Positions 1 through 64,000 of a DNA stretch of 64,000 bases are shown here, piece after piece (positions within the stretch are counted from its first letter, which is position 1; each line of letters opens with the position of its first letter). The DNA comes from Thiohalorhabdus sp. Cl-TMA (lineage in GTDB: Bacteria > Pseudomonadota > Gammaproteobacteria > Thiohalorhabdales > Thiohalorhabdaceae). The stretch spans positions 372,001 through 436,000 of the forward strand of contig NZ_JBGUAW010000002.1 of assembly GCF_041821045.1 (NCBI RefSeq), read 5' to 3'. The position numbers and the translations under genes were made by a program. The notes beneath the pieces are model-generated. The model had not been told where the DNA came from and made no database searches. It worked only from the letters and a program-made list of their open reading frames with translations.

Positions 1-2
1 CC

Positions 3-278
3 CCGGCTGACGGAACCATCCAGGTACGCTGCGCCCGGGAAGGGAAGCAGGTGGTCATCGCGGTGAGCGATGACGGCAAGGGGATCCCGAAGGCCCGGCT
101 CCGCACCCTGTTCCGGGACTTCGACCAGAAGGGCTTCCAGGACTCCGAACTGGGCGGCCTCGGGCTCGGACTTTCCCTCGTGCGCCGCCTGGTGGAGATG
201 CACGGCGGGGAAATCGAGGCGGAAAGCCCGGGCGAGAACCAGGGCAGCATCTTCCGGGTGTACCTGCCGGCCTGCTAG
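3..278 (+). CDS. Histidine kinase C-terminal ATPase domain (5' partial)
   Basis: The reading frame is open from base 3, so the gene begins upstream of the window. The 91 visible residues are the end of a HATPase_c domain: a D-x-G-x-G box (DDGKGIP) followed by the G2 box GLGLGLSLVRRLVEMHGG and a terminal strand typical of sensor kinases. It would bind ATP and phosphorylate a conserved histidine in the missing part. It is convergent with the broken kinase that starts 16 bases further on, so the two are not one gene. Signal input and partner regulator cannot be seen. Confidence 0.85.
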   Translation, partial: PADGTIQVRCAREGKQVVIAVSDDGKGIPKARLRTLFRDFDQKGFQDSELGGLGLGLSLVRRLVEMHGGEIEAESPGENQGSIFRVYLPAC

Positions 279-293
279 GGCCGTCGTGCCTTT

Positions 294-1936
294 TTATTCG
301 CGGGGGAGCCGTATCTGGAAGGTGGCTCCCGGCTCGTGAGTGTTGTTGCGGGCGTCCAGACGGCCCCCGTGCCCTTCGACGATGGAATAGGCGATCCACA
401 GCCCCAGGCCCACGCCGTCTTCCTTGGTCGTGAAAAACGGCCGCACGATCACGTCCATGTCCATGGTCTCCGGCAGGCCGGGGCCCGCATCCACCACCGA
501 GATCAGCACCTTGTCCTCCGTCGACCGGGTTTGGACGATGACCGGCGGCGGCGTGTCTGCAAGCCGCGCCCGGTTGGCTTCCTGGTCATTATGGATCGGG
601 TTGTGGAGCACCTCCTGGATTTGCAGGCGGTCGGCAACGACGTTGGGTAAGGCTTCCTCCAGGTCGAGCCGGATGGCCACCTTGGCGTCGGAGGTGCCGC
701 CCCGGAGGAAAGGCTGCAGGCGGCGCAGCAGACCGTTCACATCCAGGCGCCTGAAATCGGGGCCGTCGCCCTTCAGGAATTTCCGCACCTACACGAGCAC
801 CTCGCTGGCCTTCTGCGCCTCCTCGGTGATCCGGTCGAGTAGGTCCGCGAAGCGGGTGGAATCCAGGGAGCGCTGGGAGAGAAGCTGGTTCCCCGCCGCG
901 GCGTAATTGTTCAGCGCCGCGAGCGGCTGGTTGAGCTGGTGGGTGAGCAGCGAGGTCAGTCCTTCCATGGAGATCAGCCGGCTCACGCTCTGGAGCTGTT
1001 GGGCGTACTGGCGTAGCCGTTCCTCGGTGGTCTTCTGGGTGGAAAGGTCGATCCCAACCAGGGAAAAGCGCTCCACGTTTCCGGGTGCGTCGTAGTGGGC
1101 AACCACGGTAACCAGGAACGGTACCTCCTGCCCCCTTTTATCCAGCAGGGCCGTCTCGCCCACCCAATACCCTTCCCGGGCCGCCGCGGGAAACGCCTCG
1201 TCCTGCATGAGCTGCCCGGCCCAATCGGGATGTATGCCCCGCACCGTGACATGCGGGGAAAGATCGCTTCCCAGAAGCTCCTTGGCGTACCGGTTGTGAT
1301 AGAGGAAGTGGAGATTGCCGTCACAACGGCCCACCAAGCCGGGAAACGCCTCCAGGATTTCCGTTAGCTGGTCGACGGAGTGCTCGCTTTGCTTCAGTCG
1401 GGACAGATCGGTGATGAATACGACGGACAGGGAGGGCGCTCCCTGCTCGTCAAGGCACGTCGTTCCATTGGCAAGCACGGGTACCGGTTGGCCGTCGCCG
1501 CGGACGAAGCGCAGCTCATGGTAGCGGTTCGCTCCATTCCAGCGCTTTTGCACTTCGTGCCGGAAGGTCTCCCGATCCCTGGGGTCCAGCCAGCGGTTTG
1601 GATGGGAGCCCACCAGGGCCTCCCGCGAGCTGTCCAGCATCCGGCAGAGGGCCTCGTTGGCTTCCAGGATCTCCAGCGTGTGTATATCCGCCACCAGGAA
1701 GCCTTCGGAGGCATGCCGCAGGATATGCTCGACCAAGCGTCCCGTGCCGATGCCGAGAAAAGTGTCGGCGGTTGATTGCGGCGCTTCCTTCCGGGGCACC
1801 TCCCGCAGGCAGCAATGGATGCCCCGGGCCCCCTCCAGGCGGACGACCAGCCCCTGGGCGCGCAGGCATCGCCGAAAAGTCGTTCCAATAGCTCGGCGCC
1901 CTGCTCGAAGGAGCCGGGCATGGGCTTCCCTGGCAT
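294..1936 (-). pseudogene. PAS-PAS sensor histidine kinase, broken by an amber stop and a probable frameshift
   Basis: The frame encodes two PAS-like regions (first near 'HILRHASEGFLVADIHTLEILEAN' is split here as HILRHASEGF and LVADIHTLEI), a HisKA helix with the H-box THQLNQPLAAL, and a HATPase_c domain (DAGPGLP, GVGLGLWIAYSIVEGHGG). A TAG at 789-791 interrupts the same frame between ...ASEVLV and VRKFLKGD..., exactly between HisKA and the ATPase domain; one C-to-T change from CAG would explain it. At the N-terminus, a good ribosome site (AAAGGGGCGAAG) precedes an ATG at 1936, but that frame (MPGKPMPGSFEQGAEL...) must shift near 1855 to join the PAS frame (QGLVVRLEGARG...). I call it a pseudogene; the amber stop is certain in this sequence, the frameshift is inferred. 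Confidence 0.75.
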
Positions 1937-2896
1937 CTTCGCCCCTTTTCGGTATCCAGTAAGCGCTGCTTGCTCGAAGCTTCCTCAGTTTTCCCGGAGA
2001 ATGCACCCATGGACGGCAGCGCGGAGCGTGCTGGACGGGAAGGTCCGGAAGGGAAAGGGTGGAACGGCCGCAAGGGAAAGGGGGGCACTTCCCCGTCCCT
2101 TGTATCGCCCTGGCTGGATTGGGCGGGCGATTGGACGGAAGAATGGCGCGGCTGGCCGTTGCTGTTCCCGGTCGGTACCAAGTGGCCGTCCCCGGGAGCC
2201 CGTCATGAATCTCCGGCGGGAGTAAGCTTGAAAAGTTACACTTTTGCGGGCGCAAAGTGGTTTTCAGAAAGAAACGCGCAATTCGTCAGGCTGGCATATC
2301 GGGCATGGTGCGCTCCCAGGCGTTCGGCAGGTATCGGTTGGGCATCCCCGGCTAGTAATGAAAGGGGATAGATGTTGCTCCATACGGGGTCCGGAGCCCC
2401 CTCTTCGAGTTATTTGCCTATGATCACTCGACGACTTCCGAGAACAAATAGGAATTATTCCGGGAAAGTAAGAAACGGTACGGAATGGGTAGGGATTTGC
2501 AAGATAAATACTTGATCGTGCGCAATTTTTAAAACATTACGCTGGGGGGTGCCGTCAGCGGTTTCGACCCGGTTTCGGTAAGGGAAAAGCGGCCAAGGGG
2601 TCTTCGGTGAGCGTGATGGAAATCGGTGCGGTTTGCCGAGGGGGTCGGCATAGGATGGAAACGCACCGGACTATTCAAATCGAGCCTTTGCTCGCCGTTT
2701 GCCGTACCGGCCCAAAAACGACAATAGTGCCTTTTGCTTATGCAATGTGCCCGAAGATGGAAGGCGGTGCCTGCCTTTGTAAAGATAGGCAGGAAGGTGC
2801 GATCTTGCCTTTATTTCCCGGTAATGGTTTGATCGGGACGGGGAATTGTCCGGATGAGCACGAGCGGCGGCTGTCACCCGAAAGGAGAAGGGGCCC
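1937..2896. other. Long intergenic region with no supported gene
   Basis: This stretch lies between the broken kinase and the next gene. Open frames here, including one at 2607-2924, are arginine- and proline-rich or lack a credible start, and resemble no family I know. The part from about 2380 to 2560 is AT-richer than its surroundings and could hold promoters for the gene at 2897 or for the kinase, but I see no clear -35/-10 pair, terminator or RNA motif. Confidence 0.5.
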
Positions 2897-3532
2897 ATGC
2901 AGGATGCCGAATACGGATATGTAGGAAAAGGCCAGCGCATCCACATCGTGCGCACCGACAGCACAACCTATTGCGAGCGAACCATTTCCGAGCGGGTCGC
3001 GGATCCGGAGCAGGTTGACCCCGGGGAGCTCTGCAAGACGTGTCTGGCGCGCCGGGAAGAAGCGGAGGAGGCCGGTACCGGCAATGCGTCCGGGAACGCG
3101 GAGCAGCCCGCCGAGACTCGCAGGATACCGGAGCCCGAAGGGGCATCTGCCGCCTCGGAATCCGTGAACGAGCGCAGTGGGGAGGGTATGGGGATCCCCG
3201 GTCCCGAAGCCATTCCGCTGGAATCCGAAGAGCGGGGCGAGCGGGATCCCCTCCACCAGTGGGACCGGATGATGGCCCTCTGCGAGGAAAAGCTCGGCGG
3301 GCTGTGCGCCCCGATCCTCCTGGTGGGGCTTGTAGCCCTGGTGGTGCTCGGGGTCGAGATCGTGGACGAGGTGGGACTCTTCAACATCCTCCTGCTGGTG
3401 CTCCTCGCGGTGGGCGGAAGCTACGCCTATCTGCGCGCGACCGGGCAGAGCGAGAAGTGGGATCGGCTCAGGGACACCGCCAGGACCATCGGCACCGGGA
3501 TACGGCAGCGGCTGAATCGGCTCTTGCCCTAG
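2897..3532 (+). CDS. Hypothetical protein with two C-terminal membrane helices
   Basis: An AAAGGAG ribosome site sits 10 bases before the ATG. The 211-residue product starts with a small cysteine-containing region (Cys26, Cys46, Cys49) that might bind a metal, continues through a long acidic, proline-rich and probably disordered linker (about 55-120), and ends with two hydrophobic helices at about 137-156 and 160-178 followed by a basic tail. I recognise no family. It is a single gene, convergent with the outer-membrane protein genes downstream. The coding frame is supported by the ribosome site, the clean membrane segments and the absence of a better frame. Confidence 0.7.
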   Translation: MQDAEYGYVGKGQRIHIVRTDSTTYCERTISERVADPEQVDPGELCKTCLARREEAEEAGTGNASGNAEQPAETRRIPEPEGASAASESVNERSGEGMGIPGPEAIPLESEERGERDPLHQWDRMMALCEEKLGGLCAPILLVGLVALVVLGVEIVDEVGLFNILLLVLLAVGGSYAYLRATGQSEKWDRLRDTARTIGTGIRQRLNRLLP

Positions 3533-3557
3533 ACCAGCGCCGCTTCCTGGACCGGCC

Positions 3558-4112
3558 CTACCAGAACCGGTAGCGGTAGCCGAGGGCGAAGAAGTCCACG
3601 TCGAAGGAGGAGGCGGCATTCCGTGTCAGGGTCGCATCCGAGTTGTTGGGGTCGGGAATGGAGGACTCGAAGGAAACCTTGTAGCTGTAACGCTGGTAGC
3701 GCAGGAAAAAGCCCCGGACGGCCAGCTCGGCGGAAAGTGCCGTGGCCTGATCGCTGGCCTCCGTGGAAGGGAAAGGGTCCGCGAAGTCGTAGCGTGCCTG
3801 GCGGGTGAGGATGTACGGGCCCACCATGACCCGCACGGGACCGAACCAGCGGATGGCACCCAGTCCCGCGAAGGGGGCGCGGTTGGTACCCCCCATCTCC
3901 AGGAACAGACCCCAGTCGTCGAAGCGGCCGGTGAACAGGAAGGAGCCGCCGTAGCTGGGACTTTGCTCGTCCACGGCGCTCCCGCAATCCCCCGAGCAGG
4001 AAGCGCTTTCCGCGATGCCGAAAACGCCCAGATGGGTCGCCGCGCCGGCCGGGCCGGAAAGGGCGAGCAGCCCCAGGGCCGGCAGGAATCTCCGCCAGAA
4101 TGCTCCCGTCAT
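3558..4112 (-). CDS. Outer-membrane beta-barrel protein, hypothetical
   Basis: The 184-residue product opens with a signal peptide (MTGAFWRRFLPALGLLALSG, cleavage likely after AGAA) and then alternates short amphipathic strands with turns, ending in YRYRFW. A terminal aromatic residue after alternating hydrophobic positions is the usual Bam recognition signal of outer-membrane barrels. Two cysteines in CSGDC near the mature N-terminus could form a disulfide. A GAGGGGAAC ribosome site precedes the ATG. It follows the barrel gene at 4167-4898 by 54 bases on the same strand, so the two are probably co-transcribed. No substrate can be assigned. Confidence 0.7.
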   Translation of the reverse strand: MTGAFWRRFLPALGLLALSGPAGAATHLGVFGIAESASCSGDCGSAVDEQSPSYGGSFLFTGRFDDWGLFLEMGGTNRAPFAGLGAIRWFGPVRVMVGPYILTRQARYDFADPFPSTEASDQATALSAELAVRGFFLRYQRYSYKVSFESSIPDPNNSDATLTRNAASSFDVDFFALGYRYRFW

Positions 4113-4166
4113 GTTCCCCTCTTTTCCGTGGTCGCTCGGGCGGGGCTAATCCGGGAGCCCCGCCCG

Positions 4167-4898
4167 CTAGAATTGATACCCCGCCTGGTAAAAGGTGTAG
4201 CGCGCCTCCTCCGAGCCGGAGCTCCAGTGCTGGCGCGTGACCCCGAGGGTCAGGCCGGATCGGAACAGCACCTCCAGCCCATATTGGGTGATCCGGTGGG
4301 TGCGGTCGATGGCCCGGCTGGTCCCGGTGGAAAAGTCCTCGTTGCGGCGGGATTCCAGCGCTTCGTAGGAGAGAAACGGCGTCACGCGGAGGCTGTCCAC
4401 GCGCACCGAGCTTTGCACGCCCACGACGTAGCCGTAGAGGGTTTCCCGCCCCTCCAGGCGCTCGCCGTATTCCACCCGGTACTCCCCGTAGCCCCCCTTG
4501 GGTCCGGCGAAGAAGATGGCGTTCCAGCCGGGGGCGAAGCGGTGCTGGACCTCCCCGGTAAGGTGCAGCATAGTTTGCCAAACGGTTAAGTCGTTGTCAT
4601 CGGAGAAGATTCGGTCGGTACCCGAAAGATAATCGGCCTGCCCGCCCAGGTTGAAGGCCAGCCGGTCGGAGAGGGCTTGACGGCGGGACAGGCTGAGCGT
4701 GGCGCCGGTCAGGTCCGTCTCCTCGGAGCTGTAGCCGCGGAGCCCGCCGCTCACCCGGTACTGGACCTGACCGTCCCGGTAGACGGGGTGGCCGAGGGGC
4801 GGCGGGGCCAGAATGAACTGGGTGCCGTAGGAGAGGGCCGGACCGGAGGCGGCCAGACCGGCCAGGGACCAGAAGGCCCGGAATAGAGCGCGGCGCAC
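4167..4898 (-). CDS. Outer-membrane beta-barrel protein, hypothetical
   Basis: The 243-residue product has an N-terminal signal peptide (MRRALFRAFWSLAGLAASG, cleavage near ALS) and a body of alternating polar and hydrophobic residues with many Tyr, Gly and Arg, ending in YQAGYQF. The terminal phenylalanine and strand pattern point to an outer-membrane barrel, possibly of the surface-lipoprotein-assembly or porin type of about 10 strands. It is the first gene of an apparent pair with the barrel gene at 3558-4112. I do not recognise a specific family, and function and substrate are unknown. Confidence 0.7.
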   Translation of the reverse strand: MRRALFRAFWSLAGLAASGPALSYGTQFILAPPPLGHPVYRDGQVQYRVSGGLRGYSSEETDLTGATLSLSRRQALSDRLAFNLGGQADYLSGTDRIFSDDNDLTVWQTMLHLTGEVQHRFAPGWNAIFFAGPKGGYGEYRVEYGERLEGRETLYGYVVGVQSSVRVDSLRVTPFLSYEALESRRNEDFSTGTSRAIDRTHRITQYGLEVLFRSGLTLGVTRQHWSSGSEEARYTFYQAGYQF

Positions 4899-4992
4899 GG
4901 GAATCTCCTTTCCGGAGCGGGAATGTTCGGGGAAAGGATAACAGGATCGGGCGCCGCGCCCGGCGGGTGACGCTGAATCCCCGGTCCAGCCC

Positions 4993-5802
4993 TCAGTGCC
5001 TGCCCGTCAATTGGGCGCGCTTTTCCTGCGCTCCGGGAATCTCCCTGGTGGGGCGCTCGAACCGGCCCTTCAGGGCATCGGTTCCCTCCTGCGGGTGGGC
5101 GAAGGCGACCAGATCCTTCCGGGCGGCGCGCCGCTCCTCGGTGCGCAGCCTCAGCTCCCGGTCCCGCAGCTCCTGCAGCCACGGCTGAAGCTCCCCGTCA
5201 TGGTTGAAGGACCAGGCCAGCCGGGGCGCGCCGAAGGGCAGATCGTCCCCGGCCCGCCCGTCCACGCCGGTGTCCCACAGGTGCCAGGTCTTTCCATAGC
5301 TGTTGATCTGGCGCTTCATCAGCATCTTCTCGGCGGCCTGCGGAAGGCCCGGCGCGGCGAGCTGACCGGACAGGATCTCGCCGTTGTGCGGATGCCAATA
5401 GCCGCGCTCTTCTTCCGGCAGCTGCCGGAACAGCCGCTCGGAAATGATGTATTCCACCCCCACCAGGTTGGCGTCGGCGGTGTTGCCGTCGAAAAGCAGG
5501 CATTGGATGAAGTCCTCGTTAACCACTTTGCACCAGTGATGGGCGATCCACTGGTGCTCCGGATCCTCCTTCATGGGATGGAAGCCGGCCAGGTAGGTAT
5601 CGAAGCCCCGCAGGGGCGGACGCCGTTGCAGGACCGCGGCCCCCGTCTCCAGCATCCAGGTGCGGGGTGCCTTGCTGTCGCCGCGGGGCCGGGTGGCGTT
5701 CCGGGTCCGGCCCGGCTGAAGCAGGAAATAGGCGGCCGCCGCGGAAAGGCCCACGGCCAGCCCCAGGGGGGAGGTGCGTAGTGCAGACATCCAGTTCAGC
5801 AT
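4993..5802 (-). CDS. DUF1264 / oil-body-associated-protein-like protein
   Basis: After a membrane-anchor-like N-terminus (LGLAVGLSAAAAYFLL), the product carries the DUF1264 signature known from plant oil-body-associated proteins and some bacteria: an AHHWCKVVNEDFIQCLLFD block, GVEYIISERLFRQLPEEE, WHPHNGEILSGQL and a YGKTWHLWDTG block. An ATG at 5802 with an AAGGAG site eight bases upstream is preferred to a longer start at 5835, giving 269 residues. The biochemical role of the family is not established; lipid association is known in plants. The C-terminal 70 residues are charged and helical. Nothing around it explains its job. Confidence 0.75.
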   Translation of the reverse strand: MLNWMSALRTSPLGLAVGLSAAAAYFLLQPGRTRNATRPRGDSKAPRTWMLETGAAVLQRRPPLRGFDTYLAGFHPMKEDPEHQWIAHHWCKVVNEDFIQCLLFDGNTADANLVGVEYIISERLFRQLPEEERGYWHPHNGEILSGQLAAPGLPQAAEKMLMKRQINSYGKTWHLWDTGVDGRAGDDLPFGAPRLAWSFNHDGELQPWLQELRDRELRLRTEERRAARKDLVAFAHPQEGTDALKGRFERPTREIPGAQEKRAQLTGRH

Positions 5803-5913
5803 GGTCTTCTCCTTCTGGAGCGGTCTATGCGCCACGATCCGGTCGCGCGGCCCGTGGAAGCTTCACGCTCACGGGCCGCGCTGCCGGGCCGGCGGAGGTC
5901 TCCCATGGGCCGG

Positions 5914-6366
5914 CTATCCGTTGTGCCGGTTGATGTAGTCCTTAACGAAGGCCTCCATCTCGGCGTTCTCGCATTCGAAGCCCATGGATTCGGCCTGCTC
6001 CACGGCCTCTTCGCCGGGCTGCCCCTGCTCGCTGGCGGCGTGCATCAGCGTGAAGGCCCCGGAGCGCTTGCCGGATTTGCAATGGATGAGCACGGGCTTG
6101 GGCATCCCCGATACCGCCTCCCGGAATTCGTCCACCTGCTCCTCATTGAGGGCTTCGGCGGAAACCGGAGAATGGAAATATTCCATGCCGTCCCGGAGTA
6201 CCCGGTCCGCTTCTTCCTCGGGGCTCAGGTACTCCTTTTCCTCGCCCTCCTCCCGCAGGTTGGCCACGGAGCCGAAGCCTTGCTCCGCGAGCTCGTCGAT
6301 CTCCGATGCATCGGGGACGGACATCCCGACAAAATAGTTCTCGTCCATCTTGATGGTTTGCATCAT
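5914..6366 (-). CDS. DUF442/Blh-type protein tyrosine phosphatase-like protein
   Basis: The 150-residue product contains the phosphatase loop HCKSGKRSG, matching the HC-x5-R-S active site of the beta-lactamase-hydrolase-like (Blh, TIGR01244) fold, preceded by the family's typical opening (YFVGMSVPDASEIDELAEQG) and a VANLREEGEE block. Cysteine and arginine of the loop are intact, so phosphatase or sulfur-transfer chemistry is possible. In other bacteria the domain is fused to a metallo-lactamase-type persulfide dioxygenase; here it stands alone with an acidic C-terminal extension. The ATG at 6366 has an AAGGAG site seven bases upstream, which decides the start over a longer frame. Confidence 0.75.
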   Translation of the reverse strand: MMQTIKMDENYFVGMSVPDASEIDELAEQGFGSVANLREEGEEKEYLSPEEEADRVLRDGMEYFHSPVSAEALNEEQVDEFREAVSGMPKPVLIHCKSGKRSGAFTLMHAASEQGQPGEEAVEQAESMGFECENAEMEAFVKDYINRHNG

Positions 6367-6520
6367 GGCGATGCTCCTTTCGCTTCCGGGCCCTGTTCGG
6401 ACACGCATGCCCCGAGCATCCGGGCGGGTGGTGCTGGACCGGAAGGCCCTCTGGAAATGAGACGGAGGGGGCCTGACGGCTGTTCTGGCGTTCCGGCCTC
6501 TCCCCCATATCCTTGGGCGG

Positions 6521-9037
6521 TTATCCCCCCATCTCGGCGGTGGGGGTCCGCCCCACCTGCTCTTCCCGGGGTGCGGTCTGCAAGATCCGGCGGTAGGCGA
6601 AGACCTTCACCGCATCCAGGATGAACATCCAGACGATGGCGTAGCCCCAGATGACCCCCGCCCACATCCAGCCGACGGCCGGCATCAGAAAGCCGTAGAC
6701 GGCGGCGAGTGTGCCGGCGATCTGGGTGAGCTCCAGGGCGGCGAACAGCACCAGGCTGGGGTGGGGGCGCTGCCAGAACCAGCTGGGCTGGCGGGTGAGG
6801 AAGAAGGTCAGGTGGCCGGCCACCAGGAGCTTGAGGAAGAGCAGGGTCTGAATGGTGGCGTGAGGTAAGCCCATGGGCCCCTGAAGGAACCAGAACAGCA
6901 GGAAGCTTTCCAGGACCCCCGGGAAGCCCAGAACCCCGGCAATGGCCAAAATCCGCTGCATCTGCCAGCGCACCGGCCGCTTCGGGGTGGCCGCGTTGTC
7001 CCAGGCCACGGCGATGATGGCGATATCGTTCAGGATCACCAGCAGGATGATCATGATCGGGGTGATGGGGAAGAAGTTGAATACCAGCACGGAGATGGAG
7101 AGGAACAACAGCAGGCGGATGGTTTCCGTGATACGGAAGGTAGCGTAGCTGGTCATGCGCTCGAAGATGCGCCGGGCCTCCTCCACGCCCTGCGTGATCA
7201 CCCCCAGGGCGGGGGCGGTCAGTACCAGGTCGGCGGCGCTCCGGGCCGCATCCGTGGCCCCGCTCACCGTGATCCCCAGATCCGCCTGCCGCAGGGCCGG
7301 GGCATCGTTCACCCCGTCGCCGGTCATGCCGACGATGCGGTCCTCCGCCTGGAAATGGCGGATGATGTTGTATTTGTGCTCCGGCGTGACCTCCGCGAAG
7401 CCGTCGGCGCCCACCACCGCATCATGGATGGACCAGTCGATGCCCGCTTGGTCCTCGTGGCTGGAATTCCCCCGTTCGAACAGTTCGGTGGCCCGTTTCA
7501 GGTTCGTCCCCAGACCCACCTGGGCGGCGATCTGCCGGCCGATGGCCGGGTGATCCCCGGTTACCATGCGCAGATCGATGCCATGGGCCTTCGTGTCCCG
7601 CACCATCTCCGCCGCGTCGTCGCGCGGCGGGTCCAGGAGGGGCAGGATGCCCAGGTAGCGCCAGCCCTTTTCGCCGTCTCTGCGGGCCACGCCCAGGGCG
7701 CGGAAGCCCTCCTCGCCGAGCCGGTCCACCCGCTCGCGGACCTGGCGGGCGCGGTCCCCGGAGAGCCCCAGCCAGTCCAGAAGGACCTGGGGCTCTCCCT
7801 TGGTCACGGTGAAACGGTGCCCGTCCCTCTCCACATCGGCGTCGGAACGCTTCCGGGTGGGATCGAAAGGCCGGAATTCCACGATCCGGTACCGCTCCAC
7901 CGCCGCGGGGTCTTCCAGGGCGCTCCAGATGGCCCGGTCGATGGGGTCCTCTTTGTCGTGATCCACGGTAAGGGCGGCGGCCAAAAGGATCTCATCGGGG
8001 TCTTCCGCCTCGATGGGGGCGGGCTCCTGGAGGGTCAGCTCGTTCCTGGTCAGGGTCCCGGTCTTGTCGGCGCAGAGCACCTGCAGGCCCGCCATCTCGT
8101 CCATGGCGGCGAGCCGGGAGACGATGGCCCGCATGCGGGCGAGCCGGTTGGCGCCGATGCTCATGGTAACGGACAGCACCGCCGGCATGGCCTGGGGTAT
8201 GCCGGCAAGCACCAGGCCCAGGGCGAACAGCACCACGGCCCAGACGTCCATGCCCCGGATGAGGGAGAAGCTCACCACCAAACCCACCAGCACCAGCGAG
8301 GCTCCGATCAGGAAGTAGCCGATCCGCATCACGGCCCGCTGGAAGTGCGAATGGCCGCCGGCCGCTTCCACCAGCTCCACGGTCCGGGCGAACTTCGTCT
8401 GGCCGCCCGTGGCCACCACCACCGCCCAGGCCCTGCCCTGATTGGCGGTGGTGCCCGAGTAGATCAAGTCTCCGCCCCCCTTGCCGACGGGTAGGGACTC
8501 CCCGGTCAGGGTGGACTCGTCGGCGCTCAGGGCCTGGTCTTCGAGCAGCTGGGCATCCGCGGGAATTACGTCGCCGATGCCCGCCCGGATGATGTCGCCG
8601 GGAACCAGCTCCCTGGCCTCAATGGCCGAATCGTGCCCGTCCCGCAGGACCCGGGCCCGCAAGGCGAGCTGCGCCTTGAGGGCGGAGATGGCCTGGCTGG
8701 CCTTGCGCTCGTGCCAGAAGCTGACGCCGCCGTTGATGGCGAGCAGAACCAGGATGACGACGAGCTCTTCCCAGCGCTGGGACACCGCCGCCAGCACGGC
8801 GGCCACCTCGATCATCAAGGGGATTGGGCCCCAGAAATAGGAAAGGAAACGGAGCAGCGGGTTTTCCTCTTCCTCTTGCAGGGTGTTGGGGCCCACCTGG
8901 TCGAGGCGGCGAGACGCCTCCTCGCTGGACAGGCCCTCCTCGGGGCTCGTGCCCAGCTCTTGAATGGTCTCCCGGGCTTCCTGTTCCCGGGCGTCATGGG
9001 CACTTATGGAAGAAATCCGCGACTGCGCTTCGGCCAT
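6521..9037 (-). CDS. Plasma-membrane proton-efflux P-type ATPase (P3A)
   Basis: The 838-residue product has the full P-type ATPase architecture: an N-terminal cation ATPase domain (about 20-60), the actuator loop with TGES at about 178-181, the membrane motif GIPQAMPAVLSV (about 279-290), the phosphorylation site DKTGTLT with Asp324, and the hinge MTGDGVNDAPALRQADLGI. The sequence matches the H+-exporting P3A type (PMA1/AHA-like) rather than the copper or Ca types, since there is no heavy-metal-binding domain or CPC motif. It would pump protons out of the cytoplasm using ATP. It stands between the Blh-like gene and gap on the same strand, each with its own spacing. Confidence 0.9.
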   Translation of the reverse strand: MAEAQSRISSISAHDAREQEARETIQELGTSPEEGLSSEEASRRLDQVGPNTLQEEEENPLLRFLSYFWGPIPLMIEVAAVLAAVSQRWEELVVILVLLAINGGVSFWHERKASQAISALKAQLALRARVLRDGHDSAIEARELVPGDIIRAGIGDVIPADAQLLEDQALSADESTLTGESLPVGKGGGDLIYSGTTANQGRAWAVVVATGGQTKFARTVELVEAAGGHSHFQRAVMRIGYFLIGASLVLVGLVVSFSLIRGMDVWAVVLFALGLVLAGIPQAMPAVLSVTMSIGANRLARMRAIVSRLAAMDEMAGLQVLCADKTGTLTRNELTLQEPAPIEAEDPDEILLAAALTVDHDKEDPIDRAIWSALEDPAAVERYRIVEFRPFDPTRKRSDADVERDGHRFTVTKGEPQVLLDWLGLSGDRARQVRERVDRLGEEGFRALGVARRDGEKGWRYLGILPLLDPPRDDAAEMVRDTKAHGIDLRMVTGDHPAIGRQIAAQVGLGTNLKRATELFERGNSSHEDQAGIDWSIHDAVVGADGFAEVTPEHKYNIIRHFQAEDRIVGMTGDGVNDAPALRQADLGITVSGATDAARSAADLVLTAPALGVITQGVEEARRIFERMTSYATFRITETIRLLLFLSISVLVFNFFPITPIMIILLVILNDIAIIAVAWDNAATPKRPVRWQMQRILAIAGVLGFPGVLESFLLFWFLQGPMGLPHATIQTLLFLKLLVAGHLTFFLTRQPSWFWQRPHPSLVLFAALELTQIAGTLAAVYGFLMPAVGWMWAGVIWGYAIVWMFILDAVKVFAYRRILQTAPREEQVGRTPTAEMGG

Positions 9038-9085
9038 CGGCGATACCTGCCGGAGGGGAAGGGACCGCTGGCGGGAGCGGGTACC

Positions 9086-10075
9086 TCAGGAGGTCACCCG
9101 CACCGCCTCCCGTACCATCTGGGCGGCATAGCCCCACTCGTTGTCGTACCAGCTCATGACCTTCACCAAGTTGCCGCCCACCACCTCGGTGAGCCCCAGC
9201 TCGACGATGGAGGCGCGCGGGTCCTGGACGATGTCCGAGGAGACCAGGCGCTGCTCCGTATAGCCGAGGATGCCCAGATAGCGCTCCGTGGCCGCCTCTT
9301 CGCGAAAGATGCCGTTGATTTCATCCACGGAGGTGTCCCGGCCGGTGACCAGGGTGATGTCGGAAATGGAGCCGATGGCCACCGGAACCCGCAGAGCGAG
9401 CCCGTTGAACAGGCCCTCCAGCTCCGTGATTACCTTGGTGATGGCATCGGCGGCGCCGGTGGAGGTGGGAATGGTGTTCAGGGTGCCGGCGCGGCCGCGC
9501 TCCGGCTTCTTGACGGGACCGTCCACCACCGACTGCCCCCCGGTCAGCGCATGGGTGGTGCTCATGACCGCCTTTTCCACGCCGATCCGCCGGGACAGGA
9601 TCTCCACCACGGGGGCGATGCAGTTGGTGGTGCAGCTGGCGCAGGAGAACAGGTTGGCGTCCCCGGCGTGGTTGACTCCCGGTACCACGAAAGGCATGCC
9701 GCCGGATTTGCTGGGCGCGGAGAGGATGGCTTTCCCGGCCCCGGCCTGGGCGTGCTTCTCCAGTCCGGCGGCGTCGGTGAACACCCCGGTGCACTCGAAG
9801 GCCAGGTCCACGCCCAGGCTTGCCCAGGGCAGGTTGGCGGGGTCCCTTTCGCCGAAGACCTTGACCTCGTGGTCGTCGAGGACCAGCGAGCTGCCCCGGC
9901 TTTCCAGGACCTTGTGATAGCGCCCGTAGACGGAGTCGAACTGGAGGCGGTAGGCCAGCTGGTCGGGGCCGGAGCGGTCGTTCACGGCCACGAGGTCCAG
10001 GGCCGGCTCCTCCATGACCTGCTTGAGCGTGGCCCCGCCGATGCGCCCGATGCCGTTGATCGCAACCTTCGCCAT
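9086..10075 (-). CDS. gap: Glyceraldehyde-3-phosphate dehydrogenase, type I
   Basis: The 329-residue enzyme oxidises glyceraldehyde 3-phosphate to 1,3-bisphosphoglycerate in central carbon metabolism. It has the Rossmann start VAINGIGRIGG, the coenzyme Asp in AVNDRSG (Asp33, which favours NAD), the catalytic ASCTTNC with Cys148, the TGGQSVVDGP and RGRAGTLNTIPTSTGAA phosphate-binding regions, and the C-terminal SWYDNEWGYA. The ATG at 10075 starts exactly at MAKVAING, the normal family N-terminus; a longer upstream extension is rejected. The ribosome site GGAGCGAATC lies just upstream. It is divergent from the phosphodiesterase gene at 10347. Confidence 0.95.
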   Translation of the reverse strand: MAKVAINGIGRIGGATLKQVMEEPALDLVAVNDRSGPDQLAYRLQFDSVYGRYHKVLESRGSSLVLDDHEVKVFGERDPANLPWASLGVDLAFECTGVFTDAAGLEKHAQAGAGKAILSAPSKSGGMPFVVPGVNHAGDANLFSCASCTTNCIAPVVEILSRRIGVEKAVMSTTHALTGGQSVVDGPVKKPERGRAGTLNTIPTSTGAADAITKVITELEGLFNGLALRVPVAIGSISDITLVTGRDTSVDEINGIFREEAATERYLGILGYTEQRLVSSDIVQDPRASIVELGLTEVVGGNLVKVMSWYDNEWGYAAQMVREAVRVTS

Positions 10076-10346
10076 GATTCGCTCCTTCCGCCTGGGCGTT
10101 CCGGCGGGCGTTGGTCCGCCCTCGTTTTCGGTATTTCCGCGGTGCGTCCGGGTCCGGAGCGGCAAGTCGCGCTCCGCGGGAGCTCCGGATCCGGTGGGTG
10201 AGCCCTCCGTTAAATGGTTCGGCACGGGGCACCGGGCGGCAATTGGCTTTCGCCCTACTGGCGTTGGGGAGAGCTTGGCGGGCGCGGAGTTGCCCGCGGG
10301 CGTCAAAACTGGGAGGTTCGAATACGGGATATCCGAGGAGGCCGGA

Positions 10347-11027
10347 ATGCTGGTTATCGGGCATCGCGGCGTAAGGGAGCCGGGCTGCACGGAGAACACC
10401 CTGGAGGCTTTCCAGCGGGCGGCGGAGCAGGGCGTGGACGGCATCGAGACCGATGTCCGCCTTACCCGCGACGGCCGTCTGGTCCTCTTCCACGACCGAC
10501 TCAGCGCCGCCGGGGTACCCGTGGCCGAGACCGATCACGGCCACCTGGAGGCGATGCAGGGCCACCATGTGCCCGAGCTCGCCGAGGCGCTGGGCCTCTG
10601 GCCGGACCTGCTGTGGGACCTGGAGATCAAGGACGCCGCGGTGTTTCCCGCCCTGCGGCGCGTGCTCCCCGGCCTGGGAGGCCGCCGCCCGCTTCTTACC
10701 TCCTTCCGGCACGATTTGCTGCATGCATACGACGGGACCCTGGGGGGATGCCCGGTGGGCCTGGTGATCGGTCACCGGCCGCTGTCGGTGGCCTCCCTGC
10801 TTTATGGTTGGCGGGAGAGCCCGAGGCCCGGCTGCTTCATCTGGAACGGGGAGTACCTGGACGGGACGCTTCTGGAAGAGGCCCGGACGGCGGGCATGGA
10901 CAATTTCCTGTACAACCTACAGACACAGGCGGATGTGGAGCTGGCGCGCGCCCGGCGGTGCGCGGGGGTGATCCTGGACCGGCCCGGGGCGGTGCGCGAG
11001 GCGGGTCCGGAGGGCGGGAGCCCATGA
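10347..11027 (+). CDS. Glycerophosphodiester phosphodiesterase family protein
   Basis: The 226-residue cytoplasmic protein has the GDPD signature: GHRG with His6, ENT (Glu16-Thr18), GIETDVRLTRDG with metal-binding Glu34 and Asp36, and FHD with the second catalytic His49. It would split glycerophosphodiesters into glycerol 3-phosphate and an alcohol. A GAGGAG site seven bases before the ATG sets the start. Its stop overlaps the ATG of the downstream FAD oxidase (ATGA), so the two are translationally coupled and the product glycerol 3-phosphate could be passed to that oxidase. There is no signal peptide, so the substrate is probably internal. Confidence 0.88.
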   Translation: MLVIGHRGVREPGCTENTLEAFQRAAEQGVDGIETDVRLTRDGRLVLFHDRLSAAGVPVAETDHGHLEAMQGHHVPELAEALGLWPDLLWDLEIKDAAVFPALRRVLPGLGGRRPLLTSFRHDLLHAYDGTLGGCPVGLVIGHRPLSVASLLYGWRESPRPGCFIWNGEYLDGTLLEEARTAGMDNFLYNLQTQADVELARARRCAGVILDRPGAVREAGPEGGSP

Positions 11028-12091
11028 AGGTGGGCGTGGTGGGCGGCGGCATCAACGGCCTGGCCACCGCCTGGGCGCTCCTGGGGGCCGGCCACGAGGT
11101 GGAGCTCTTCGAGCGCGACCGCCTGATGGGCGCCACCAGCAGCGCCTCCTCCAAGCTGCTGCACGGCGGACTTCGCTACCTGGAGCACGGCGAGCTGCGG
11201 CTGGTCCGGGAATCCCTGCGGGAACGGGCGTGGTGGCTGCGCACCGTACCCGAGCTGGCCCGCCCGCTGCTCCTGGCAGTGCCGCTCTACCGGAGCGCCT
11301 CGCGGCCGCGCTGGAAGCTGAAGGCGGGGCTGTGGCTGTACGACCGCCTGGCCGGGAAGGCGGGCATCGGCGCGCACCGATGGCGGTCCACCGCGGCGCT
11401 GACGGCGCTGATGCCCGGGCTCGCCGAGGACGGCCTGCGCGGCGGGTACACCTTCTACGACGGCCAGATGGACGACTACCGGCTGGGGCTCTGGGTGGCC
11501 GACCGGGTCCGGGAGCTGGGCGGGCGGCTCCACGAGCATGCGCCGGTGCGGCGGGTGAGCGAGCGGGGGACGCTCGTCCTCTCCGATACGGAGCGTGCCT
11601 ATGACCGCGTGGTCAACGTGGCCGGACCCTGGGCGGAGCGGCTCGGCACCAACAGCGGTATCGAGGACGGCATCCATCTGGATCCGGTTCGCGGCAGCCA
11701 CATCCTCCTCGATCGGCCCCAGGAGGCCGGGCTTCTGCTGGAGGCGCCGCAGGACGGCCGGCCCTTCTTCGTGCTCCCCTACCAGGGACGCACCCTGGTG
11801 GGCACCACCGAGGTGCGTCAGTCGCCGGATACCCCCGTGGTCTGCAGTCCCGAGGAGCGGGACTACCTGCTGGCGGCCTACAGCCACTACTTCCGCGACG
11901 ACGCGGGCCGGGAAGACGTGGCGGAGACCTTCGCCGGGATCCGGCCCCTGATCGGGTCGGGGCCGGACATGAACCGCGTCAGCCGGGAATACCGGATCAC
12001 GCGGCGCGGCCGCCTGATAACGGTCTACGGCGGGAAGTGGACCACCGCCCGCCGGCTGGGCCGGGAGGCGGCCCGGATCGCCGCCCGCTAG
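11024..12091 (+). CDS. GlpD-like FAD-dependent glycerol-3-phosphate oxidoreductase, short form
   Basis: The 355-residue product starts with the FAD-binding GGGINGLATAWALLGAGHEV and has the GlpD hallmark ATSSASSKLLHGGLRYLEHGEL, FYDGQMDDYRLGLW, and the late FAD motif GIRPLIG followed by TVYGGKWTTARRLG. These identify a glycerol-3-phosphate dehydrogenase-like member of the DAO family. It is about 150 residues shorter than GlpD because the helical C-terminal domain is absent. Overlap with the phosphodiesterase gene suggests it feeds glycerol 3-phosphate from phosphodiesters into dihydroxyacetone phosphate and the quinone pool; that is inference. Confidence 0.82.
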   Translation: MKVGVVGGGINGLATAWALLGAGHEVELFERDRLMGATSSASSKLLHGGLRYLEHGELRLVRESLRERAWWLRTVPELARPLLLAVPLYRSASRPRWKLKAGLWLYDRLAGKAGIGAHRWRSTAALTALMPGLAEDGLRGGYTFYDGQMDDYRLGLWVADRVRELGGRLHEHAPVRRVSERGTLVLSDTERAYDRVVNVAGPWAERLGTNSGIEDGIHLDPVRGSHILLDRPQEAGLLLEAPQDGRPFFVLPYQGRTLVGTTEVRQSPDTPVVCSPEERDYLLAAYSHYFRDDAGREDVAETFAGIRPLIGSGPDMNRVSREYRITRRGRLITVYGGKWTTARRLGREAARIAAR

Positions 12092-12187
12092 CGGGCGCTC
12101 CCCGCCAGGGTCCTCCCTCACCCCGGCCTTTCGCCCGCGGCATCATGCTAACAATGGCCCGAATGTTCCTTCGTTCGGGTAGCTTCC

Positions 12188-14035
12188 TTGCAGTCCGCCC
12201 GCCCATCCTTCCGTTCCCTGTTCCCCGGGGCGGCCCCGAGCCTGCTGGGCGCCGCCGCCGTAGTGGGCCTGTTGTACATCGGCAGCAACGTGCTGATCCC
12301 CATCGTGGTGGCGGCGCTCCTCAGCTCCCTGTTGGCGCCGGTGGCCGGCCAGCTCGAGCGGCTGCACCTGGGTCGCATCGGCAGCGCCCTCCTCATCGCG
12401 GTCTTTCTGGCGATCTTTGCCGCCTCGGTGGCGGGGGTGGTCTCCCGCCAGGTGGTGGTCCTGGCCGACGCGCTGCCCGACTACCGGTCGAATATCGTCC
12501 AGCGCATCGAGGGCATTCAGGCCCAGGGAAGCACGGTCCTCTCCCGGGCCCTGACGGCCTTCCGCAATATGCGGCGCGAGGTGACGGAGGAGGAGGGCCG
12601 GGGGGCGCCGGCCCGGGGACAGGGGAATGCCGAACCGGAGACGCGGGAGCCCATCCCCGTGCAGATCCGGGAGGAGCCCACCTCCGAGGTGCTGGGCATC
12701 ATCCGCAACTACGGCAGCGCCCTCCTGCAGCCCATCGGCATGGCCGGGCTGGCCTTCATCTACCTGATCTTCTTCCTGGTCTATCGGGAGGATCTGCGGG
12801 AGCGGGTGATCCGGCTCGCCGGCATCAGCCAGATCAATGTCACTTCCGATGCCCTGGACGAGGCCAGCCGGAAGATCAGCCACTTCCTGCGGGCCCAGGT
12901 GATCATCAATGTCACCTACGGCATCCCCGTGGGTGTGGGCCTCTGGTTCCTGGGGGTGCCCAACGCCGCGCTGTGGGGCATCCTCGCCACGCTCCTGCGG
13001 TTCATTCCCTATCTCGGTCCCTGGGTCGGCGCGGGGCTGCCCGTGCTCCTGTCCCTGGCCGTGTTCGACGGCTGGATCCGGCCCCTGGAGGTGCTAGGCC
13101 TGTTCCTGGTCCTGGAACTGATTTCCAACAACATCGTGGAGCCCTGGCTGTACGGGGCGAGCACGGGGCTCTCCCCGGTGGCGGTGCTGTTCGCGGTGGT
13201 GTTCTGGAGTGCCCTCTGGGGCTTGGTGGGGCTGGTGGTGGCCATCCCCTTGACCGCCTGCCTGGTGGTGCTGGGGCGCTACGTACCGGCGCTCCAGTTC
13301 CTACCGGTCATGCTCGGACGGGAGCCGGCGCTACCGCCCTCGGCCGGGCTCTATTACCGGCTGTTCGCCGCGGATACGGAGACCGCCGCCCGGCTGCTCG
13401 CCGAGTACCGGGAGGAGCACGGCCTGGAGGCGACCCTGGATGAGGTGGTGCTCCCGGCCATGCGCCTGGTCCGGCAGCACCACAGTCAGGGAAGCCTGGA
13501 CCGCCGGCGGATGGTGGAGATGGTGGAGATGGCCGAGCAGGCCATCGCGCCCCTGTTCCCGGGCGGCGCCTTTCCGGAGCCGTCCACGGAGTTCCCGCGG
13601 CCTCCGGACCTGATCTGCATTGCCGCCTACGACGAGATCGACGAGCTGCTCGCCAGGCTCCTGGCGGCCCTGCTGCGCGGGGAAGGAGCGCGGACGGCAT
13701 ACGTGCCCACTGGGATCCTGGCCGGCGAGCTGGCCTCCCGGATCCCCGGGACGCACCGCTCCGTGCTCTGCATCACCACCATCCATCCTCCGGATACCTA
13801 CCGCGTCCGTTATCTGTGCAAGCGCATCCGGCACCGCCGGCCCGGATGGCCCCTCCTGGTGGGTGCCTGGGGCGCGGAGCGGGAAACGGGACGCGCCCTC
13901 CGGGAGGCGGGAGCCGATCAGATCGCCGGCTCCCTGGAAGCGTCCCGGCACTGGATCCAACGGAAGCTGGAGGAGATCGAGACCCTGGAATCCGGCCGGG
14001 CCCCCACCCCACGGATGGATTCTGAGCAAGGGTGA
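12188..14035 (+). CDS. AI-2E/PerM family permease with a long soluble C-terminal extension
   Basis: Residues 1 to about 380 form the AI-2E transporter (DUF20) domain: hydrophobic helices at about 15-50 and 66-90, a long central loop, then YLIFFLVYRED, IPVGVGLWFLGVPNAALWG and GLVGLVVAIPLTACLVV. The family is usually 340-370 residues long; here a cytoplasmic region of about 230 residues follows, with a helical part (about 390-455) and an alpha/beta part (about 470-600) containing ICIAAYDEIDELLARLLAAL and GWPLLVGAWGAE. I cannot name this domain confidently; the alternation resembles a flavodoxin-like or B12-binding-like fold without its histidine. The start is a TTG at 12188, because an in-frame stop lies upstream and no ATG is available. 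Confidence 0.75.
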   Translation: MQSARPSFRSLFPGAAPSLLGAAAVVGLLYIGSNVLIPIVVAALLSSLLAPVAGQLERLHLGRIGSALLIAVFLAIFAASVAGVVSRQVVVLADALPDYRSNIVQRIEGIQAQGSTVLSRALTAFRNMRREVTEEEGRGAPARGQGNAEPETREPIPVQIREEPTSEVLGIIRNYGSALLQPIGMAGLAFIYLIFFLVYREDLRERVIRLAGISQINVTSDALDEASRKISHFLRAQVIINVTYGIPVGVGLWFLGVPNAALWGILATLLRFIPYLGPWVGAGLPVLLSLAVFDGWIRPLEVLGLFLVLELISNNIVEPWLYGASTGLSPVAVLFAVVFWSALWGLVGLVVAIPLTACLVVLGRYVPALQFLPVMLGREPALPPSAGLYYRLFAADTETAARLLAEYREEHGLEATLDEVVLPAMRLVRQHHSQGSLDRRRMVEMVEMAEQAIAPLFPGGAFPEPSTEFPRPPDLICIAAYDEIDELLARLLAALLRGEGARTAYVPTGILAGELASRIPGTHRSVLCITTIHPPDTYRVRYLCKRIRHRRPGWPLLVGAWGAERETGRALREAGADQIAGSLEASRHWIQRKLEEIETLESGRAPTPRMDSEQG

Positions 14036-14336
14036 AGATACGGCATGCGGGAGCGGTAGCCGTTGGCCAAATTTCCGGCATGGGGGAAGCGTCGCTGTTA
14101 TTTGACTGTGCGGTATTAGGGTTTTTGTTTTGTGTTCTTTTTTCTTTGGAAAATAAAATGACAGGAAGGGTTTATGTGTATAGTGCTTATCATGTAAAGA
14201 TAATACAACATGTATGATTGTTTTACACTATTATTTGGCTGTTTAATTTTTAGAATGCTTGGTTGTTTTATTTTGTTCTGTAATAGTGTTTCTGAAATGT
14301 CCTACTCTGAAAATAAAATGCGGCAAGGGAGAAGCA
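14036..14336. other. AT-rich intergenic patch
   Basis: Between about 14090 and 14325 the base composition drops sharply, with runs such as gtttttgttttgtg and ttcttttttctttgg in an otherwise very GC-rich neighbourhood. No gene is supported; short frames through it encode low-complexity hydrophobic peptides without ribosome sites. Near-palindromic words (catgtaaag...caacatgta, about 14190-14216) and TATAAT-like hexamers could form a promoter for the gene at 14337. It may be the remnant of transferred DNA or a silencer-binding region. Confidence 0.5.
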
Positions 14337-14675
14337 ATGGAGCGATCCCGGGAATTGCCCCAGATTCCGGATATTCTGGTACCAAAGCTGGAGGAATTGG
14401 GTGAGGGACGAGACGGCTGGCTGGAAGGGAGCCGCGGTGCGCACAGGGAGGCTTCGCAGGCCCTCGGGCCGCCGGTGCTGATGGGGGAGATGGAGCTGAG
14501 CGAGACGGAGGCCAGCGAGCTGAATCTGCTGTTTCACCGATACAAGGAGTGTCCCGTCTGCAAGGGCTACGGCCAGATCCGTCCGGCCATGCTCCTGTCG
14601 CCGCGGACCCTGCGATGGAATGCCGCCGACCGGGCGTATGTGGAGTTCAATATCCTGGGCGTGCTCGACAACTAG
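14337..14675 (+). CDS. Hypothetical protein with a CxxCxGxG motif
   Basis: The ATG has a GGGAGAAG site just upstream. The 112-residue product is soluble and acidic in its first half, and carries CPVCKGYGQI (Cys72, Cys75), which is half of a DnaJ-type zinc-finger repeat; a single copy cannot form the full DnaJ zinc site, so it may dimerise or bind another ligand. I know no family for it. It is preceded by the AT-rich patch and is convergent with the homocysteine methyltransferase gene. Confidence 0.6.
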   Translation: MERSRELPQIPDILVPKLEELGEGRDGWLEGSRGAHREASQALGPPVLMGEMELSETEASELNLLFHRYKECPVCKGYGQIRPAMLLSPRTLRWNAADRAYVEFNILGVLDN

Positions 14676-14687
14676 CAGGGGAGCGCC

Positions 14688-15596
14688 TCACGCCAGGTGC
14701 CGGCGCAGCTCGGCGATGTGCGCCGGTCCCACCTCGCAGCACCCCCCGACGATGCGGGCGCCCTGGCTGAGCCATTGGCGGGCGTGCCCGGCGTAGGCTT
14801 CCGGGTCCAGATCCTGGCGGGTGTCCGGAAGGGCCCGGCCGTCGTCGACGCCGCCGCGGATGGGCGTGAAGCCGTTGGCGTAGCCGCCGAAGGGACGCCC
14901 GGCCGAGTTGGCCAGCTCGGGCATGGCCGCGGCGATGCTCTCGGGGATGGAGCAGTTCACCAGCACCGCTTCAACGTCCAGGCCATCCAGACCCGCAATG
15001 GCTTCGGCGATGGTCTCGCCGCTGCGTAGCCGTCCGGATCCGTCGTCCGCCAGGGTCCAGGAGACCCATACGGGCTTGCCCGTGGATCCGGCGCCGCGCG
15101 CGGCGGCTTGCGCTTCCGTGGCGGTGGACATGGTCTCGCACAGGAACAGGTCCACATAACCGCACAATACCTCGGCCTGCTCCGCATACTGGGGGGCCAG
15201 TTCGTCCGCCGAACGGACCAGATCGGGCCGATAGCTGCCATGGAGGGGGGCCAGGGAGCCGGCGATGGCCACCGGTCGACCGCTGTCCTCGCGCGCCCGA
15301 ACCGCCAGCTCACAGGCCTTTCGGTTCAGGTGCCAGAAAGTGGCACAATCCGGGATGCGCCGGCGGGTGGTGGCGTATGTGTTGGTGGTGACGACATCGG
15401 CTCCGGCGTCGATAAAGGCACGGTGGACGGCCATTACCGTATCCGGATGATCGAACAGCGCCTGCGCGGACCAGAGGCCGGTGGAGGCGTCCACCCCGCG
15501 GGCGATTAGCTCCTGACCCATCCCGCCGTCGAGCAGGAGCGCGGCTCCCGCTTCCAGGCGATTCCGAACGCTGCTGGCTTCCGGCTGCGGTTCCAT
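14688..15596 (-). CDS. Homocysteine S-methyltransferase family protein
   Basis: The 302-residue protein has the zinc-binding cysteines of the betaine/S-methylmethionine-homocysteine methyltransferase family: Cys215 in LVNCSIPE and Cys286-Cys287 in GGCCEVGP. The N-terminal LLDGGMGQEL and the ADVVTTNTYAT barrel strand are also typical. It would transfer a methyl group to homocysteine to make methionine, probably from S-methylmethionine or a related donor, independently of MetE at 47982. It stands alone between two small hypothetical genes, so the donor cannot be inferred from context. Confidence 0.88.
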   Translation of the reverse strand: MEPQPEASSVRNRLEAGAALLLDGGMGQELIARGVDASTGLWSAQALFDHPDTVMAVHRAFIDAGADVVTTNTYATTRRRIPDCATFWHLNRKACELAVRAREDSGRPVAIAGSLAPLHGSYRPDLVRSADELAPQYAEQAEVLCGYVDLFLCETMSTATEAQAAARGAGSTGKPVWVSWTLADDGSGRLRSGETIAEAIAGLDGLDVEAVLVNCSIPESIAAAMPELANSAGRPFGGYANGFTPIRGGVDDGRALPDTRQDLDPEAYAGHARQWLSQGARIVGGCCEVGPAHIAELRRHLA

Positions 15597-15687
15597 ATCC
15601 GGGACCCTCCGGGCGGTTATGCGCCTGCGGCCCGCCGTCCGTATCCCGGCGGAACGACCGGGTCCCGCTGCGGGAGCGCATGCCGGG

Positions 15688-16041
15688 TCAGGCGGTTCCC
15701 GCCTGAGTCTCTGGCGTCCGCGCGTCGTCCCCTTCCTCGTATAGGAGCTGACGCAGGGCGGTCAGGGCCTTGGGCGGTACTTCGCGGAAAACCGCCCGGG
15801 CGCGATTCTCCAGCACCTTGTCCACCTTGACAGGGATCCGGTGTCGCTCAACCCCTACAGGGGTCTCCCGGGTAAACTCCACCTCGTCGATGGAGTAGGG
15901 GGATACCGACCAGGCGCTGAGCCGGATCTGCATGGCGGATAGGCTCGCTTTCTCGGCCATGCACATGGCGAACGGCAGGCCTTCCACGTATATGGTAACC
16001 AGCATATCCAATTCGCGGGGCGGATAAAGACGTTGGTTCAT
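15688..16041 (-). CDS. Hypothetical small protein, possibly PilZ-like
   Basis: The 117-residue soluble protein has a beta-rich centre (MLVTIYVEGLPFAMCMAEKA) followed by SLSAMQIRLSAWSV, which resembles the body of a PilZ domain, but the RxxxR and DxSxxG residues that bind cyclic di-GMP are not evident. The tail is charged. I therefore describe it as hypothetical with a weak PilZ resemblance. It is divergent from the gene at 16375, with an AT-containing region between them. Confidence 0.55.
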   Translation of the reverse strand: MNQRLYPPRELDMLVTIYVEGLPFAMCMAEKASLSAMQIRLSAWSVSPYSIDEVEFTRETPVGVERHRIPVKVDKVLENRARAVFREVPPKALTALRQLLYEEGDDARTPETQAGTA

Positions 16042-16374
16042 GGCATTCTCCTGGGTATGGGGGTACCGCTCCCCGGTAGGGGCAAACCCCGTGCCTGAAA
16101 TAAAAAATCTTTTATCTTCAGTTGGTTGGTGGCGCCCTGTCAGCGGGCGGCGCTTGCGGCGCGGACAAAGCGTCGCCGATCGCCGACGTGACCCGGGCCG
16201 GGCACGGGGCTGCCGGCCTGCGGAGCCCGGCGGCGGCCCGGGAAATGCCCATTTGTCAGGGGGGTGGGCAGGGTGATGCCTTGTGGCGACAGTCCCTCTC
16301 GCGCAACCATTTCAGGTCATTTGGAGCTGCCGAAGTCCGCCGGACGCGGACATCGCCGGAATCATGAGGAAGCC
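16042..16374. other. Divergent intergenic region, no gene
   Basis: The first part contains an AT-rich word (ATAAAAAATCTTTTATCTTC, near 16100) that could supply promoter elements in either direction for the flanking divergent genes. The rest is GC-rich with short inverted words. I see no RNA gene, terminator or operator that I can support. Confidence 0.4.
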
Positions 16375-16731
16375 ATGCGCATACGAATCCCCTGGCGCGG
16401 GGAGCGCGTAGAAGTGGAGCTCACCGACAGGCGGGGCCGGAAGCGCCGCCGGCGGGTACGCTCCGGACGGATTGTCCGGCTGGAGGCCAAGGGATATCGG
16501 GTGCGGCGCCTGGACCGGGTGAAGGTCCATGTCCTCGACGCCTTTCAGGGGCCGTCGGAGACCGAGTGGGAGGTGGGTCGCGACGTGACCCGGGACGTGG
16601 TGGAGCGATACCTGGATGCGGACACCGAAGCCCTGTATGCCGTTGTCCTCTATGAAGGGGCGGAGGTCCGTGACACCAAGATCACCAATCGGGCGAGGTG
16701 GCAGGAGCTTCGCTCGGCCATGGACAGGTGA
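16375..16731 (+). CDS. Hypothetical basic protein
   Basis: A GAGGAAG site lies six bases before the ATG. The 118-residue product is very basic in the first 60 residues (RRGRKRRRRVRSGRIVRLEA) and acidic afterwards, ending in a helical region. The predicted short beta strands could make a small nucleic-acid-binding barrel, but no family is recognised. It precedes the YheT gene by 145 bases on the same strand and may have its own promoter. Confidence 0.6.
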   Translation: MRIRIPWRGERVEVELTDRRGRKRRRRVRSGRIVRLEAKGYRVRRLDRVKVHVLDAFQGPSETEWEVGRDVTRDVVERYLDADTEALYAVVLYEGAEVRDTKITNRARWQELRSAMDR

Positions 16732-16876
16732 TGCGCCCGCGGGCGGACGCGGAATACGCCCCGGCGCGGCGCCTACATAACGCCGCCAGGGCCAGGGGAT
16801 AGGCAAGGATGGCGGTTCAGGACCGTGGGGAGCGTTCGTGCCCCCATAAGGACTGCCCGTCGGGGAGCCGCCCGGA

Positions 16877-17914
16877 ATGGCCGCGTCCGAAATGACGGGT
16901 GAATACCGTCCGGCCTGGTGGCTGCCCGGGGGCCATTTGCAGACCCTGTGGCCGGCCCTGCTGCGCCGGCCGCCGCGGGTGGCCGTGGCGCGCGAGCGCC
17001 TGGAGCTGGAGGACGGCGATTTCCTGGATCTGGACTGGTTGGCGGAGGCTCCCGCCGGTGGTCCGGTGGTGATCCTCGTTCACGGGCTGGAAGGCTCCCT
17101 GGAATCCCACTATCTGCCCGGCCTCATGCGCACGCTGGCCGACTGCGGCATGCGCCCGGTGCTCATGTACCACCGCGGCTGTAGCGGCGAGCCCAACCGC
17201 ACCGACCGCCGCTACACCGGCGGGGACACCGGCGACCTGGCTTGGGTGGCGGAGATCCTGCGCACCCGCGAGCCCGACATGCCCCTGACCGCGGTGGGCT
17301 TCTCCCTGGGCGGCAATCTCCTGCTCAAATGGCTCGGGGAGACGGGGGCCGACAACCCCCTGGCCGCCGCGGCGGCGGTCTCGCCGCCCTTCCGGCTGGA
17401 CCGGGCGGCGGACCGGCTGGAGCATGGCCTGTCGCGGCTCTACCAGGAGCACCTCTTGCGGGCCCTCCGGGCGTCCGTGACGGCCAAGTACGCCCATCGA
17501 CCGCAGGCCTGTCCGGTGCCCCTGGACCGGGTGCGCTCCGCGTCCAGCTTCCGCGCCTTCGATGACGCCTTCACCGCGCCGGTGCACGGTTACGCCGGGG
17601 TGGACGACTACTATGCCCGCGGCAGCTGCCGCCCCTACCTCCGGGGCATCGCCGTTCCCACCCTCGTCCTCCACGCCCTGGACGATCCCTTCACCACGCC
17701 CGATGCCGTTCCCGCCCCCGGGGAGCTATCCGGGCACGTGCAACTGGAGCTCCACCGACACGGCGGCCACGTGGGCTTCGTGATCGGGAACCTCCCCGGG
17801 AGGCCGCGCTACTGGATCGAGGAGCGCGTGCCCGCCTTCCTTTGCAATACGGTTACCACCCCCGAAACCCCCGCCCGGGGAGTCGTCAGCCCCGACCGCA
17901 CCCTGTCTTCATAA
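16877..17914 (+). CDS. yheT: YheT-type alpha/beta hydrolase
   Basis: The 345-residue protein begins with WWLPGGHLQTLWPALLRR, the hallmark of the YheT/ABHD1-3 hydrolases, then has the oxyanion strand VVILVHGLEGS, YHRGCSGEPNR, and the nucleophile elbow AVGFSLGGN with Ser143. Asp in LHALDDPF and His in RHGGHVGF complete the triad. Members act on lipids or esters; the exact substrate is unknown. A GGGAG-containing site precedes the ATG. Its stop codon overlaps the proposed Pho-like box in front of the TonB cluster. Confidence 0.88.
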   Translation: MAASEMTGEYRPAWWLPGGHLQTLWPALLRRPPRVAVARERLELEDGDFLDLDWLAEAPAGGPVVILVHGLEGSLESHYLPGLMRTLADCGMRPVLMYHRGCSGEPNRTDRRYTGGDTGDLAWVAEILRTREPDMPLTAVGFSLGGNLLLKWLGETGADNPLAAAAAVSPPFRLDRAADRLEHGLSRLYQEHLLRALRASVTAKYAHRPQACPVPLDRVRSASSFRAFDDAFTAPVHGYAGVDDYYARGSCRPYLRGIAVPTLVLHALDDPFTTPDAVPAPGELSGHVQLELHRHGGHVGFVIGNLPGRPRYWIEERVPAFLCNTVTTPETPARGVVSPDRTLSS

Positions 17915-17923
17915 AACTGTAAC
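17906..17923 (+). promoter_or_regulatory. Possible PhoB box upstream of the TonB cluster
   Basis: TCTTCAT, a four-base AAAA spacer and CTGTAAC match 14 of the 18 positions of the enterobacterial Pho box. It overlaps the stop of yheT and lies about 100 bases before the DUF3450 gene. The first half-site is poor, and the hexamer 10 bases downstream (GAAGGT) keeps only two -10 positions, so this is weaker than the other Pho boxes in the window. Confidence 0.45.
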
Positions 17924-18025
17924 GCCTGTCCGTGAAGGTATGTGGTCTGCGGGCCGTCCTTGGCGCTGTCCCCGGGCGGCCGCGGAATCCCCCGCAAGCC
18001 ACAGATCCCAACCGGAGAGTCAAGG

Positions 18026-18808
18026 ATGGCGATCCGCAGTTTCCCGGTCCGGCTCCTGGGGGGGCAGCTGCTGTGCCTCCTCCTCATGCAGCCGGCCTCG
18101 GCCGCCGGTGAATCCCTGGACCGGCTGGCCGAGAAGCTCGTCAACCTCCGCGGCGAGGTGGAGGAGCTGAACAGCCGGCTGGACAGCCTTCGCGACCAGC
18201 ACAAGAACGAAATGGCCTCCCTGAGCCGGCGCAAGTCGGACCTCCAGAGCCGGATCCAGCAGCGGCAGGTCCAGGTGGACGAGCTGCGGACGAACCTGCG
18301 CGAGATCCGGGAGGAGGCGCAGAAGGCCGGCGTGGAGGCGGAGGCCCTCGAGCCCAAGGTGGCCGACGCCATCGTGACCCTGAAGACCCGGGTGCGCCGG
18401 GGACTGCCCTTCAAGGTGGCGGAGCGGGTCGGCGAGCTGGAGGACATCCGCAAGCAGATGGCCACCGGTGTCCTGACTCCCCACAAGGCCGCAAAGCGCC
18501 TCTGGACCTTCTACGAGGATGAGATCCGCCTCGCCGAGGAGAACGGCATCTACCAGCAGACGGTCACCGTGAACGGCGAGGAGAAGCTCGCCGACGTGGC
18601 CCGGGTGGGCATGGTGATGCTGTTCTTCCGTACCCCGGCCAGCCAATACGGACGGGCGGTGCGCTCGGATGGCGGCTGGACCTATCGCGTTTACCGACGG
18701 GATGCCGCGCGCGAGCAGGTGAAGAACCTGTTCGCTTCCTTCCGCAAGCAGGTCCGGACCGGCTATTTCACCATCCCCAATGCGCTGACCGGCACGGAGG
18801 ACCAATAG
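18026..18808 (+). CDS. DUF3450 periplasmic coiled-coil protein of a TonB2-type cluster
   Basis: The 260-residue product has a signal peptide (ending near QPASA), a long coiled coil (about 28-110) and a C-terminal domain ending in YFTIPNALTG, as expected for DUF3450. In Vibrio-type TonB2 systems, proteins of this family are encoded next to TtpC, ExbB2, ExbD2 and TonB2. It is the first gene of a run of eight co-directional genes; the next ATG follows its stop directly. The role is probably structural, in the periplasm, linking the motor to the receptor. Confidence 0.85.
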   Translation: MAIRSFPVRLLGGQLLCLLLMQPASAAGESLDRLAEKLVNLRGEVEELNSRLDSLRDQHKNEMASLSRRKSDLQSRIQQRQVQVDELRTNLREIREEAQKAGVEAEALEPKVADAIVTLKTRVRRGLPFKVAERVGELEDIRKQMATGVLTPHKAAKRLWTFYEDEIRLAEENGIYQQTVTVNGEEKLADVARVGMVMLFFRTPASQYGRAVRSDGGWTYRVYRRDAAREQVKNLFASFRKQVRTGYFTIPNALTGTEDQ

Positions 18809-20233
18809 ATGCGCGCAGCAGGAAAGTGGTTGGGCTTCGCTCTCGCCGCGGCACTGCTCGTTGCTGTGCCGAGCATCCCGCCGGCCCAGGCGCAGACGTC
18901 GGGCGGTGGGCCGGAAGGTGCCGGCAAGGGCGGTGGTGCCCCGGATCCGGATCCCGCCATGGGCCGGGAAGCGCTGGAAAAGGCGTACAAGCGGGAGTTC
19001 GCCTTCCTGGAAGCCCAGAAGCGCTCCCTTCAGGAGCGCCTCGCGCAATTCCAGGACCGCGCGGCGGGCGAAAAGCAGGCGCTGGAGCAAGAGGTCCAGC
19101 GGCTCAAGGACGAGGCGGTGCGCCTCAAGACCCGCATGGAAACGCTGCGGGAGCAGGTGAAGACCGCCGAGGAGCAGCTCCAGTCCAACAAGAACAGCCG
19201 GCAGATCCTGGAGGCCACGTTCACCCAGGCGGGCGTGACCCTCAAGGATTTCGGCTTTCCCGTGGGCAAGGGCAGCGAATTCCGCCAGCTCGATGACGAG
19301 CGGAGGAAGGTGGAGCGGCTGTTCTCCATGGGCAATGCGGTGCTGGATCGGACCAGCGGTATCCGGCGCGAGTCCGGCAGCTTCTTCCTGGCCGACGGCA
19401 CCAAGGTGGACGGCACCCTTCTCAAGGTGGGCCGGGTGGCGTCCTACGGCCTTAGCGACGAGGCCTCCGGCGCCCTGGCGCCCGCCGGCGGCGGTGCCCT
19501 GAAGCTCTGGAAGAAGCCCGCCGCCGGCGTCGCCGAAGGGCTCGCCAACGGCGATGCGCCCGAGCAGCTGAAGATCTTCCTGTACGAATCCCTCGACCAG
19601 GAAGTGGCCACGCCGGATTCGGACACGGTGCTGAGCACCATCCGCAAGGGCGGAGCCATCGGCTGGATCATAGTCGCCATGGGCGCCTTCGCCGGGCTGC
19701 TGGCCCTGCTGCGCGCCGGCTTCCTGCAGTGGGCCAGCGCTTCCACCGGCCGCATCATCGACCGCGTGGGCGCCCTGGTGAGCCGGGGCGAGGTGGAGGA
19801 GGCCCAGGCGCTCTGCGAGCGCAAGCGCGGCGCCGCCTGGAAGGTGGTGGGCGCCGCCGTGCGCAACCTCAACCGCGACCGCGAGCACCTGGAAGACATC
19901 ATCTCCGAGTCCATCCTGCGCGAGAGCACACGCCTGGACCGCTTCGGCCCCCTGATCCTGGTGATCGCCGCGGTGGCGCCGCTGCTCGGCCTGCTCGGCA
20001 CGGTCACCGGCATGATCTCCACCTTCGAGGTCATCACCGAGCACGGCACCGGCGATCCCAAGCTGCTCTCCGGCGGCATCTCCGTGGCCCTGGTCACCAC
20101 CGAGCTGGGGCTCATCGTGGCGGTGCCCACCCTGCTCGCCGGGAACCTCCTGTCCGGCTGGGCGGAGCGCATCAAGAACGACATGGAGAAGACCGCCCTG
20201 CGCATCACCAACCTGTACGCGGGCCGTGCGTGA
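18809..20233 (+). CDS. ttpC: TtpC-like MotA/TolQ/ExbB proton channel protein with periplasmic N-terminal domain
   Basis: The 474-residue protein has a signal peptide (cleavage after PPAQA), a coiled coil at about 50-130, a periplasmic domain and then a MotA/TolQ/ExbB domain (about 260-470) with LGLLGTVTGMISTFEVI and the GISVALVTTELGLIVAVP helix. That arrangement defines TtpC, the extra component of TonB2-type motors. It likely couples proton motive force to the TonB protein. It starts immediately after the DUF3450 stop and ends in a TGATG overlap with the next exbB, showing translational coupling. Confidence 0.88.
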   Translation: MRAAGKWLGFALAAALLVAVPSIPPAQAQTSGGGPEGAGKGGGAPDPDPAMGREALEKAYKREFAFLEAQKRSLQERLAQFQDRAAGEKQALEQEVQRLKDEAVRLKTRMETLREQVKTAEEQLQSNKNSRQILEATFTQAGVTLKDFGFPVGKGSEFRQLDDERRKVERLFSMGNAVLDRTSGIRRESGSFFLADGTKVDGTLLKVGRVASYGLSDEASGALAPAGGGALKLWKKPAAGVAEGLANGDAPEQLKIFLYESLDQEVATPDSDTVLSTIRKGGAIGWIIVAMGAFAGLLALLRAGFLQWASASTGRIIDRVGALVSRGEVEEAQALCERKRGAAWKVVGAAVRNLNRDREHLEDIISESILRESTRLDRFGPLILVIAAVAPLLGLLGTVTGMISTFEVITEHGTGDPKLLSGGISVALVTTELGLIVAVPTLLAGNLLSGWAERIKNDMEKTALRITNLYAGRA

Positions 20234-20958
20234 TGGGGTACGGGGCGCTCGCCGACCTGGTCCAGCTCCTCCTGGAGCAGGTGGGCGTGACCGAGCAAGG
20301 GGCGGAGCGGATCGCCGGTGATTTCGCCGGCTATTTCGCCGCCGGCGGCTTCGTCATGCCGCCGCTGGTGCTGGCGGCGGTGCTCCTGTGGTTCGCCATC
20401 GGCTACCGGGTGGCCGCCCTGCGCATGGGCACCACCCGCGATGTGCAGGACCTCCTGGAGCGTTACGCCGGCCACCCGCCGGCGCGCACCCGGGGCATCG
20501 TCGACGATGCGGCGGTGCGCGGCCTGGCCCTGGCCCGGGAGGGCCACGCCCACCTGCGGCGCTGGCTGGACGACGAGTTCATGGCCTACGAGGCGGAGCT
20601 GAAGAAGTTCTCCCGGCTCACCGTAACCCTCGTGGAGGTGGCGCCGATCATGGGCCTGCTCGGCACCGTGGTGGGCATGATCGAGACCTTCGATTCCCTC
20701 CGGGACATGGCGTTGTTCACCCAGTCCGGCGGTATCGCCGGGGGCATCTCCCAGGCCCTGTTCACCACCCAGATGGGGCTGGTGGTCGCCATCCCCGGGC
20801 TCATCATGCACGGCCTGCTGCGCAAGAAGCAGCAGGCCATCCGTATGGAGCTGGCCCGCATCAAGGACCTGCTCTGCACCGAGCCGGCGGGCTTCTTCCT
20901 GCCGCGGGCGGAGACGGCCCCGGATCAGACCGCACCACAAAGGCAGGCTGACGGATGA
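20233..20958 (+). CDS. exbB: ExbB-type proton channel subunit
   Basis: The 241-residue inner-membrane protein has a first helix at about 36-56, then the ExbB/TolQ core VEVAPIMGLLGTVVGMIETFD and GGISQALFTTQMGLVVAIPGLI. It forms the pentameric proton channel with ExbD and energises TonB. Its ATG overlaps the stop of ttpC and its own stop overlaps the exbD ATG, so the genes are one coupled unit. Compared with E. coli ExbB it has the usual length and lacks any extra domain. Confidence 0.92.
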   Translation: MGYGALADLVQLLLEQVGVTEQGAERIAGDFAGYFAAGGFVMPPLVLAAVLLWFAIGYRVAALRMGTTRDVQDLLERYAGHPPARTRGIVDDAAVRGLALAREGHAHLRRWLDDEFMAYEAELKKFSRLTVTLVEVAPIMGLLGTVVGMIETFDSLRDMALFTQSGGIAGGISQALFTTQMGLVVAIPGLIMHGLLRKKQQAIRMELARIKDLLCTEPAGFFLPRAETAPDQTAPQRQADG

Positions 20959-21365
20959 AATACCGCTACCGGAACGCGGGCGAAGAGAGCGACAAGATCG
21001 ATATCCACCCCCTGATCGACGTGGTGTTCATCCTGCTGATCTTCTTCATGGTGTCCACCACCTTCGTCAAGGACATGAACCTGGATATCGACCGGCCCAA
21101 GGCCTCCAGTGCCAGCCAGGCCGACAGCAATACCATCCGGGTCTACATCGACGGCAACGGCAATACCTTCCTGGACGGGCAGCCGGTGCGCACCTGGGTC
21201 ATCCAGAGCCGGCTGCGGGACATGCTGCAGGTGAGCTCCTCCAAGAATGTCCTGGTGGTCACCGACGACAAGGTGCCCGCCGGCAAGCTGGTGCAGGTGG
21301 TGGACCAGGCCAAGCTGGCCGGGGCCGAGGACGTGGGTGTCTCCACCCAGGCAAGCGGCAGCTAG
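20955..21365 (+). CDS. exbD: ExbD-type transport subunit
   Basis: The 136-residue protein has a single N-terminal membrane helix, DIHPLIDVVFILLIFFMVST, whose Asp in LIDVVF is the conserved proton-binding residue, followed by a periplasmic domain ending in the strand-turn AGAEDVGVST. It completes the ExbB-ExbD motor. It overlaps exbB by four bases (ATGA), and tonB starts ten bases after its stop. Confidence 0.93.
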   Translation: MKYRYRNAGEESDKIDIHPLIDVVFILLIFFMVSTTFVKDMNLDIDRPKASSASQADSNTIRVYIDGNGNTFLDGQPVRTWVIQSRLRDMLQVSSSKNVLVVTDDKVPAGKLVQVVDQAKLAGAEDVGVSTQASGS

Positions 21366-21375
21366 GACCGCCCCA

Positions 21376-22023
21376 ATGGCCCACACCCATCCCCTGCGCA
21401 ACTATGCCTCCGCGACGGGCTTCATGGTCCTGGGCACGGCCCTGGTATTGGGCACGGTGCTCCTGATCAACGCCTACAACAAGGGTCCGGATAAGAAGGA
21501 AGTGGAGGACACCGCCCGCTTCAACGTGGCTCCGCCGGAGCCTCCGAAGCAGGAGCAGGTGGAGCCCGAGCCCGAACCGGAGCAGGAGCCCCAGGCCAAT
21601 AATCCGCCGCCCTCGCCGCTGCAGGGCCTGGGTACCTCGGTGGGCGCTGGCAGCTTCGAGATCGCCACCCCCGATTTCGGCGGTAACGCCGGCGGCCTCG
21701 ACGACTCCCTGCTCGGCGACACCCGCGACGTGGTCATGACCGACGACTCCGTGGACGTGCCGCCCAAGGCGGTGGAGCGCGCCGCCATGCAGTATCCCGC
21801 CGCGGCCCGCCAGAAGGGCATTACCGGGTTCGTGACGGTGAACCTGCTCGTCAACGCCGAGGGCCGGGTGGAGAAGGTGAAAGTGCTCGATTCCAAGCCG
21901 GGCGGCGTCTTCGAGGAGGCCGCGGTGGAGGCGGTGCGGGCATGGCGCTTCGAGCCGGCCAAGTACGAGGGCGAGGCCGTGAAGGTCTGGGCCAAGCAGA
22001 AGATCCGCTTCAACCTCAGCTGA
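21376..22023 (+). CDS. tonB: TonB energy transducer
   Basis: The 215-residue protein has an N-terminal inner-membrane helix (about 13-34), a proline/glutamate-rich periplasmic linker (VEPEPEPEQEPQ, about 60-80) and a C-terminal TonB domain (about 125-215) with YPAAARQKGITGFVTVNLLV and VEAVRAWRFEPA. The linker is short, as in TonB2 proteins. It would transfer energy to the TonB-dependent receptor encoded downstream. Position within a tight operon supports a dedicated rather than a global TonB. Confidence 0.93.
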   Translation: MAHTHPLRNYASATGFMVLGTALVLGTVLLINAYNKGPDKKEVEDTARFNVAPPEPPKQEQVEPEPEPEQEPQANNPPPSPLQGLGTSVGAGSFEIATPDFGGNAGGLDDSLLGDTRDVVMTDDSVDVPPKAVERAAMQYPAAARQKGITGFVTVNLLVNAEGRVEKVKVLDSKPGGVFEEAAVEAVRAWRFEPAKYEGEAVKVWAKQKIRFNLS

Positions 22024-22044
22024 CCGCTCCGAGGAACGCACTCC

Positions 22045-23223
22045 ATGCCGATCCCCGAATCATACGCCGCCCGCCTCCTGGCCCTCGGCCTGCTCGTCCT
22101 GCCCGTGGGTGGGATGGCGGCGGACGAGGAAGCGGAGAAGCAGAAGGGCGAGGAAGTGGACTACGTCAGCCTGGGCGCCCGCCTGCTCAAGGACGGGCAC
22201 CTGGGCCGCGCGGAGTCCGCCCTGAAAAAGGCCGATCCGGCCGCCGAGGAGGTGGACGCCGCCCGGCTGTACACCCTCTGGGGGCTGGTGGACCTGAAGC
22301 GCGGCGAGAACGCCTCCGCCCGGGATCACCTGCGCCGGGCCATCGACGCGGGCCAGACCGGGAAGACGGTTTACCTCTACCTGGCCCAGGCCCATTACCG
22401 CCTGCAGGAGTACCGGCCCACCATCGACGCCATCGAGCGCGCCGGACTGGGCGAGCAGGACAACCCCAATCTCTACGCCATCCTGGCCCGATCCCACTGG
22501 GAGCTGGAGAACGGGGCCGAGGCCTGGGCCGCCCTGGATGCGGGCCAGAAGCGCTATCCGGAGCACACCGCCTTCCTGCGCCAGAAGATCTTCTACCTGA
22601 TCGAGCTGGAGCTCTACCAGAAGGCGGCCCGGCTCGGGGAGGAATACCTGGCCGGGGCGCGGGCCACGGTGGCGGACTATCTGGCCATCGGCCGGGCCAT
22701 GCGCCGCAGCGGCCAGCTCGAGCAGGCGCGTGACTTCCTGGAGGCCGCCCGGCTGCAGTACCCCGGTGATCCGCGCCTCGGCATGGAGCTGGCCCAGGTC
22801 TACCTGAAGCTGGACCAGACCCTCACCGCCGCCCAGATCTACGAACAGGCCGCCTTCCGCGACCCCGAGCTGCTGACGGAAGCCGCGGAGCTGTACCGGC
22901 GCAGCGGCAAGCTCTATCGCGCCCTGAACCTCAATGCCCAGGTGGCCGATTCCGGGAAGAAGCTGAAGCAGCGCCTGGCTATTCTCCTGGAGACCGAGCG
23001 CTATGCCATGGCCGCCGCCATGCGGGACGACCTCCTGCGGGCGGGGCTGCTGGAGAACGAGGACATCCGCTACGCGCTCGCCTATGCCCGGTTCAAGAAC
23101 GGCGAGTTCGAGAAGGCCGAGGCCCAGCTCTCCCGGCTGACCCGCTCGGACCTGTTCCGCAAGGCCACCAAGCTGCGCAAGGCCATGGCCGATTGCCGGG
23201 ACGCCGCCTGGAAGTGCTACTAG
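22045..23223 (+). CDS. Periplasmic TPR-repeat protein of the TonB cluster
   Basis: The 392-residue product has a signal peptide (cleavage near GGMAA) and tetratricopeptide-like helical repeats from about 40 to the end, for example LYTLWGLVDLKRGENASARD and DYLAIGRAMRRSGQLEQARD. TPR proteins regularly accompany TtpC/ExbB2/TonB2 operons and are thought to scaffold the complex. It starts 21 bases after tonB. It ends in a Cys-containing tail (CRDAAWKCY). Confidence 0.85.
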   Translation: MPIPESYAARLLALGLLVLPVGGMAADEEAEKQKGEEVDYVSLGARLLKDGHLGRAESALKKADPAAEEVDAARLYTLWGLVDLKRGENASARDHLRRAIDAGQTGKTVYLYLAQAHYRLQEYRPTIDAIERAGLGEQDNPNLYAILARSHWELENGAEAWAALDAGQKRYPEHTAFLRQKIFYLIELELYQKAARLGEEYLAGARATVADYLAIGRAMRRSGQLEQARDFLEAARLQYPGDPRLGMELAQVYLKLDQTLTAAQIYEQAAFRDPELLTEAAELYRRSGKLYRALNLNAQVADSGKKLKQRLAILLETERYAMAAAMRDDLLRAGLLENEDIRYALAYARFKNGEFEKAEAQLSRLTRSDLFRKATKLRKAMADCRDAAWKCY

Positions 23224-23273
23224 CCGCGGCCACGGGAATCCGCTCCGCCAATCCGCCCAGGATTCGAACGAAA

Positions 23274-26200
23274 ATGGACCGCACCAAGACCAGTTTCATG
23301 AAAAAGCTCGGGCTGCTCCTCCTCCTATCCGTCTTCGCGGTACCGCAAGTCCGGGCGCAGGAGGAGCCGGCGCCGGCGGATCTGTCCATGTTCGTCTTCG
23401 ACGACGAGCTCCCCCTGAGCGACGTCACCATCAAGGTGGACGGCCGCCCCCAGGCGGTGACCAACGACAACGGCGCGGCCTGGCTGCTGATCGGCTCCGG
23501 GAAGCGGAAGCTGACGCTGGAGAAGCCGGGGCGGGCCAGCACCGAAATCCGCCTGAAGGTGGGCCGGGGAGAGAACCTCCGCGTCATCACCACGCTAAAG
23601 CCGGAAGGCGGCAAGCCGGAGGTGGACATCCAGTCCTCCGGGCCGAGGGAATCCTTCCTGGCGGTGGGTGGCGAACAGGGCAAGGACGGCGGTCCCACGG
23701 GCACGCTCCAGGGGCGGGTGGTTTCCGCCGAGGACGGCGGCCCGGTATCCGGGGCCCGGGTGTTCATCAGCGGCACGCCCGTGGACATGCAGACCGACAA
23801 GGAGGGCCGCTTCCGCACCAAGCTGCCGGAGGGCACCTACTCCCTGTCCGTGATCCACGGCGACTACAGCACCCAGACGAAGGACGGCATCAAGGTCGGG
23901 GCCGACAAGACCGCCAAGGCTAGCGTCGAGCTCACCCCGGCCGGCCTGGAGCTGCAGGACTTCGTGGTGACGGTGCCGTATATCGAGGGTTCGGTGGCCT
24001 CCACGCTTTCCCAGCAGGAGGAAGCCTCGGGGGTTACCGAGGTCTTGGGGGCGGACCAGATGTCCCGTGCGGGCGATTCCGACGCCGCCGACGCCTTGGC
24101 CCGGGTTACGGGTCTGACCATCGAAGACGGCAAATACGTCGTTATTCGCGGCCAGCCGGCCCGCTACACCGCCACTGTGCTGAATGGCTCCCCCCTGCCG
24201 AGTCCCGACCCCATGCGACGTATCGTTCCTCTCGATCTCTTTCCCACAGGGGTATTGAGCGCCATTGAGGTCCAGAAGAGCTATACGTCGGACCAGCCCG
24301 GAACCTTCGGGGCGGGACTGATCGACCTCAGGACCCGGGGCCTGCCCGAGTCGGGATTCGGCGAGATAGAAATCGGTGCCGGCCTCAACACACAAAGCTT
24401 CGGTGAAAAAGGGCTTACGTACGAAGGAGGCGGGAGCGACTGGCGGGGCGTGGATGACGGCAGTCGCTCGGGTCCTTCCGGGGATACCACAAGCCCCGTA
24501 CCCGGCGATTTCGGCAACGACGAGCACGTCGTGCAGCGGGAAAGCCTCGGTCCCGACCGCTCACTGGCGGTGGCGGGGGGGGGGCGGATTGACACCCCGG
24601 TGGGCAAATATGGGGCGGTTGCCTCCTTTAGCTACGACCAGAAGTGGCGCCATCGCAAGGAATACCGGACTATCTACAGTCTCGGAGGCGGCGAGCTTCA
24701 AAAGAATGAGGAGTACACCCTCGAGCGGACCGACAGGGAAGTGGGTGTTGGGGGCATGCTTACCCTGGGCGGCGAATGGGGCGAGGACCAGAGCATCACC
24801 AGCAATACCTTCCTGATGCGCAAGACCCGGGATCGTACCCAGATAGCCGATGGGGAGCTTACCGCCGAGTACCAGAGGAGCCAGGAATACCGGTTGGCGT
24901 TCAACCGGCGTGCGCTGTTGCTGCAGCAGCTCATCGGGCAGCACAAGCTGCCATTGGGGCTGGGTCTCGACTGGCGTTTCCTGACCGGCGAGGCCGAGCG
25001 CGAGCTACCGGATCGCCGAACCTATACCTACAACTTCCTGGGGGACGAGTCCTACCTGCGCTCCGATATCGGCATGGAGCGCAAGTTCAACACGGTGAAG
25101 GACGATGTCGGAGCCTACAGTGCCGACCTGACCGTACCTCTGGGTGAGGCCGGCTGGCTCAGCGAGGCCGAGGCCAAGCTCGGCATTTCCAATTCGAGCA
25201 AGGACCGGGAAAGCGATACCGCAACCTTCAGCTTTCTGCCCGACGACGAAGCCGGCGTCGACCTGACGCGGGATCCGAATGCGCTGTTCGATCCTGAAGG
25301 ATACGGCGATGCCTTCGAGATCCGGAACGATACCAGCCCCGGTGACAGCTACACCGGCTCGGTCGATGTCAGCAGCCGGTACGCCATGATCAACCTGGAG
25401 CTGATGAAGGCCCTGAAGCTGAATCTCGGGGTTCGCCAGGAACAGGTCGACATGGAGGTGGCCCCCGAAGGCGACAATCCGTCCTCCGGGTTCAAGGAGA
25501 CGCGCACCCTGCCCGGTGCCACCGCCACCTGGAAGATCCGCGAGGACATGAATCTGAGGTTCGCCTTCTCGGAAACCTATTCCCTGCCCATGCTCACGGA
25601 GATCGCCCCTATCGTTTATTCCGATCCCGATACCGGCGAGCCCTTCCAGGGCAATCCGGATCTGGAGCCGGTGGATATCCGCGCCTTCGATATCCGCTGG
25701 GAGTGGTACCCCAGCAATGCCGAGATGCTGACGCTGGCTTGGTTCCGGAAGGCTTACGAGAACCCGATCGAGCGCAGCTTCGCCGACCTGGCGGGCGGGG
25801 ATCGCACCCTCAATCAGATGCGCAACTTCGATCAGGCCGAGGTGAACGGTTTCGAGCTGGGGGCCCGGATCGATCTGGCCGAGCGGCTGTGGGGCCCGGA
25901 AGGACTCTATGCCCAGGCCAACGCCGCCTTCGTGGATTCCAACGTCAGCGTCGAGGACGCCGGTCTGGCCACCAACGACAGCCGTCCCCTGCAAGGCCAG
26001 GCCCCCTGGATCTACAACCTCCAGGCGGGGTATGCCGGCGATATCTGGGATCTGACGCTCTCCTACAACATGGTGGGCGAGCGGCTGTACCAGGCGGGTA
26101 TCCAGGGCTTGCCGGATGTGTATCTGCAGCCGGTGGCGTATCTGGATCTGTCCTCCCGCTTACAGTTTGGCGAGCATTGGTTCCTGCAGTTCAAGGCCGG

Positions 26201-26303
26201 CAACCTGCTCGACCCGACCATCGAGTACACGCAGGGGGGGCGTGGGTACCGGACGTACCAAAAGGGCAGGGACTTCAGTCTCTCCCTGAAGTGGCGCTAC
26301 TGA
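23274..26303 (+). CDS. TonB-dependent outer-membrane receptor with N-terminal carboxypeptidase-regulatory-like domains
   Basis: The 1009-residue protein has a signal peptide (about 9-29), two Ig/CarboxypepD_reg-like beta domains (about 35-110 and 143-222), a possible TonB box (LQDFVVTVP, about 227-235), a plug (about 240-360, with PDPMRRIVPLDLFPTGVL) and a large 22-strand barrel ending in SLSLKWRY. It would import a ligand across the outer membrane using the adjacent TonB motor. The double regulatory-type N-terminus is more common in Bacteroidetes and in receptors paired with surface lipoproteins. An ATG at 23274 was used; MKKLG at 23298 is an equally plausible start. The ligand is unknown; Pho context suggests a phosphorus compound. 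Confidence 0.9.
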   Translation: MDRTKTSFMKKLGLLLLLSVFAVPQVRAQEEPAPADLSMFVFDDELPLSDVTIKVDGRPQAVTNDNGAAWLLIGSGKRKLTLEKPGRASTEIRLKVGRGENLRVITTLKPEGGKPEVDIQSSGPRESFLAVGGEQGKDGGPTGTLQGRVVSAEDGGPVSGARVFISGTPVDMQTDKEGRFRTKLPEGTYSLSVIHGDYSTQTKDGIKVGADKTAKASVELTPAGLELQDFVVTVPYIEGSVASTLSQQEEASGVTEVLGADQMSRAGDSDAADALARVTGLTIEDGKYVVIRGQPARYTATVLNGSPLPSPDPMRRIVPLDLFPTGVLSAIEVQKSYTSDQPGTFGAGLIDLRTRGLPESGFGEIEIGAGLNTQSFGEKGLTYEGGGSDWRGVDDGSRSGPSGDTTSPVPGDFGNDEHVVQRESLGPDRSLAVAGGGRIDTPVGKYGAVASFSYDQKWRHRKEYRTIYSLGGGELQKNEEYTLERTDREVGVGGMLTLGGEWGEDQSITSNTFLMRKTRDRTQIADGELTAEYQRSQEYRLAFNRRALLLQQLIGQHKLPLGLGLDWRFLTGEAERELPDRRTYTYNFLGDESYLRSDIGMERKFNTVKDDVGAYSADLTVPLGEAGWLSEAEAKLGISNSSKDRESDTATFSFLPDDEAGVDLTRDPNALFDPEGYGDAFEIRNDTSPGDSYTGSVDVSSRYAMINLELMKALKLNLGVRQEQVDMEVAPEGDNPSSGFKETRTLPGATATWKIREDMNLRFAFSETYSLPMLTEIAPIVYSDPDTGEPFQGNPDLEPVDIRAFDIRWEWYPSNAEMLTLAWFRKAYENPIERSFADLAGGDRTLNQMRNFDQAEVNGFELGARIDLAERLWGPEGLYAQANAAFVDSNVSVEDAGLATNDSRPLQGQAPWIYNLQAGYAGDIWDLTLSYNMVGERLYQAGIQGLPDVYLQPVAYLDLSSRLQFGEHWFLQFKAGNLLDPTIEYTQGGRGYRTYQKGRDFSLSLKWRY

Positions 26304-26309
26304 GCTCCG

Positions 26310-26365
26310 CTGTCATTTTTCTGCAATTCTGGCGACACATGTCTGTAACCCGCCAAGCCTAGGAT
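26310..26365 (+). promoter_or_regulatory. PhoB-dependent promoter with four tandem 11-bp repeats
   Basis: CTGTCAT (26310), CTGCAAT (26321), GCGACAC (26332) and CTGTAAC (26343) are spaced exactly 11 bases apart by four-base spacers, as in E. coli Pho boxes (CTGTNAY repeats). Ten bases after the last repeat lies TAGGAT (26360-26365), a TANNNT -10 element at the expected position for a PhoB-activated promoter that lacks a -35. Transcription would start about 40 bases before the lipoprotein ATG at 26415. Confidence 0.85.
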
Positions 26366-26414
26366 GTGGATCTGTGTTCCAGCCGATTTTTGCAACCACA
26401 AAGGAGCCTAGGCC

Positions 26415-28025
26415 ATGGAACGGAACAAGGCACTGGCGGCCACGATCAGTCTACTGGCCGCTACCGGGCTGACCGCCTGCGGCGGTGGCGGCGGTGGCGG
26501 TGGCGGTAACGGCGATGACAGCGCCACCTCCTTCCAAAAGCAGTTCTCGGAGAGCGATTCCTATGACGTGATCGAGAACCCCTCCAGCTTTAATCTCAAG
26601 TCTACCACCCTGGCCGTGACGAATCCGGATGGCAGCAACATCGACGGCAGCCTGGCTGCCGGTATGGACGACACCGATTATTACGGCGCCGTGGATCCGG
26701 ATGCCATCAACGACCCGGATAATGATGCCGATGCCACCAACAACGCCTGGTGGCAGGGCTGGACCTACCGCAACGGCAGCGTGGACGGCAATTTTCCCGG
26801 AAGCTCGAATTTCCATCCGCTTGAGGATGAAATCAAGAATTCCATGAGCCCGGATACGAATGATGGGTCCTGCCCTAAAGGTACCCACAAAGGTACTACC
26901 TCGGCGTTTGGGGATAGCTACGACGTGTGCGCCCTGGCGGATGGAGATATCACCGGTAGCACCGCCACCCTCAACAACGAGCACATTTGGCTCCTCACCG
27001 AGACCGTTAACATCGGCGACGGCGGGGATCAGAACAACTCGGCCGGCACCGGCGACGTTGTGCTGACCATCGAACCGGGCACCATGGTCATGGGCGCCTC
27101 CAGCGGCACTGTTGACGACGTGGCCCTGGTCATCACCCGCGGCTCCCAGATCAAGGTGCAGGGAACCAAGGAGCAGCCCGTAATCATGGGTGCGGTGGAC
27201 TTCGACGGCACCACTATTACGGGCGACGTCACCGACTTGACCGACCGCGGTGAATGGGGCGGCCTGGTGGTGGACGGCCTGGCCACGGTGAACTCCGCCG
27301 CCACCCCCGGAAACGCGCCCGGCAACGGCGGCAGCGTCGCCAGTGAGGCAGTGCCCGATGGCAAGGACCGCTACTTTGGCGGCGGCACCGACAACGACAA
27401 CAGCGGCGAGATCCGGTACCTGATCATCGCCGAGTCGGGCTATGCCTTTCGCGAGGACCAGGAGGTCCAGGGGCTCACCCTCGAGGGCGTGGGCAGCGGC
27501 ACCACCGCCACTGACGGCGGTCCGTTCGTCGACTACCTGCAGGTGCTCGGGTCCGAGGACGACGGCGTCGAGTGGTTCGGCGGCACTGCCGGGATGAACC
27601 ACGTGGTCATCAACGGCCAGGACGATGACGGCCTGGACCAGGACCTCGGTTGGCAGGGCAAGGTTCAGTACGCCCTGATCCTCATGGGCGCCGATAACGG
27701 CAACCGCGCTATGGAAACCGACGGTAACGGTGACGACTTCGACGCAAAGCCGTACACCGCGCCGACCATTGCCAACCTCACCGTGATCGGCAATTCCGGC
27801 GGGGACAGCAGCGACACCCTGGCCCATCTGGCCCGCGAGGGCTATCGCGGCAACATCCACCGCACGGTCTACACCGACGATCCCAACAACGGGACCAAGT
27901 TCAAGACCGCCTGCATCGACGTGGATGAGATGAGCGGCAGCAGCTGGCTGGACGATTCGCCGCTCACCTACGAGGACGTGGTGTTCAACTGCGACAACGG
28001 CGCCCTCGCCGACGCCGACGACTAA
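26415..28025 (+). CDS. Surface or periplasmic beta-helix lipoprotein paired with the TonB-dependent receptor
   Basis: The 536-residue protein has a lipoprotein signal with the lipobox LTAC (Cys22), followed by nine glycines and an acidic, low-complexity stretch. The rest has repeats typical of right-handed beta-helices (VVLTIEPGTMVMG, DVALVITRGSQIKVQGTKE, DRGEWGGLVVDGLATVN), a family often encoded beside TonB-dependent receptors. It is strongly acidic, which suits divalent cation binding. An AAAGGAG site precedes the ATG, and its own four-repeat Pho promoter lies in the 111-base gap after the receptor gene. A strong terminator follows. A ligand-capture role for the receptor is inferred. Confidence 0.85.
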   Translation: MERNKALAATISLLAATGLTACGGGGGGGGGNGDDSATSFQKQFSESDSYDVIENPSSFNLKSTTLAVTNPDGSNIDGSLAAGMDDTDYYGAVDPDAINDPDNDADATNNAWWQGWTYRNGSVDGNFPGSSNFHPLEDEIKNSMSPDTNDGSCPKGTHKGTTSAFGDSYDVCALADGDITGSTATLNNEHIWLLTETVNIGDGGDQNNSAGTGDVVLTIEPGTMVMGASSGTVDDVALVITRGSQIKVQGTKEQPVIMGAVDFDGTTITGDVTDLTDRGEWGGLVVDGLATVNSAATPGNAPGNGGSVASEAVPDGKDRYFGGGTDNDNSGEIRYLIIAESGYAFREDQEVQGLTLEGVGSGTTATDGGPFVDYLQVLGSEDDGVEWFGGTAGMNHVVINGQDDDGLDQDLGWQGKVQYALILMGADNGNRAMETDGNGDDFDAKPYTAPTIANLTVIGNSGGDSSDTLAHLAREGYRGNIHRTVYTDDPNNGTKFKTACIDVDEMSGSSWLDDSPLTYEDVVFNCDNGALADADD

Positions 28026-28045
28026 GCCGGCGAATAAGCTGATCC

Positions 28046-28075
28046 GAAAGGGCGCTGCTCCGGCGGCGCCCTTTC
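28046..28075 (+). terminator. Hairpin downstream of the lipoprotein gene
   Basis: A perfect ten-base stem, GAAAGGGCGC with GCGCCCTTTC, starts 20 bases after the stop codon. It lacks a long uridine run, so it may act with the second hairpin just downstream. Confidence 0.6.
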
Positions 28076-28081
28076 CATTCC

Positions 28082-28110
28082 GGCCGGCTCCCTAGGGAGC
28101 CGGCCTTTTT
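28082..28110 (+). terminator. Rho-independent terminator of the TonB cluster
   Basis: An eleven-base perfect stem (GGCCGGCTCCC with GGGAGCCGGCC) around a two-base loop is followed directly by TTTTT. It ends the eight-gene TonB cluster and insulates the FIST gene. Confidence 0.88.
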
Positions 28111-28182
28111 GCGTACTGGTGGCTCGCCGCCGTCGCCGGGTACAATGGTTGGTTATTTCTCTCCTTATGACGGTATCCGGAT

Positions 28183-29304
28183 ATGGAACGTTTTCGAGCC
28201 GGCCATGCCGGCGGCCCCCTGTGGCGGGACGCGGCGGATTCCTGCCTGGAGCAGGTGGGCACGCTGCCGGCGGGCGCCAACCTCGGTTTCGTATATGTCA
28301 CCGACGAGTGGAGCGACGAGTTTTCCGCGGTTGTGGATTATCTGAAGGCCCATACCGGCATCGAGCGGTGGGTGGGCACGGTGGGCGCCGGCGTCTGCGG
28401 CCCGGGCAAGGAGTACCACATGACGCCGGCCATGAGCCTCCTGGTCGGCGCCTTCCCGGGGGACGGCATCCGCCTGTTGCCCACCCTGGAGGCGGACCTG
28501 GACGACCTGCGCGCCGAGCTGGCTCCCTGGTACCGCGGGTACGGCGCGGTCCAGGCGGTTGTGCACGGGGATCCCCGCAATGAAGAGGTCCCCGAGCTCA
28601 TCGGCCGGCTGGCGGACGAGCTTCCGGACGGCTTCCTGGTAGGGGGCGTCACCGCCACGCGGGGCCGCGCCTATCCCCAGGTAGCGGGCTCGGTCACCCA
28701 GGGGGGGCTCTCCGGGGTACTCCTCTCCGAGGAGACACCGCTGGTAACCGGCCTCACCCAGGGGTGCACCCCCATCGGGCCGCACCGCGAGGTGACCGCC
28801 TGCGACGGCAACGCCCTCATCGAGCTCGACGGCCGTCCCGCCCTGGACGTCTTCTACGAGGATATCGGCGAGCTCCTGGCCCGCGATCTCAACAAAGTGG
28901 CCGGCTACATCTTCGCCGGATTCCCGCAGGGCGGGGCCGACAGCGGGGATTACCTGGTCCGCAACCTGGTGGGCGTCAACGAGGAGAAGAAGGTGGTGGG
29001 CATCGGCGAGGAGGTTACCGAGGGCCAGAAGGTTATGTTCTGCCGCCGCGACGGCAACACGGCCCGGGAGGACCTCGTCCGCATGGTCCGGGAAGTGCGG
29101 GACCGGGCTGGCGGCAGCGCCCGGGGCGCGCTGTATTTTTCCTGCGTGGGCCGGGGCGCCAGTCTGTTCGGCGAGAGCTCCAACGAGCTGCGGCTGGTGC
29201 AGCAGGAACTGGGGGATGTGCCCCTGGCGGGATTTTTCTGCAACGGCGAGATCTATGACAGCCGGCTCTACGGCTATACCGGCGTGCTGGCGCTGTTCCC
29301 GTAG
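28183..29304 (+). CDS. FIST-domain (FIST_N + FIST_C) sensory protein
   Basis: The 373-residue cytoplasmic protein has a FIST_N domain (about 1-190, with VGTVGAGVCGPGKEY and GFLVGGVTATRG) and a FIST_C domain (about 200-373, with VTEGQKVMFCRRDG, FSCVGRGASLFG and LAGFFCNGEI). FIST proteins are thought to sense small ligands such as amino acids and are often linked to signalling domains; here it stands alone. It follows the terminator of the TonB cluster by 70 bases. No clear ribosome site precedes the ATG. It is followed by the molybdenum-carrier-like gene, but a functional link is not evident. Confidence 0.85.
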   Translation: MERFRAGHAGGPLWRDAADSCLEQVGTLPAGANLGFVYVTDEWSDEFSAVVDYLKAHTGIERWVGTVGAGVCGPGKEYHMTPAMSLLVGAFPGDGIRLLPTLEADLDDLRAELAPWYRGYGAVQAVVHGDPRNEEVPELIGRLADELPDGFLVGGVTATRGRAYPQVAGSVTQGGLSGVLLSEETPLVTGLTQGCTPIGPHREVTACDGNALIELDGRPALDVFYEDIGELLARDLNKVAGYIFAGFPQGGADSGDYLVRNLVGVNEEKKVVGIGEEVTEGQKVMFCRRDGNTAREDLVRMVREVRDRAGGSARGALYFSCVGRGASLFGESSNELRLVQQELGDVPLAGFFCNGEIYDSRLYGYTGVLALFP

Positions 29305-29351
29305 GGACACCCCGCCGGCAAGATCGCCACGAACAGCGGGAGTGTACGTCC

Positions 29352-29846
29352 ATCAGCACCGCCTCCACTGATCGGTTTCCGGCCCGGATCGTTTCCGGCG
29401 GGCAGACCGGCGTGGACCGTGCCGCCCTGGACGCGGCCATGGGAGCCGGTTTGCCGGTGAGCGGCTGGTGTCCACGGGGGAGGCGGGCGGAGGACGGTCC
29501 GCTATCCCCGGTCTATCCGCTCACCGAGACGCCGTCCCGCGACTACCGGCAGCGCACGCGCTGGAATGTGCGGGATTCCGACGCCACCCTGATCCTGAGC
29601 TGGGGCCGCCTCAGCGGCGGTACGCTGCTGACGGTGCGGATCCTCGCGGACTACGGCCGGCCGCACCGGGTAGTCCCCCTGGACGCCGACCCGGACCCGG
29701 AGGCGGTCCGGGTCTGGCTCCGCGAGCAGCGGGTGGTGACCCTGAACGTGGCGGGCCCGCGCGGGGACGGGGCAGGGGAGATCTACGCGGCCGCGCTCGC
29801 TTTCTTGCGGCGAATTTTCACCGGGACGGAAGGGGGGTCGGGATGA
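29352..29846 (+). CDS. Putative molybdenum carrier-like protein with a noncanonical ATC start
   Basis: The frame encodes RIVSGGQTGVDRAALDAAM, the N-terminal nucleotide-like binding loop of the putative molybdenum carrier (MoCo_carrier, LOG/DprA-like Rossmann) family, then GWCPRGRRAEDG, TRWNVRDSDATLILSWG and NVAGPRGDG. No ATG, GTG or TTG lies upstream of the SGGQTG motif. An ATC at 29352 follows a GGGAG site by nine bases and encodes IST...; a single ATG-to-ATC change would explain the loss. The only GTG (29412) would remove the motif. The 164-residue length from ATC fits the family. The stop overlaps the next ATG. Confidence 0.7.
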   Translation: MSTASTDRFPARIVSGGQTGVDRAALDAAMGAGLPVSGWCPRGRRAEDGPLSPVYPLTETPSRDYRQRTRWNVRDSDATLILSWGRLSGGTLLTVRILADYGRPHRVVPLDADPDPEAVRVWLREQRVVTLNVAGPRGDGAGEIYAAALAFLRRIFTGTEGGSG

Positions 29847-30781
29847 GCGGGATCAGGCTGGGCGTGGACCTGGGCGGGACCAAGACCGAGATCATCGCCC
29901 TGGACGAGGCGGGCCGGGAGTGCCTGCGCCGGCGGGTGGACAGTCCCCGGGAGGAGTACGCGGCGACCCTGGAGACCATCGCCGGGCTGGTTGCCTGGGC
30001 GGAGGAGCAGCTGGGCGCGCCGGCCACGGTGGGAATCGGCACGCCAGGCGCCCTCTCCCGGGCCACCGGAACCATCAAGAACGCCAATTCCACCTGGCTC
30101 AACGGCCGGCCTCTCCACCGCGATCTGGAGGCCCGGCTGGAAAGGCCCGTCCGTCTGGCCAACGACGCCAACTGCTTCGCCCTTTCCGAGGCCGCCGACG
30201 GCGCGGCGACGGGTGCGGAGCTGGTATTCGGGGTGATCGTGGGCACGGGCACCGGGGCGGGTGTGGTGGTGGACCGGGAGGTGCGCACCGGCGCCAACGC
30301 CATTGCCGGGGAATGGGGCCACAATCCCCTGCCCTGGCCCGCCGCGGAGGAGGTGCCCGGTCCCGCGTGCTACTGCGGGCTGAATGGCTGCATCGAGACC
30401 TTCCTGTCCGGGCCGGGGCTCATGGCGGATCACGAGCGCTGCACGGGCGCTTCCCGTGACCCCGAAGACATCGTCGCCGGCGCCGAGCGGGGCGAGCGCG
30501 CCTGCGAGGCCACCCTGCGGCGCTACGAGCACCGCATGGCCCGTTCCCTGGCGCATGTGATCAACGTCCTGGATCCGGACACCATCGTCCTGGGGGGTGG
30601 CATGGGCAACATCGCCCGGCTCTACCGGACGGTTCCCGAGCTGTGGGGGCGCTTCGTCTTCTCGGACCGGGTGGACACCCGGCTGGTGCCGCCCCGGTAC
30701 GGCGACTCCAGCGGGGTCCGGGGGGCGGCCTGGCTGTGGGGGCCCGAAGAGGCCGCGGCGCTGGCGGGCGGCGTTTCCTGA
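29843..30781 (+). CDS. mak: ROK-family fructokinase
   Basis: The 312-residue enzyme is collinear with E. coli Mak (fructokinase): VDLGGTKTEIIAL ATP-binding start, KNANSTWLNGRPL, LANDANCFALSEAADGAA, GTGTGAGVV, AGEWGHNPLPW and the zinc-binding CYCGLNGCIETF. It would phosphorylate fructose or another hexose with ATP. It overlaps the molybdenum-carrier-like gene by four bases (ATGA). It ends with the typical DSSGVRGAAWLW motif. MetX follows after about 130 bases and is probably separately transcribed. Confidence 0.93.
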   Translation: MSGIRLGVDLGGTKTEIIALDEAGRECLRRRVDSPREEYAATLETIAGLVAWAEEQLGAPATVGIGTPGALSRATGTIKNANSTWLNGRPLHRDLEARLERPVRLANDANCFALSEAADGAATGAELVFGVIVGTGTGAGVVVDREVRTGANAIAGEWGHNPLPWPAAEEVPGPACYCGLNGCIETFLSGPGLMADHERCTGASRDPEDIVAGAERGERACEATLRRYEHRMARSLAHVINVLDPDTIVLGGGMGNIARLYRTVPELWGRFVFSDRVDTRLVPPRYGDSSGVRGAAWLWGPEEAAALAGGVS

Positions 30782-30913
30782 TACGGGCGGCGGGCACGCG
30801 GCGGGCGGGGCGCTTGTTTACCGCTTGCCGCAAATTTCTGCCAAAATAGACGGTTTGCCGCGCCCGGATCCGGACGCGTGCTATCCATCTCCGGCAAGGA
30901 AATTCCAGGCCCA

Positions 30914-32026
30914 ATGTCCGGCGCCACCAAGTACGTGAATCTCGACCGTCCCTTCGAGATGGCCCTCGGGGGAGCCCTCCCGGAAGTCACCCTGGCCTAC
31001 GAAACCTGGGGGGAGCTTTCCCCGGACCGGGACAACGCCATCCTGCTGTTCACGGGGCTGTCGCCGAGCGCCCACGCCGCCTCCTCCCTGGAGGACCCCT
31101 CCCGCGGCTGGTGGGAGTTCATGATCGGCCCCGGGCGGGCCCTGGATACCACCCGCTACTTCATCATCTGCATCAACAACCTGGGCTCGTGCTTCGGCTC
31201 CACGGGGCCCGCCTCCACCAATCCGGAAACGGGGCGGCCGTACCGGCTGGATTTCCCGGAGCTGTCCGTGGAGGATATCGTCCGCTCCCAGCGCCTGGCC
31301 CTGCACAAGCTGGGTATCGAGCGGCTGCACGCCGTGGTGGGGGCCTCCCTGGGCGGCATGTCGGCCCTGGCCTTTGCCGTGCAGTACCCGGACGATGTGG
31401 ACGAGCTAATGGTCATCTCCGCCGCCACGCGGGCCACCCCCTTCGCCATCGCCATCCGCTCCCTGCAGCGGGACTGCATAAAGAGCGATCCCTGCTGGCA
31501 CGGCGGCTTCTATCCGGAGGGGCAGCAGCCGCAGGAGGGCATGCGGCTGGCGCGCAAGCTGGGGCTGATGTCCTATCGCTCGCCGGAGGAATGGCTGGAG
31601 CGGTTCGGGCGGGAGCGGGTGGACTGGCTGGACGAGCCCGGTAGCCAGCCCTTCGATATCGAGTTCCAGGTGGAATCCTACCTGGAGGCCAACGCCCGCA
31701 AGTTCGTGCAGGTCTGCGACGCCAACTGCTACATGTACCTGTCGCGGGCCATGGACCTGTTCGATCTGGGGGACCATGCCGAGGACGGCGACCCGACGAC
31801 GGCCCTGCGGAAGATCCGGGCCACGCGGGCGCTGGTGCTCGGCGTGGAAACGGATTTCCTGTTCCCCATCTGGCAGCAGAAAGAGGTGGCCGACGGGCTC
31901 AAGCACGCCGGCCTTTCCACCCATTACATGCCCCTTTCCTCCATCCAGGGCCATGACGCCTTCCTGGTGGACAAGGCGCGCTTCATCCCGGTCATCGCCG
32001 AGTTCTTCTCCAGCACCTCGGGCTAG
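30914..32026 (+). CDS. metX: Homoserine O-acyltransferase MetX
   Basis: The 370-residue alpha/beta-hydrolase-fold enzyme acylates homoserine (with acetyl- or succinyl-CoA) at the start of methionine synthesis. It has YETWGELSPDRDNAILLFTG, the oxyanion-side NNLGSCFGSTGP, the nucleophile Ser145 in VGASLGGMSAL, Asp in VETDFLFP and His in IQGHDAF. Whether acetyl or succinyl is used cannot be decided here. The ATG at 30914 was chosen; a GTG at 30878 would add 12 residues. It feeds the methionine pathway that ends in MetE at 47982. Confidence 0.93.
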   Translation: MSGATKYVNLDRPFEMALGGALPEVTLAYETWGELSPDRDNAILLFTGLSPSAHAASSLEDPSRGWWEFMIGPGRALDTTRYFIICINNLGSCFGSTGPASTNPETGRPYRLDFPELSVEDIVRSQRLALHKLGIERLHAVVGASLGGMSALAFAVQYPDDVDELMVISAATRATPFAIAIRSLQRDCIKSDPCWHGGFYPEGQQPQEGMRLARKLGLMSYRSPEEWLERFGRERVDWLDEPGSQPFDIEFQVESYLEANARKFVQVCDANCYMYLSRAMDLFDLGDHAEDGDPTTALRKIRATRALVLGVETDFLFPIWQQKEVADGLKHAGLSTHYMPLSSIQGHDAFLVDKARFIPVIAEFFSSTSG

Positions 32027-32075
32027 AATCCCCCGACACCCGCGCCTCCCGGGAGGGCGCGCGGGAGCAGGCCCG

Positions 32076-32294
32076 CTACAGGCCGGGCCCGCCGCGGACC
32101 ATCCGCTGCGACCGCCAGGGGTGCAGCAGCCATCCCCAGGACCAGTGTCCTTCCCGCTTGTAGGTATCCTCGGAGGCCTCGCCCGTGGTTCCCTTGGAAG
32201 TCTGCTCCGGTTGCCGGGTGACGACGCCGCGCGCGGCGGCTATCTCCGCTTCCAGCCGGGCTTCCCGTTCAGACTTGCCGCGGTTTTCGCTCAT
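32076..32294 (-). CDS. Small hypothetical protein downstream of sqdB
   Basis: A GGGAGG site nine bases before the ATG supports this 72-residue gene. The first half is a charged helix (SEREARLEAEIAAARG); the end is tryptophan-rich (GHWSWGWLLHPWRSQRM), which suggests a peripheral membrane contact. It starts 29 bases after the sqdB stop on the same strand, so it is probably the third gene of the Pho-controlled sulfolipid operon. No family is recognised. Confidence 0.6.
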   Translation of the reverse strand: MSENRGKSEREARLEAEIAAARGVVTRQPEQTSKGTTGEASEDTYKREGHWSWGWLLHPWRSQRMVRGGPGL

Positions 32295-32323
32295 CGGCTC
32301 GGCCTCCCTCGGGGGTCGCTCTG

Positions 32324-33544
32324 CTACACGGCACGCATCCTGAATGGGGTCTCAGGCGCTTGTGCCTCTTCGTTCTCGGTATCCCGGCACCAGCGCGAGT
32401 GGCACGGGATGCGCTCCAGGTCGCAGCGGTGGGCGTAGCGGGCGGCGATGTCCCGCACTTCCTCCATCAGTCCCTCGTCCAGGGTAACGGGGTCCAGGCC
32501 CAGCTCCTGCAGACCGCGATTCTCCATTCGGAGCTCGTTCTCCGCCGCTTCCTTGCGGGGATTATTCAGGAATGCCACATCCGCACCGGTGAGAAAACCT
32601 ACCTTTTGGGATAGTTCCAGGACACGGTGGGTCTCCGTGGCCTGGTTGAAGATGCGCACCCTGTCTCCGGCGTGCGGCGGATTCGTCACCGCCAGCTCGA
32701 TGCAGCGGACCGTGTCCTGGATGTGGATGAAGGCGCGGGTCTGGCCGCCGGTGCCGTGCACGGTGAGGGGATAGCCCACCGCCGCCTGCATGAGGAAGCG
32801 GTTGAGCACCGTGCCGTAGTCGCCGTCGTAGTCGAAGCGGTTGATGAGCCGCTCGTCCATCCGGGTCTGCTCCGTCTGGGTGCCCCACACCACGCCCTGG
32901 TGGAGGTCCGTGATCCGCAGCCCGTCGTTCTTGTTGTAGAACTGGAACAGCAGCTGGTCCTGGGTCTTGGTCATGTGGTAGATGCTGCCGGGATTGGGTG
33001 GATAGAGGATCTCGCGTTCCTCGGCCGTTCCCTCCGGAAGCGGGATGTGCACGGTCAGGTAGCCTTCGGGAAGCGGGGCGGAGGAGGTGGAGTAGCCGTA
33101 GACCCCCATGGTACCGAGATGCACGAGGTGGGCGTCTATGTCTCCCTCCACCAGGGCGCAGAGCACGTTGTGGGTGGCGTTAAGGTTGTTATCCACGGTG
33201 TAGCGCTTCTGCCGGGATCCCTTCATGGAGTAGGGGGCGGCCCGCTGCTCGGCGAAGTGGATTACCGCGTCCGGGCGCTGTTCCCGCAGCAGGTCGAGCA
33301 GTTCGGCGTAGTCCCGGGCGATGTCCAGGTTATGGAACCCGATCTTCCGGCCGGTCAGCTCCCGCCAGGCCTTGAGCCGCGTACCCATGGGCCGGATGGG
33401 CGTCAGCGAAGCGGTTTCCAGCTCGTCGTCGATGGCCCGCCGCGAGAGATTGTCCACGATCACGACCTCGTGGCCGCGCGCGGAGAGGTGGAGCGCGGTG
33501 GGCCAGCCGCAGAATCCGTCGCCGCCTAGTACGATGATCCGCAT
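32324..33544 (-). CDS. sqdB: UDP-sulfoquinovose synthase
   Basis: The 406-residue extended SDR enzyme makes UDP-sulfoquinovose from UDP-glucose and sulfite for sulfolipid (SQDG). It has GGDGFCGWPTALHLS (NAD binding), VIVDNLSRR, FAEQRAAPYSM, the catalytic YHMTK (Tyr and Lys of YxxxK) and HQGVVWGTQT, all typical of SqdB/SQD1. The sulfite-donor handling depends on the whole fold. It is encoded after the glycosyltransferase gene with a 27-base gap, which is the known pairing with the sulfoquinovosyl transfer step. It lies under the reverse Pho promoter at 34635-34690. Confidence 0.93.
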   Translation of the reverse strand: MRIIVLGGDGFCGWPTALHLSARGHEVVIVDNLSRRAIDDELETASLTPIRPMGTRLKAWRELTGRKIGFHNLDIARDYAELLDLLREQRPDAVIHFAEQRAAPYSMKGSRQKRYTVDNNLNATHNVLCALVEGDIDAHLVHLGTMGVYGYSTSSAPLPEGYLTVHIPLPEGTAEEREILYPPNPGSIYHMTKTQDQLLFQFYNKNDGLRITDLHQGVVWGTQTEQTRMDERLINRFDYDGDYGTVLNRFLMQAAVGYPLTVHGTGGQTRAFIHIQDTVRCIELAVTNPPHAGDRVRIFNQATETHRVLELSQKVGFLTGADVAFLNNPRKEAAENELRMENRGLQELGLDPVTLDEGLMEEVRDIAARYAHRCDLERIPCHSRWCRDTENEEAQAPETPFRMRAV

Positions 33545-33571
33545 GCTACCTCCAGAGTGGTTGCGGGGCGT

Positions 33572-34597
33572 TCAGGAGCCCACCGCCAGCGGGGCGGGGC
33601 GGGCCGGGGTGAGATTGTCGAGGAATTCTTCGGTGGCCGACCGCCAGGAGCGGGCCAGGGCCGCCTCCCGGCAGGCCCGGGGGTCGAGCTTCAGGGCTTC
33701 CGTGGCGGCCGTGGCCAGATCCTCGTCCAGGCAGCCCGTGACGCCGTGCGCGACCACGTTCCGGGGCCCCTGCACGGGGTAGGCGGCCACCGGGACGCCG
33801 CACGCCATGGCCTCGTACATGACCAGCCCCAGCGTGTCGGTGCGGCTGGGGAAGACGAAGACGTCCGCCGCCGCCAGGTGGCGGGCCAGCTCCTCGCCCT
33901 GCTTGAAACCGGTGAAGACCGCGTCCGGGTATTCCTCCTCCAGCTGCCGACGCGCCGGCCCGTCTCCCACCACGTACTTGGTGCCGGGCAGGTTCAGCCG
34001 CAGGAAGGCCTCCAGGTTCTTCTCCACGGCCACCCGCCCCACATAGAGGAAGATGGGGCGCTCCGCGGTGAGGAAGTCCTTCTCCCGGGGCCGGAACAGC
34101 TCCGTATCCACGCCGCGGGACCAGAACACCAGGTTGCGGATGCCGTGCGTCTCCAGCTCGGCCCGCATGGTCTCGTTGGTGACCATGGTTCGCCGCCCGG
34201 CGCGGTGGAACCAGCGAAGGAAGGCGTATCCCCACTCCAGGGGGACGAAGGGCAGACGGAGCTGGATGTATTCGGGGAACCGGGTATGGAAGGAGGTAGT
34301 GAACGCCAGGCCCCGACGCCGGCAGTGGGAGCGGGCCGCCAGACCCAGCGGTCCCTCGGTGACGATATGGACCGCGTCGGGCTGGAATTCCCGGAAGGCC
34401 TCCCGGATCAGGCGTCGGGGCCGAAGCGCCACGCGGATGTCCGGGTAGGTGGGCAGGCCCACCGTGCGGGTGCCCTGCGGGGTGACCATGCGAACCTCGT
34501 GGCCCAGGGCTTCGAGCTCCCGGCGGGTGTACCCCAGGGAGGTGACTACCCCGTTGATCTGGGGGGTCCAGGCGTCCGTTACAATGGCGATGCGCAT
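33572..34597 (-). CDS. GT4 glycosyltransferase, likely sulfoquinovosyl- or glycosyl-diacylglycerol synthase
   Basis: The 341-residue protein starts with IAIVTDAWTPQINGVVTSL, typical of lipid-acting GT4 enzymes such as SqdX, and has FHTRFPEYI, WSRGVDTELFRPR, FLYVGRVAVEKNLEAFL and the donor-binding DVFVFPSRTDTLGLVMYEAM (EX7E-like region). Adjacent sqdB suggests it moves sulfoquinovose onto diacylglycerol, but a glucosyl or glucuronosyl transfer is possible. The ATG at 34597 is the family N-terminus. It is the first gene of the operon below the reverse-strand Pho box array. Confidence 0.88.
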   Translation of the reverse strand: MRIAIVTDAWTPQINGVVTSLGYTRRELEALGHEVRMVTPQGTRTVGLPTYPDIRVALRPRRLIREAFREFQPDAVHIVTEGPLGLAARSHCRRRGLAFTTSFHTRFPEYIQLRLPFVPLEWGYAFLRWFHRAGRRTMVTNETMRAELETHGIRNLVFWSRGVDTELFRPREKDFLTAERPIFLYVGRVAVEKNLEAFLRLNLPGTKYVVGDGPARRQLEEEYPDAVFTGFKQGEELARHLAAADVFVFPSRTDTLGLVMYEAMACGVPVAAYPVQGPRNVVAHGVTGCLDEDLATAATEALKLDPRACREAALARSWRSATEEFLDNLTPARPAPLAVGS

Positions 34598-34634
34598 AGG
34601 CACGGTCGGCTTCCCTCGAATTTGCAATCCGTAG

Positions 34635-34690
34635 ACTGTGCCTTGCGCGGTTTGCAGTTTTGTAACGCGGATATTGCGGATTTGTTGCAG
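34635..34690 (-). promoter_or_regulatory. PhoB box array for the glycosyltransferase-sqdB operon
   Basis: Read on the minus strand, CTGCAAC (34690-34684), CCGCAAT (34679-34673), GCGTTAC (34668-34662) and CTGCAAA (34657-34651) recur every 11 bases with four-base spacers, the Pho-box geometry. Ten bases later is CACAGT (34640-34635), a weak -10 in the expected place. The predicted transcript starts about 30 bases before the ATG at 34597. Confidence 0.72.
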
Positions 34691-34728
34691 CGGGCTACAG
34701 CGAAGGGAGATTTTTGCGGGGGGTTGCG

Positions 34729-34762
34729 CTGTAATTTTGCTGTCACGGACCGGTCCTATGCT
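34729..34762 (+). promoter_or_regulatory. PhoB-dependent promoter of olsBA
   Basis: CTGTAAT (34729-34735), a TTTG spacer and CTGTCAC (34740-34746) form a near-consensus Pho box. Exactly ten bases further is TATGCT (34757-34762), a good -10. This places the transcription start about 35 bases before the olsB ATG. It is divergent from the array controlling sqdB. Confidence 0.85.
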
Positions 34763-34803
34763 GATTGCGCAATTCAGTGGCAAGGAAGCCAGGAGCAATC
34801 AGC

Positions 34804-35580
34804 ATGGGTGCCCGTCAGGAAACTTCACCGCTCCAAGCGGAGCCGGTTCTCCAGCGTAACCGTCTGGAGGTGGTGGTGGCGGAAAGCCGGGCGGAAGTCG
34901 AGCGCTGCCAGCGCCTGCGCTACGAGGTGTTCACCGCCGACCTGGGGGCCCGCATCGCCACCAGCCGCCCCGGTCTCGACCATGACTCCTATGATGCGTA
35001 TTGCCGCCACCTGTACGTCCGGGACAATCGTACGGGGGCCATGGTGGGAACCACCCGGCTGCTCACGAGCGCGGGCGCGGTGGCTGCTGGCGGGTTCTAC
35101 TCGGCGGGCGAGTTCGATCTGAGGCGGGTCCTCTCCCTGCCCGGGCGGTTCCTGGAGGTGGGTCGCACCTGCATCCATCCCGATTACCGGCGGGGCGCGG
35201 CCATCACCACCCTTTGGAACGGCATCGCCGGCATGGCCATCGCGGAGGGGAGCGATTACCTGATCGGCTGTCCCAGCATCCCCCTGGGAGGGGGCCGAGC
35301 CTATGCCCTCGCCGTGATGGATCACCTGCGGGCCCATTACCACGTCCCCGAATCGCTGCGGGTGGTCCCCCGCCATCCCCTGCCGCGGGATCCGGAGCTG
35401 CCGGCCGAGACGGAGGCGGTCCTGCCGCCCCTCATGAAGGCCTACATGCGCCTGGGGGCCCGGGTCTGCGGGGAGCCATTCTGGGACGAAGACTTCAACG
35501 TGGCGGATGTGTTCATCCTCCTGGAGACCGGCGCCATCACCCGTCGCTACGCCCGCCACTTCTTCCGGGAGTCCCGGTGA
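34804..35580 (+). CDS. olsB: L-ornithine N-alpha-acyltransferase OlsB
   Basis: The 258-residue GNAT-fold enzyme adds a 3-hydroxyacyl chain from ACP to ornithine to make lyso-ornithine lipid. It matches OlsB blocks: QRLRYEVFTADLGA, LDHDSYDAYCRHLYV, GTTRLLTS, FYSAGEFDLRR, LEVGRTCIHPDYRRG, TLWNGIAGMA, MKAYMRLGARV and DEDFNVADVFILLE. An AGGAGC site precedes the ATG. Its stop overlaps the GTG start of olsA, so the two steps are coupled. It is controlled by the near-consensus Pho box just upstream. Confidence 0.93.
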   Translation: MGARQETSPLQAEPVLQRNRLEVVVAESRAEVERCQRLRYEVFTADLGARIATSRPGLDHDSYDAYCRHLYVRDNRTGAMVGTTRLLTSAGAVAAGGFYSAGEFDLRRVLSLPGRFLEVGRTCIHPDYRRGAAITTLWNGIAGMAIAEGSDYLIGCPSIPLGGGRAYALAVMDHLRAHYHVPESLRVVPRHPLPRDPELPAETEAVLPPLMKAYMRLGARVCGEPFWDEDFNVADVFILLETGAITRRYARHFFRESR

Positions 35581-36377
35581 GGCGCCGGCGCGCCTTGCCG
35601 GGCAGCCTGCGGCTGCTCGTACGCCTCGGTCCCCTGACGCTCTTTCTGGCCCTGTCGCCCCTGCTTGCCGTGCTGCTCCTGCCCGCCTCCGGGGGAAGTC
35701 GGCCGCGGGTGGTACGGCTCTGGTCGCGGACGGCGGCCCGCCTGGTGGGGCTGCGCGTGCGCGTATCCGGCGTCCCCGCGCCCGGCGGGGTGCTGTTCGC
35801 CGCCAACCATATCTCCTGGCTGGATATCCTCGCTTTCAACGCCGTCCACGCGGCCACCTTCGTGGCCAAGCGCGAGGTGCGGGACTGGCCGCTTTTCGGG
35901 TGGCTGGCCGCCCGGGCGGGGACGGTCTTCCTCGACCGGGGGCGCCGCAGCGCCCTGCTCGGCGCGGGTGACGTGCTGGCGGATCGGCTGCGGGCCGGAA
36001 AACCGGCGGTCATATTCCCGGAGGGAACGACAACCACCGGTCAGGAGGTGGCGCCCTTCGGGCCCGGGCTCTTCCGGGCGGCCCTGGAAGCGGGTGCCTG
36101 CGTGCAGCCGGTGACCCTCCGCTACGGCGCCCCGGGAAGCCCGGATACGGTGGCGCCTTTCGTCGGCGACGACAGCCTGGTGCCGCACCTTTTGCGGCTT
36201 TTGGCCCGGCCCGGTACCCGGGTGCGGGTACTGTTCCACGAACCGGTTTTTCCCGGGGAGAACCGCCAGGCGCTCGCTGCCGAGGCGCGTGTCCGGGTCC
36301 GGGCGGGCCTGCTCCCGGTTCCGGCCGCCGCCGATTCCCGGGACCACGAATCCGAGCTTTCCTCCCTCCCGGGCTGA
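35577..36377 (+). CDS. olsA: Lyso-ornithine lipid O-acyltransferase OlsA
   Basis: The 266-residue membrane protein has an N-terminal hydrophobic helix, the acyltransferase NHISWLD (HX4D), the FVAKREVRDWPLFGWLAAR block, and FPEGTTTTG, all typical of the PlsC family. Next to olsB it should add the second acyl chain to give ornithine lipid. It starts at a GTG that overlaps the olsB stop. A C-terminal extension of about 30 residues is poorly conserved in type. A general 1-acylglycerol-3-phosphate acyltransferase role is an alternative. Confidence 0.88.
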   Translation: MRRRRALPGSLRLLVRLGPLTLFLALSPLLAVLLLPASGGSRPRVVRLWSRTAARLVGLRVRVSGVPAPGGVLFAANHISWLDILAFNAVHAATFVAKREVRDWPLFGWLAARAGTVFLDRGRRSALLGAGDVLADRLRAGKPAVIFPEGTTTTGQEVAPFGPGLFRAALEAGACVQPVTLRYGAPGSPDTVAPFVGDDSLVPHLLRLLARPGTRVRVLFHEPVFPGENRQALAAEARVRVRAGLLPVPAAADSRDHESELSSLPG

Positions 36378-36522
36378 CCCCGGTCGATCGCGTCCCGCCG
36401 CTTCCCGCTACGGATCGCCCCAATAGAGCCTCACGGTCCGACCCGCCTACACTTCCGTTTTGGGTGGCCCCATACGGAGGGCCGCCGGAACCGCTCGGCC
36501 GGTCGAGAAACGGGGGAGCGAA

Positions 36523-37488
36523 ATGGCCCGGAACCACGGGGGAACGCAGGCGGTCCGGCCCGGGGACCTGCGCATGGCGGACTGGAAGGCCGTGGGCCAA
36601 CGGGTCCAGGGCCAGGTCAACCGGGACAACCTGAGCGTGGTCTCGGCGGGCGTGGCCTTCTACGCCTTCTTCGCCCTGTTTCCGGCCCTGGCCGCGATGG
36701 TGGCCATCTATGGCCTGGTGGCCGATCCCGCCGATGTGCAGCGCCTGATCCAGCAGGGGCAAGGCGTCATGCCCGGAGCCGTAACCGGGATCCTGTCCGG
36801 CCAGCTCCGCCAGCTCGCCGGCCAGGGCGGCTCACAGCTCGGAATGGGGGTCGCCATCGGTACCCTGGTTGCCCTCTGGAGCGCCACCAAGGGCACCAAG
36901 GCCCTGATGGCGGGCCTGAACATCGCCAACCGGGAGGAGGAAAAGCGCGGCATCATCCGCATGAACGCGGAGGCTCTGCTCCTCACCCTCGGCGTGATCG
37001 TCGCGGTCCTCGTGGCCATCGCCCTGGTTGTCGCCGCGCCCGCGGTGCTGGGCAGCCTGCCGCTTCCGGCACTCCTCCGGACCCTGATCGCCTGGCTGCG
37101 GTGGCCGGTGCTCGGCGTGCTCATGGTCCTGGGCCTGGCGGTGCTGTACCGCTATGCCCCCAGCCGGCGGGCCGCCCGTTGGCGATGGCTCAGCTACGGC
37201 GCGGTGCTGGCCACGGTGCTGTGGCTGATCGCCTCCGGCCTGTTCTCCTGGTACGTAGCCAACTTCGGCTCCTACAACGAAACCTTCGGCTCCATGGCGG
37301 CCATCGCCATCCTGCTGATGTGGTTCTTCCTCTCGGCCTACGTCATCCTGCTCGGCGCCGAGCTGAACAGCGAGATGGAGCACCATACGGAGCGGGATAC
37401 CACGCAGGGGCCCGATCGGCCGCCGGGGCGGCGAGGCGCCGTTATGGCCGATTCCGTGGCGGATTCAGGGCATCCGGAACGCTCCTAG
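36523..37488 (+). CDS. YihY/UPF0761 (RNase BN-like) inner-membrane protein
   Basis: The 321-residue protein has the family core: NLSVVSAGVAFYAFFALFPALAAM, a GMGVAIGTLVALWSATKGTKALM segment, several later helices (about 150-240) and GSYNETFGSMAAIAILLMWFFLSAYVILLGAELNSEME is here cut to GSYNETFGSMAAI and LGAELNSEME. Function of the family is unsettled; an RNase BN activity once assigned was later attributed to another protein. A GGGGGAG site precedes the ATG. It lies 145 bases after olsA and may have its own promoter. Confidence 0.85.
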   Translation: MARNHGGTQAVRPGDLRMADWKAVGQRVQGQVNRDNLSVVSAGVAFYAFFALFPALAAMVAIYGLVADPADVQRLIQQGQGVMPGAVTGILSGQLRQLAGQGGSQLGMGVAIGTLVALWSATKGTKALMAGLNIANREEEKRGIIRMNAEALLLTLGVIVAVLVAIALVVAAPAVLGSLPLPALLRTLIAWLRWPVLGVLMVLGLAVLYRYAPSRRAARWRWLSYGAVLATVLWLIASGLFSWYVANFGSYNETFGSMAAIAILLMWFFLSAYVILLGAELNSEMEHHTERDTTQGPDRPPGRRGAVMADSVADSGHPERS

Positions 37489-37533
37489 CGGTTTATAATC
37501 CATACCAGGAAAAACCGAGCGAAGGAGTCGGCT

Positions 37534-37764
37534 TTGAACGAGGAAATCTTTACGCAGGACATGCGGAAGTTCCTGAAGAAGGTAGGCGTTACTTCCCAGC
37601 AGGAGATCGAGAAGGCCGTCCAGCAGGCGCTGGAGGCGAACCGGCTGTACCCGGATGCGGAATTGAGCGCCCACGTGACCCTGCGCGTGGAGGGTCCCGA
37701 CGGAGCCCTCCTGGTGGACCACGGAGTGGACGGCTCCATCCGGCTCGAAGACGGAGAGGCATAA
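37534..37764 (+). CDS. DUF6494 small protein
   Basis: The 76-residue protein resembles the DUF6494 family: MNEEIFTQDMRKFLKKVGVT, EIEKAVQQALE and a C-terminal sandwich. It starts at a TTG with a GAAGGAG site seven bases upstream. Function is unknown. It follows the YihY gene by 45 bases and may be co-transcribed with it; a hairpin follows. Confidence 0.75.
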   Translation: MNEEIFTQDMRKFLKKVGVTSQQEIEKAVQQALEANRLYPDAELSAHVTLRVEGPDGALLVDHGVDGSIRLEDGEA

Positions 37765-37797
37765 CCGGTGCTCCCGGGAATCCGGGGCCGGAGCAGC

Positions 37798-37825
37798 GAA
37801 GGCCAGGGCGGGGACCCTGGCCTTC
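37798..37825. terminator. Hairpin between convergent genes
   Basis: GAAGGCCAGGG pairs perfectly with CCCTGGCCTTC around a six-base loop. It lies between convergent genes and could end transcription from either side, though no uridine run is present. Confidence 0.5.
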
Positions 37826-37867
37826 GGCATCTGGTGACGGGGGAAGGGCGCTTCGCGTCCGGCGGGG

Positions 37868-38446
37868 TCAGAGGTATTCCTGCCGGACCTCCTGCTCGAT
37901 CCCCGAGCCGGTCTCGCGCTTGTAGTTGAAGAAGTCCGTGCCGTCCTTGTAGGCGCCCTCCACCACGAACTTGCCCATGGCCAGGAATTCCTCGACGCTC
38001 GGGTTGGTGATGAAGCGTACCAGCTCCTCCCCGCCCTTGCCGAAGATGATAAGCGTCGGGGTGGCCCGGGCGCGGTTCTGCACGGCGAACTTCATCTGCG
38101 ACACCGAGTCGCCGTCCACGTCCACGAAGTTCTTGTTGCCCTTGATGTTCACCTTGTAGACATCGAAGTACTTGTGGAAGAACTCGTGAACGATGGGCCG
38201 GGTGAAGACCTCCTGCTCCATTTTGTTGCAGAAGGGGCACTGGTCCTGGAAGAAGTAGACCAGCATGCCCTTCTTGCCGCTGGCCAGGGCGTCCTTCAGG
38301 TTCCGCTGGAAGTCCCCGAAGGCGACGATGTTGTAGAAGTTCTCCGGATCGGCCCGCTCGGCCTGAGCCGGTCCCGCCCCCATCAGGAGCGCGGCGAAGG
38401 CCAGCGCCAGGAAGCGTTTCCAAGGGCGTGTGCACCGCATGCGCAT
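37868..38446 (-). CDS. SoxW-like thioredoxin-fold periplasmic protein
   Basis: The 192-residue protein has a signal peptide (cleavage near AQA) and a thioredoxin fold with the active site DQCPFCNKM (Cys70, Cys73) and a cis-Pro loop RATPTLIIFG. The family is called thioredoxin-related SoxW in sulfur oxidisers, where it helps keep Sox or other periplasmic proteins reduced. No sox gene is in the window. The extended C-terminal region (about 150-192) is helical. Confidence 0.8.
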   Translation of the reverse strand: MRMRCTRPWKRFLALAFAALLMGAGPAQAERADPENFYNIVAFGDFQRNLKDALASGKKGMLVYFFQDQCPFCNKMEQEVFTRPIVHEFFHKYFDVYKVNIKGNKNFVDVDGDSVSQMKFAVQNRARATPTLIIFGKGGEELVRFITNPSVEEFLAMGKFVVEGAYKDGTDFFNYKRETGSGIEQEVRQEYL

Positions 38447-38537
38447 GGTTCCGTCTCCGAGGTCGTGGACGGGCTCCCCGTCCCTTGGCCGTTTTTACCG
38501 AATGCACGTTCGGTTATAGGTCAAGCGGGCGGAGGCG

Positions 38538-39536
38538 TCAACCGTCCAGGGCGGCAGCCTCCGGGGCCGGCGCCACGCGCTCCAGGGCCTCGCGGATCAC
38601 CGCCACGCCGGCGTCCCGCCCGGGCGCGTTCTCCGAGATGTGGCGCCGCCAAGCGCGGGCTCCGGGAACGCCCTGGAACAGGCCCAGGATGTGCCGTGCC
38701 ATGGCCTGCAGCCGCACGCCCCGCGCCAGCTCCCGCTCCATGTAGGCCATGTAGCGCTCAACGACCGCGCGGCGATCGAGCAGGTCCGGGTGATTGCCGA
38801 GGAAGGCCTGTTCCGCCTCGGCCAGCACCCAGGGTCGCTCGTAGGCGGCGCGGCCGACCATGACGCCGTCCACGTGGGGTAGCTGGGTGGCCATGTCGTC
38901 GACGGTGCGGAGGCCGCCGTTGGTTACCACCGTATAGCCGGGGAAATCCCGCTTCAGCCGGTGGACCGCCTCGGGCCGCAGCGGCGGCTTCTCGCGGTTC
39001 TCCTTGGGGGATAGGCCCTGGAGCCAGGCCTTGCGGGCATGGACGATGAAGGTGCGGCAGCCCGCCGCCCCCACCCGCGCGACGAAATCGTGCAGGTGGG
39101 CGTAATCGTCCTGGTGATCGATGCCGATGCGGTGCTTGACGGTCACCGGAATGTCCACCACCTCGCGCATGGCCGCCACGCCCTCCGCCACCAGATCCGG
39201 CTCGGCCATGAGGCAGGCGCCGAAGCGGCCGTTCTGCACCCGGTCGCTGGGACACCCGACGTTGAGGTTCACCTCGTCGTAGCCCCAATCCTCCGCCATG
39301 CGGGCGCACGCGGCCAGCTCCGCCGGGTCGCAGCCGCCGAGCTGCAAGGCCACCGGATGCTCCTCGGCGTTGTAGTCCAGGTGGCGCGCCACGTCCCCGT
39401 GCAGCAGGGCGCCCGTGGTGACCATCTCCGTGTACAGCAGGGTCCGGGGCGCCACCAGCCGCAGGAAAAAGCGGTCGTGGCGATCGGTGCGGTCCATCAT
39501 GGGGGCCACGGAGAGGGTGCGGTCGAGGGTGGTCAT
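38538..39536 (-). CDS. dusA: tRNA-dihydrouridine(20/20a) synthase DusA
   Basis: The 332-residue FMN enzyme reduces uridine 20/20a in tRNA. It has the DusA-specific VAPMMDRTDRHDR, the catalytic Cys95 in LNVGCPSDRVQ, HARKAWLQGLSPKENRE and the C-terminal helical domain with HILGLFQGVPGARAWRRH. Normal length and all key residues are present. It stands alone between the Sox-like thioredoxin gene and the Sel1-type lipoprotein gene. Confidence 0.95.
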   Translation of the reverse strand: MTTLDRTLSVAPMMDRTDRHDRFFLRLVAPRTLLYTEMVTTGALLHGDVARHLDYNAEEHPVALQLGGCDPAELAACARMAEDWGYDEVNLNVGCPSDRVQNGRFGACLMAEPDLVAEGVAAMREVVDIPVTVKHRIGIDHQDDYAHLHDFVARVGAAGCRTFIVHARKAWLQGLSPKENREKPPLRPEAVHRLKRDFPGYTVVTNGGLRTVDDMATQLPHVDGVMVGRAAYERPWVLAEAEQAFLGNHPDLLDRRAVVERYMAYMERELARGVRLQAMARHILGLFQGVPGARAWRRHISENAPGRDAGVAVIREALERVAPAPEAAALDG

Positions 39537-39637
39537 GGCGGCGGCGCGCTTCCGGCCTCGGGTCGTTCAGTGATCGGGCGGAAAGGATAACCGGGGCGCA
39601 GAGCCCGCCACAAGGCGAATCGGCGCCGGTCGGGGGT

Positions 39638-40126
39638 TCATTCTCCACCGTATCGGGCGAGCCAGCGGGCGGCCGCCCGGCGTTCCGCCGGCGTGAGCCG
39701 CTCGGCCAGTCGATCGCGGTTGCGGATGGCCTCCCGCCGCTTGGCCCCGGCCGGCAGGTTGCGGGCGGCCAGCCGGTACCATTGGTAGGCCTCGCGGAGT
39801 CTGGGCCGGCCTCCCAGGCCGGCTTGGTAGAGGAAGGCCACGTGGGCATAGGCCTCGGGATGGCCGCCGTTGGCCGCTTCCCTGGCCCAGTGCAGGGCCC
39901 GGCCGGGATCGCGCTCCACACCCAGGCCGGCCCGGTAAAGATTGGCCAGGTGGTGCTGGGCCAGCCGGTCGCCCGATTCCGCGAGCCGCCGCCAGACATG
40001 CGCCGCCCGGGCGTAATCGCCGGTCTGGTAGGCCTGGAGCCCGTCCCGGAAGTCCGGATCCGAGCAGCCGGCCAGCATGGGGACGCCGGCTGCAAGGAGC
40101 AGGGCCATCAAAGCGCCGCGCGCCAT
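39638..40126 (-). CDS. Sel1/TPR-repeat lipoprotein
   Basis: The product has a lipoprotein signal (MARGALMALLLAAGVPMLAGC) and Sel1-like repeats (GDRLAQHHLANLYRAGLGVERD, HPEAYAHVAFLYQAGLGG). These are cut here to YRAGLGVERD and YQAGLGG. Sel1 proteins scaffold protein complexes. The ATG at 40126 is chosen because it gives a normal-length lipoprotein signal; a start at 40240 has a better ribosome site but would place 38 residues before it. Function is unknown. An FNR-like box lies over the upstream part of the longer frame. Confidence 0.7.
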   Translation of the reverse strand: MARGALMALLLAAGVPMLAGCSDPDFRDGLQAYQTGDYARAAHVWRRLAESGDRLAQHHLANLYRAGLGVERDPGRALHWAREAANGGHPEAYAHVAFLYQAGLGGRPRLREAYQWYRLAARNLPAGAKRREAIRNRDRLAERLTPAERRAAARWLARYGGE

Positions 40127-40262
40127 GCCGGCGGCCGTTTCCCGACGGTTCCGGCTGCGGACGGTGACTGGCGTGTGCAAGCGGGGCTCCCTCCTGATGG
40201 GTAGGGCTACAGGATGCCCGTTGAGGTCGTCGTCCGCCATCCCATTCCCCGTTTGGGGATAT

Positions 40263-40276
40263 TTGATTCGGGTCAA
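40263..40276 (+). promoter_or_regulatory. FNR/DNR-type box upstream of the DUF3365 cytochrome gene
   Basis: TTGAT, four bases, then GTCAA matches the FNR consensus TTGATNNNNATCAA at nine of ten defined positions. It lies 125 bases before the ATG at 40402. It suggests oxygen- or nitric-oxide-responsive control of that gene. Confidence 0.6.
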
Positions 40277-40401
40277 TCGAGCACCCGATGCGGACCCATG
40301 CCCATGGCCGCTCCGCGGGGATTCTTTCAGGATGAAGGCATCGGGCCCGTGAAGCGGATTCCGGGCGATCAGGGAAATCTCCGGGCATACGGGAGGAGCG
40401 C

Positions 40402-40983
40402 ATGAAGCGGAAGATCGGAATCGGGATCCTGATGCTCCTGCTGGGCGGTTCGGCCCTTGCGGAGGGTATGACGGCGGAGCGGGAGCAGGAGGCGAGGGCG
40501 GCAGTGAACCGCCTCATGAAGGAGCTCGGCGGAGCGCTCAAGACGGCCATGAAGGAGGGCGGCCCGCAGAAGGCCATCCGCGTCTGCACGCAGATGGCGC
40601 CGCGCATCAACGCCCGCATTTCCCGGGAGCGCGGATGGCAGGTGACCCGGGTCTCCACGCGCTATCGCAACCCGCTGCTGGGCATGCCCGACTCCTGGGA
40701 GCAGCGGGTCCTGGGGAAATTCCGGCAACGGGCCGCCGAAGGGGAGGCCCTGAAAGGCATGAAGTACAGCGAGGTGGTCACGCAGCCGGAAGGCAAGTAT
40801 TTCCGCTACATGCAGGCCATCCCCATGCAGGGACTTTGTACTTCCTGCCACGGCCCCCGGGAGCAGCTGGCCCCGGCGGTGCAGGAGGTTCTGAAGCAGC
40901 GCTATCCCCATGACCGGGCCACCGGCTTCCAGGTGGGGGAATTGCGCGGGGCCTTCAGCGTCAAGCAGCCCCTCGGCGATTAG
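40402..40983 (+). CDS. DUF3365 (Tll0287-like) c-type heme protein
   Basis: The 193-residue periplasmic protein has a signal peptide (cleavage near SALA) and a PAS-like DUF3365 domain, with the c-heme motif CTSCH (Cys146, Cys149, His150) near the end. In the family the fold is redox-sensing or electron carrying, for example cyanobacterial Tll0287. The [15 protein letters not shown] lead-in is typical. It is followed after 26 bases by the YbgE-like gene and later by sqr, which suggests a role in respiratory redox balance. Confidence 0.85.
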
Positions 40984-41009
40984 GATCGGCAGCGGGAAGG
41001 GAGGTTCCC

Positions 41010-41330
41010 ATGACGGGTCGCCGCCCGGATGCGCCCAGTTTTTTCTACGGCTGGCTACCGCGGCTGATCTCCGTCCTCCTGGCCCTGACCGTGCTCCTGC
41101 TCATCATGGCATTCCCGGGGATCTTCTGGCGGTGGGATGCGGTCCGGCTTCTTCCCCTGCTGGCGGTACTCTGGGGGCTGGCCGCCGGTTTCGTGCACGG
41201 GATGGGGCTCGTGCCGGAGCACCCTCTGACGCGCCTCCTTCTGGGGCCCGGACCCGCCTGGCTGCTCCTGCTCGGCGCCCTCCTCTGGCTCCTGATTGCA
41301 AGCGGTCCCCTGCCGCAAAGTCCCGGTTGA
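41010..41330 (+). CDS. YbgE-like cytochrome bd-associated membrane protein
   Basis: The 106-residue protein has three hydrophobic helices (about 18-38, 45-65 and 80-98), and the GLAAGFVHGMGLVPEHPL segment matches the YbgE core (AGVIHGVGFRPQ in E. coli), which belongs to the cyd operon in that organism. The bd-oxidase genes cydAB lie nearby on the other strand, so the likely role is in their assembly or stability. A GGGAGG site precedes the ATG. Confidence 0.7.
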   Translation: MTGRRPDAPSFFYGWLPRLISVLLALTVLLLIMAFPGIFWRWDAVRLLPLLAVLWGLAAGFVHGMGLVPEHPLTRLLLGPGPAWLLLLGALLWLLIASGPLPQSPG

Positions 41331-41336
41331 AATGGA

Positions 41337-41350
41337 TTGACCGCGATCAA
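41337..41350 (+). promoter_or_regulatory. FNR-type box upstream of sqr
   Basis: TTGAC, four bases, then ATCAA matches nine of ten FNR positions. It lies 145 bases before the sqr ATG. It could regulate sulfide oxidation in response to oxygen or nitric oxide. Confidence 0.55.
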
Positions 41351-41479
41351 ACGGAGTGATCGGGGAAAGGTCTAAGGTGTGAAAGCGGTTCAGGTGCGGC
41401 CAATGATTCCGGCCCGGTCCGCACTTTCCCCGCTCTCCGCGGTACTTGCGGCTTCTCATTCCCCGGCCGGACATGCTGA

Positions 41480-42790
<1,311 letters not shown>

Positions 42791-42814
42791 GCGGCAGTTT
42801 CCGGTACCTACGGG

Positions 42815-42847
42815 AACGGGCCGGCCCTAGCGGAGCCGGCCCGTTTT
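42815..42847 (+). terminator. Rho-independent terminator after sqr
   Basis: An eleven-base stem (AACGGGCCGGC with GCCGGCCCGTT) is followed by two further T residues, giving TTTT at the end of the stem. It lies between the convergent sqr and cydB genes. Confidence 0.78.
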
Positions 42848-42875
42848 GCGTGGTGGCGCATCCCGCTACCGGTAC

Positions 42876-43880
42876 CTAGTGATAGCCCATGTCCGCCGTG
42901 ATTTTGCCCCGGAAGACCCGGTACGACCAGGCCGTGTAGCCGAGGATGACGGGCAGCAGGATCACGAGGCCCACCAGCGTGAATCCCTGGCTGGAGGGAT
43001 GGGCCGCCGCCGCTTCGATGGTCAGGTTTGGCGGCACGATATAGGGCCAGAGGCCGATGAGCAGGCCGATGAATGCGAGCGCGAACATGGCCAGGGAGAG
43101 GAGGAAGGGCCGCAGCTCGTCGCCCGCCAGCACCGAGCGCCACAAAAGCCAGGAGGTGACCGCCACCAGTACCGGCATGGGCCAGAGCCAGAGGATGTTG
43201 GGCAGCGAGAACCAGCGCTCCATGAGGCGGGGCTCCAGGAACGGCGTCCAGATGCTCACCATGACCATGAAGGCGATCATGATCATGGCCAGGGGCCGGG
43301 CGAACATGTAGCAGAGCTGCTGGGTCTCCCCCTCGGTCTTCAGGATGACCCAGGTGGCGCCCAGCAGGGCGTAGCCGAAGACCAGGGCGAAGCCGGTCAT
43401 GATCACGAAGGGGTCGAACCAGCCGAAGGTCCCGCCGGCGTATTGGCCGTCCTGCAAGGGCAGCCCGTTGACGAGGGCGCCGAGGATGATCCCCTGTGCG
43501 AAGGCGGTCAGGATCGACCCCACCATGAAGGCCATTCCCCATAAGGACTTCGAGCGCCGTGCCTTGAACCGGAACTCGAAGGACACGCCGCGGAAGATCA
43601 AGGCGATCAGCATCAGAAGAACGGGCAGGTAGAGCGCCGATAGCACCAGGGAGTAGGCGCGGGGAAAGGCCGCCAGCAGCCCGGCCCCCCCGAGCACCAG
43701 CCAGGTCTCGTTGCCGTCCCAGATGGGCGCCGCCGAGCTCATCATCAGGTCGCGCTCTTCCTCGTCGTCGACGAAGGGCATGATGATGCCGATGCCGAGC
43801 ACGAAGCCGTCCAGCAGCACGTACATGAGCACCCCGAAGCCGATGATGCCGAACCAGATATAGGGCAGTGCGTCGATCAT
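42876..43880 (-). CDS. cydB: Cytochrome bd oxidase subunit II
   Basis: The 334-residue protein has eight or nine membrane helices and the CydB start PYIWFGIIGFGVLMYVLLDG, the conserved WDGNETWLVLGG, and the family end GYTAWSYRVFRGK. It pairs with CydA as the quinol oxidase that needs no copper. Its ATG follows the cydA stop by one base, with GAGGAGGGC as ribosome site, so the genes form one operon. Confidence 0.95.
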   Translation of the reverse strand: MIDALPYIWFGIIGFGVLMYVLLDGFVLGIGIIMPFVDDEEERDLMMSSAAPIWDGNETWLVLGGAGLLAAFPRAYSLVLSALYLPVLLMLIALIFRGVSFEFRFKARRSKSLWGMAFMVGSILTAFAQGIILGALVNGLPLQDGQYAGGTFGWFDPFVIMTGFALVFGYALLGATWVILKTEGETQQLCYMFARPLAMIMIAFMVMVSIWTPFLEPRLMERWFSLPNILWLWPMPVLVAVTSWLLWRSVLAGDELRPFLLSLAMFALAFIGLLIGLWPYIVPPNLTIEAAAAHPSSQGFTLVGLVILLPVILGYTAWSYRVFRGKITADMGYH

Positions 43881-43881
43881 C

Positions 43882-45264
43882 TCAGCCCTCCTCGAAACTG
43901 TCTGAGGTGGCGGACAGGGGCCGGGTGGGGTGCGCGCGCGGGCTCGGTTCCGGCCGCTGGGGCTGGATGCCGGTGCGGACGATGCGCAGCAGGTACCAGA
44001 TGCCTGCCCCGAAGATCACGGTGTACACCAGAGCGAATGCCGTCAGCGACGTCGCCACGCTTCCGGCGGAGACCGCGGAATTGGCCTCGGAGGTGCGCAG
44101 CAGGCCGTAGATCACGTAAGGCTGCCGGCCGATCTCGGCGGTGAACCATCCCGTGAGGATGGCCACGAACCCGGAGGGGATCATGGCCATCCAGGCCCGG
44201 TGCAATGGTCGGGAGCTGCCCAATCGGCCGCGCCGCCAGGCCCAGAGGCTCGCCGCCGCCAGGATCAGCATGGCCACGCCGATGGCCAGCATGACGCGGA
44301 AGGACCAGAACACCGGGGCCACCGGCGGCCGGTTCTTCGGCTTGAAGGCCTCGAGCCCGGTTACCTCGGCGTTCAGGTCATGCTTGAGGATCAGGCTGCC
44401 GAGCTTGGGGATGGCCACCTCGTAGTGGTTCTCCTCGGCCTGGGCGTCCGGTATGCCGAAGAGGACGAACGGCGCGCCGCGCTCGGTCTCCCAGTGCCCT
44501 TCCATGGCCGCCAGCTTGGCCGGCTGGTGCTCCACCACGAACAGGCCCTGCAGGTCGCCGGCCAGGATCTGCAGCGGCGTCACGATGGCGACGAACGCCG
44601 TTGCCAGCTTGAGCATGCGGTGCGACTCCTCCCGATGCCGATTCCTGCGCAGGTACCAGGCGGAGACGCCGCCGATGACGAAGGCCGTGGCCAGGAAGGC
44701 GCCGAGGACCATGTGAATGAGCCGGTAGGGGAAGGAAGGGTTGAAGATGACACTGAACCAGTCCACAGGATAGAAGACGCCGTCCCGGATCGCGTATCCG
44801 GCCGGAGACTGCATCCAGCTGTTGGCGGAGATGATCCAGAAGGCCGATATCAGGGTTCCCAGGGCCACCATACAGGTGGAGAGGAAGTGCATGCGGGGCG
44901 AGACCCGGTTCCAGCCGAACAGCATGACGCCCAGGAAGGTGGCCTCCAGGAAGAAGGCCGTCAGCACCTCGTAGCTCAGAAGCGGCCCCAGGATATTCCC
45001 CGCCGCGTCCGTAAGCTGGCTCCAGTTGGTGCCAAACTGGAAGCTCATGACGATTCCGGAGACCACCCCCATGCCGAAGCTGACGGCAAAAATCTTGAGC
45101 CAGAAGAAGTACAGGTCCTGATAGACCTGCTCCTTCTTCCAGAGGTAGTTGGCCTGGAGGAAGGCCAGCCAGCTGGCCAGGCCGATGGTGAAGGCCGGGA
45201 ACAGGATATGGAAGGAAACGACGAACCCGAACTGTATCCTGGACAGCATCAAGGCATCGAGCAT
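43882..45264 (-). CDS. cydA: Cytochrome bd-type (cyanide-insensitive-like) oxidase subunit I
   Basis: The 460-residue protein has the heme ligand His19 (SFHILFPAF), Glu99 and Glu107 (SYEVLTAFFLEATF), and the second heme ligand His184 (RLIHMVLGAF). The Q-loop is short, as in cyanide-insensitive oxidases (CioA). The usual GRQPW is GRQPY here, a rare change next to the quinol site. It oxidises quinol with oxygen at high affinity. A candidate promoter is at 45390-45418. Confidence 0.95.
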   Translation of the reverse strand: MLDALMLSRIQFGFVVSFHILFPAFTIGLASWLAFLQANYLWKKEQVYQDLYFFWLKIFAVSFGMGVVSGIVMSFQFGTNWSQLTDAAGNILGPLLSYEVLTAFFLEATFLGVMLFGWNRVSPRMHFLSTCMVALGTLISAFWIISANSWMQSPAGYAIRDGVFYPVDWFSVIFNPSFPYRLIHMVLGAFLATAFVIGGVSAWYLRRNRHREESHRMLKLATAFVAIVTPLQILAGDLQGLFVVEHQPAKLAAMEGHWETERGAPFVLFGIPDAQAEENHYEVAIPKLGSLILKHDLNAEVTGLEAFKPKNRPPVAPVFWSFRVMLAIGVAMLILAAASLWAWRRGRLGSSRPLHRAWMAMIPSGFVAILTGWFTAEIGRQPYVIYGLLRTSEANSAVSAGSVATSLTAFALVYTVIFGAGIWYLLRIVRTGIQPQRPEPSPRAHPTRPLSATSDSFEEG

Positions 45265-45769
45265 TACTACCTCCGTCGGCTGGGCGGGCGATCAGGAACC
45301 GTGGAGCCGGGGCTCCCCGGACCATGCGCTGATCCCGGTCGGACAGCGGCTGCGGCGGGCGCGGCGTTATGTCCGGCGCAGCCAGTGCCACTATACCTAT
45401 TTTTGCGTAGAATCTCAGTCCTGTATCGATTATGGAATCAGGAATCCTCCGTGGAGCGTCGGCTTGCCTGATCCTGCCGATATGGTTGTCCGGAGATAAA
45501 TAATCGGTACGTTCCCGCCTGTTGCGGCCTTCGGCGGCGCAATTTGCCGGTACGGATGCCGGGCACCTTACGAGGCTTCCCCTTACCATGTCCCAGCATG
45601 GCCCGTTCCGACCGTTCCTGAACAGCCCGGCGCTGCTTTCGCGGTGTCATGCCGTTCCCGGCCGTTTCCCGCTTTTCAGGGGAAACGGCATGTTCCGTCC
45701 GGGCTGCACCAGCCGCACCTGTTTCCAGGGTGTGCCTTTATCCGGCTTCACCGTGGTCTCCGCCGACAC
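45265..45769. other. Intergenic region between cydA and the MDR oxidoreductase gene
   Basis: No protein gene is supported here. The half near cydA contains the candidate promoter. Short frames on both strands have poor codon character and no ribosome sites. I see no RNA gene. Confidence 0.5.
45390..45418 (-). promoter_or_regulatory. Candidate sigma-70 promoter for cydAB
   Basis: On the minus strand, CTGAGA (45418-45413), a 17-base spacer and TATAGT (45395-45390) resemble a -35/-10 pair. It lies about 125 bases before cydA. Confidence 0.4.
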
Positions 45770-46759
45770 TCACACGGTGACGACGATCTTGCCCACTTGT
45801 TGGTTCGATTCCAGAAAGCGGTGCGCTTCCTGGATCTCATCGAGCGGAAAGGTCTTGCTGATGGCGGGCGCGAGATCGCCGGAGGTCACTCCTTCCAGGA
45901 TGAAGCGCTTGGCGCTCTCCAGGCGTTCCGGGTCGGACACGATCTCGGCGTACAGATAGCCCTTCAGCGTCAGCTGCTTGCCCAGAACGGGGAAAACCGG
46001 AAACGGCGTGGGCTGCGTGCTCAGCGCGCCGTACTCCAGCAGGATCCCGCCCGGCGCCATGGCCTCGGTCAGGGGCTCCAGCAAGGGGCCGCCGATGGGA
46101 TCGAAGACCACCCGGGCCCCCCCACCGCCCGTAATCTCCGCGACGCGGGCGGGCAGGTCCTCCTCCTCGGTGGCCACCACGTGGTCCGCGCCGGCGTCGA
46201 GCAGGGACTGGCGCTTGGCGGTGGTGCGCGTGGTGGCGATGCTGGTGGCGCCCACCTTCCGTGCGATCTGGAAGGCGGCAAGGCCCACGCTGCTGGAGGC
46301 GGCCGTGATGATGACGGCATCGCATGCGCCGAGCCGGGCCTGATCGACGAGCCCGCCGTAGGCCGTGACGAAGGGCATCCAGAGCGCGGCCGCCTGCTCG
46401 AACGACAAGGTTTCCGGATGCTTGACCACCAGGGACGCGGGCAGGTTGGCCATCTCGCCGTAGGTGCCCCAGTGGGCGATGTCGAGGGGCGGGATCAGGC
46501 TGACGGCATCGCCTTCCCGGAAGCCCTCCGCGCCGGCCCCCACCTTCCGGACGGTGCCGGCGGCCTCGTAGCCGAGCCGGCTCGGGAGCTCGGCCTCCTG
46601 CAAGTAGGCGTTATTGCGGAACATGGCTTCCGCCCGGTTCAGTCCGATGGCCCGGACGTCGATCTGGACCTCGCCCGGGGCGGGATCGGGCACGTCGAGC
46701 TCCTCCATGCGCTGGACTTCCGGTCCGCCGTATTCGTGGATCCGAACGATACGCGGCAT
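45770..46759 (-). CDS. Zinc-free MDR quinone oxidoreductase-like protein
   Basis: The 329-residue protein matches the medium-chain dehydrogenase/reductase family: GGPEVQRMEELDVPDPAPGE, IGLNRAEAMFRNNAY, LGYEAAGTVRKVG, and the NADPH-binding ITAASSSVGLAAFQIARKVGA. The zinc ligands of alcohol dehydrogenases are absent, as in quinone oxidoreductases. It probably reduces quinones or enones using NADPH. The ATG at 46759 has a GAGGAG site eight bases upstream; a longer start at 46792 lacks one. Confidence 0.88.
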   Translation of the reverse strand: MPRIVRIHEYGGPEVQRMEELDVPDPAPGEVQIDVRAIGLNRAEAMFRNNAYLQEAELPSRLGYEAAGTVRKVGAGAEGFREGDAVSLIPPLDIAHWGTYGEMANLPASLVVKHPETLSFEQAAALWMPFVTAYGGLVDQARLGACDAVIITAASSSVGLAAFQIARKVGATSIATTRTTAKRQSLLDAGADHVVATEEEDLPARVAEITGGGGARVVFDPIGGPLLEPLTEAMAPGGILLEYGALSTQPTPFPVFPVLGKQLTLKGYLYAEIVSDPERLESAKRFILEGVTSGDLAPAISKTFPLDEIQEAHRFLESNQQVGKIVVTV

Positions 46760-46906
46760 ATCGGTCTCCTCTTCGGGTCTCGCTGGCTCCAAGGGTGGAC
46801 GGAGGGCCTTTGCCGGGTTGATGTCTAGGGCCCGGTTCGTCCCAATGCCGGCCCGGCCGGATGGGTGCCGATGGCCTTGGCGGCGGTGGTATGCCTCCGC
46901 GCCAGG

Positions 46907-47842
46907 TCAGGAGGGGTCGTTTCCCGGCACCGGCCGGATATGGGTCAGCACGCGCGTCGACTCGATGGCGGCGGTGCGCGTGAAGGCGGTCATGTAGGGG
47001 CGCTCCGCCTCGCCCTGGCGGATGGCCATGTACAGGGTTCCCGCCATGCCCTGCTCGCCCAGGGGAACACCGGTCACGCTGCCCCGCTCCAGGTGGTCCT
47101 CCATGGCCCAGGCGGGCAGCGCGGCGAAGCCGCGGCCGCTGGCCACGAGCTGCAGGAGCATGGCGGTGAGCTCCGTGGTCCGCACCTGCGCCGGCTCGAT
47201 GCCGGCCGGACCCAGGAAGCGGGTGAAGATGTCCAGCCGCTGGCGCTCCACGGGATAGGTGATGAGCGTTTCGCCCGCCAGATCGCTCGGATCGGCCCAG
47301 GGCCGCCCGGCCAACGGATGGTCCGGCGGCGCCGCCAGTAGTACCTGGTAGCGGAACAGCGGCAGGTAGGTGATGCCGGAGAGGTCCTGGGGGTCCGAAG
47401 TGATGACCAGATCAACGTCGCCGCGCACCAGCGCGGGCAGCGGCTCCACCCGGAAGCCCACGGTGAGGTCCAGGGAGACCTCCGGCCACTGCCGGCGGTA
47501 GGTGTCCAGGGTGGGAATCAGCCAGTCGAAGCAGCTGTGGCACTCCAGGGCGATATAGAGCCGCCCGGCCTCCCCGGCGGCCAGGGAGGCCAGCTCCTGC
47601 TCGGCGGACTGGATCTCGGGCAGGAAGCGGTCCGCCAGGGAAAGCAGCCGGTCCCCGGCCTGGGTGAAGCGGAGGGGACGGCTCCGGCGGTGATAGAGCG
47701 AGACCCCCAGGCGATCCTCCAGCTCCCGGACCCGGTGGGACAGGGCCGAGGGGGTCAGGTGGAGGCGGCCGGCAGTGCGCTCCAGGCTGCCGGTTTCCCG
47801 CAGCAGGCTGAGCAGGTGGAGGTGGTGTCGCTCGATGATCAC
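46907..47842 (-). CDS. metR: LysR-type regulator MetR
   Basis: The 311-residue regulator has the winged helix ETGSLERTAGRLHLTPSALSHRVRELEDRLG and a substrate domain typical of MetR, which uses homocysteine as co-inducer. These are cut here to ETGSLERTAGRLHL and TPSALSHRVRELED. A GTG at 47842 with a GGAGG site six bases upstream is preferred to an ATG at 47929, because the latter start would lie beyond the MetR box at 47885. It is divergent from metE, the standard arrangement. Confidence 0.9.
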   Translation of the reverse strand: MIIERHHLHLLSLLRETGSLERTAGRLHLTPSALSHRVRELEDRLGVSLYHRRSRPLRFTQAGDRLLSLADRFLPEIQSAEQELASLAAGEAGRLYIALECHSCFDWLIPTLDTYRRQWPEVSLDLTVGFRVEPLPALVRGDVDLVITSDPQDLSGITYLPLFRYQVLLAAPPDHPLAGRPWADPSDLAGETLITYPVERQRLDIFTRFLGPAGIEPAQVRTTELTAMLLQLVASGRGFAALPAWAMEDHLERGSVTGVPLGEQGMAGTLYMAIRQGEAERPYMTAFTRTAAIESTRVLTHIRPVPGNDPS

Positions 47843-47884
47843 CGGGGCCCTCCGGGAACATTCCGGGCCATGGGCAGATATTCC

Positions 47885-47897
47885 TGAAGTTTTTTCA
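47885..47897. promoter_or_regulatory. MetR operator between metR and metE
   Basis: TGAA, five bases, TTCA is a perfect match to the MetR-binding consensus TGAANNNNNTTCA. It lies 85 to 97 bases before metE and between the divergent genes. A TACAAT hexamer at 47906-47911 could be the metE -10. Confidence 0.8.
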
Positions 47898-47981
47898 TGT
47901 ATATCTACAATATTTCCAAATGGATTCATTGATCAAGCGGGCTTACGCTGAATGGGTCTTTCTGCAACGGAGGTGCAAACC

Positions 47982-50273
47982 ATGGTTCAGGCCCATTCGC
48001 TCGGCTTTCCCCGCATCGGCGTCCACCGGGAGATGAAAAAGGCCGTGGAGGCCTATTGGTCCGGCGAAAGCAGCCGGGAGGGGCTGGAAGACGCCGGCCG
48101 CGAGCTGCGCGCCCGGCACTGGCGGCAGCAGGCCGAGGCCGGCCTGGACTACGTGCCGGTGGGCGATTTCTCCTGGTACGACCACGTGCTCGACACCAGC
48201 GTCCTGCTCGGGGCGGTGCCGGAGCGCTTCAGCAAGTCGGCCCGCAACGTGGACCTGGACACCTACTTCCGCATGGCCCGCGGCAAGTCGTCGGATGGGG
48301 CCGAGGCCACGCCCTGCGAGATGACCAAGTGGTTCGATACCAACTACCACTATCTGGTCCCCGAGCTGCATGCCGGCATGATCTTCGAGCAGGGCTCGAG
48401 CAAGCTGTTCGACGAGACCCGCGACGCCATCGAGCAGGGCTACCACCCCAAGCCCGTGCTGGTGGGTCCGCTCACCTGGTTGTGGCTGGGCAAGGCCAAG
48501 GGCGAGGACTTCGACAAGCTGGAGCTGCTGGACCGGCTGATCCCCGCCTATGTGCGGATCCTGGGCCGGCTTTCCGAGATGGGCGCGGAGTGGGTGCAGC
48601 TGGACGAGCCTATCCTGGCGCTGGACCTGCCCGAGGAGTGGCGGGAAGGGTTTACCCGCGCCTATAACCTGCTGGTGAACCGGGGCCCCAAGGTGATGGT
48701 GGCCGCTTACTATGGAAGCCTGGGCGACAATCGTGACCTGGCATGCTCGGTGCCGGTGGATGGCCTGCACGTGGACGGCGTGCGCGGGGCGTCGGAGCTG
48801 GAGGGCGTGGCCGAGGCCCTGCCTCCCGGGACGCTTCTGTCGGCGGGCGTGATCGACGGCCGTAACGTCTGGCGGGCCGACCTGGAGCAGCTCCTGGCAC
48901 GGCTCCGGGACCTGGAGCGCGTTCTCGGATCCGAGCGGCTCTGGGTGGCGCCCTCCTGCTCCCTGCTCCACGTGCCGGTGGACCTGGCGGAGGAGCACGG
49001 TCTGGACGAGCAGCTTCGCGGCTGGCTCGCCTTCGCGGTGCAGAAGCTGGACGAGGTGGCGCTGCTGAAGCGGGCCTTGAACGAGGGGCGCGAGCCGGTG
49101 GCCAAGGAGCTGACAGTGAGCGCCGCCGCGGCCGGTTCCCGCCGCGAATCGGACCGCGTCCGCCGGGACGGGGTCCGCGAGCGGCTGGCCGGCCTTACCC
49201 CGGCCATGGCGCGGCGGGACCATCCCTATGCGGAGCGCCGACGCCACCAGCGGACCAATCTGCGCCTTCCCGAGCTGCCCACCACCAGCATCGGCTCCTT
49301 CCCGCAGACGGCGGAGATCCGCCGGGCGCGGCGTGAGTACAAGGCCGGGCGGCTGTCGGAGGCCGACTACGATGCCGCCATGAAGGCCACCATCGCCGAG
49401 GACGTGCGCCTGCAGGAGGAGATCGGCCTGGACATGCTGGTGCACGGCGAGCCCGAGCGCCCCGACATGGTGGAGTACTTCGGCCAGCAGCTCGACGGCT
49501 TCGCCTTCACCACCAACGGCTGGGTGCAGAGCTACGGCTCCCGCTGCGTGCGCCCGCCGGTGATCTACGGCGACGTGAACCGCCCCGAGCCCATGACCGT
49601 GGACTGGTCGCTGTACGCCCAGTCGCTTACCGACAAGCCCATGAAGGGCATGCTCACCGGCCCGGTGACCATCCTGCAGTGGTCCTTCGTGCGCGACGAC
49701 CAGCCGCGCGCCGATACCGCCCGCCAGATCGCCCTGGCCATGCGCGACGAGGTGAGCGATCTGGAGTCCGCCGGCCTGCGCGCCATCCAGGTAGACGAGC
49801 CGGCCCTGCGCGAGGGCCTGCCGCTGCGCCGGGCGGACCGGCAGGACTATCTGGACTGGGCGGTGGAGGCCTTCCGCATCGCCACCAGCGGCGTCTCCGA
49901 TGCCACACAGATCCATACCCACATGTGCTACGCCGAGTTTAACGACATCATCGAGACCATCGCCGCCCTGGATGCCGACGTGATTTCGGTGGAAGCGTCG
50001 CGCTCGGAGATGGAGCTGCTGGAGGTCTTCCGGGACTACGAGTACCCCAACGAGATCGGCCCGGGCGTCTACGACATCCACTCGCCGCGCGTCCCGAGCG
50101 TAGAGGAGATGGTGGCGCTACTGGAGAAGGCCGAGCAGGTTATCCCGCGCGACCGGCTGTGGGTGAACCCCGACTGTGGCCTCAAGACCCGCGGTTGGGA
50201 GCAGGTCCGTCCGGCCCTGGGGCACATGGTGGCCGCAGCGCGCAAGATGCGGGAGCGTCAGCCGGTTAGCTGA
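47982..50273 (+). CDS. metE: Cobalamin-independent methionine synthase
   Basis: The 763-residue enzyme transfers a methyl group from 5-methyltetrahydropteroyl-glutamate to homocysteine. The N-terminal domain starts AHSLGFPRIGVHREMKKAVE, and the catalytic half has PTTSIGSFPQT, VLHGEPERPDMVEYFG (here LVHGEPERPDMVEYFG) and the zinc ligands in IHTHMCYAEF and NPDCGLKTR (Cys at about 732). An ATG at 47982 with GGAGG eight bases before it is preferred to 47952. MetR controls it from the divergent gene. A hairpin follows. Confidence 0.96.
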   Translation: MVQAHSLGFPRIGVHREMKKAVEAYWSGESSREGLEDAGRELRARHWRQQAEAGLDYVPVGDFSWYDHVLDTSVLLGAVPERFSKSARNVDLDTYFRMARGKSSDGAEATPCEMTKWFDTNYHYLVPELHAGMIFEQGSSKLFDETRDAIEQGYHPKPVLVGPLTWLWLGKAKGEDFDKLELLDRLIPAYVRILGRLSEMGAEWVQLDEPILALDLPEEWREGFTRAYNLLVNRGPKVMVAAYYGSLGDNRDLACSVPVDGLHVDGVRGASELEGVAEALPPGTLLSAGVIDGRNVWRADLEQLLARLRDLERVLGSERLWVAPSCSLLHVPVDLAEEHGLDEQLRGWLAFAVQKLDEVALLKRALNEGREPVAKELTVSAAAAGSRRESDRVRRDGVRERLAGLTPAMARRDHPYAERRRHQRTNLRLPELPTTSIGSFPQTAEIRRARREYKAGRLSEADYDAAMKATIAEDVRLQEEIGLDMLVHGEPERPDMVEYFGQQLDGFAFTTNGWVQSYGSRCVRPPVIYGDVNRPEPMTVDWSLYAQSLTDKPMKGMLTGPVTILQWSFVRDDQPRADTARQIALAMRDEVSDLESAGLRAIQVDEPALREGLPLRRADRQDYLDWAVEAFRIATSGVSDATQIHTHMCYAEFNDIIETIAALDADVISVEASRSEMELLEVFRDYEYPNEIGPGVYDIHSPRVPSVEEMVALLEKAEQVIPRDRLWVNPDCGLKTRGWEQVRPALGHMVAAARKMRERQPVS

Positions 50274-50288
50274 GCGGGGTAGGCTGTC

Positions 50289-50326
50289 CCGCAAGAAGGC
50301 CCGCTAAGTGGCGGGCCTTCTTGCGG
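50289..50326. terminator. Hairpin terminator between metE and chaC
   Basis: A perfect 16-base stem, CCGCAAGAAGGCCCGC with its complement, encloses a six-base loop just after metE. Genes on both sides converge on it, so it likely acts in both directions. The T run is short. Confidence 0.7.
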
Positions 50327-50344
50327 TTGGGTGCCGGTGCGTGG

Positions 50345-50893
50345 TCAGGCCGGTGCCTGCAGGCCCAGCTGCGCCGCCAGCTCATCCATGTGGGGCTCCT
50401 GGATGCCGAGAGTGCGCAGGCCTTCCCAGGTCTTGGCCACGTATTCGGTGTTCGGGCCGGAGCGGCCGGCGGCCCGCCGGATGATGGCGGCCGCCTCCGG
50501 GGTGGAGAAGTCCGTGCGGCAGCGAGGATGGTCGGGGTTGGCCACGTAGGTCAGGGCCGTCTCCTCGCCGCCGGCCACCCACACCGGCAGCCAGGCCCGC
50601 TGGTACACCGAGTCGCCCAGCTCGCGCTGGTCCAGATTGGCCTGGACCTCGGCCTCCCGGCCGCGCGGGACGCGGAAGGCCACGCCCCGGCAGACGGTTG
50701 CCTCGGCAGGGATCAGCCCCAGCACCAAGCCGGGGAATTCCCAGGTGCCGCGGTGGTCGTGGGTGTAGACGCAGAAACGGCGGGCGAAGCCCCGAACTTC
50801 GGCCAAATGGGCTTCCTCGTGGGGAAAGCCCGGGTTCCACACCAGACTGCCGAAGCCGAAGACCCACATTGGCTGGTCCCTCGTTGATGCCAT
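50345..50893 (-). CDS. chaC: ChaC-type gamma-glutamylcyclotransferase
   Basis: The 182-residue enzyme has the family start WVFGFGSLVWNPGF (the YGSLW-like substrate loop), the RRFCVYTHDHRGTWEFPG block and YLANPxH-like TYVANPDHPR. It cleaves glutathione to 5-oxoproline and Cys-Gly. It is encoded downstream of thiC on the same strand, with a 64-base gap. Normal length; the conserved catalytic Glu is likely in the QRELGDSVYQRAWLPV region or its neighbour. Confidence 0.9.
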   Translation of the reverse strand: MASTRDQPMWVFGFGSLVWNPGFPHEEAHLAEVRGFARRFCVYTHDHRGTWEFPGLVLGLIPAEATVCRGVAFRVPRGREAEVQANLDQRELGDSVYQRAWLPVWVAGGEETALTYVANPDHPRCRTDFSTPEAAAIIRRAAGRSGPNTEYVAKTWEGLRTLGIQEPHMDELAAQLGLQAPA

Positions 50894-50957
50894 GCACCCC
50901 CAGTTTAACCCGGGCCCTGCGGGTGGTCAGGGGCCTTTCCGGGAGCTCTCGCCGGCC

Positions 50958-52895
<1,938 letters not shown>

Positions 52896-53003
52896 TCAGG
52901 TTCGGAGGAGGCGAGACGGCAAGGGGCGGGCGGGAGTCGGCAAAGGATGGACAGAAGGCAGGGGCCCACGACGGACGCCCACGCACAGCCGAACGGATGC
53001 CGC

Positions 53004-53094
53004 ACTCTTCCTGCGCCGGTATTACCCGGTTCAGGTTCCAAGGGTCGTCCCGCCCAACGGGACCTCTCAGCCGTTCCCGGCTCCCCCGAGTGGT
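53004..53094 (-). ncRNA. TPP riboswitch (THI element) in the thiC leader
   Basis: On the minus strand the leader contains the conserved THI parts: the GGGGGAGCC start helix, GCTGAGAGG, ACCCTTGGAACCTGA, then CCGGGTAATACCGGCG and the closing AGGAAGAGTG. Thiamine pyrophosphate binding should reduce thiC expression. It lies about 155 bases before the ATG. Confidence 0.95.
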
Positions 53095-53241
53095 AACTGC
53101 CCATGTTGCCCCAGCCACCACTCCCAAGCAAGTAGGGGCGCTTACAGAGGTATAACCACGGAGTATACGGAGGCTGGCCACCAAGGTGGTCAGGGGATTG
53201 TTTGTGCGGCCCGATGGCTTTGCCCAGAGGCCGAGCTGTCG

Positions 53242-53311
53242 TTGCGGGAGTGGCTTTCAGCCGCGACTTATTTGCCGCTTCGGGGCGTCGCGACCGGAGG
53301 TCGCTCCCACA
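53242..53311. repeat. REP-type inverted repeat pair
   Basis: A left arm (53242-53266, with GCGGGAGTGGCTTTCAGCCGCGA cut to GCGGGAGTGG and CAGCCGCGA) faces a right arm GTCGCGACCGGAGGTCGC at 53287-53304, followed by TCCCAC. The right arm is a typical REP core (GTGGGAGCGACCTCCGGTCGCGAC reversed). Similar words recur at 54874-54941. It lies in the gap between thiC and nosL; the rest of 53095-53411 shows no gene. Confidence 0.75.
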
Positions 53312-53411
53312 ATGGATTTCTGCCCCGGAGGGCAGTCCGGAGCCCAGAATGGACAAAGCCCTGCGCGCTCCGTGCACTTCGTGGTGATTCGCCGATTGTA
53401 GAAGCTGGAAT

Positions 53412-53978
53412 TCACGGGTGCGCAGCGGACGAGCCTGGCATATCGGCCCCGTGGCCCTCCCCCGAGCCGCCGCCCGGGAGGTCGGCCACCAGCGCCCGGT
53501 CGATGTCCTCAAAGCGCCGGATTTCGCCACCGTGGTCCGCGCGGAAGGCCTCGGCGGCGGACCGCCCGGCGAAGGAGGCCAGGGTCGGCCCCATGGCGCC
53601 GCGGCGGTCGCTCCCCACCACGTAAAAGGCCTCCCGGGCGGGTATCCAGGCGGGGTCCGTTTTGTTGGGCCGGTCCCAGGGGGTCACCCCCATGTCGTTC
53701 ACGTAAAGCGCCCGGATGCGGTGGGCACGGGGACTGTCCCCCTCCAGCAGGTAGGCGAAGAAGTCCCGGGTGGAGCAGAAATGCCTCGGCTCCGATTTGC
53801 CCTTCAGGAAGAGCTGGGCCTTGGGGCCCGGGTAGTCCACCACGGTCATCCCGCATACGGCGCAGGCGGCGGAGCGGTCCGGGGCTTCCGGATCCGGAGC
53901 GGCCGTTCGCTGTCCCCCGCCGCTGCAGGCGAGCAGGAGCAGGGCCACGGAGAGGGCGGCAAAAAGGTTTCGCGTCAT
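53412..53978 (-). CDS. nosL: NosL copper chaperone lipoprotein
   Basis: The 188-residue protein has a lipobox LLAC (mature Cys near 18), the metal-binding CAVCGMTVVDYPGPKAQLF motif of NosL (Cys, Cys, Met) and the KGKSEPRHFCSTRDFFAYLL block. It delivers Cu(I) to NosZ. The AGGAGG ribosome site overlaps the nosY stop, showing coupling. A His-rich C-terminus (GHGADMPGSSAAH) may add copper sites. Confidence 0.92.
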   Translation of the reverse strand: MTRNLFAALSVALLLLACSGGGQRTAAPDPEAPDRSAACAVCGMTVVDYPGPKAQLFLKGKSEPRHFCSTRDFFAYLLEGDSPRAHRIRALYVNDMGVTPWDRPNKTDPAWIPAREAFYVVGSDRRGAMGPTLASFAGRSAAEAFRADHGGEIRRFEDIDRALVADLPGGGSGEGHGADMPGSSAAHP

Positions 53979-53989
53979 GGAACGGCCTC

Positions 53990-54823
53990 CTAAGCGGCCT
54001 CGCCGCGATTGAACAGCCACGCCGCCAGGGCCAGCGGTGCGACCACCCAGGCGGCCAGCGCCGCGAGTAGCAGGGTGCGGGAAAAGAGGGCCTCCGGTAC
54101 AACCGAGACCAGTCCCGAGCTGCGGGCCACCGCGTCGAATCCCGCTAGGTTGATCAGGCGGTAGACGTCGGCCGGATTGAGCAGAAGCAGGTAGGGAAAG
54201 ACACCGCCGCCCACCGCGCCCTCGGTGGCCACCAGCAGGCCCAGCAGGACCAGGTCGAAGAACAGCGCGAAGGCGAACCAGAGCAGCAGCGCCATGCCGG
54301 CGGCCCGGGTCTTTTCCGCCGCCGCCGCGGAGACCACGTAGGCAAGGCTCTGGAAGGCCAGGGCCAGCAGGATGGAGGTGGCGACGAACAGGCCGAAGGC
54401 CTCCCAGGCCTCCGGTCCCCCCGCTTCGGGGCTGAGCATCGCCAGGAGTCCTCCGGCCACGCTGAATCCCAGCAGGATGGAGAGGGTCAGGATGGCCGCC
54501 TGGCCGAGGAACTTGCCCACGAAGATCTGCCAGCGCTGCACCGGATAGCCGAGCAGCAGGAGTAGGGTGCCCTGCTCGCGCTCGCCGACGATGGCGCCGT
54601 AGCAGAGCACCAGGGCGATCAGCGGGATCAGGTAGATGGCCAGGCTGGTGAGGCTGGCGATGGTCACGCCCATGGGCGTGAAGCCCACGCGGCCGCTGGG
54701 GGCCGCGCCGAAGTAGGCGAGGGCCAGGGCGAGCACGGCGAGGGCCACGGACACGGCCAGCACCCACCGGTTGCGGACGCCGTCGCGGAATTCCTTCCGG
54801 GCCAGGGCGAGGGTGGGGGTCAT
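53990..54823 (-). CDS. nosY: NosY ABC permease
   Basis: The 277-residue protein has six membrane helices of the NosY/ABC-2 type, opening with LALARKEFRDGVRNRWVL, and ALVLCYGAIVGEREQGTLLLL, the conserved EREQGT turn. With NosF and NosD it exports or delivers a sulfur species needed for the copper-sulfide cluster of NosZ. It is separated from nosF by 190 bases that contain a REP element. Confidence 0.93.
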   Translation of the reverse strand: MTPTLALARKEFRDGVRNRWVLAVSVALAVLALALAYFGAAPSGRVGFTPMGVTIASLTSLAIYLIPLIALVLCYGAIVGEREQGTLLLLLGYPVQRWQIFVGKFLGQAAILTLSILLGFSVAGGLLAMLSPEAGGPEAWEAFGLFVATSILLALAFQSLAYVVSAAAAEKTRAAGMALLLWFAFALFFDLVLLGLLVATEGAVGGGVFPYLLLLNPADVYRLINLAGFDAVARSSGLVSVVPEALFSRTLLLAALAAWVVAPLALAAWLFNRGEAA

Positions 54824-54873
54824 TGCATAATCCCGGGCTTGGGCTGGTCACTTTTACGTGGAAGGCGGTCTTG

Positions 54874-54941
54874 GTGGGGGCGACCTCCGGTGGTGGCGGG
54901 GAGGCTGCCCGAGAATGTCGCGACCGGGAGGCCGCCCCCAC
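54874..54941. repeat. REP-type inverted repeat between nosF and nosY
   Basis: GTGGGGGCGACCTCCGG (54874-54890) faces GTCGCGACCGGGAGGC and CGCCCCCAC (54917-54941), the same REP words as at 53242-53311. The insertion lies inside the nos cluster, between genes that are usually adjacent. Confidence 0.75.
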
Positions 54942-55013
54942 AGGCCCTTGTCCGCGCCAAAGGCCCGGAAAGGGCGAGGGTCGCTTGCCCGGCATCGGTC
55001 CCCCGGTTCGCCA

Positions 55014-55952
55014 TCAGCCGGCCCCTTCCCCGGCCAGGCCGAAATGGCTGTAGATGTCCGCCAGGGAAGGCGGCGCCACCTCCACATCGGAGACCGTTTC
55101 GGTGGCGGTTACCCGCTCCAGGACGGTGAGCTTCTGCGCCTCGCCGCAGGTTACCCGCAGGCCGTCCCCGTCGCCCTCTGCGCCCACGTTCTCCAGGGCG
55201 TTCAGCGTATCGCGAAGGCCGCCCAGGTCCCGGCCACGGACGCGGATGCGGATCCGCAGCCCGGCGCGCTGCCGGAGGGCGCGCAGGTTCCCCTCCGCCA
55301 GCAGGCGGCCATGACCGAGAATGGCCAGGGTGTCGGCGCGCTCCTCGATCTCGGCGAGGATATGGGAGGACAGGATGATGGTGGCGCCGCGGGAGCGAAG
55401 CTCTTCCAGCCGGGCGTAGAATTCCTCCGTGGCCTGGGGGTCCAGGCCCACAGTGGGCTCGTCCAGCAGGAGCATATCGGGCTCGCCCAGCAGCGCCTGC
55501 GCCAGTCCCAGGCGCTGCCGCATGCCCTTGGAATAGGTGCGTACCTTGCGGTCGCCTGCCCGCTCCAGGCCCACCCCCGCCAGCACCTCCCGGCACCGGC
55601 GACGGCCCACGCCCTTGAGGTCGGCGAAGAAGCCCAGCACCTCCGCGCCGGTGAGCTGGTCGTAGAAGGCCACGTTCTCCGGCAGGTAGCCTACCCGGCG
55701 GCGGGTCTGGGCACCCTCGGCGCCGCGGGGCTCCCGTCCCAGCAGCCGCACCCGTCCGGTGGTGGGCGTGAGGATGCCGAGGAGCATCTTCATCACCGTG
55801 GTCTTGCCCGCGGCGTTATGCCCGATCAGCCCCAGGATCCGGCCCTTCGGCACGTGCAGGTCCAGCTCGCGAACGGCCTCCGTATCGCCGAACCGCTTGC
55901 TCACCCCGGCCAGCTCGGCGGCCACGGCCTCCGTGCCCTCTTCAAAGCTCAT
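55014..55952 (-). CDS. nosF: NosF ABC transporter ATPase
   Basis: The 312-residue ATPase has the Walker A GHNAAGKTT, the signature YSKGMRQRLGLAQALLG, Walker B MLLLDEP and the H-loop SSHILAE. The Walker A is GHNAAGKTTVMK rather than GxxGxGK[ST], which still fits GxxxxGKT. It supplies energy for the NosFY transporter. It overlaps nosD by four bases. About 80 C-terminal residues form an extension common in NosF. Confidence 0.94.
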   Translation of the reverse strand: MSFEEGTEAVAAELAGVSKRFGDTEAVRELDLHVPKGRILGLIGHNAAGKTTVMKMLLGILTPTTGRVRLLGREPRGAEGAQTRRRVGYLPENVAFYDQLTGAEVLGFFADLKGVGRRRCREVLAGVGLERAGDRKVRTYSKGMRQRLGLAQALLGEPDMLLLDEPTVGLDPQATEEFYARLEELRSRGATIILSSHILAEIEERADTLAILGHGRLLAEGNLRALRQRAGLRIRIRVRGRDLGGLRDTLNALENVGAEGDGDGLRVTCGEAQKLTVLERVTATETVSDVEVAPPSLADIYSHFGLAGEGAG

Positions 55953-57202
55953 GAACCGATCCCTTGCGGATCCATCAGGGGATGGCGGTCCGTGACGCCC
56001 GGATTGCGCAGGGCCGGGAACTGCCGCTGGATCCAGCGCAGGGTCTGCACCGCCGGGCTCTTGAGCAGGATGCGCGCCAGCGGGTATTTCCAGACGAGCC
56101 GGTCCACCACGTCGTTGGGGCGGTAGGGAATGTCGCCCACGCCGTCACCGTTCGTGTCCCAGCCCATGTAATCGCTCCAGTAATTGCCGCGGCCGTCCAG
56201 GGACCACTCCTGCTCCCGGTTGCCCACGTATTTCACCTGGTTGCGGGAGTGCAGGAAGGCGTTGCGGTGGATCCGGTTATGGAAGGAGCCCGCCGTGAGG
56301 TGAATGCCCACCTCGCAGCCCTTGAAGCGGTTTTGATGCAGGTCGTTGTACTGGGCGTTGTAGACGAAGGCGCATTTCTCCGGACCGGGGGCGACCCGGT
56401 TGTGGTGAATCGCGCTTTTCTTCACGTAGTTGAGAAGGAAGCCGTAGTCCTCGTCGCCGTCGGAACGGTTGTGGTGCACCTCGAGGCCGTCCGACATCAT
56501 CAGGGCGTAGCCCGCCCGGGTGTTGTTGGTGCGGTTGCCGGTCACCTCGTTGCGGTGGGAGTACATGTAGTGGACCCCGTAGCGGAGGTGGTGGAAATGG
56601 TTGGCGTGGATGACGTTGCCGCCGTGGGAGACCTCGATGTAGATGCCGTCGCGGGTCTCCCAGACCTCGTTGTCCGCCACCAGGGCCCCGGAGACGTTCC
56701 ACAGCTGGATGCCGTTCCCCCGCTCGGGGGAGACCACCTCCGTATTGCCGTGGATGCGGTTGCCCCGGATCACGGGAGCGTGGGCCCCGTCCACCCAGAC
56801 GCCCCAGGCGGTGTGGTCGATGAAGCATTCCTCGATGCGGGTGCCGGCGGCCTCCTGCTCCACGAACACCCCGGCGTTCATGGCGTTCAGGTCCATGCCG
56901 GAATCGCGGATCTCCAGGTTGCGGATGGCGATCCCGGGCGCGGAGACCCGGATCACGTCCCCGGAGCCGCCGCCGTCCAGCACCGCGCCTTCCCTGCCCA
57001 GCAGGGTCAGGGGCTTGGTCAGGGTCAGGTTGTTCACCGGGTGCCGCCCGGCCGGTACCACCACGGTATCCCCTTCCGCTGCCCGCGCTACCACGGTCTG
57101 CAAAGACTCCCCGGGCGCCGGACGGACCTCGGCCGCGGACAGGGGGAGGGAAACCGTACACAGCAGGGCCAGCAGGCCCGGCAAGTGGCGAAAGATTCGC
57201 AA
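55949..57202 (-). CDS. nosD: NosD periplasmic beta-helix protein
   Basis: The 417-residue protein has a signal peptide (cleavage near LSAA) and a right-handed beta-helix of CASH type: NLEIRDSGMDLNAMNAGVFV, HANHFHHLRYGVHYMYSHRN (shown as HFHHLRYGVHYMYSH) and RNAFLHSRNQVKYVGN. It delivers a sulfur or copper component to apo-NosZ. It overlaps nosF by four bases. Its stop overlaps the nosF ATG. Confidence 0.94.
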   Translation of the reverse strand: MRIFRHLPGLLALLCTVSLPLSAAEVRPAPGESLQTVVARAAEGDTVVVPAGRHPVNNLTLTKPLTLLGREGAVLDGGGSGDVIRVSAPGIAIRNLEIRDSGMDLNAMNAGVFVEQEAAGTRIEECFIDHTAWGVWVDGAHAPVIRGNRIHGNTEVVSPERGNGIQLWNVSGALVADNEVWETRDGIYIEVSHGGNVIHANHFHHLRYGVHYMYSHRNEVTGNRTNNTRAGYALMMSDGLEVHHNRSDGDEDYGFLLNYVKKSAIHHNRVAPGPEKCAFVYNAQYNDLHQNRFKGCEVGIHLTAGSFHNRIHRNAFLHSRNQVKYVGNREQEWSLDGRGNYWSDYMGWDTNGDGVGDIPYRPNDVVDRLVWKYPLARILLKSPAVQTLRWIQRQFPALRNPGVTDRHPLMDPQGIGS

Positions 57203-57272
57203 GTCGGAACCGCCTCTCTCCGGAACATGGGCCGGGGACGGGCGCCGCCGCCCCCGGACGCGTCAGCGGCCT

Positions 57273-59222
57273 TCAGGCCTTCTCCACGATCATGCGGCCG
57301 CGCATCTCCATGTGGAGGGCGTGGCAGAACCACTGGCAGTAGTACCAGTGCACCCCGGGCTCGTCGGCGGTGAACGTCACCGAGGAGGTCTGCTGCGGCG
57401 AGATCTCCATGGCCACGTCGAAGTTGGTCAGCGTGAAGCCGTGGGTCAGGTCCTCGATGTTGTCCACATTGGTGAGCGCCACCGTCACCTCGTCGCCTTC
57501 CTGAACCCGGAGCTCGGTGATGTGGTAATTGGGCGCCGAGGAGGTCATATAGACCCGCACCTGGTTGCCGTCGCGGACCACCTTGTTGGCCTTGGTCAGG
57601 TCGCTGATGCCGTCGGCCTTTGCCTGGGCCTTGATGTCGTCGAACCACGGGTCGTCCCGCGACCAGATCTTGCGGGGATTGACCTGGTCGGCCCGGGCCA
57701 TCACGCAGTCGTGGGGCTCCGAGAAGGTGGGGCCGTCATGGACGATCCGCATCTTGTCGCCGGAGATATCGATGAGCTGGTCGTTCTCCGGCTTCAGGGG
57801 ACCCACGTTGAGGAACCGGTCCTTGGAGAACTTCTGGAGGCTCACCAGCCACTTGCCGTCGGCGTCCTTGGTTTCCGCCAGGGTGGCGTTGTTGTGGCCG
57901 GGCTGGTAGTGGACGTCCAGCTTCTGTTTGATGGGATTGGTGTCGCCGCCCTGGAACGCCTCGATGGCCTCCTGGATGTTCCACTTGGCGATCCGGGAGT
58001 CGATGAACAGCGTTGTGTAGGCGTTGCCCCGCCCGTCGTAGGTGGTGTGCAGGGGGCCGAGGCCCAGCTCCGGCTCGGCGACCACTGCCTCCCGGGGGTT
58101 CTTCATGGCACCCCTGAAGTAGGCGTCGAGCTTGTCGATCTCCACCACCGTGACGGTGGGCGACAGCTTGCCGTTGGCGACGAAGTACTTGCCGTCGGGG
58201 GTGGTGTTGATGCCGTGCGGACCCTTGGGTACGGGGATGTACATGGTCAGGTCCGAGCCCTTGGTGCCGTCCACCACCGGCACGTCCGAGTCGCCGATGG
58301 TCTTGTAGCGGCCCTTCTTGACCGCCTCCTCGATGCGCGGGATGTCGAATACCACCACGTGGTCCCGGTCCTTGCGCATCATGCCCGCCAGATGCGCGGC
58401 GTTCTCCGAGTTGTAGCAGGTGGAGAAGGCGTACCGGCCCTTGTAGTCGCAGTTGGTGTTGTCCAGGTTGCCGTCCACCAGCACCTGCCACTTCACCTCC
58501 ATAGTGTCGGAGTCCACGCCCGCGAAAACCGTCTGGTACTTGTCGGGGCTGTCCATGTCCCGTCCGTCGTTGGGCTGCGGGATCATGAACTCGCAGTTGC
58601 AGAACAGGTAGCCCGTCTTGGGGTGCTTCTGCGGGCGCACGCCGTGTACCGCCTGGGCGTTGGGGATCTGGACGATCTTGTCGGTCTTCATGATGTCCAG
58701 GCGAATACGGGCCACCCGGGAGTTCGCCTTGTCGTTGATGAAGCAGTAGCGGCCGTCGTAGCTGCCCTCCGTCAGGGACAGATGGGGGTGGTGGGTATCG
58801 CCGTTACGCAGCACGCCGCCCTGCTTGTCGGCGCGCCGTTTACCCGCCGGGGTCAGTCCCTCATAGAGGATCTTGCGGGATTCGTTGGTGATTCCCCAGC
58901 CGGTGGCGCCGTCCCAGTTGAATACGGGGATGCGCAACAGCTCGCGCATGGACGGCACCCCCATGATCCGGAGCTCGCCGCTCTGCCCGGCGCTCCAGAA
59001 GCCGTAGTAGGTATCCAGCTCGCCGGGGGCCACGTGGGCGTCCTGCTTGCCCTCCGCCGCCCGGGCTGGACTGCTGGAAAGGGGCCAGCTGCCCGCCGCC
59101 AGGCCGGCTCCCACCACGGCGCTGCTGGCGGTGGTGCCGAAGAACTGGCGCCGGGTGAGCCCGGTCGGGGATTCCGCTTCGGTTTCCGGCGGTTGCTCGG
59201 GCGCCTTTTCGTCGTCGGTCAT
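57273..59222 (-). CDS. nosZ: Nitrous-oxide reductase, Tat-exported clade I type
   Basis: The 649-residue enzyme reduces N2O to N2 in the periplasm. It has a Tat signal with RRQFFG (Arg24-Arg25), the seven-bladed propeller with copper-cluster histidines (first in GDTHHPHLS) and a cupredoxin domain with the CuA motif CQWFCHALHMEM (Cys629, Cys633, His637, Met640). These features place it in clade I. It lies between nosR and nosD, each on the same strand. Confidence 0.96.
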   Translation of the reverse strand: MTDDEKAPEQPPETEAESPTGLTRRQFFGTTASSAVVGAGLAAGSWPLSSSPARAAEGKQDAHVAPGELDTYYGFWSAGQSGELRIMGVPSMRELLRIPVFNWDGATGWGITNESRKILYEGLTPAGKRRADKQGGVLRNGDTHHPHLSLTEGSYDGRYCFINDKANSRVARIRLDIMKTDKIVQIPNAQAVHGVRPQKHPKTGYLFCNCEFMIPQPNDGRDMDSPDKYQTVFAGVDSDTMEVKWQVLVDGNLDNTNCDYKGRYAFSTCYNSENAAHLAGMMRKDRDHVVVFDIPRIEEAVKKGRYKTIGDSDVPVVDGTKGSDLTMYIPVPKGPHGINTTPDGKYFVANGKLSPTVTVVEIDKLDAYFRGAMKNPREAVVAEPELGLGPLHTTYDGRGNAYTTLFIDSRIAKWNIQEAIEAFQGGDTNPIKQKLDVHYQPGHNNATLAETKDADGKWLVSLQKFSKDRFLNVGPLKPENDQLIDISGDKMRIVHDGPTFSEPHDCVMARADQVNPRKIWSRDDPWFDDIKAQAKADGISDLTKANKVVRDGNQVRVYMTSSAPNYHITELRVQEGDEVTVALTNVDNIEDLTHGFTLTNFDVAMEISPQQTSSVTFTADEPGVHWYYCQWFCHALHMEMRGRMIVEKA

Positions 59223-59282
59223 GCTTCTCCCTCCTATGCCGCTGGGGCGTGGTGTCGGGCCCCTCTGGCGGGCCCGGCATGT

Positions 59283-61507
59283 TCAGTCGTTCACCGGCTC
59301 GATCCGGGGCTCCGTCCCGCCCAGGGCTTCTTCCATCTCCCGGGCCTTGCGGCGCGCCTTCGGGCCGCGCTCGCGGCGCTTGCGGCGCTGCACCATGGGC
59401 GGGCACTTGTGCTCGTTCCAGTAGGTGGTCTGGCAGTCCAGGCAGAAGTGGCACTCGTTGGGGTTGATGTGCCCCTCGGGGTGGATCGCCTGGACCTCGC
59501 ATTCGTTGGCGCAGATTTGGCAGGGGCTGCCGCACTCCTTGTGGCGCTGTGGCGCTTGAGCCAGTCGAACAACCGGATGCGTGCCGGGATGGCGAGCGCC
59601 GCGCCGAGGGGGCACAGGTAGCGGCAATAGAATTTGTGCTGGAAGGCCGAGGCCACCACCAGCAGCTCGGCGTAGAGGGCGAAGCCCCACTCGCGGAAGA
59701 AGTGCATGGTGATGGCGGTCTTGAAGGGCTCCACCTCCGCGTATTTCTCCGCGGTGGCCATGGACTGCAGGCTGAGGCCGAACAGCACCAGCAGGATCAC
59801 GTACTTGATGGCCCACAGCCGCTCGTGGACCTTGAACGGCACCTCGATCTGGGGCAGGCGCAGGAGGTAGCGGCCGATATAGTTGGCGTAGTCCTGCAGG
59901 GCGCCGAAGGGGCACAGCCAGCCGCAGTACACGCCGCGGCCCCAGAGCAGCAGGGAGACCGCAACGAAGGTCCAGAGGATGAACACCAGGGGGTCCATCA
60001 GGAAGGTGGTCCAGGAGAACTCGCCGATCACGGCGTTGGCGAAGGTGAGCACGTTCACCACCGAGAGCTGTGCCAGTGCGTACCAGCCGATCCAGAACAA
60101 GGTGAACAGCAGGAAGCCGCGCCGCAGGTAGAAGAGTAGGCGGGGGCGCTTGGCCAGCCACTCCTGGAAGACCAGGATGGCGGTCAGCAGGATCAGCGCC
60201 GTGACCAGGACACCGATCTGCACCGTCTTGTCGAGCCAGATGCGCTTCCAGGTGGGCAGGGGCTCCGCTGGCGGCTCCGCGGCAATGAAGTACTGCTCGG
60301 GGAGCTGATAGCGCCCGTTGAAGTTGACGAACTCCCTTTTCAGCGGGGTCACGGAGCGTCCCACCCGCAGCACCATGCTCCAGGGCGCGCCCGGGTCCAG
60401 CTCGAACTTCTCGCGGACCTTGAAGATGCCCAGCTCCTCGAAGGGCGGATGGCCCTCGCTCGCCAGGGAGCCGATGCGCTGATGATCGAGGTCCTGGAAG
60501 GTCACCGTGTCGATGCCCTGCTCCAGGCGGATGCGGTCGAAGATGCCGCCCCGGACGTAGCCGCTGCCCTTGAAGGAGTAGGGCCCCGTGCCCATGATCA
60601 GCAGGGCGTGCTCGCCTTCCTCGAGCCGGTCCATGAGCCGCCGGTACCGGGACTCGCCAAGGAGGTTGCGGCCGATAGTGGGAGCGTTCAGGTAGGCGAA
60701 GTAGAGGTCGATGAAGCGGTCATCGCCCTGCAGGCCGGCCAGCTCGCTGCCCGACCACTGCTCGGTGACGCCCTGTTCCGCGAAGCGCTCGTTGACCTCC
60801 TTGGCGGTGAGGTGCAGGTACCGGATGGCCCCCTCGCCGAGCAGCTCCTTCCAGGATTTCTCCTTGAACAAGTCGGTTTTGATGGTGGCCGGCTCGCGCT
60901 CGGCGGCCACCTCACCCTCGATGATGCCGCGGCTCCGGGCCATGCGCCGGGCGGCGGCCATGACCGTGTCGTTGGCCGCCATCACCGTAACCGTGGCACC
61001 GCTGATGCCGTCCAGGGCGATGGTGCTCCCCTCGCCGCCGCCGCCCACCTTGGCGTGCGCGGTCACGGGGACGCCCGCGAACTGGTCCACGAAGTCGAAC
61101 AGGGTGGATTCGGGGATGCCGATCTTGAGGATGGGCTCCTCGTGGTGGAGCACCTTCACCCCGGTAATGGTGCCCCGGGTGTCCATGCCCACCAGCATCA
61201 CCACCGGTTTGCCGGAATAGGCGGGGATATGCACCACCTCGCCGGTGATGAATACATAGCCCACCACCTTCCCCCCCGCGCCTTTCCCTCCGCCCGAACG
61301 GCGCCCCTTGTACACGGGCGCGGCCGGAGGGTCGCCCCGGGGCTCGCCCACCGATTTGCCCGCCTCGGGCATCACCTCCCGCACGGGATAGCGCTCGGCG
61401 AAGGACTCGGCGGCCACCGCCGCGCCCGCCTGGAGCAAGACGAGAACCCCGAGGGTGATAGCCAGCAATGGTTGAGCGGGGCGGGGGCTATTCAAGGTTG
61501 TCCGCAT
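59283..61507 (-). pseudogene. nosR: nosR, frameshifted by an 8-bp tandem duplication
   Basis: The protein has a signal peptide, the FMN-binding domain (ALDGISGATVTVMA), five or so helices and CGWLCPFGALQDY. At residue 653 (…FDWLKRH) an exact tandem duplication of GCGCCACA (TGTGGCGC twice on the plus strand, 59540-59555) shifts the frame, and the last 85 residues become Arg/Ser/Ala-rich nonsense up to 59291. In the other frame, and on removing one copy, KECGSPCQICANECEVQ and CHFCLDCQ appear, the two ferredoxin-type motifs of NosR, with a stop at 59283. The restored length is 738 residues. NosR is needed for electron supply to NosZ, so function is probably lost unless the repeat slips back. Confidence 0.88.
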
Positions 61508-61587
61508 ATGGGTGTTATCCCCGAGCCGGGTGTGGCAAATGCCGCAATATTTTTGGGGGAATATAGGCGTTGAATGGCGCGGGGGAA

Positions 61588-61601
61588 ATGATTGTTGTCA
61601 A
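61588..61601. promoter_or_regulatory. FNR/DNR-type box between nosR and ubiT
   Basis: ATGAT, four bases, GTCAA matches FNR/DNR consensus TTGATNNNNATCAA at eight of ten positions. It lies 81 bases before nosR and 85 before ubiT, so it could control both. Confidence 0.65.
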
Positions 61602-61685
61602 TGCAATGCAACATCGGGGAGGCCGAGACTTGCCGCGCTACCCGCTCGAGCGGGCACAGCCGCACGCCAGTCCCAGGAGGCGAAC

Positions 61686-62297
61686 ATGACCGACTTTCCC
61701 CATCCCCCGGTGCTGGTGGGCGCTTTCCGGCTCCACCTCCGGTGTTGTCCCGACTGCCTCCACAGCGCCGCGCTCAGCCGGGTTTGGAATCATGTGGTGG
61801 CGGGGCAGGCCTTCGGGCGCCGCATGCGGGACCTGGAGGGCAACCGGATCGCCGTGGAGGTTACCGAAACCGGCAATGCCTGGAGCTTTCAGGTCCGCGC
61901 GCCCCGCCTCCACCCCATCCGTGGCGAGTGCGGATGGGATGTGCGCGTGCGCGGCCGCGCCGAGGATTTGCTGCGCCTGGCGCTGGGGATGGAGGACGCC
62001 GACACGCTATTCTTCAACCGGCGCCTGTGCATGGAGGGGGATACGGCCACCGGGCTGTACTTGAAGAACTTGCTGGATGCCCTGGAGGTGGACTGGGAGG
62101 CGCATAGCAGGGCGATCACGATGACCCTGCCAGGACCACTACGGAAATCGGCCCGGGAAATCCTGCGGCGTGTTCGGCCGGAACAGCGCCTGGCGGCCCT
62201 ACGGCGGCTTTTGCCACGGAACCGGTTGGTAAATGGTACGGGGTACGAGACCCAGAGATCCTGGACTGGGCAGGGAAGTTATCAAGAAACGGGATAG
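61686..62297 (+). CDS. ubiT: UbiT-like SCP2-domain protein
   Basis: The 203-residue protein matches the UbiT (SCP2 sterol-carrier-like) family: MRDLEGNRIAVEVTETGNAWSF (shown as RIAVEVTETG), GMEDADTLFFNRRLCMEGDT and TGLYLKNLLDALEVDW. UbiT works with UbiU and UbiV in oxygen-independent ubiquinone synthesis. A GGAGG site precedes the ATG. It is divergent from nosR with a shared FNR-like box, which fits an anaerobic role. No ubiUV gene lies in the window. Confidence 0.85.
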   Translation: MTDFPHPPVLVGAFRLHLRCCPDCLHSAALSRVWNHVVAGQAFGRRMRDLEGNRIAVEVTETGNAWSFQVRAPRLHPIRGECGWDVRVRGRAEDLLRLALGMEDADTLFFNRRLCMEGDTATGLYLKNLLDALEVDWEAHSRAITMTLPGPLRKSAREILRRVRPEQRLAALRRLLPRNRLVNGTGYETQRSWTGQGSYQETG

Positions 62298-62303
62298 GAA
62301 GGT

Positions 62304-62639
62304 TCAGGGAGGGTTTTGTTGTTTTAGAGTCTCGATTTCCTTTTCAAGAAAATCGATCCGGCTTCGAAGCAGCCAAACCGCTGCTTCCAATCGTGTCCTT
62401 GCCTTAATTTTGGGGAATATCCGGCGGACGTGGGTTTTGACCGTTCCGTCACATATTCCCAGCCTTCTTGCAATGTGCTTGTTCGTCAGTCCCTCCGCGA
62501 TCAGAAAGAGAATTTCCCTTTCCCGTTCGGTCAGGTCGCAGCGCTCATTTCCCTCTACAAATTGATTCTGGTCGGATTGGTGCGGAGGGCAATTTGGTAG
62601 GTACGAGTATTGTCCTGGAGAGCGATACAGAAAGCTCAT
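62304..62639 (-). CDS. Stand-alone LuxR-type HTH regulator
   Basis: The 111-residue protein is a LuxR/NarL helix-turn-helix (LTEREREILFLIAEGLTNKHIARRLGICDGTVKTHVRRIFPKI, shown as LTEREREILFLIAEGL and GTVKTHVRRIFPKI) with no receiver domain, followed by a short coiled coil. Its base composition is clearly lower in GC than the genes to the left. It is convergent with ubiT and upstream of fae on the same strand, but separated from it by 72 bases. The target is unknown. Confidence 0.82.
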   Translation of the reverse strand: MSFLYRSPGQYSYLPNCPPHQSDQNQFVEGNERCDLTEREREILFLIAEGLTNKHIARRLGICDGTVKTHVRRIFPKIKARTRLEAAVWLLRSRIDFLEKEIETLKQQNPP

Positions 62640-62711
62640 GGAGGAAGGCCTCTTTAATGGATATTCCAGTCTATACGGCGCTTCCCCGAATAGAGGAAGC
62701 GCCGGAGGATT

Positions 62712-63224
62712 TTAGCTGTGCGCCGCGAAAGGATGGTTTTCGTCCTTCCTCCGGGAAAGCATGTCTTGGACCTTGGGCTCCCCGGCCACAGCATTCTGGA
62801 GAGCCTCTTTGGTGGCTTGATAATTCCAGTCTTGGATCTTGTTGTCGTCCTCGGCTTCCCAGTGAATGAAAACCCCCACGCTCAAAAACAGGTCATCGGC
62901 CTGATCCAGGGGGATGGTGCCCTCTTCGACACAATCGGCTACCGCCATGGAGATGCCCCTCTGGGCCGGACCGAACATCTGGACCGCCTGTTTTTCGCCC
63001 TTAATGGTCACTTTATTGAATATCGCGGTGGCCGGCTTGACCATCAGGTTGGGGGCAATCACTGCCAAAAGCCCGTTGTGTCCTTCTTTTTGATTCGTCA
63101 GGGTTTGGCAGAACATGGTCTCGGCAGCGCTACCGCTCGGCCCCATGATCAGGTCAATGTGGGCCAATTCGGTATCGTCTCCGACGAGGGATTCTCCAAC
63201 CAGCGTTTTCGAAATCTTTTGCAT
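62712..63224 (-). CDS. fae: Formaldehyde-activating enzyme Fae
   Basis: The 170-residue protein matches Fae along its length: [20 protein letters not shown] with catalytic His22, [26 protein letters not shown] (shown as [20 protein letters not shown]), [12 protein letters not shown] and [20 protein letters not shown]. It condenses formaldehyde with tetrahydromethanopterin. AAGGAAC precedes the ATG. No other pathway gene is present here. Its base composition is lower in GC than the rest, so transfer is plausible. Confidence 0.94.
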
Positions 63225-64000
63225 GATCTTGTTCCTTGTAGATTGGTTGCTTGACTACCAGTGTTCGAAGTGAACTACTTCCCGTGCCGGTGCTGAGTCT
63301 CCTTTCATCTAGCTGTTAGGCGGATCAGCGGAAAAGCCCGAAGGTCCGAAAGAGCCATGACGTTTCCTCTCAGCCCATTTAGGAAAATATCCAGAACCAA
63401 GCCGCATTCGATGGACAGGATTTTTTGGCAAATGCCAAATGCGGTGACCACCAATATGGCGGGGATGGCTCCGTTACCCGTCGCTTCAGGGATTTGCGGG
63501 TATACCGCGGAGAGGCCCATCTTTCCATAGGATGATTACGCTGTAGCGTTCCTCTAGATAGGCAAACTTTGTTCCAAAGATGGCTTCCTGAAAAATAATA
63601 AAAAAATCAAAGATTTGGCGTTTTGCGGGCTTATGGTGTGTCAAAGCGTCAGGTCAAATCGACATTTGGCGTGGAGAGAAGGAATGGTTATGGAAGGTGT
63701 AAATTCGAATTTTTCGAAAATACCGCTTTTCTGCTAGGGGGTGTTCAATGGTTCCGAGGAAAGGCTCCCTTTGGCGCCGGTACACGAATGGCGGTCACAA
63801 AGATTGAAACGGGAGGATTGGCGTTAGCCCTCTATTCCAAAGCGAAAAGGAAATATCGGATGTTGCCTGGGGGGCGGCGGCAGCCGGAGGAAGCGCTACA
63901 CGAGGCTATTTGGGAATCGGCCGCCCGGGCCCGAACTAAAGGGGGACGGAAAGCCCCCCTTTTGCGCAATTGAGGGCCTTCGCCCCGCCTTCCAACCGGA
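63225..64000. other. Region without a confident gene at the right edge
   Basis: Frames at 63305-63520 (minus) and 63623-63973 (plus) are open but have weak starts and no recognised family; the minus one is hydrophobic and may be a fragment of a membrane protein. The composition stays less GC-rich. A terminator-like hairpin lies near the end. Confidence 0.4.
63938..63963 (+). terminator. Terminator-like hairpin near the right edge
   Basis: AAAGGGGG pairs with CCCCCTTT around a short loop and is followed by further T. It could end a short transcript of the plus strand. Confidence 0.5.

Follow-up and report, generated by a model that had tools for sequence, protein, structure and literature searches.

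A candidate phosphate-responsive outer-membrane cluster in Thiohalorhabdus sp. Cl-TMA that joins an ElpS-family lipoprotein to a TonB-dependent receptor and a TonB energiser

The lipoprotein ElpS of Caulobacter and the FI, FII and FIII lipoproteins of Flavobacterium johnsoniae (PUSIII/PUSIV) are induced by phosphate starvation (PMC2996285, PMC8115612). ElpS is cleaved and released, deletion of elpS leaves alkaline phosphatase activity unchanged, and the Caulobacter receptor CC_0171 is not phosphate-induced (PMC2996285); direct hand-over from lipoprotein to receptor can therefore not be taken for granted in the ElpS family. The Flavobacterium proteins, with published identities of 31–36% to the Caulobacter lipoprotein, have low-phosphate-induced TonB-dependent transporters (TBDTs) alongside, and FI was the most abundant exoprotein there (PMC8115612). 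In Vibrio, the first gene of the TonB2 energiser operon is named ttpB, and the TonB2 and TonB3 operons both carry a ttpD gene (PMC6957404). The ElpS family and its induction by phosphate starvation are thus already known; described here are an eight-gene combination, its exchange with a porin gene, and related versions integrated with Pst genes. Among papers available without subscription, none was found that describes these eight genes together.

The window analysed is a 64,000-nucleotide stretch of the Thiohalorhabdus sp. Cl-TMA genome. Eight intact co-directional genes occupy ∼10 kb of it (18026–28025), a six-gene energiser being followed by a receptor and a lipoprotein, and both the set and its place agree with a preliminary description made from the sequence. 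The DUF3450 gene stands in the position of ttpB and the TPR gene in that of ttpD, and the domain order of the energiser, ttpB-ttpC-exbB-exbD-tonB-ttpD, is of the TonB2/TonB3 type (PMC6957404). The hairpin that ends the set was previously called a strong terminator; the hairpin is there, although about one site of this quality is expected by chance in shuffled sequence. The features are listed in Table 1.

Table 1. Positions of features at the locus, numbered from the first letter of the window.
Feature	Position	Strand	Basis
Segment in place of the congeners' Pho-boxed Porin_O_P gene	17834..28115		blastn
Weaker Pho-like box TCTTCATAAAACTGTAACGCCTGTCCGTG upstream of the operon	17906..17934	+	18-mer score 19.1
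ttpB-like, DUF3450 coiled-coil protein	18026..18808	+	PF11932 E 1.9e-31
ttpC, ExbB-like, long N-terminal periplasmic part	18809..20233	+	PF01618 (MotA_ExbB) E 4.2e-28 at 350-460
exbB	20233..20958	+	PF01618 (MotA_ExbB) E 9.4e-25
exbD	20955..21365	+	PF02472 E 1.7e-27
tonB	21376..22023	+	PF03544 (TonB_C) E 6.2e-23
ttpD-like TPR protein	22045..23223	+	TPR families E ~1e-11
TonB-dependent receptor, 1009 aa	23274..26303	+	PF13620, PF07715, PF00593
Four-repeat Pho box before the lipoprotein	26310..26349	+	best 40-mer in 119 kb
-10-like hexamer TAGGAT, 10 nt 3' of the Pho box	26360..26365	+	direct reading
ElpS-family lipoprotein, 536 aa, lipid-attachment Cys22	26415..28025	+	homologues, model, fold comparison
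Intrinsic terminator	28082..28105	+	10 pairs, 9 GC, then T5

The receptor has two CarboxypepD_reg stretches, matching the two N-terminal regulatory-type domains described earlier, a plug at residues 248–346 and a barrel reaching the C-terminus; against TIGR01782 it scores 235 bits, under the cut-off of 310. Such domains could indicate that receptor and lipoprotein serve chiefly in sensing or surface signalling rather than in import, and both an ECF sigma-factor-like gene behind the pair in one relative (L060) and the FecR/sigma genes that accompany the Flavobacterium FI cluster (PMC8115612) point the same way. We regard this as the least probable of the readings considered, and scarcely credible, given that the cluster here is without a sigma or anti-sigma gene, that CarboxypepD_reg differs from the FecA-type signalling domain, and that ElpS is still produced after deletion of CC_0171 (PMC2996285).

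The lipoprotein carries the lipobox LTAC followed by GGG, its Cys22 is almost invariant among homologues, and it is without Asp at +2, an outer-membrane-type sorting signal. The mature protein is acidic (pI 4.05; 87 D+E against 22 K+R), and a structure model predicts a right-handed beta-helix over residues ∼151–536, bearing out the earlier view of an acidic beta-helix lipoprotein. By fold comparison the model resembles AlgG, AlgE4, tailspikes and polygalacturonases (Z ∼20–22). It has its fold in common with pectate lyases and polygalacturonases without a sequence-family match; the lipoprotein matched no family among the Pfam and NCBIfam profiles, and neither its sequence nor its profile found a match in PDB sequence searches. 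It does match the Caulobacterales-like G609 (E 7.0e-44, 39%), a type in which two loci (L110 and L203, Caulobacterales-/Xanthomonas-type) carry lipoprotein-receptor-gspC-gspD, with gspC/D/E/F identified by profiles. We place the lipoprotein in the ElpS family through this homology and synteny rather than by direct comparison with CC_0170, and it is probably located on the cell surface in this organism. The preliminary description had not recognised the family.

The Pho box before the lipoprotein reads CTGTCAT-TTTT-CTGCAAT-TCTG-GCGACAC-ATGT-CTGTAAC. It scores 34.7, the next best 40-mer in the 119 kb scanned reaching 23.3, and it was beaten by none of the dinucleotide shuffles of its upstream region, in keeping with the four-repeat Pho promoter proposed previously. 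The plain consensus CTGTMAY-N4-CTGTMAY, with three mismatches allowed, gave matches not above chance, so the strength of this box comes from its four-fold register. Scoring therefore used a matrix of 11-bp repeats, built from textbook knowledge and not from trained sites, which was applied to the 119 kb; the genome-wide scan was by pattern search. By analogy with known PhoB promoters, TAGGAT may be the -10 element of the lipoprotein promoter. The Pho-like box before the operon, overlooked in the preliminary description, ranks fifth among 18-mers in the 119 kb (shuffle p = 0.015) and has the same position relative to yheT as the porin Pho boxes of the congeners.

The same genome also encodes phoB-phoR-pstSCAB, where pstS has a Pho box, and features of a Pho regulon are thus present both in the box at the cluster and in an encoded PhoB. 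A PstS-like match (C6) was dropped as a Pho control, as its neighbours suggest that it is the substrate-binding gene of a tungstate/molybdate-type ABC transporter. Type II secretion genes are absent from the cluster; one gspD lies on contig C10.

In both congeners, the two closest relatives, this locus holds a single Porin_O_P gene under a Pho box (13282–14668 in L239, the counterpart of 17834–28115 here). By blastn the flanks of the locus are 80–83% identical to a congener, with no match between them. Because the porin gene holds this locus in both congeners, we read the cluster as having replaced a phosphate-selective-type porin in this lineage. Two weak Porin_O_P matches occur elsewhere in the genome, neither with a convincing Pho box.

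A contig search with the sequence of this lipoprotein alone found no homologues; a profile search of genome contigs succeeded, returning 80 loci, Caulobacter vibrioides not among them. Homologues at ∼120 loci are widespread and almost always adjoin a receptor, which under a strict rule is directly adjacent to 109 of 128 lipoprotein ORFs; most of the remainder lie at contig edges or are ORF-call artefacts, and a neighbouring receptor is absent at some homologues (L056, L071, L074 and L078). Upstream regions scored as Pho boxes at p<0.05 in 85 of 122 cases (70%) for the lipoprotein versus 8 of 118 (7%) for the receptor, the matrix background in promoter regions being 25% in an antisense control, and all five DUF3450 upstream regions tested also scored. 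These boxes are conserved across classes, and the pairing beside Pho boxes that the preliminary description had proposed looking for in other genomes is widely found. The same order of eight genes is seen again in several families of Gammaproteobacteria (L049, L052, L055, L058, L068 and L079) and is partly visible at contig or region ends in three further loci (L051, L070 and L073). Two relatives (L072 and L075) have TonB system-receptor-X-PstS-lipoprotein-PstC-PstA-PstB in one run and a third (L070) has PstS between receptor and lipoprotein, giving pstS in the same run in three and pstCAB in two. Six homologues adjoin phoB-phoR (L060, L063, L064, L066, L121 and L228), and pst genes occur in the neighbourhood examined at four (L063, L076, L215 and L219).

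An iron or other metal (or metal-phosphate) system, phosphate-responsive by chance, might be suspected, as Vibrio uses an energiser of the TtpB/TtpC/TtpD type to take up iron and the receptor domains by themselves are silent on substrate. This is nevertheless very improbable in the face of the conserved Pho boxes, the Pst and PhoBR linkage and the replaced phosphate-porin-family gene; moreover, TonB3 of V. vulnificus shows that the six-gene type is not bound to iron (PMC6957404).

The neighbours bear on a further alternative, in which the lipoprotein aids extracellular breakdown of organic phosphorus, as a phosphatase activator or as a beta-helix hydrolase or lyase whose substrates are cell-wall or phosphorylated glycans; the receptor would then import not phosphate but the organic product set free. 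ElpS is itself no phosphatase, albeit its overexpression raises secreted alkaline phosphatase activity (PMC2996285), and glycan binding or hydrolysis was proposed by the Flavobacterium authors (PMC8115612). The stacked acidic residues D382, D383, E386, D404, D408 and E434, invariant in homologues, would be compatible with catalysis or Ca2+ binding, and the fold is common to pectate lyases, polygalacturonases and epimerases. However, a fold in common proves no function, and no GH28 or lyase family was matched. No clear recurring phosphatase, phytase or nuclease was seen among 85 neighbours scanned, two of which have an Exo_endo_phos domain; phosphatase and glycan enzymes are not among the commonest neighbour families, whereas PstSCAB and PhoBR do recur. 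We consider breakdown of this kind unlikely.

We favour a PhoB-controlled outer-membrane phosphorus-acquisition system of lipoprotein, receptor and dedicated energiser, and think it probable. Five independent lines support the outer-membrane acquisition under phosphate-starvation control proposed earlier: the cross-class Pho boxes, the phoB-phoR and pst genes adjoining homologous loci, the porin replacement, PhoB/PhoR/Pst with a matching Pho box in the same genome, and the published induction of homologues (PMC2996285, PMC8115612). The sequence itself shows the genes, the class of fold, the Pho boxes, the recurrent pairing, the link with Pst and PhoBR and the exchange at the locus; from these we infer surface exposure here, the ligand, its binding, hand-over and transport. 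At low phosphate PhoB would act at the lipoprotein box and probably also at the upstream box, for energiser and receptor; the lipoprotein would bind or process a phosphorus-bearing ligand, and the adjacent receptor, powered by the TtpB-TtpC-ExbB-ExbD-TonB-TtpD complex, would move it through the outer membrane, phosphate then arriving at PstSCAB. That phosphate itself (or polyphosphate or metal-phosphate) is taken up, feeding PstS directly and replacing a passive phosphate porin, is a tentative and somewhat doubtful extension; if true, the versions with PstS and PstCAB would form a complete surface-to-cytoplasm phosphate relay.

The eight-gene version supplies an ElpS-type lipoprotein with its own receptor and energiser, and the Pst-integrated versions tie such a system to phosphate import. 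The swap with a phosphate-porin-family gene inside one genus is a natural comparison, and together with the Pst-integrated versions it makes function testable. ElpS-type lipoproteins can be the top exoprotein of phosphate-starved cells; if confirmed, the acquisition system would extend TonB-dependent transport to a bulk phosphorus source and bear on competition for nutrients in waters and soils poor in phosphate.

Among known systems, the likeness to SusC/SusD and PusCD is by analogy only, a surface lipoprotein with a TonB-dependent receptor. The earlier mention of Sus-like systems is fair in that sense and in noting a different lipoprotein fold, but does not extend to descent: the receptor reaches 22.2 bits against the SusC/RagA-family TIGR04056, over 144–284 only and with a cut-off of 368, no SusD family among the Pfam and NCBIfam profiles matched the lipoprotein, and on these profiles the pair belongs to neither family. 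OprO/OprP-type Porin_O_P proteins share the locus, under a Pho box in the congeners, although they form a family of passive porins and have no sequence relationship to the receptor. The Vibrio TonB2/TonB3 operons have the same six genes in identical order (PMC6957404); TonB2 is iron-regulated, whereas here a Pho-like box stands in front, and the receptor and lipoprotein behind. Flavobacterium FI/FII/FIII are, as published, likewise lipoproteins beside TonB-dependent receptors, albeit in another phylum and with no TonB operon reported alongside. Closest is Caulobacter ElpS (CC_0170) with CC_0171, which shares the lipoprotein family, the adjoining TonB-dependent receptor and phosphate-starvation control (PMC2996285), represented here by the Pho box only. 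There the order is lipoprotein-receptor-gspC-gspD, whereas here the receptor precedes the lipoprotein, and the lipoprotein unit is permuted in comparison with some relatives. The presence of type II secretion genes next to the lipoprotein varies among ElpS-family homologues and is not a defining feature, and in Thiohalorhabdus a complete TonB energiser takes the place of the neighbouring type II secretion system.

The preliminary description of window 18026–28025 as a co-directional set of eight genes is confirmed: DUF3450, TtpC, ExbB, ExbD, TonB, a TPR protein and a TonB-dependent receptor, all identified by domain profiles, and then a lipoprotein. The leading six genes match exactly the ttpB-ttpC-exbB-exbD-tonB-ttpD set employed by the Vibrio TonB2 and TonB3 systems (PMC6957404). 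With ten plug-domain receptors and several further ExbB/TolQ-type genes, the genome may well have other energisers, but this is the one co-encoded with the cluster receptor. The GC content across the receptor and lipoprotein (window 23600–28000) is 59–66%, compared with ~70% in the flanks, a drop that would fit this part having arrived later.

In profile searches the lipoprotein matched no family of Pfam or NCBIfam. Homologues were found in 33 of 369 class genomes sampled (a few matching only the signal region) and 53 of 398 phylum genomes, and a profile search of genome contigs gave 80 named loci. In Caulobacterales-like and Xanthomonas loci, profiles confirm the order lipoprotein-receptor-gspC-gspD. 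Because this is the published Caulobacter arrangement, elpS-CC_0171-gsp (PMC2996285), we assign the lipoprotein to the ElpS family, a placement made through these homologues in place of CC_0170 itself. ElpS is a surface lipoprotein produced specifically in phosphate starvation (PMC2996285); its reported Flavobacterium relatives FI, FII and FIII are strongly induced by low phosphate, and two of them adjoin receptors that are induced too (PMC8115612). Two gammaproteobacterial Xanthomonas lipoproteins (L155, L203) show 53–54% identity to the Caulobacterales query and have the same T2SS neighbours as it does, suggesting that the lipoprotein-receptor-T2SS block was transferred as a whole.

An AlphaFold2 model of the lipoprotein is a right-handed beta-helix (mean pLDDT 71.7, the core mostly higher, the first 150 residues poor). 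Residues D382, D383, E386, D404, D408 and E434 are invariant among homologues and spaced about one coil apart, the pattern expected of a candidate ligand, metal or catalytic site. The lipoprotein (26415–28025) is circularly permuted relative to that of a relative (L049 16062–17669), residues 57–210 corresponding to 368–534 and 216–510 to 51–334; two-unit relatives of ~900–1000 aa suggest that the permuted form may have arisen by duplication and then end loss.

Pho-associated features of the window and of the congener loci.
Feature	Coordinates	Location	Remarks
Pho box, four 11-bp repeats	26310–26349	between receptor and lipoprotein	10 nt ahead of -10-like TAGGAT
Strong Pho box	34729–34746	sqdB/olsB-olsA island, window 32324–36377	
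Pho-boxed Porin_O_P gene, congener	L239 13300–14539	locus of the eight-gene cluster	
Pho-boxed Porin_O_P gene, congener	L240 2379–3831	locus of the eight-gene cluster	

The four-repeat Pho promoter proposed for the lipoprotein was recovered as the top-scoring 40-mer when 119 kb of the Thiohalorhabdus genome was scanned with a matrix built from textbook sites. The top three 18-mers lie ahead of olsB-olsA (34729), the lipoprotein (26310) and pstS, the last being the positive control, and a second, weaker Pho-like site precedes the first gene of the cluster (17906). A search of other genomes for the receptor-lipoprotein pair beside Pho boxes, as had been proposed, was likewise positive: against dinucleotide shuffles, 85 of 122 lipoprotein upstream regions scored at p<0.05, as did just 8 of 118 receptor upstream regions, and all five testable DUF3450 upstream regions passed. 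The antisense control for the lipoprotein regions reaches 25%, so AT-richness of promoters accounts for part of this signal, albeit with a large sense excess.

At window 32324–36377, ornithine-lipid genes resembling olsB-olsA are divergent from an sqdB-family (UDP-sulfoquinovose synthase) gene and a glycosyltransferase of lipid type. Profile scores here fall under curated cut-offs; the region looks like a second phosphate-starvation island, for phospholipid-sparing membrane remodelling.

Of 128 lipoprotein ORFs, at least 109 have the receptor as immediate neighbour, and several families of Gammaproteobacteria share the eight-gene order. Four loci (L056, L071, L074, L078) have no neighbouring receptor, L056 being an additional copy in a genome where the full operon is present as well. 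In two congeneric relatives (L072 2452–17998, L075 6565–19998), the TonB system, receptor, a protein X, PstS, lipoprotein, PstC, PstA and PstB form one run, and in a different family (L070 6007–16998) X and PstS again sit between receptor and lipoprotein. X (361 aa) begins with a signal-like stretch and matches no family. The phoB-phoR genes lie nearby in six loci, called by profile in L121 and by tblastn with Thiohalorhabdus PhoB and PhoR in L060, L063, L064, L066 and L228.

Both congeners compared (G001 and G002) retain the flanks, yheT and FIST-ROK-metX, in unchanged order, but between them carry one lone gene of the Porin_O_P (phosphate-selective porin) family (PF07396, E 3.5e-18 and 4e-39), with a Pho box of four repeats ahead of it. 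Flank nucleotide similarity to the window ends at 17833 and restarts at 28116. Judged by FIST identity to the window (84% for G001, 71% for G002), G002 is the outgroup, and thus most simply the porin is ancestral and the cluster its replacement. This exchange of one Pho-controlled outer-membrane function for another makes a more direct case for a phosphorus substrate than the promoter does by itself.

Components, fold class, regulatory signals, linkage and replacement are established at the level of sequence. The lipoprotein would sit at the cell surface and concentrate or process a phosphorus-bearing ligand, the receptor would bring it in powered by the co-encoded complex, and phosphate would finally arrive at PstSCAB. 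A serious alternative is that the lipoprotein assists in breaking down organic phosphorus or glycans, since phosphatase activity rose when ElpS was overexpressed (PMC2996285) and the beta-helix fold is frequent in polysaccharide enzymes. The Pst genes in the same run in relatives favour phosphate, or a compound soon releasing it in the periplasm, as the ligand for import.

The single parts, and phosphate induction of homologues, are already known. In the literature searched, which takes in few subscription journals, we found no description of the conserved eight-gene operon under phosphate control, of the form with integrated Pst genes or of the swap with a phosphate porin. The suggested resemblance to Sus holds for the way the pair works and not for membership, the receptor scoring 22 bits against the SusC family (cut-off 368) and the lipoprotein not being SusD. 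The cluster is an ElpS-type pair coupled to a TonB2/3-type energiser.

Follow-up and report, generated by a model that had tools for sequence, protein, structure and literature searches.

A putative PhoB-dependent promoter between the receptor and ElpS-like lipoprotein genes of a TonB energizer operon in Thiohalorhabdus sp. Cl-TMA

Pho promoters and the closest described systems

The Pho box is made of two 11-bp direct-repeat units, in which CTGTCAT is the most conserved E. coli motif; PhoB binds the box head to tail and contacts σ70 (PMC4415409). Pho sites overlap the -35 region (PMC3348028). In the phoA and pstS promoters of E. coli, 7-bp repeats follow one another at 11-bp steps, no -35 element is present, and the -10 element lies ten bp further on. 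The site described here shares each of these features, as well as a genome-encoded PhoB. It lies in the window, by which we mean the whole 64-kb stretch of DNA that was analysed. However, its array comprises two boxes (four units), the third unit being degenerate, and it is internal to an uptake operon.

The best-described relative found for the lipoprotein encoded downstream of this site is ElpS (CC_0170) of Caulobacter crescentus, which has no established molecular function. ElpS is surface anchored and induced by phosphate starvation, its gene adjoins those of the receptor CC_0171 and of the type II secretion system (T2SS), its over-production leads to higher alkaline phosphatase activity in the supernatant, and its release depends on the T2SS; the neighbouring receptor was reported to be independently regulated (PMC2996285). 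In a later study, the T2SS and several TonB-dependent receptors were placed in the Caulobacter PhoB regulon (PMC11208175). Like ElpS/CC_0171, the pair in the window consists of a phosphate-linked lipoprotein beside a TonB-dependent receptor, but its lipoprotein gene lies 3' of the receptor gene, has TonB energizer rather than T2SS genes as neighbours, and encodes a circularly permuted protein. Gene order and the description of CC_0170, rather than its sequence, suggest that the lipoprotein is a relative of ElpS.

Two other systems resemble the locus in part. The Vibrio TonB2 and TonB3 systems carry TtpB, TtpC and TtpD (PMC6957404), and share with the window operon the set DUF3450, TtpC-like ExbB, ExbB, ExbD, TonB and TPR protein; whereas Vibrio TonB2 serves iron-siderophore uptake, the window operon has a Pho box and the receptor-lipoprotein pair. 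SusC/SusD likewise join a TonB-dependent receptor to a surface lipoprotein encoded beside it (the surface location being a prediction in the window), but the window protein has no match to SusD or any other Pfam family and is predicted to be a right-handed beta-helix.

A phased Pho array in the receptor-lipoprotein gap

The lipoprotein gene closes an operon that is laid out as follows.

17906..17923, + strand: Pho box TCTTCAT-AAAA-CTGTAAC 5' of the energizer/receptor operon (score 19.4), with a weak -10, GAAGGT, at +10
18026..18808, + strand: DUF3450 protein, TtpB-like (PF11932, E 1.9e-31)
18809..20233, + strand: large ExbB/TolQ-family protein, TtpC-like (PF01618)
20233..20958, + strand: second ExbB, kept in relatives by tblastn
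20955..21365, + strand: ExbD (PF02472)
21376..22023, + strand: TonB (PF03544, TIGR01352)
22045..23223, + strand: TPR protein, TtpD-like (TPR matches; 35-52% identity in relatives)
23274..26303, + strand: TonB-dependent receptor with a CarboxypepD_reg N-terminal domain (PF13620, PF07715, PF00593)
26415..28025, + strand: lipoprotein of 536 aa, ElpS-like predicted beta-helix, with lipobox LTAC and Cys22 followed by a Gly run
28082..28105, + strand: strong intrinsic terminator 3' of the lipoprotein gene, a 10-bp stem followed by TTTTT

The genes from DUF3450 to the TPR protein have the same order in the homologous loci L064, L067 and L077; a phylum-wide draw with the TPR protein as query yielded one further genome only. 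The gap of 111 bp between the receptor stop at 26303 and the lipoprotein start at 26415 holds all of the following promoter elements, and the ribosome-binding site.

26310..26316, + strand: Pho unit 1, CTGTCAT, perfect consensus (score 12.3, matched by 0.004% of window 7-mers)
26321..26327, + strand: Pho unit 2, CTGCAAT, read directly (score matched by 0.3% of 7-mers)
26332..26338, + strand: unit 3, GCGACAC, degenerate, in phase, not recognisable as a Pho repeat alone
26343..26349, + strand: Pho unit 4, CTGTAAC, in place of a -35 element (score matched by 0.025% of 7-mers)
26360..26365, + strand: -10 hexamer TAGGAT, read directly, exactly 10 bp beyond unit 4
26400..26406, + strand: ribosome-binding site AAAGGAG, read directly

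Direct reading confirmed the coordinates and phasing of the original prediction, a run of four 7-bp units repeated every 11 bp exactly, with TAGGAT 10 bp further on. The spacers are TTTT between units 1 and 2, TCTG between units 2 and 3, ATGT between units 3 and 4, and CCGCCAAGCC between unit 4 and the hexamer. To judge from its sequence, 26310-26365 has the standard, textbook-style layout of a PhoB-activated promoter, and PhoB would be expected to bind it; no σ70 -35/-10 pair was found in 26200-26450, and the gap has no -35 hexamer. The promoter itself is ordinary in kind. Unit 3, however, is identical to CTGTCAT at 3/7 positions, and a score as high is reached by 7% of random 7-mers. Thus, the "four perfectly phased Pho repeats" of the prediction stand as to phasing, but the count overstates unit 3: there are three good units and one degenerate unit.

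Sites were scored with a matrix built from nine E. coli Pho boxes, and hence independent of the present genome, and chance was gauged from 100 dinucleotide-preserving shuffles of the 64-kb window. Only three two-unit sites in the window score at least 19.3 (26310, 17906 and 34729), against a shuffle mean of 0.06 and a maximum of 1. No other place in the window reaches the four-unit sum of the 26310 site, and 0/100 shuffles equalled it; four units with TAnnnT at +10 were likewise seen in 0/100, and when the test was confined to the 111-bp gap the array had p = 0.001. All three measures, namely the best match of two units, the sum over four units and the spacing, thus exceed chance, in line with the original prediction. 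Across the genome, the loose two-unit pattern is not enriched (28 matches versus 38 in a reversed control), so that the argument is based on the site's architecture, its position and its conservation. A stricter pattern that includes the +10 hexamer gave five genome sites, the olsB-like and pstS promoters among them, versus three in the control; another of the five (L169, G000:C11:109330) precedes a lipoprotein-looking ORF. Folding of the lipoprotein leader gave no signal of RNA structure (z -0.33).

Elsewhere in the window, which is 67% GC, an unusually AT-rich intergenic stretch at 14090-14340 contains weak Pho-like matches, and a Pho-box-like site, CTTTCATCTAGCTGTTAG, lies at 63302-63319, in AT-rich sequence close to the end of the window (score 19.0), with no obvious correctly spaced -10.

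No terminator was found in the gap between the receptor and lipoprotein genes. Given the operon's Pho box at 17906 and the lack of a terminator before the lipoprotein gene, two Pho promoters could drive transcription of the lipoprotein gene and one that of the receptor gene. The original prediction is thus supported in part, for its placing of a Pho-type promoter within the cluster, directly 5' of the lipoprotein gene, and for the extra promoter that this gives the lipoprotein over the receptor.

The genome encodes the proteins that would act at these sites. PhoB scores 311.8 bits against the TIGR02154 cut-off of 296.2, and the adjoining PhoR scores 328.0 bits, just below its cut-off of 334.2; PstSCA are encoded beside them. 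The DNA-binding domain of PhoB aligns to that of E. coli PhoB (1gxp) without gaps, and its recognition helix is nearly identical (RTVDVHVRRLR versus RTVDVHIRRLR in E. coli). The pstS gene of this genome has the box TTGTAAC-AATT-TTGTAAT upstream. Another near-perfect Pho promoter of the window (34729-34762; CTGTAAT-TTTG-CTGTCAC, 10 bp, TATGCT) lies 5' of a gene for a protein resembling ornithine-lipid acyltransferases (OlsB models, E 8.5e-45, below their cut-offs). This gene is divergent from those for a glycosyltransferase and a UDP-sulfoquinovose synthase-like protein, and the set at 32324-35580 probably functions in lipid remodelling under phosphate starvation. Such lipid replacement is typical of phosphate starvation.

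Conservation of the site and its possible meaning

The strongest evidence for the putative promoter is comparative. Homologues of the lipoprotein were collected at 100 loci, from a class-wide draw and named genomes, and a Pho box was called upstream of the lipoprotein start at p <= 0.05 versus shuffles. With the E. coli-type matrix, boxes were found in 33/56 other Gamma- and Alphaproteobacteria, 0/28 Bacteroidota and 4/14 others (Gamma- and Alphaproteobacteria versus Bacteroidota, Fisher 1e-8). In the same Gamma- and Alphaproteobacterial loci, 38/377 other genes (10%) pass as controls, some of which are real Pho genes, such as phoB; the difference from the lipoprotein genes is significant at 1.8e-15. 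TAnnnT lies exactly at +10 in 14 of the 33 boxed relatives, and other offsets have 0-2 each. No significant box was called in the remaining 23/56, including L065 despite its same receptor-lipoprotein order. The genus has two other genomes, and both lack the lipoprotein gene.

Within the receptor-lipoprotein gap itself, a four-unit array with a +10 hexamer is present in L066 (TAGGAT), L067 and L068 (both TATTTT), L077 (TAAATT) and L080 (GACAAT), at p 0.001-0.006 each, and the third unit is weak in L066 and L077 also. As L067 and L068 belong to one genus, and L064, L066 and L077 to one family, the box has been kept in this place in about five independent families. The dual layout of the window recurs in L064, which has a Pho promoter before the operon as well as before the lipoprotein gene; its DUF3450 gene is preceded by Pho boxes with TAGAAT at +10.

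The pairing of lipoprotein and TonB-dependent receptor is constant, the two genes being adjacent in most of the 100 loci, across several phyla. In Alteromonas marina and Aliiglaciecola (L134, 6214-15331; L093, 5634-15433), the pair is immediately preceded by phoB, phoR and a gene for a PstS-like protein, and the DUF3450 gene of L134 has its own Pho promoter (TATCCT at +10). The pair of Aestuariibacter lies beside polyphosphate kinase (ppk), exopolyphosphatase (ppx) and a Pit-like transporter. In Sphingomonas, Kordiimonadales and Hyphobacterium the order is lipoprotein, receptor, gsp (T2SS); the window cluster has no T2SS genes, and the GspD of its genome is encoded on another contig (C10). The recurrence of a Pho switch at the lipoprotein gene in many bacteria ties this widespread, little-studied pair to phosphorus scavenging.

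The locus is thus very probably a phosphate-starvation promoter for an ElpS-like lipoprotein, a second, dedicated Pho promoter for a protein encoded beside the receptor. Two dimers of phosphorylated PhoB would line up head to tail along the phased 11-bp repeats, with unit 3 a weak site occupied through cooperativity, and would cover the missing -35 element and bring σ70 RNA polymerase to TAGGAT. Judged by the position of the hexamer, a short lipoprotein transcript would start near 26372 and end at the terminator at 28105, and transcription of the energizer/receptor operon from the Pho box at 17906 could read through into the lipoprotein gene. The beta-helix lipoprotein, predicted to lie on the cell surface, would cooperate with the TonB-dependent receptor, and the two would most likely capture or process a phosphorus source. 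Counted against this explanation are the degenerate unit 3, the poor -10 at 17906 and the relatives that lack a box.

That the site at 26310 is a chance or vestigial match, and the lipoprotein is transcribed solely by read-through from the operon promoter, would agree with the degenerate unit 3, the gap without a terminator and the unenriched loose pattern. However, the four-unit sum that no shuffle equalled, and the place and +10 spacing kept across families, make it very improbable. It is just as improbable that another OmpR/PhoB-family regulator binds the repeats in place of PhoB. The genome encodes four other response regulators with a Trans_reg_C domain and ordinary length, and regulators related to PhoB can use 7-bp direct repeats with 4-bp spacers, as does M. 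tuberculosis PhoP (PMC4832192), but the units fit the E. coli PhoB consensus, the pstS and olsB-like genes of this genome have the same type of site, and phoB-phoR adjoin the pair in Alteromonadales.

A more substantial alternative, although we consider it somewhat doubtful, is that the promoter is PhoB-dependent and the lipoprotein acts in secretion or signalling rather than as a binding partner in uptake, for example as cargo exported via the receptor or as an activator of an extracellular phosphatase. This concerns the protein alone and is compatible with the promoter half of the preferred explanation. The phosphatase effect and T2SS-dependent release of ElpS (PMC2996285) speak for it, as do the T2SS genes 3' of the pair in Kordiimonadales, Hyphobacterium and Sphingomonas; on the other side, the window and several gammaproteobacterial relatives have TonB energizer neighbours, not T2SS.

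Three features are new: a conserved architecture with two promoters, a TonB energizer dedicated to an ElpS-type cluster, and a circularly permuted lipoprotein. A Pho-controlled pair of receptor and beta-helix lipoprotein with a dedicated energizer is of more interest than the promoter alone. The hypothesis that the pair acts in phosphate scavenging, and the question of what it imports or processes, are now concrete enough to test. As a tentative generalisation, almost but not quite as probable as its opposite, such pairs in Gamma- and Alphaproteobacteria, with their own TonB energizer or T2SS, may be a standard device of the Pho regulon for acquiring phosphorus that has so far gone unrecognised; receptor and lipoprotein would divide the work as in SusCD, a four-unit Pho promoter would belong to the system, and the lipoprotein would tolerate repeated circular permutation.

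The lipoprotein family, its permutation and predicted fold

The lipoprotein has no sequence match in Pfam, NCBIfam or PDB. Its family, found together with the receptor, comprises at least 530 loci, mostly unnamed, to which the conservation of the promoter now gives a regulatory signal. The window protein matches that of L132, a Sphingomonas locus with ElpS-like gene order, at E 9e-39. The domain is circularly permuted. Its conserved blocks, about ten in number, form a cycle that the proteins of the window, L064, L066 and L077/L080 enter at four different points, each permuted homologue holding about one complete cycle, whereas L065, L087 and L096 have the canonical, unpermuted order. Tandem doubles of the domain occur in many Alteromonadales and Kordiimonadales, and a likely route of permutation is that the domain was duplicated in tandem and then lost its ends.

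The structure model of the permuted window protein is weak over its N-terminal 135 residues, and the canonical single-domain relative L087 was therefore modelled instead (mean pLDDT 91). With VIA-align, the L087 model aligns to the pectate lyase Pel9A (Z 22.9, rmsd 3.2 over 283 residues) and to alginate epimerases (Z about 22), which predicts a right-handed parallel beta-helix; Foldseek TM-scores are low, about 0.2-0.3, for the window and L087 models. The fold gives no function or substrate. The conserved acidic clusters xDDGxExF, DDxxD and ExD could form a binding or catalytic site. In L066, similarity to the family extends slightly beyond the stop codon.
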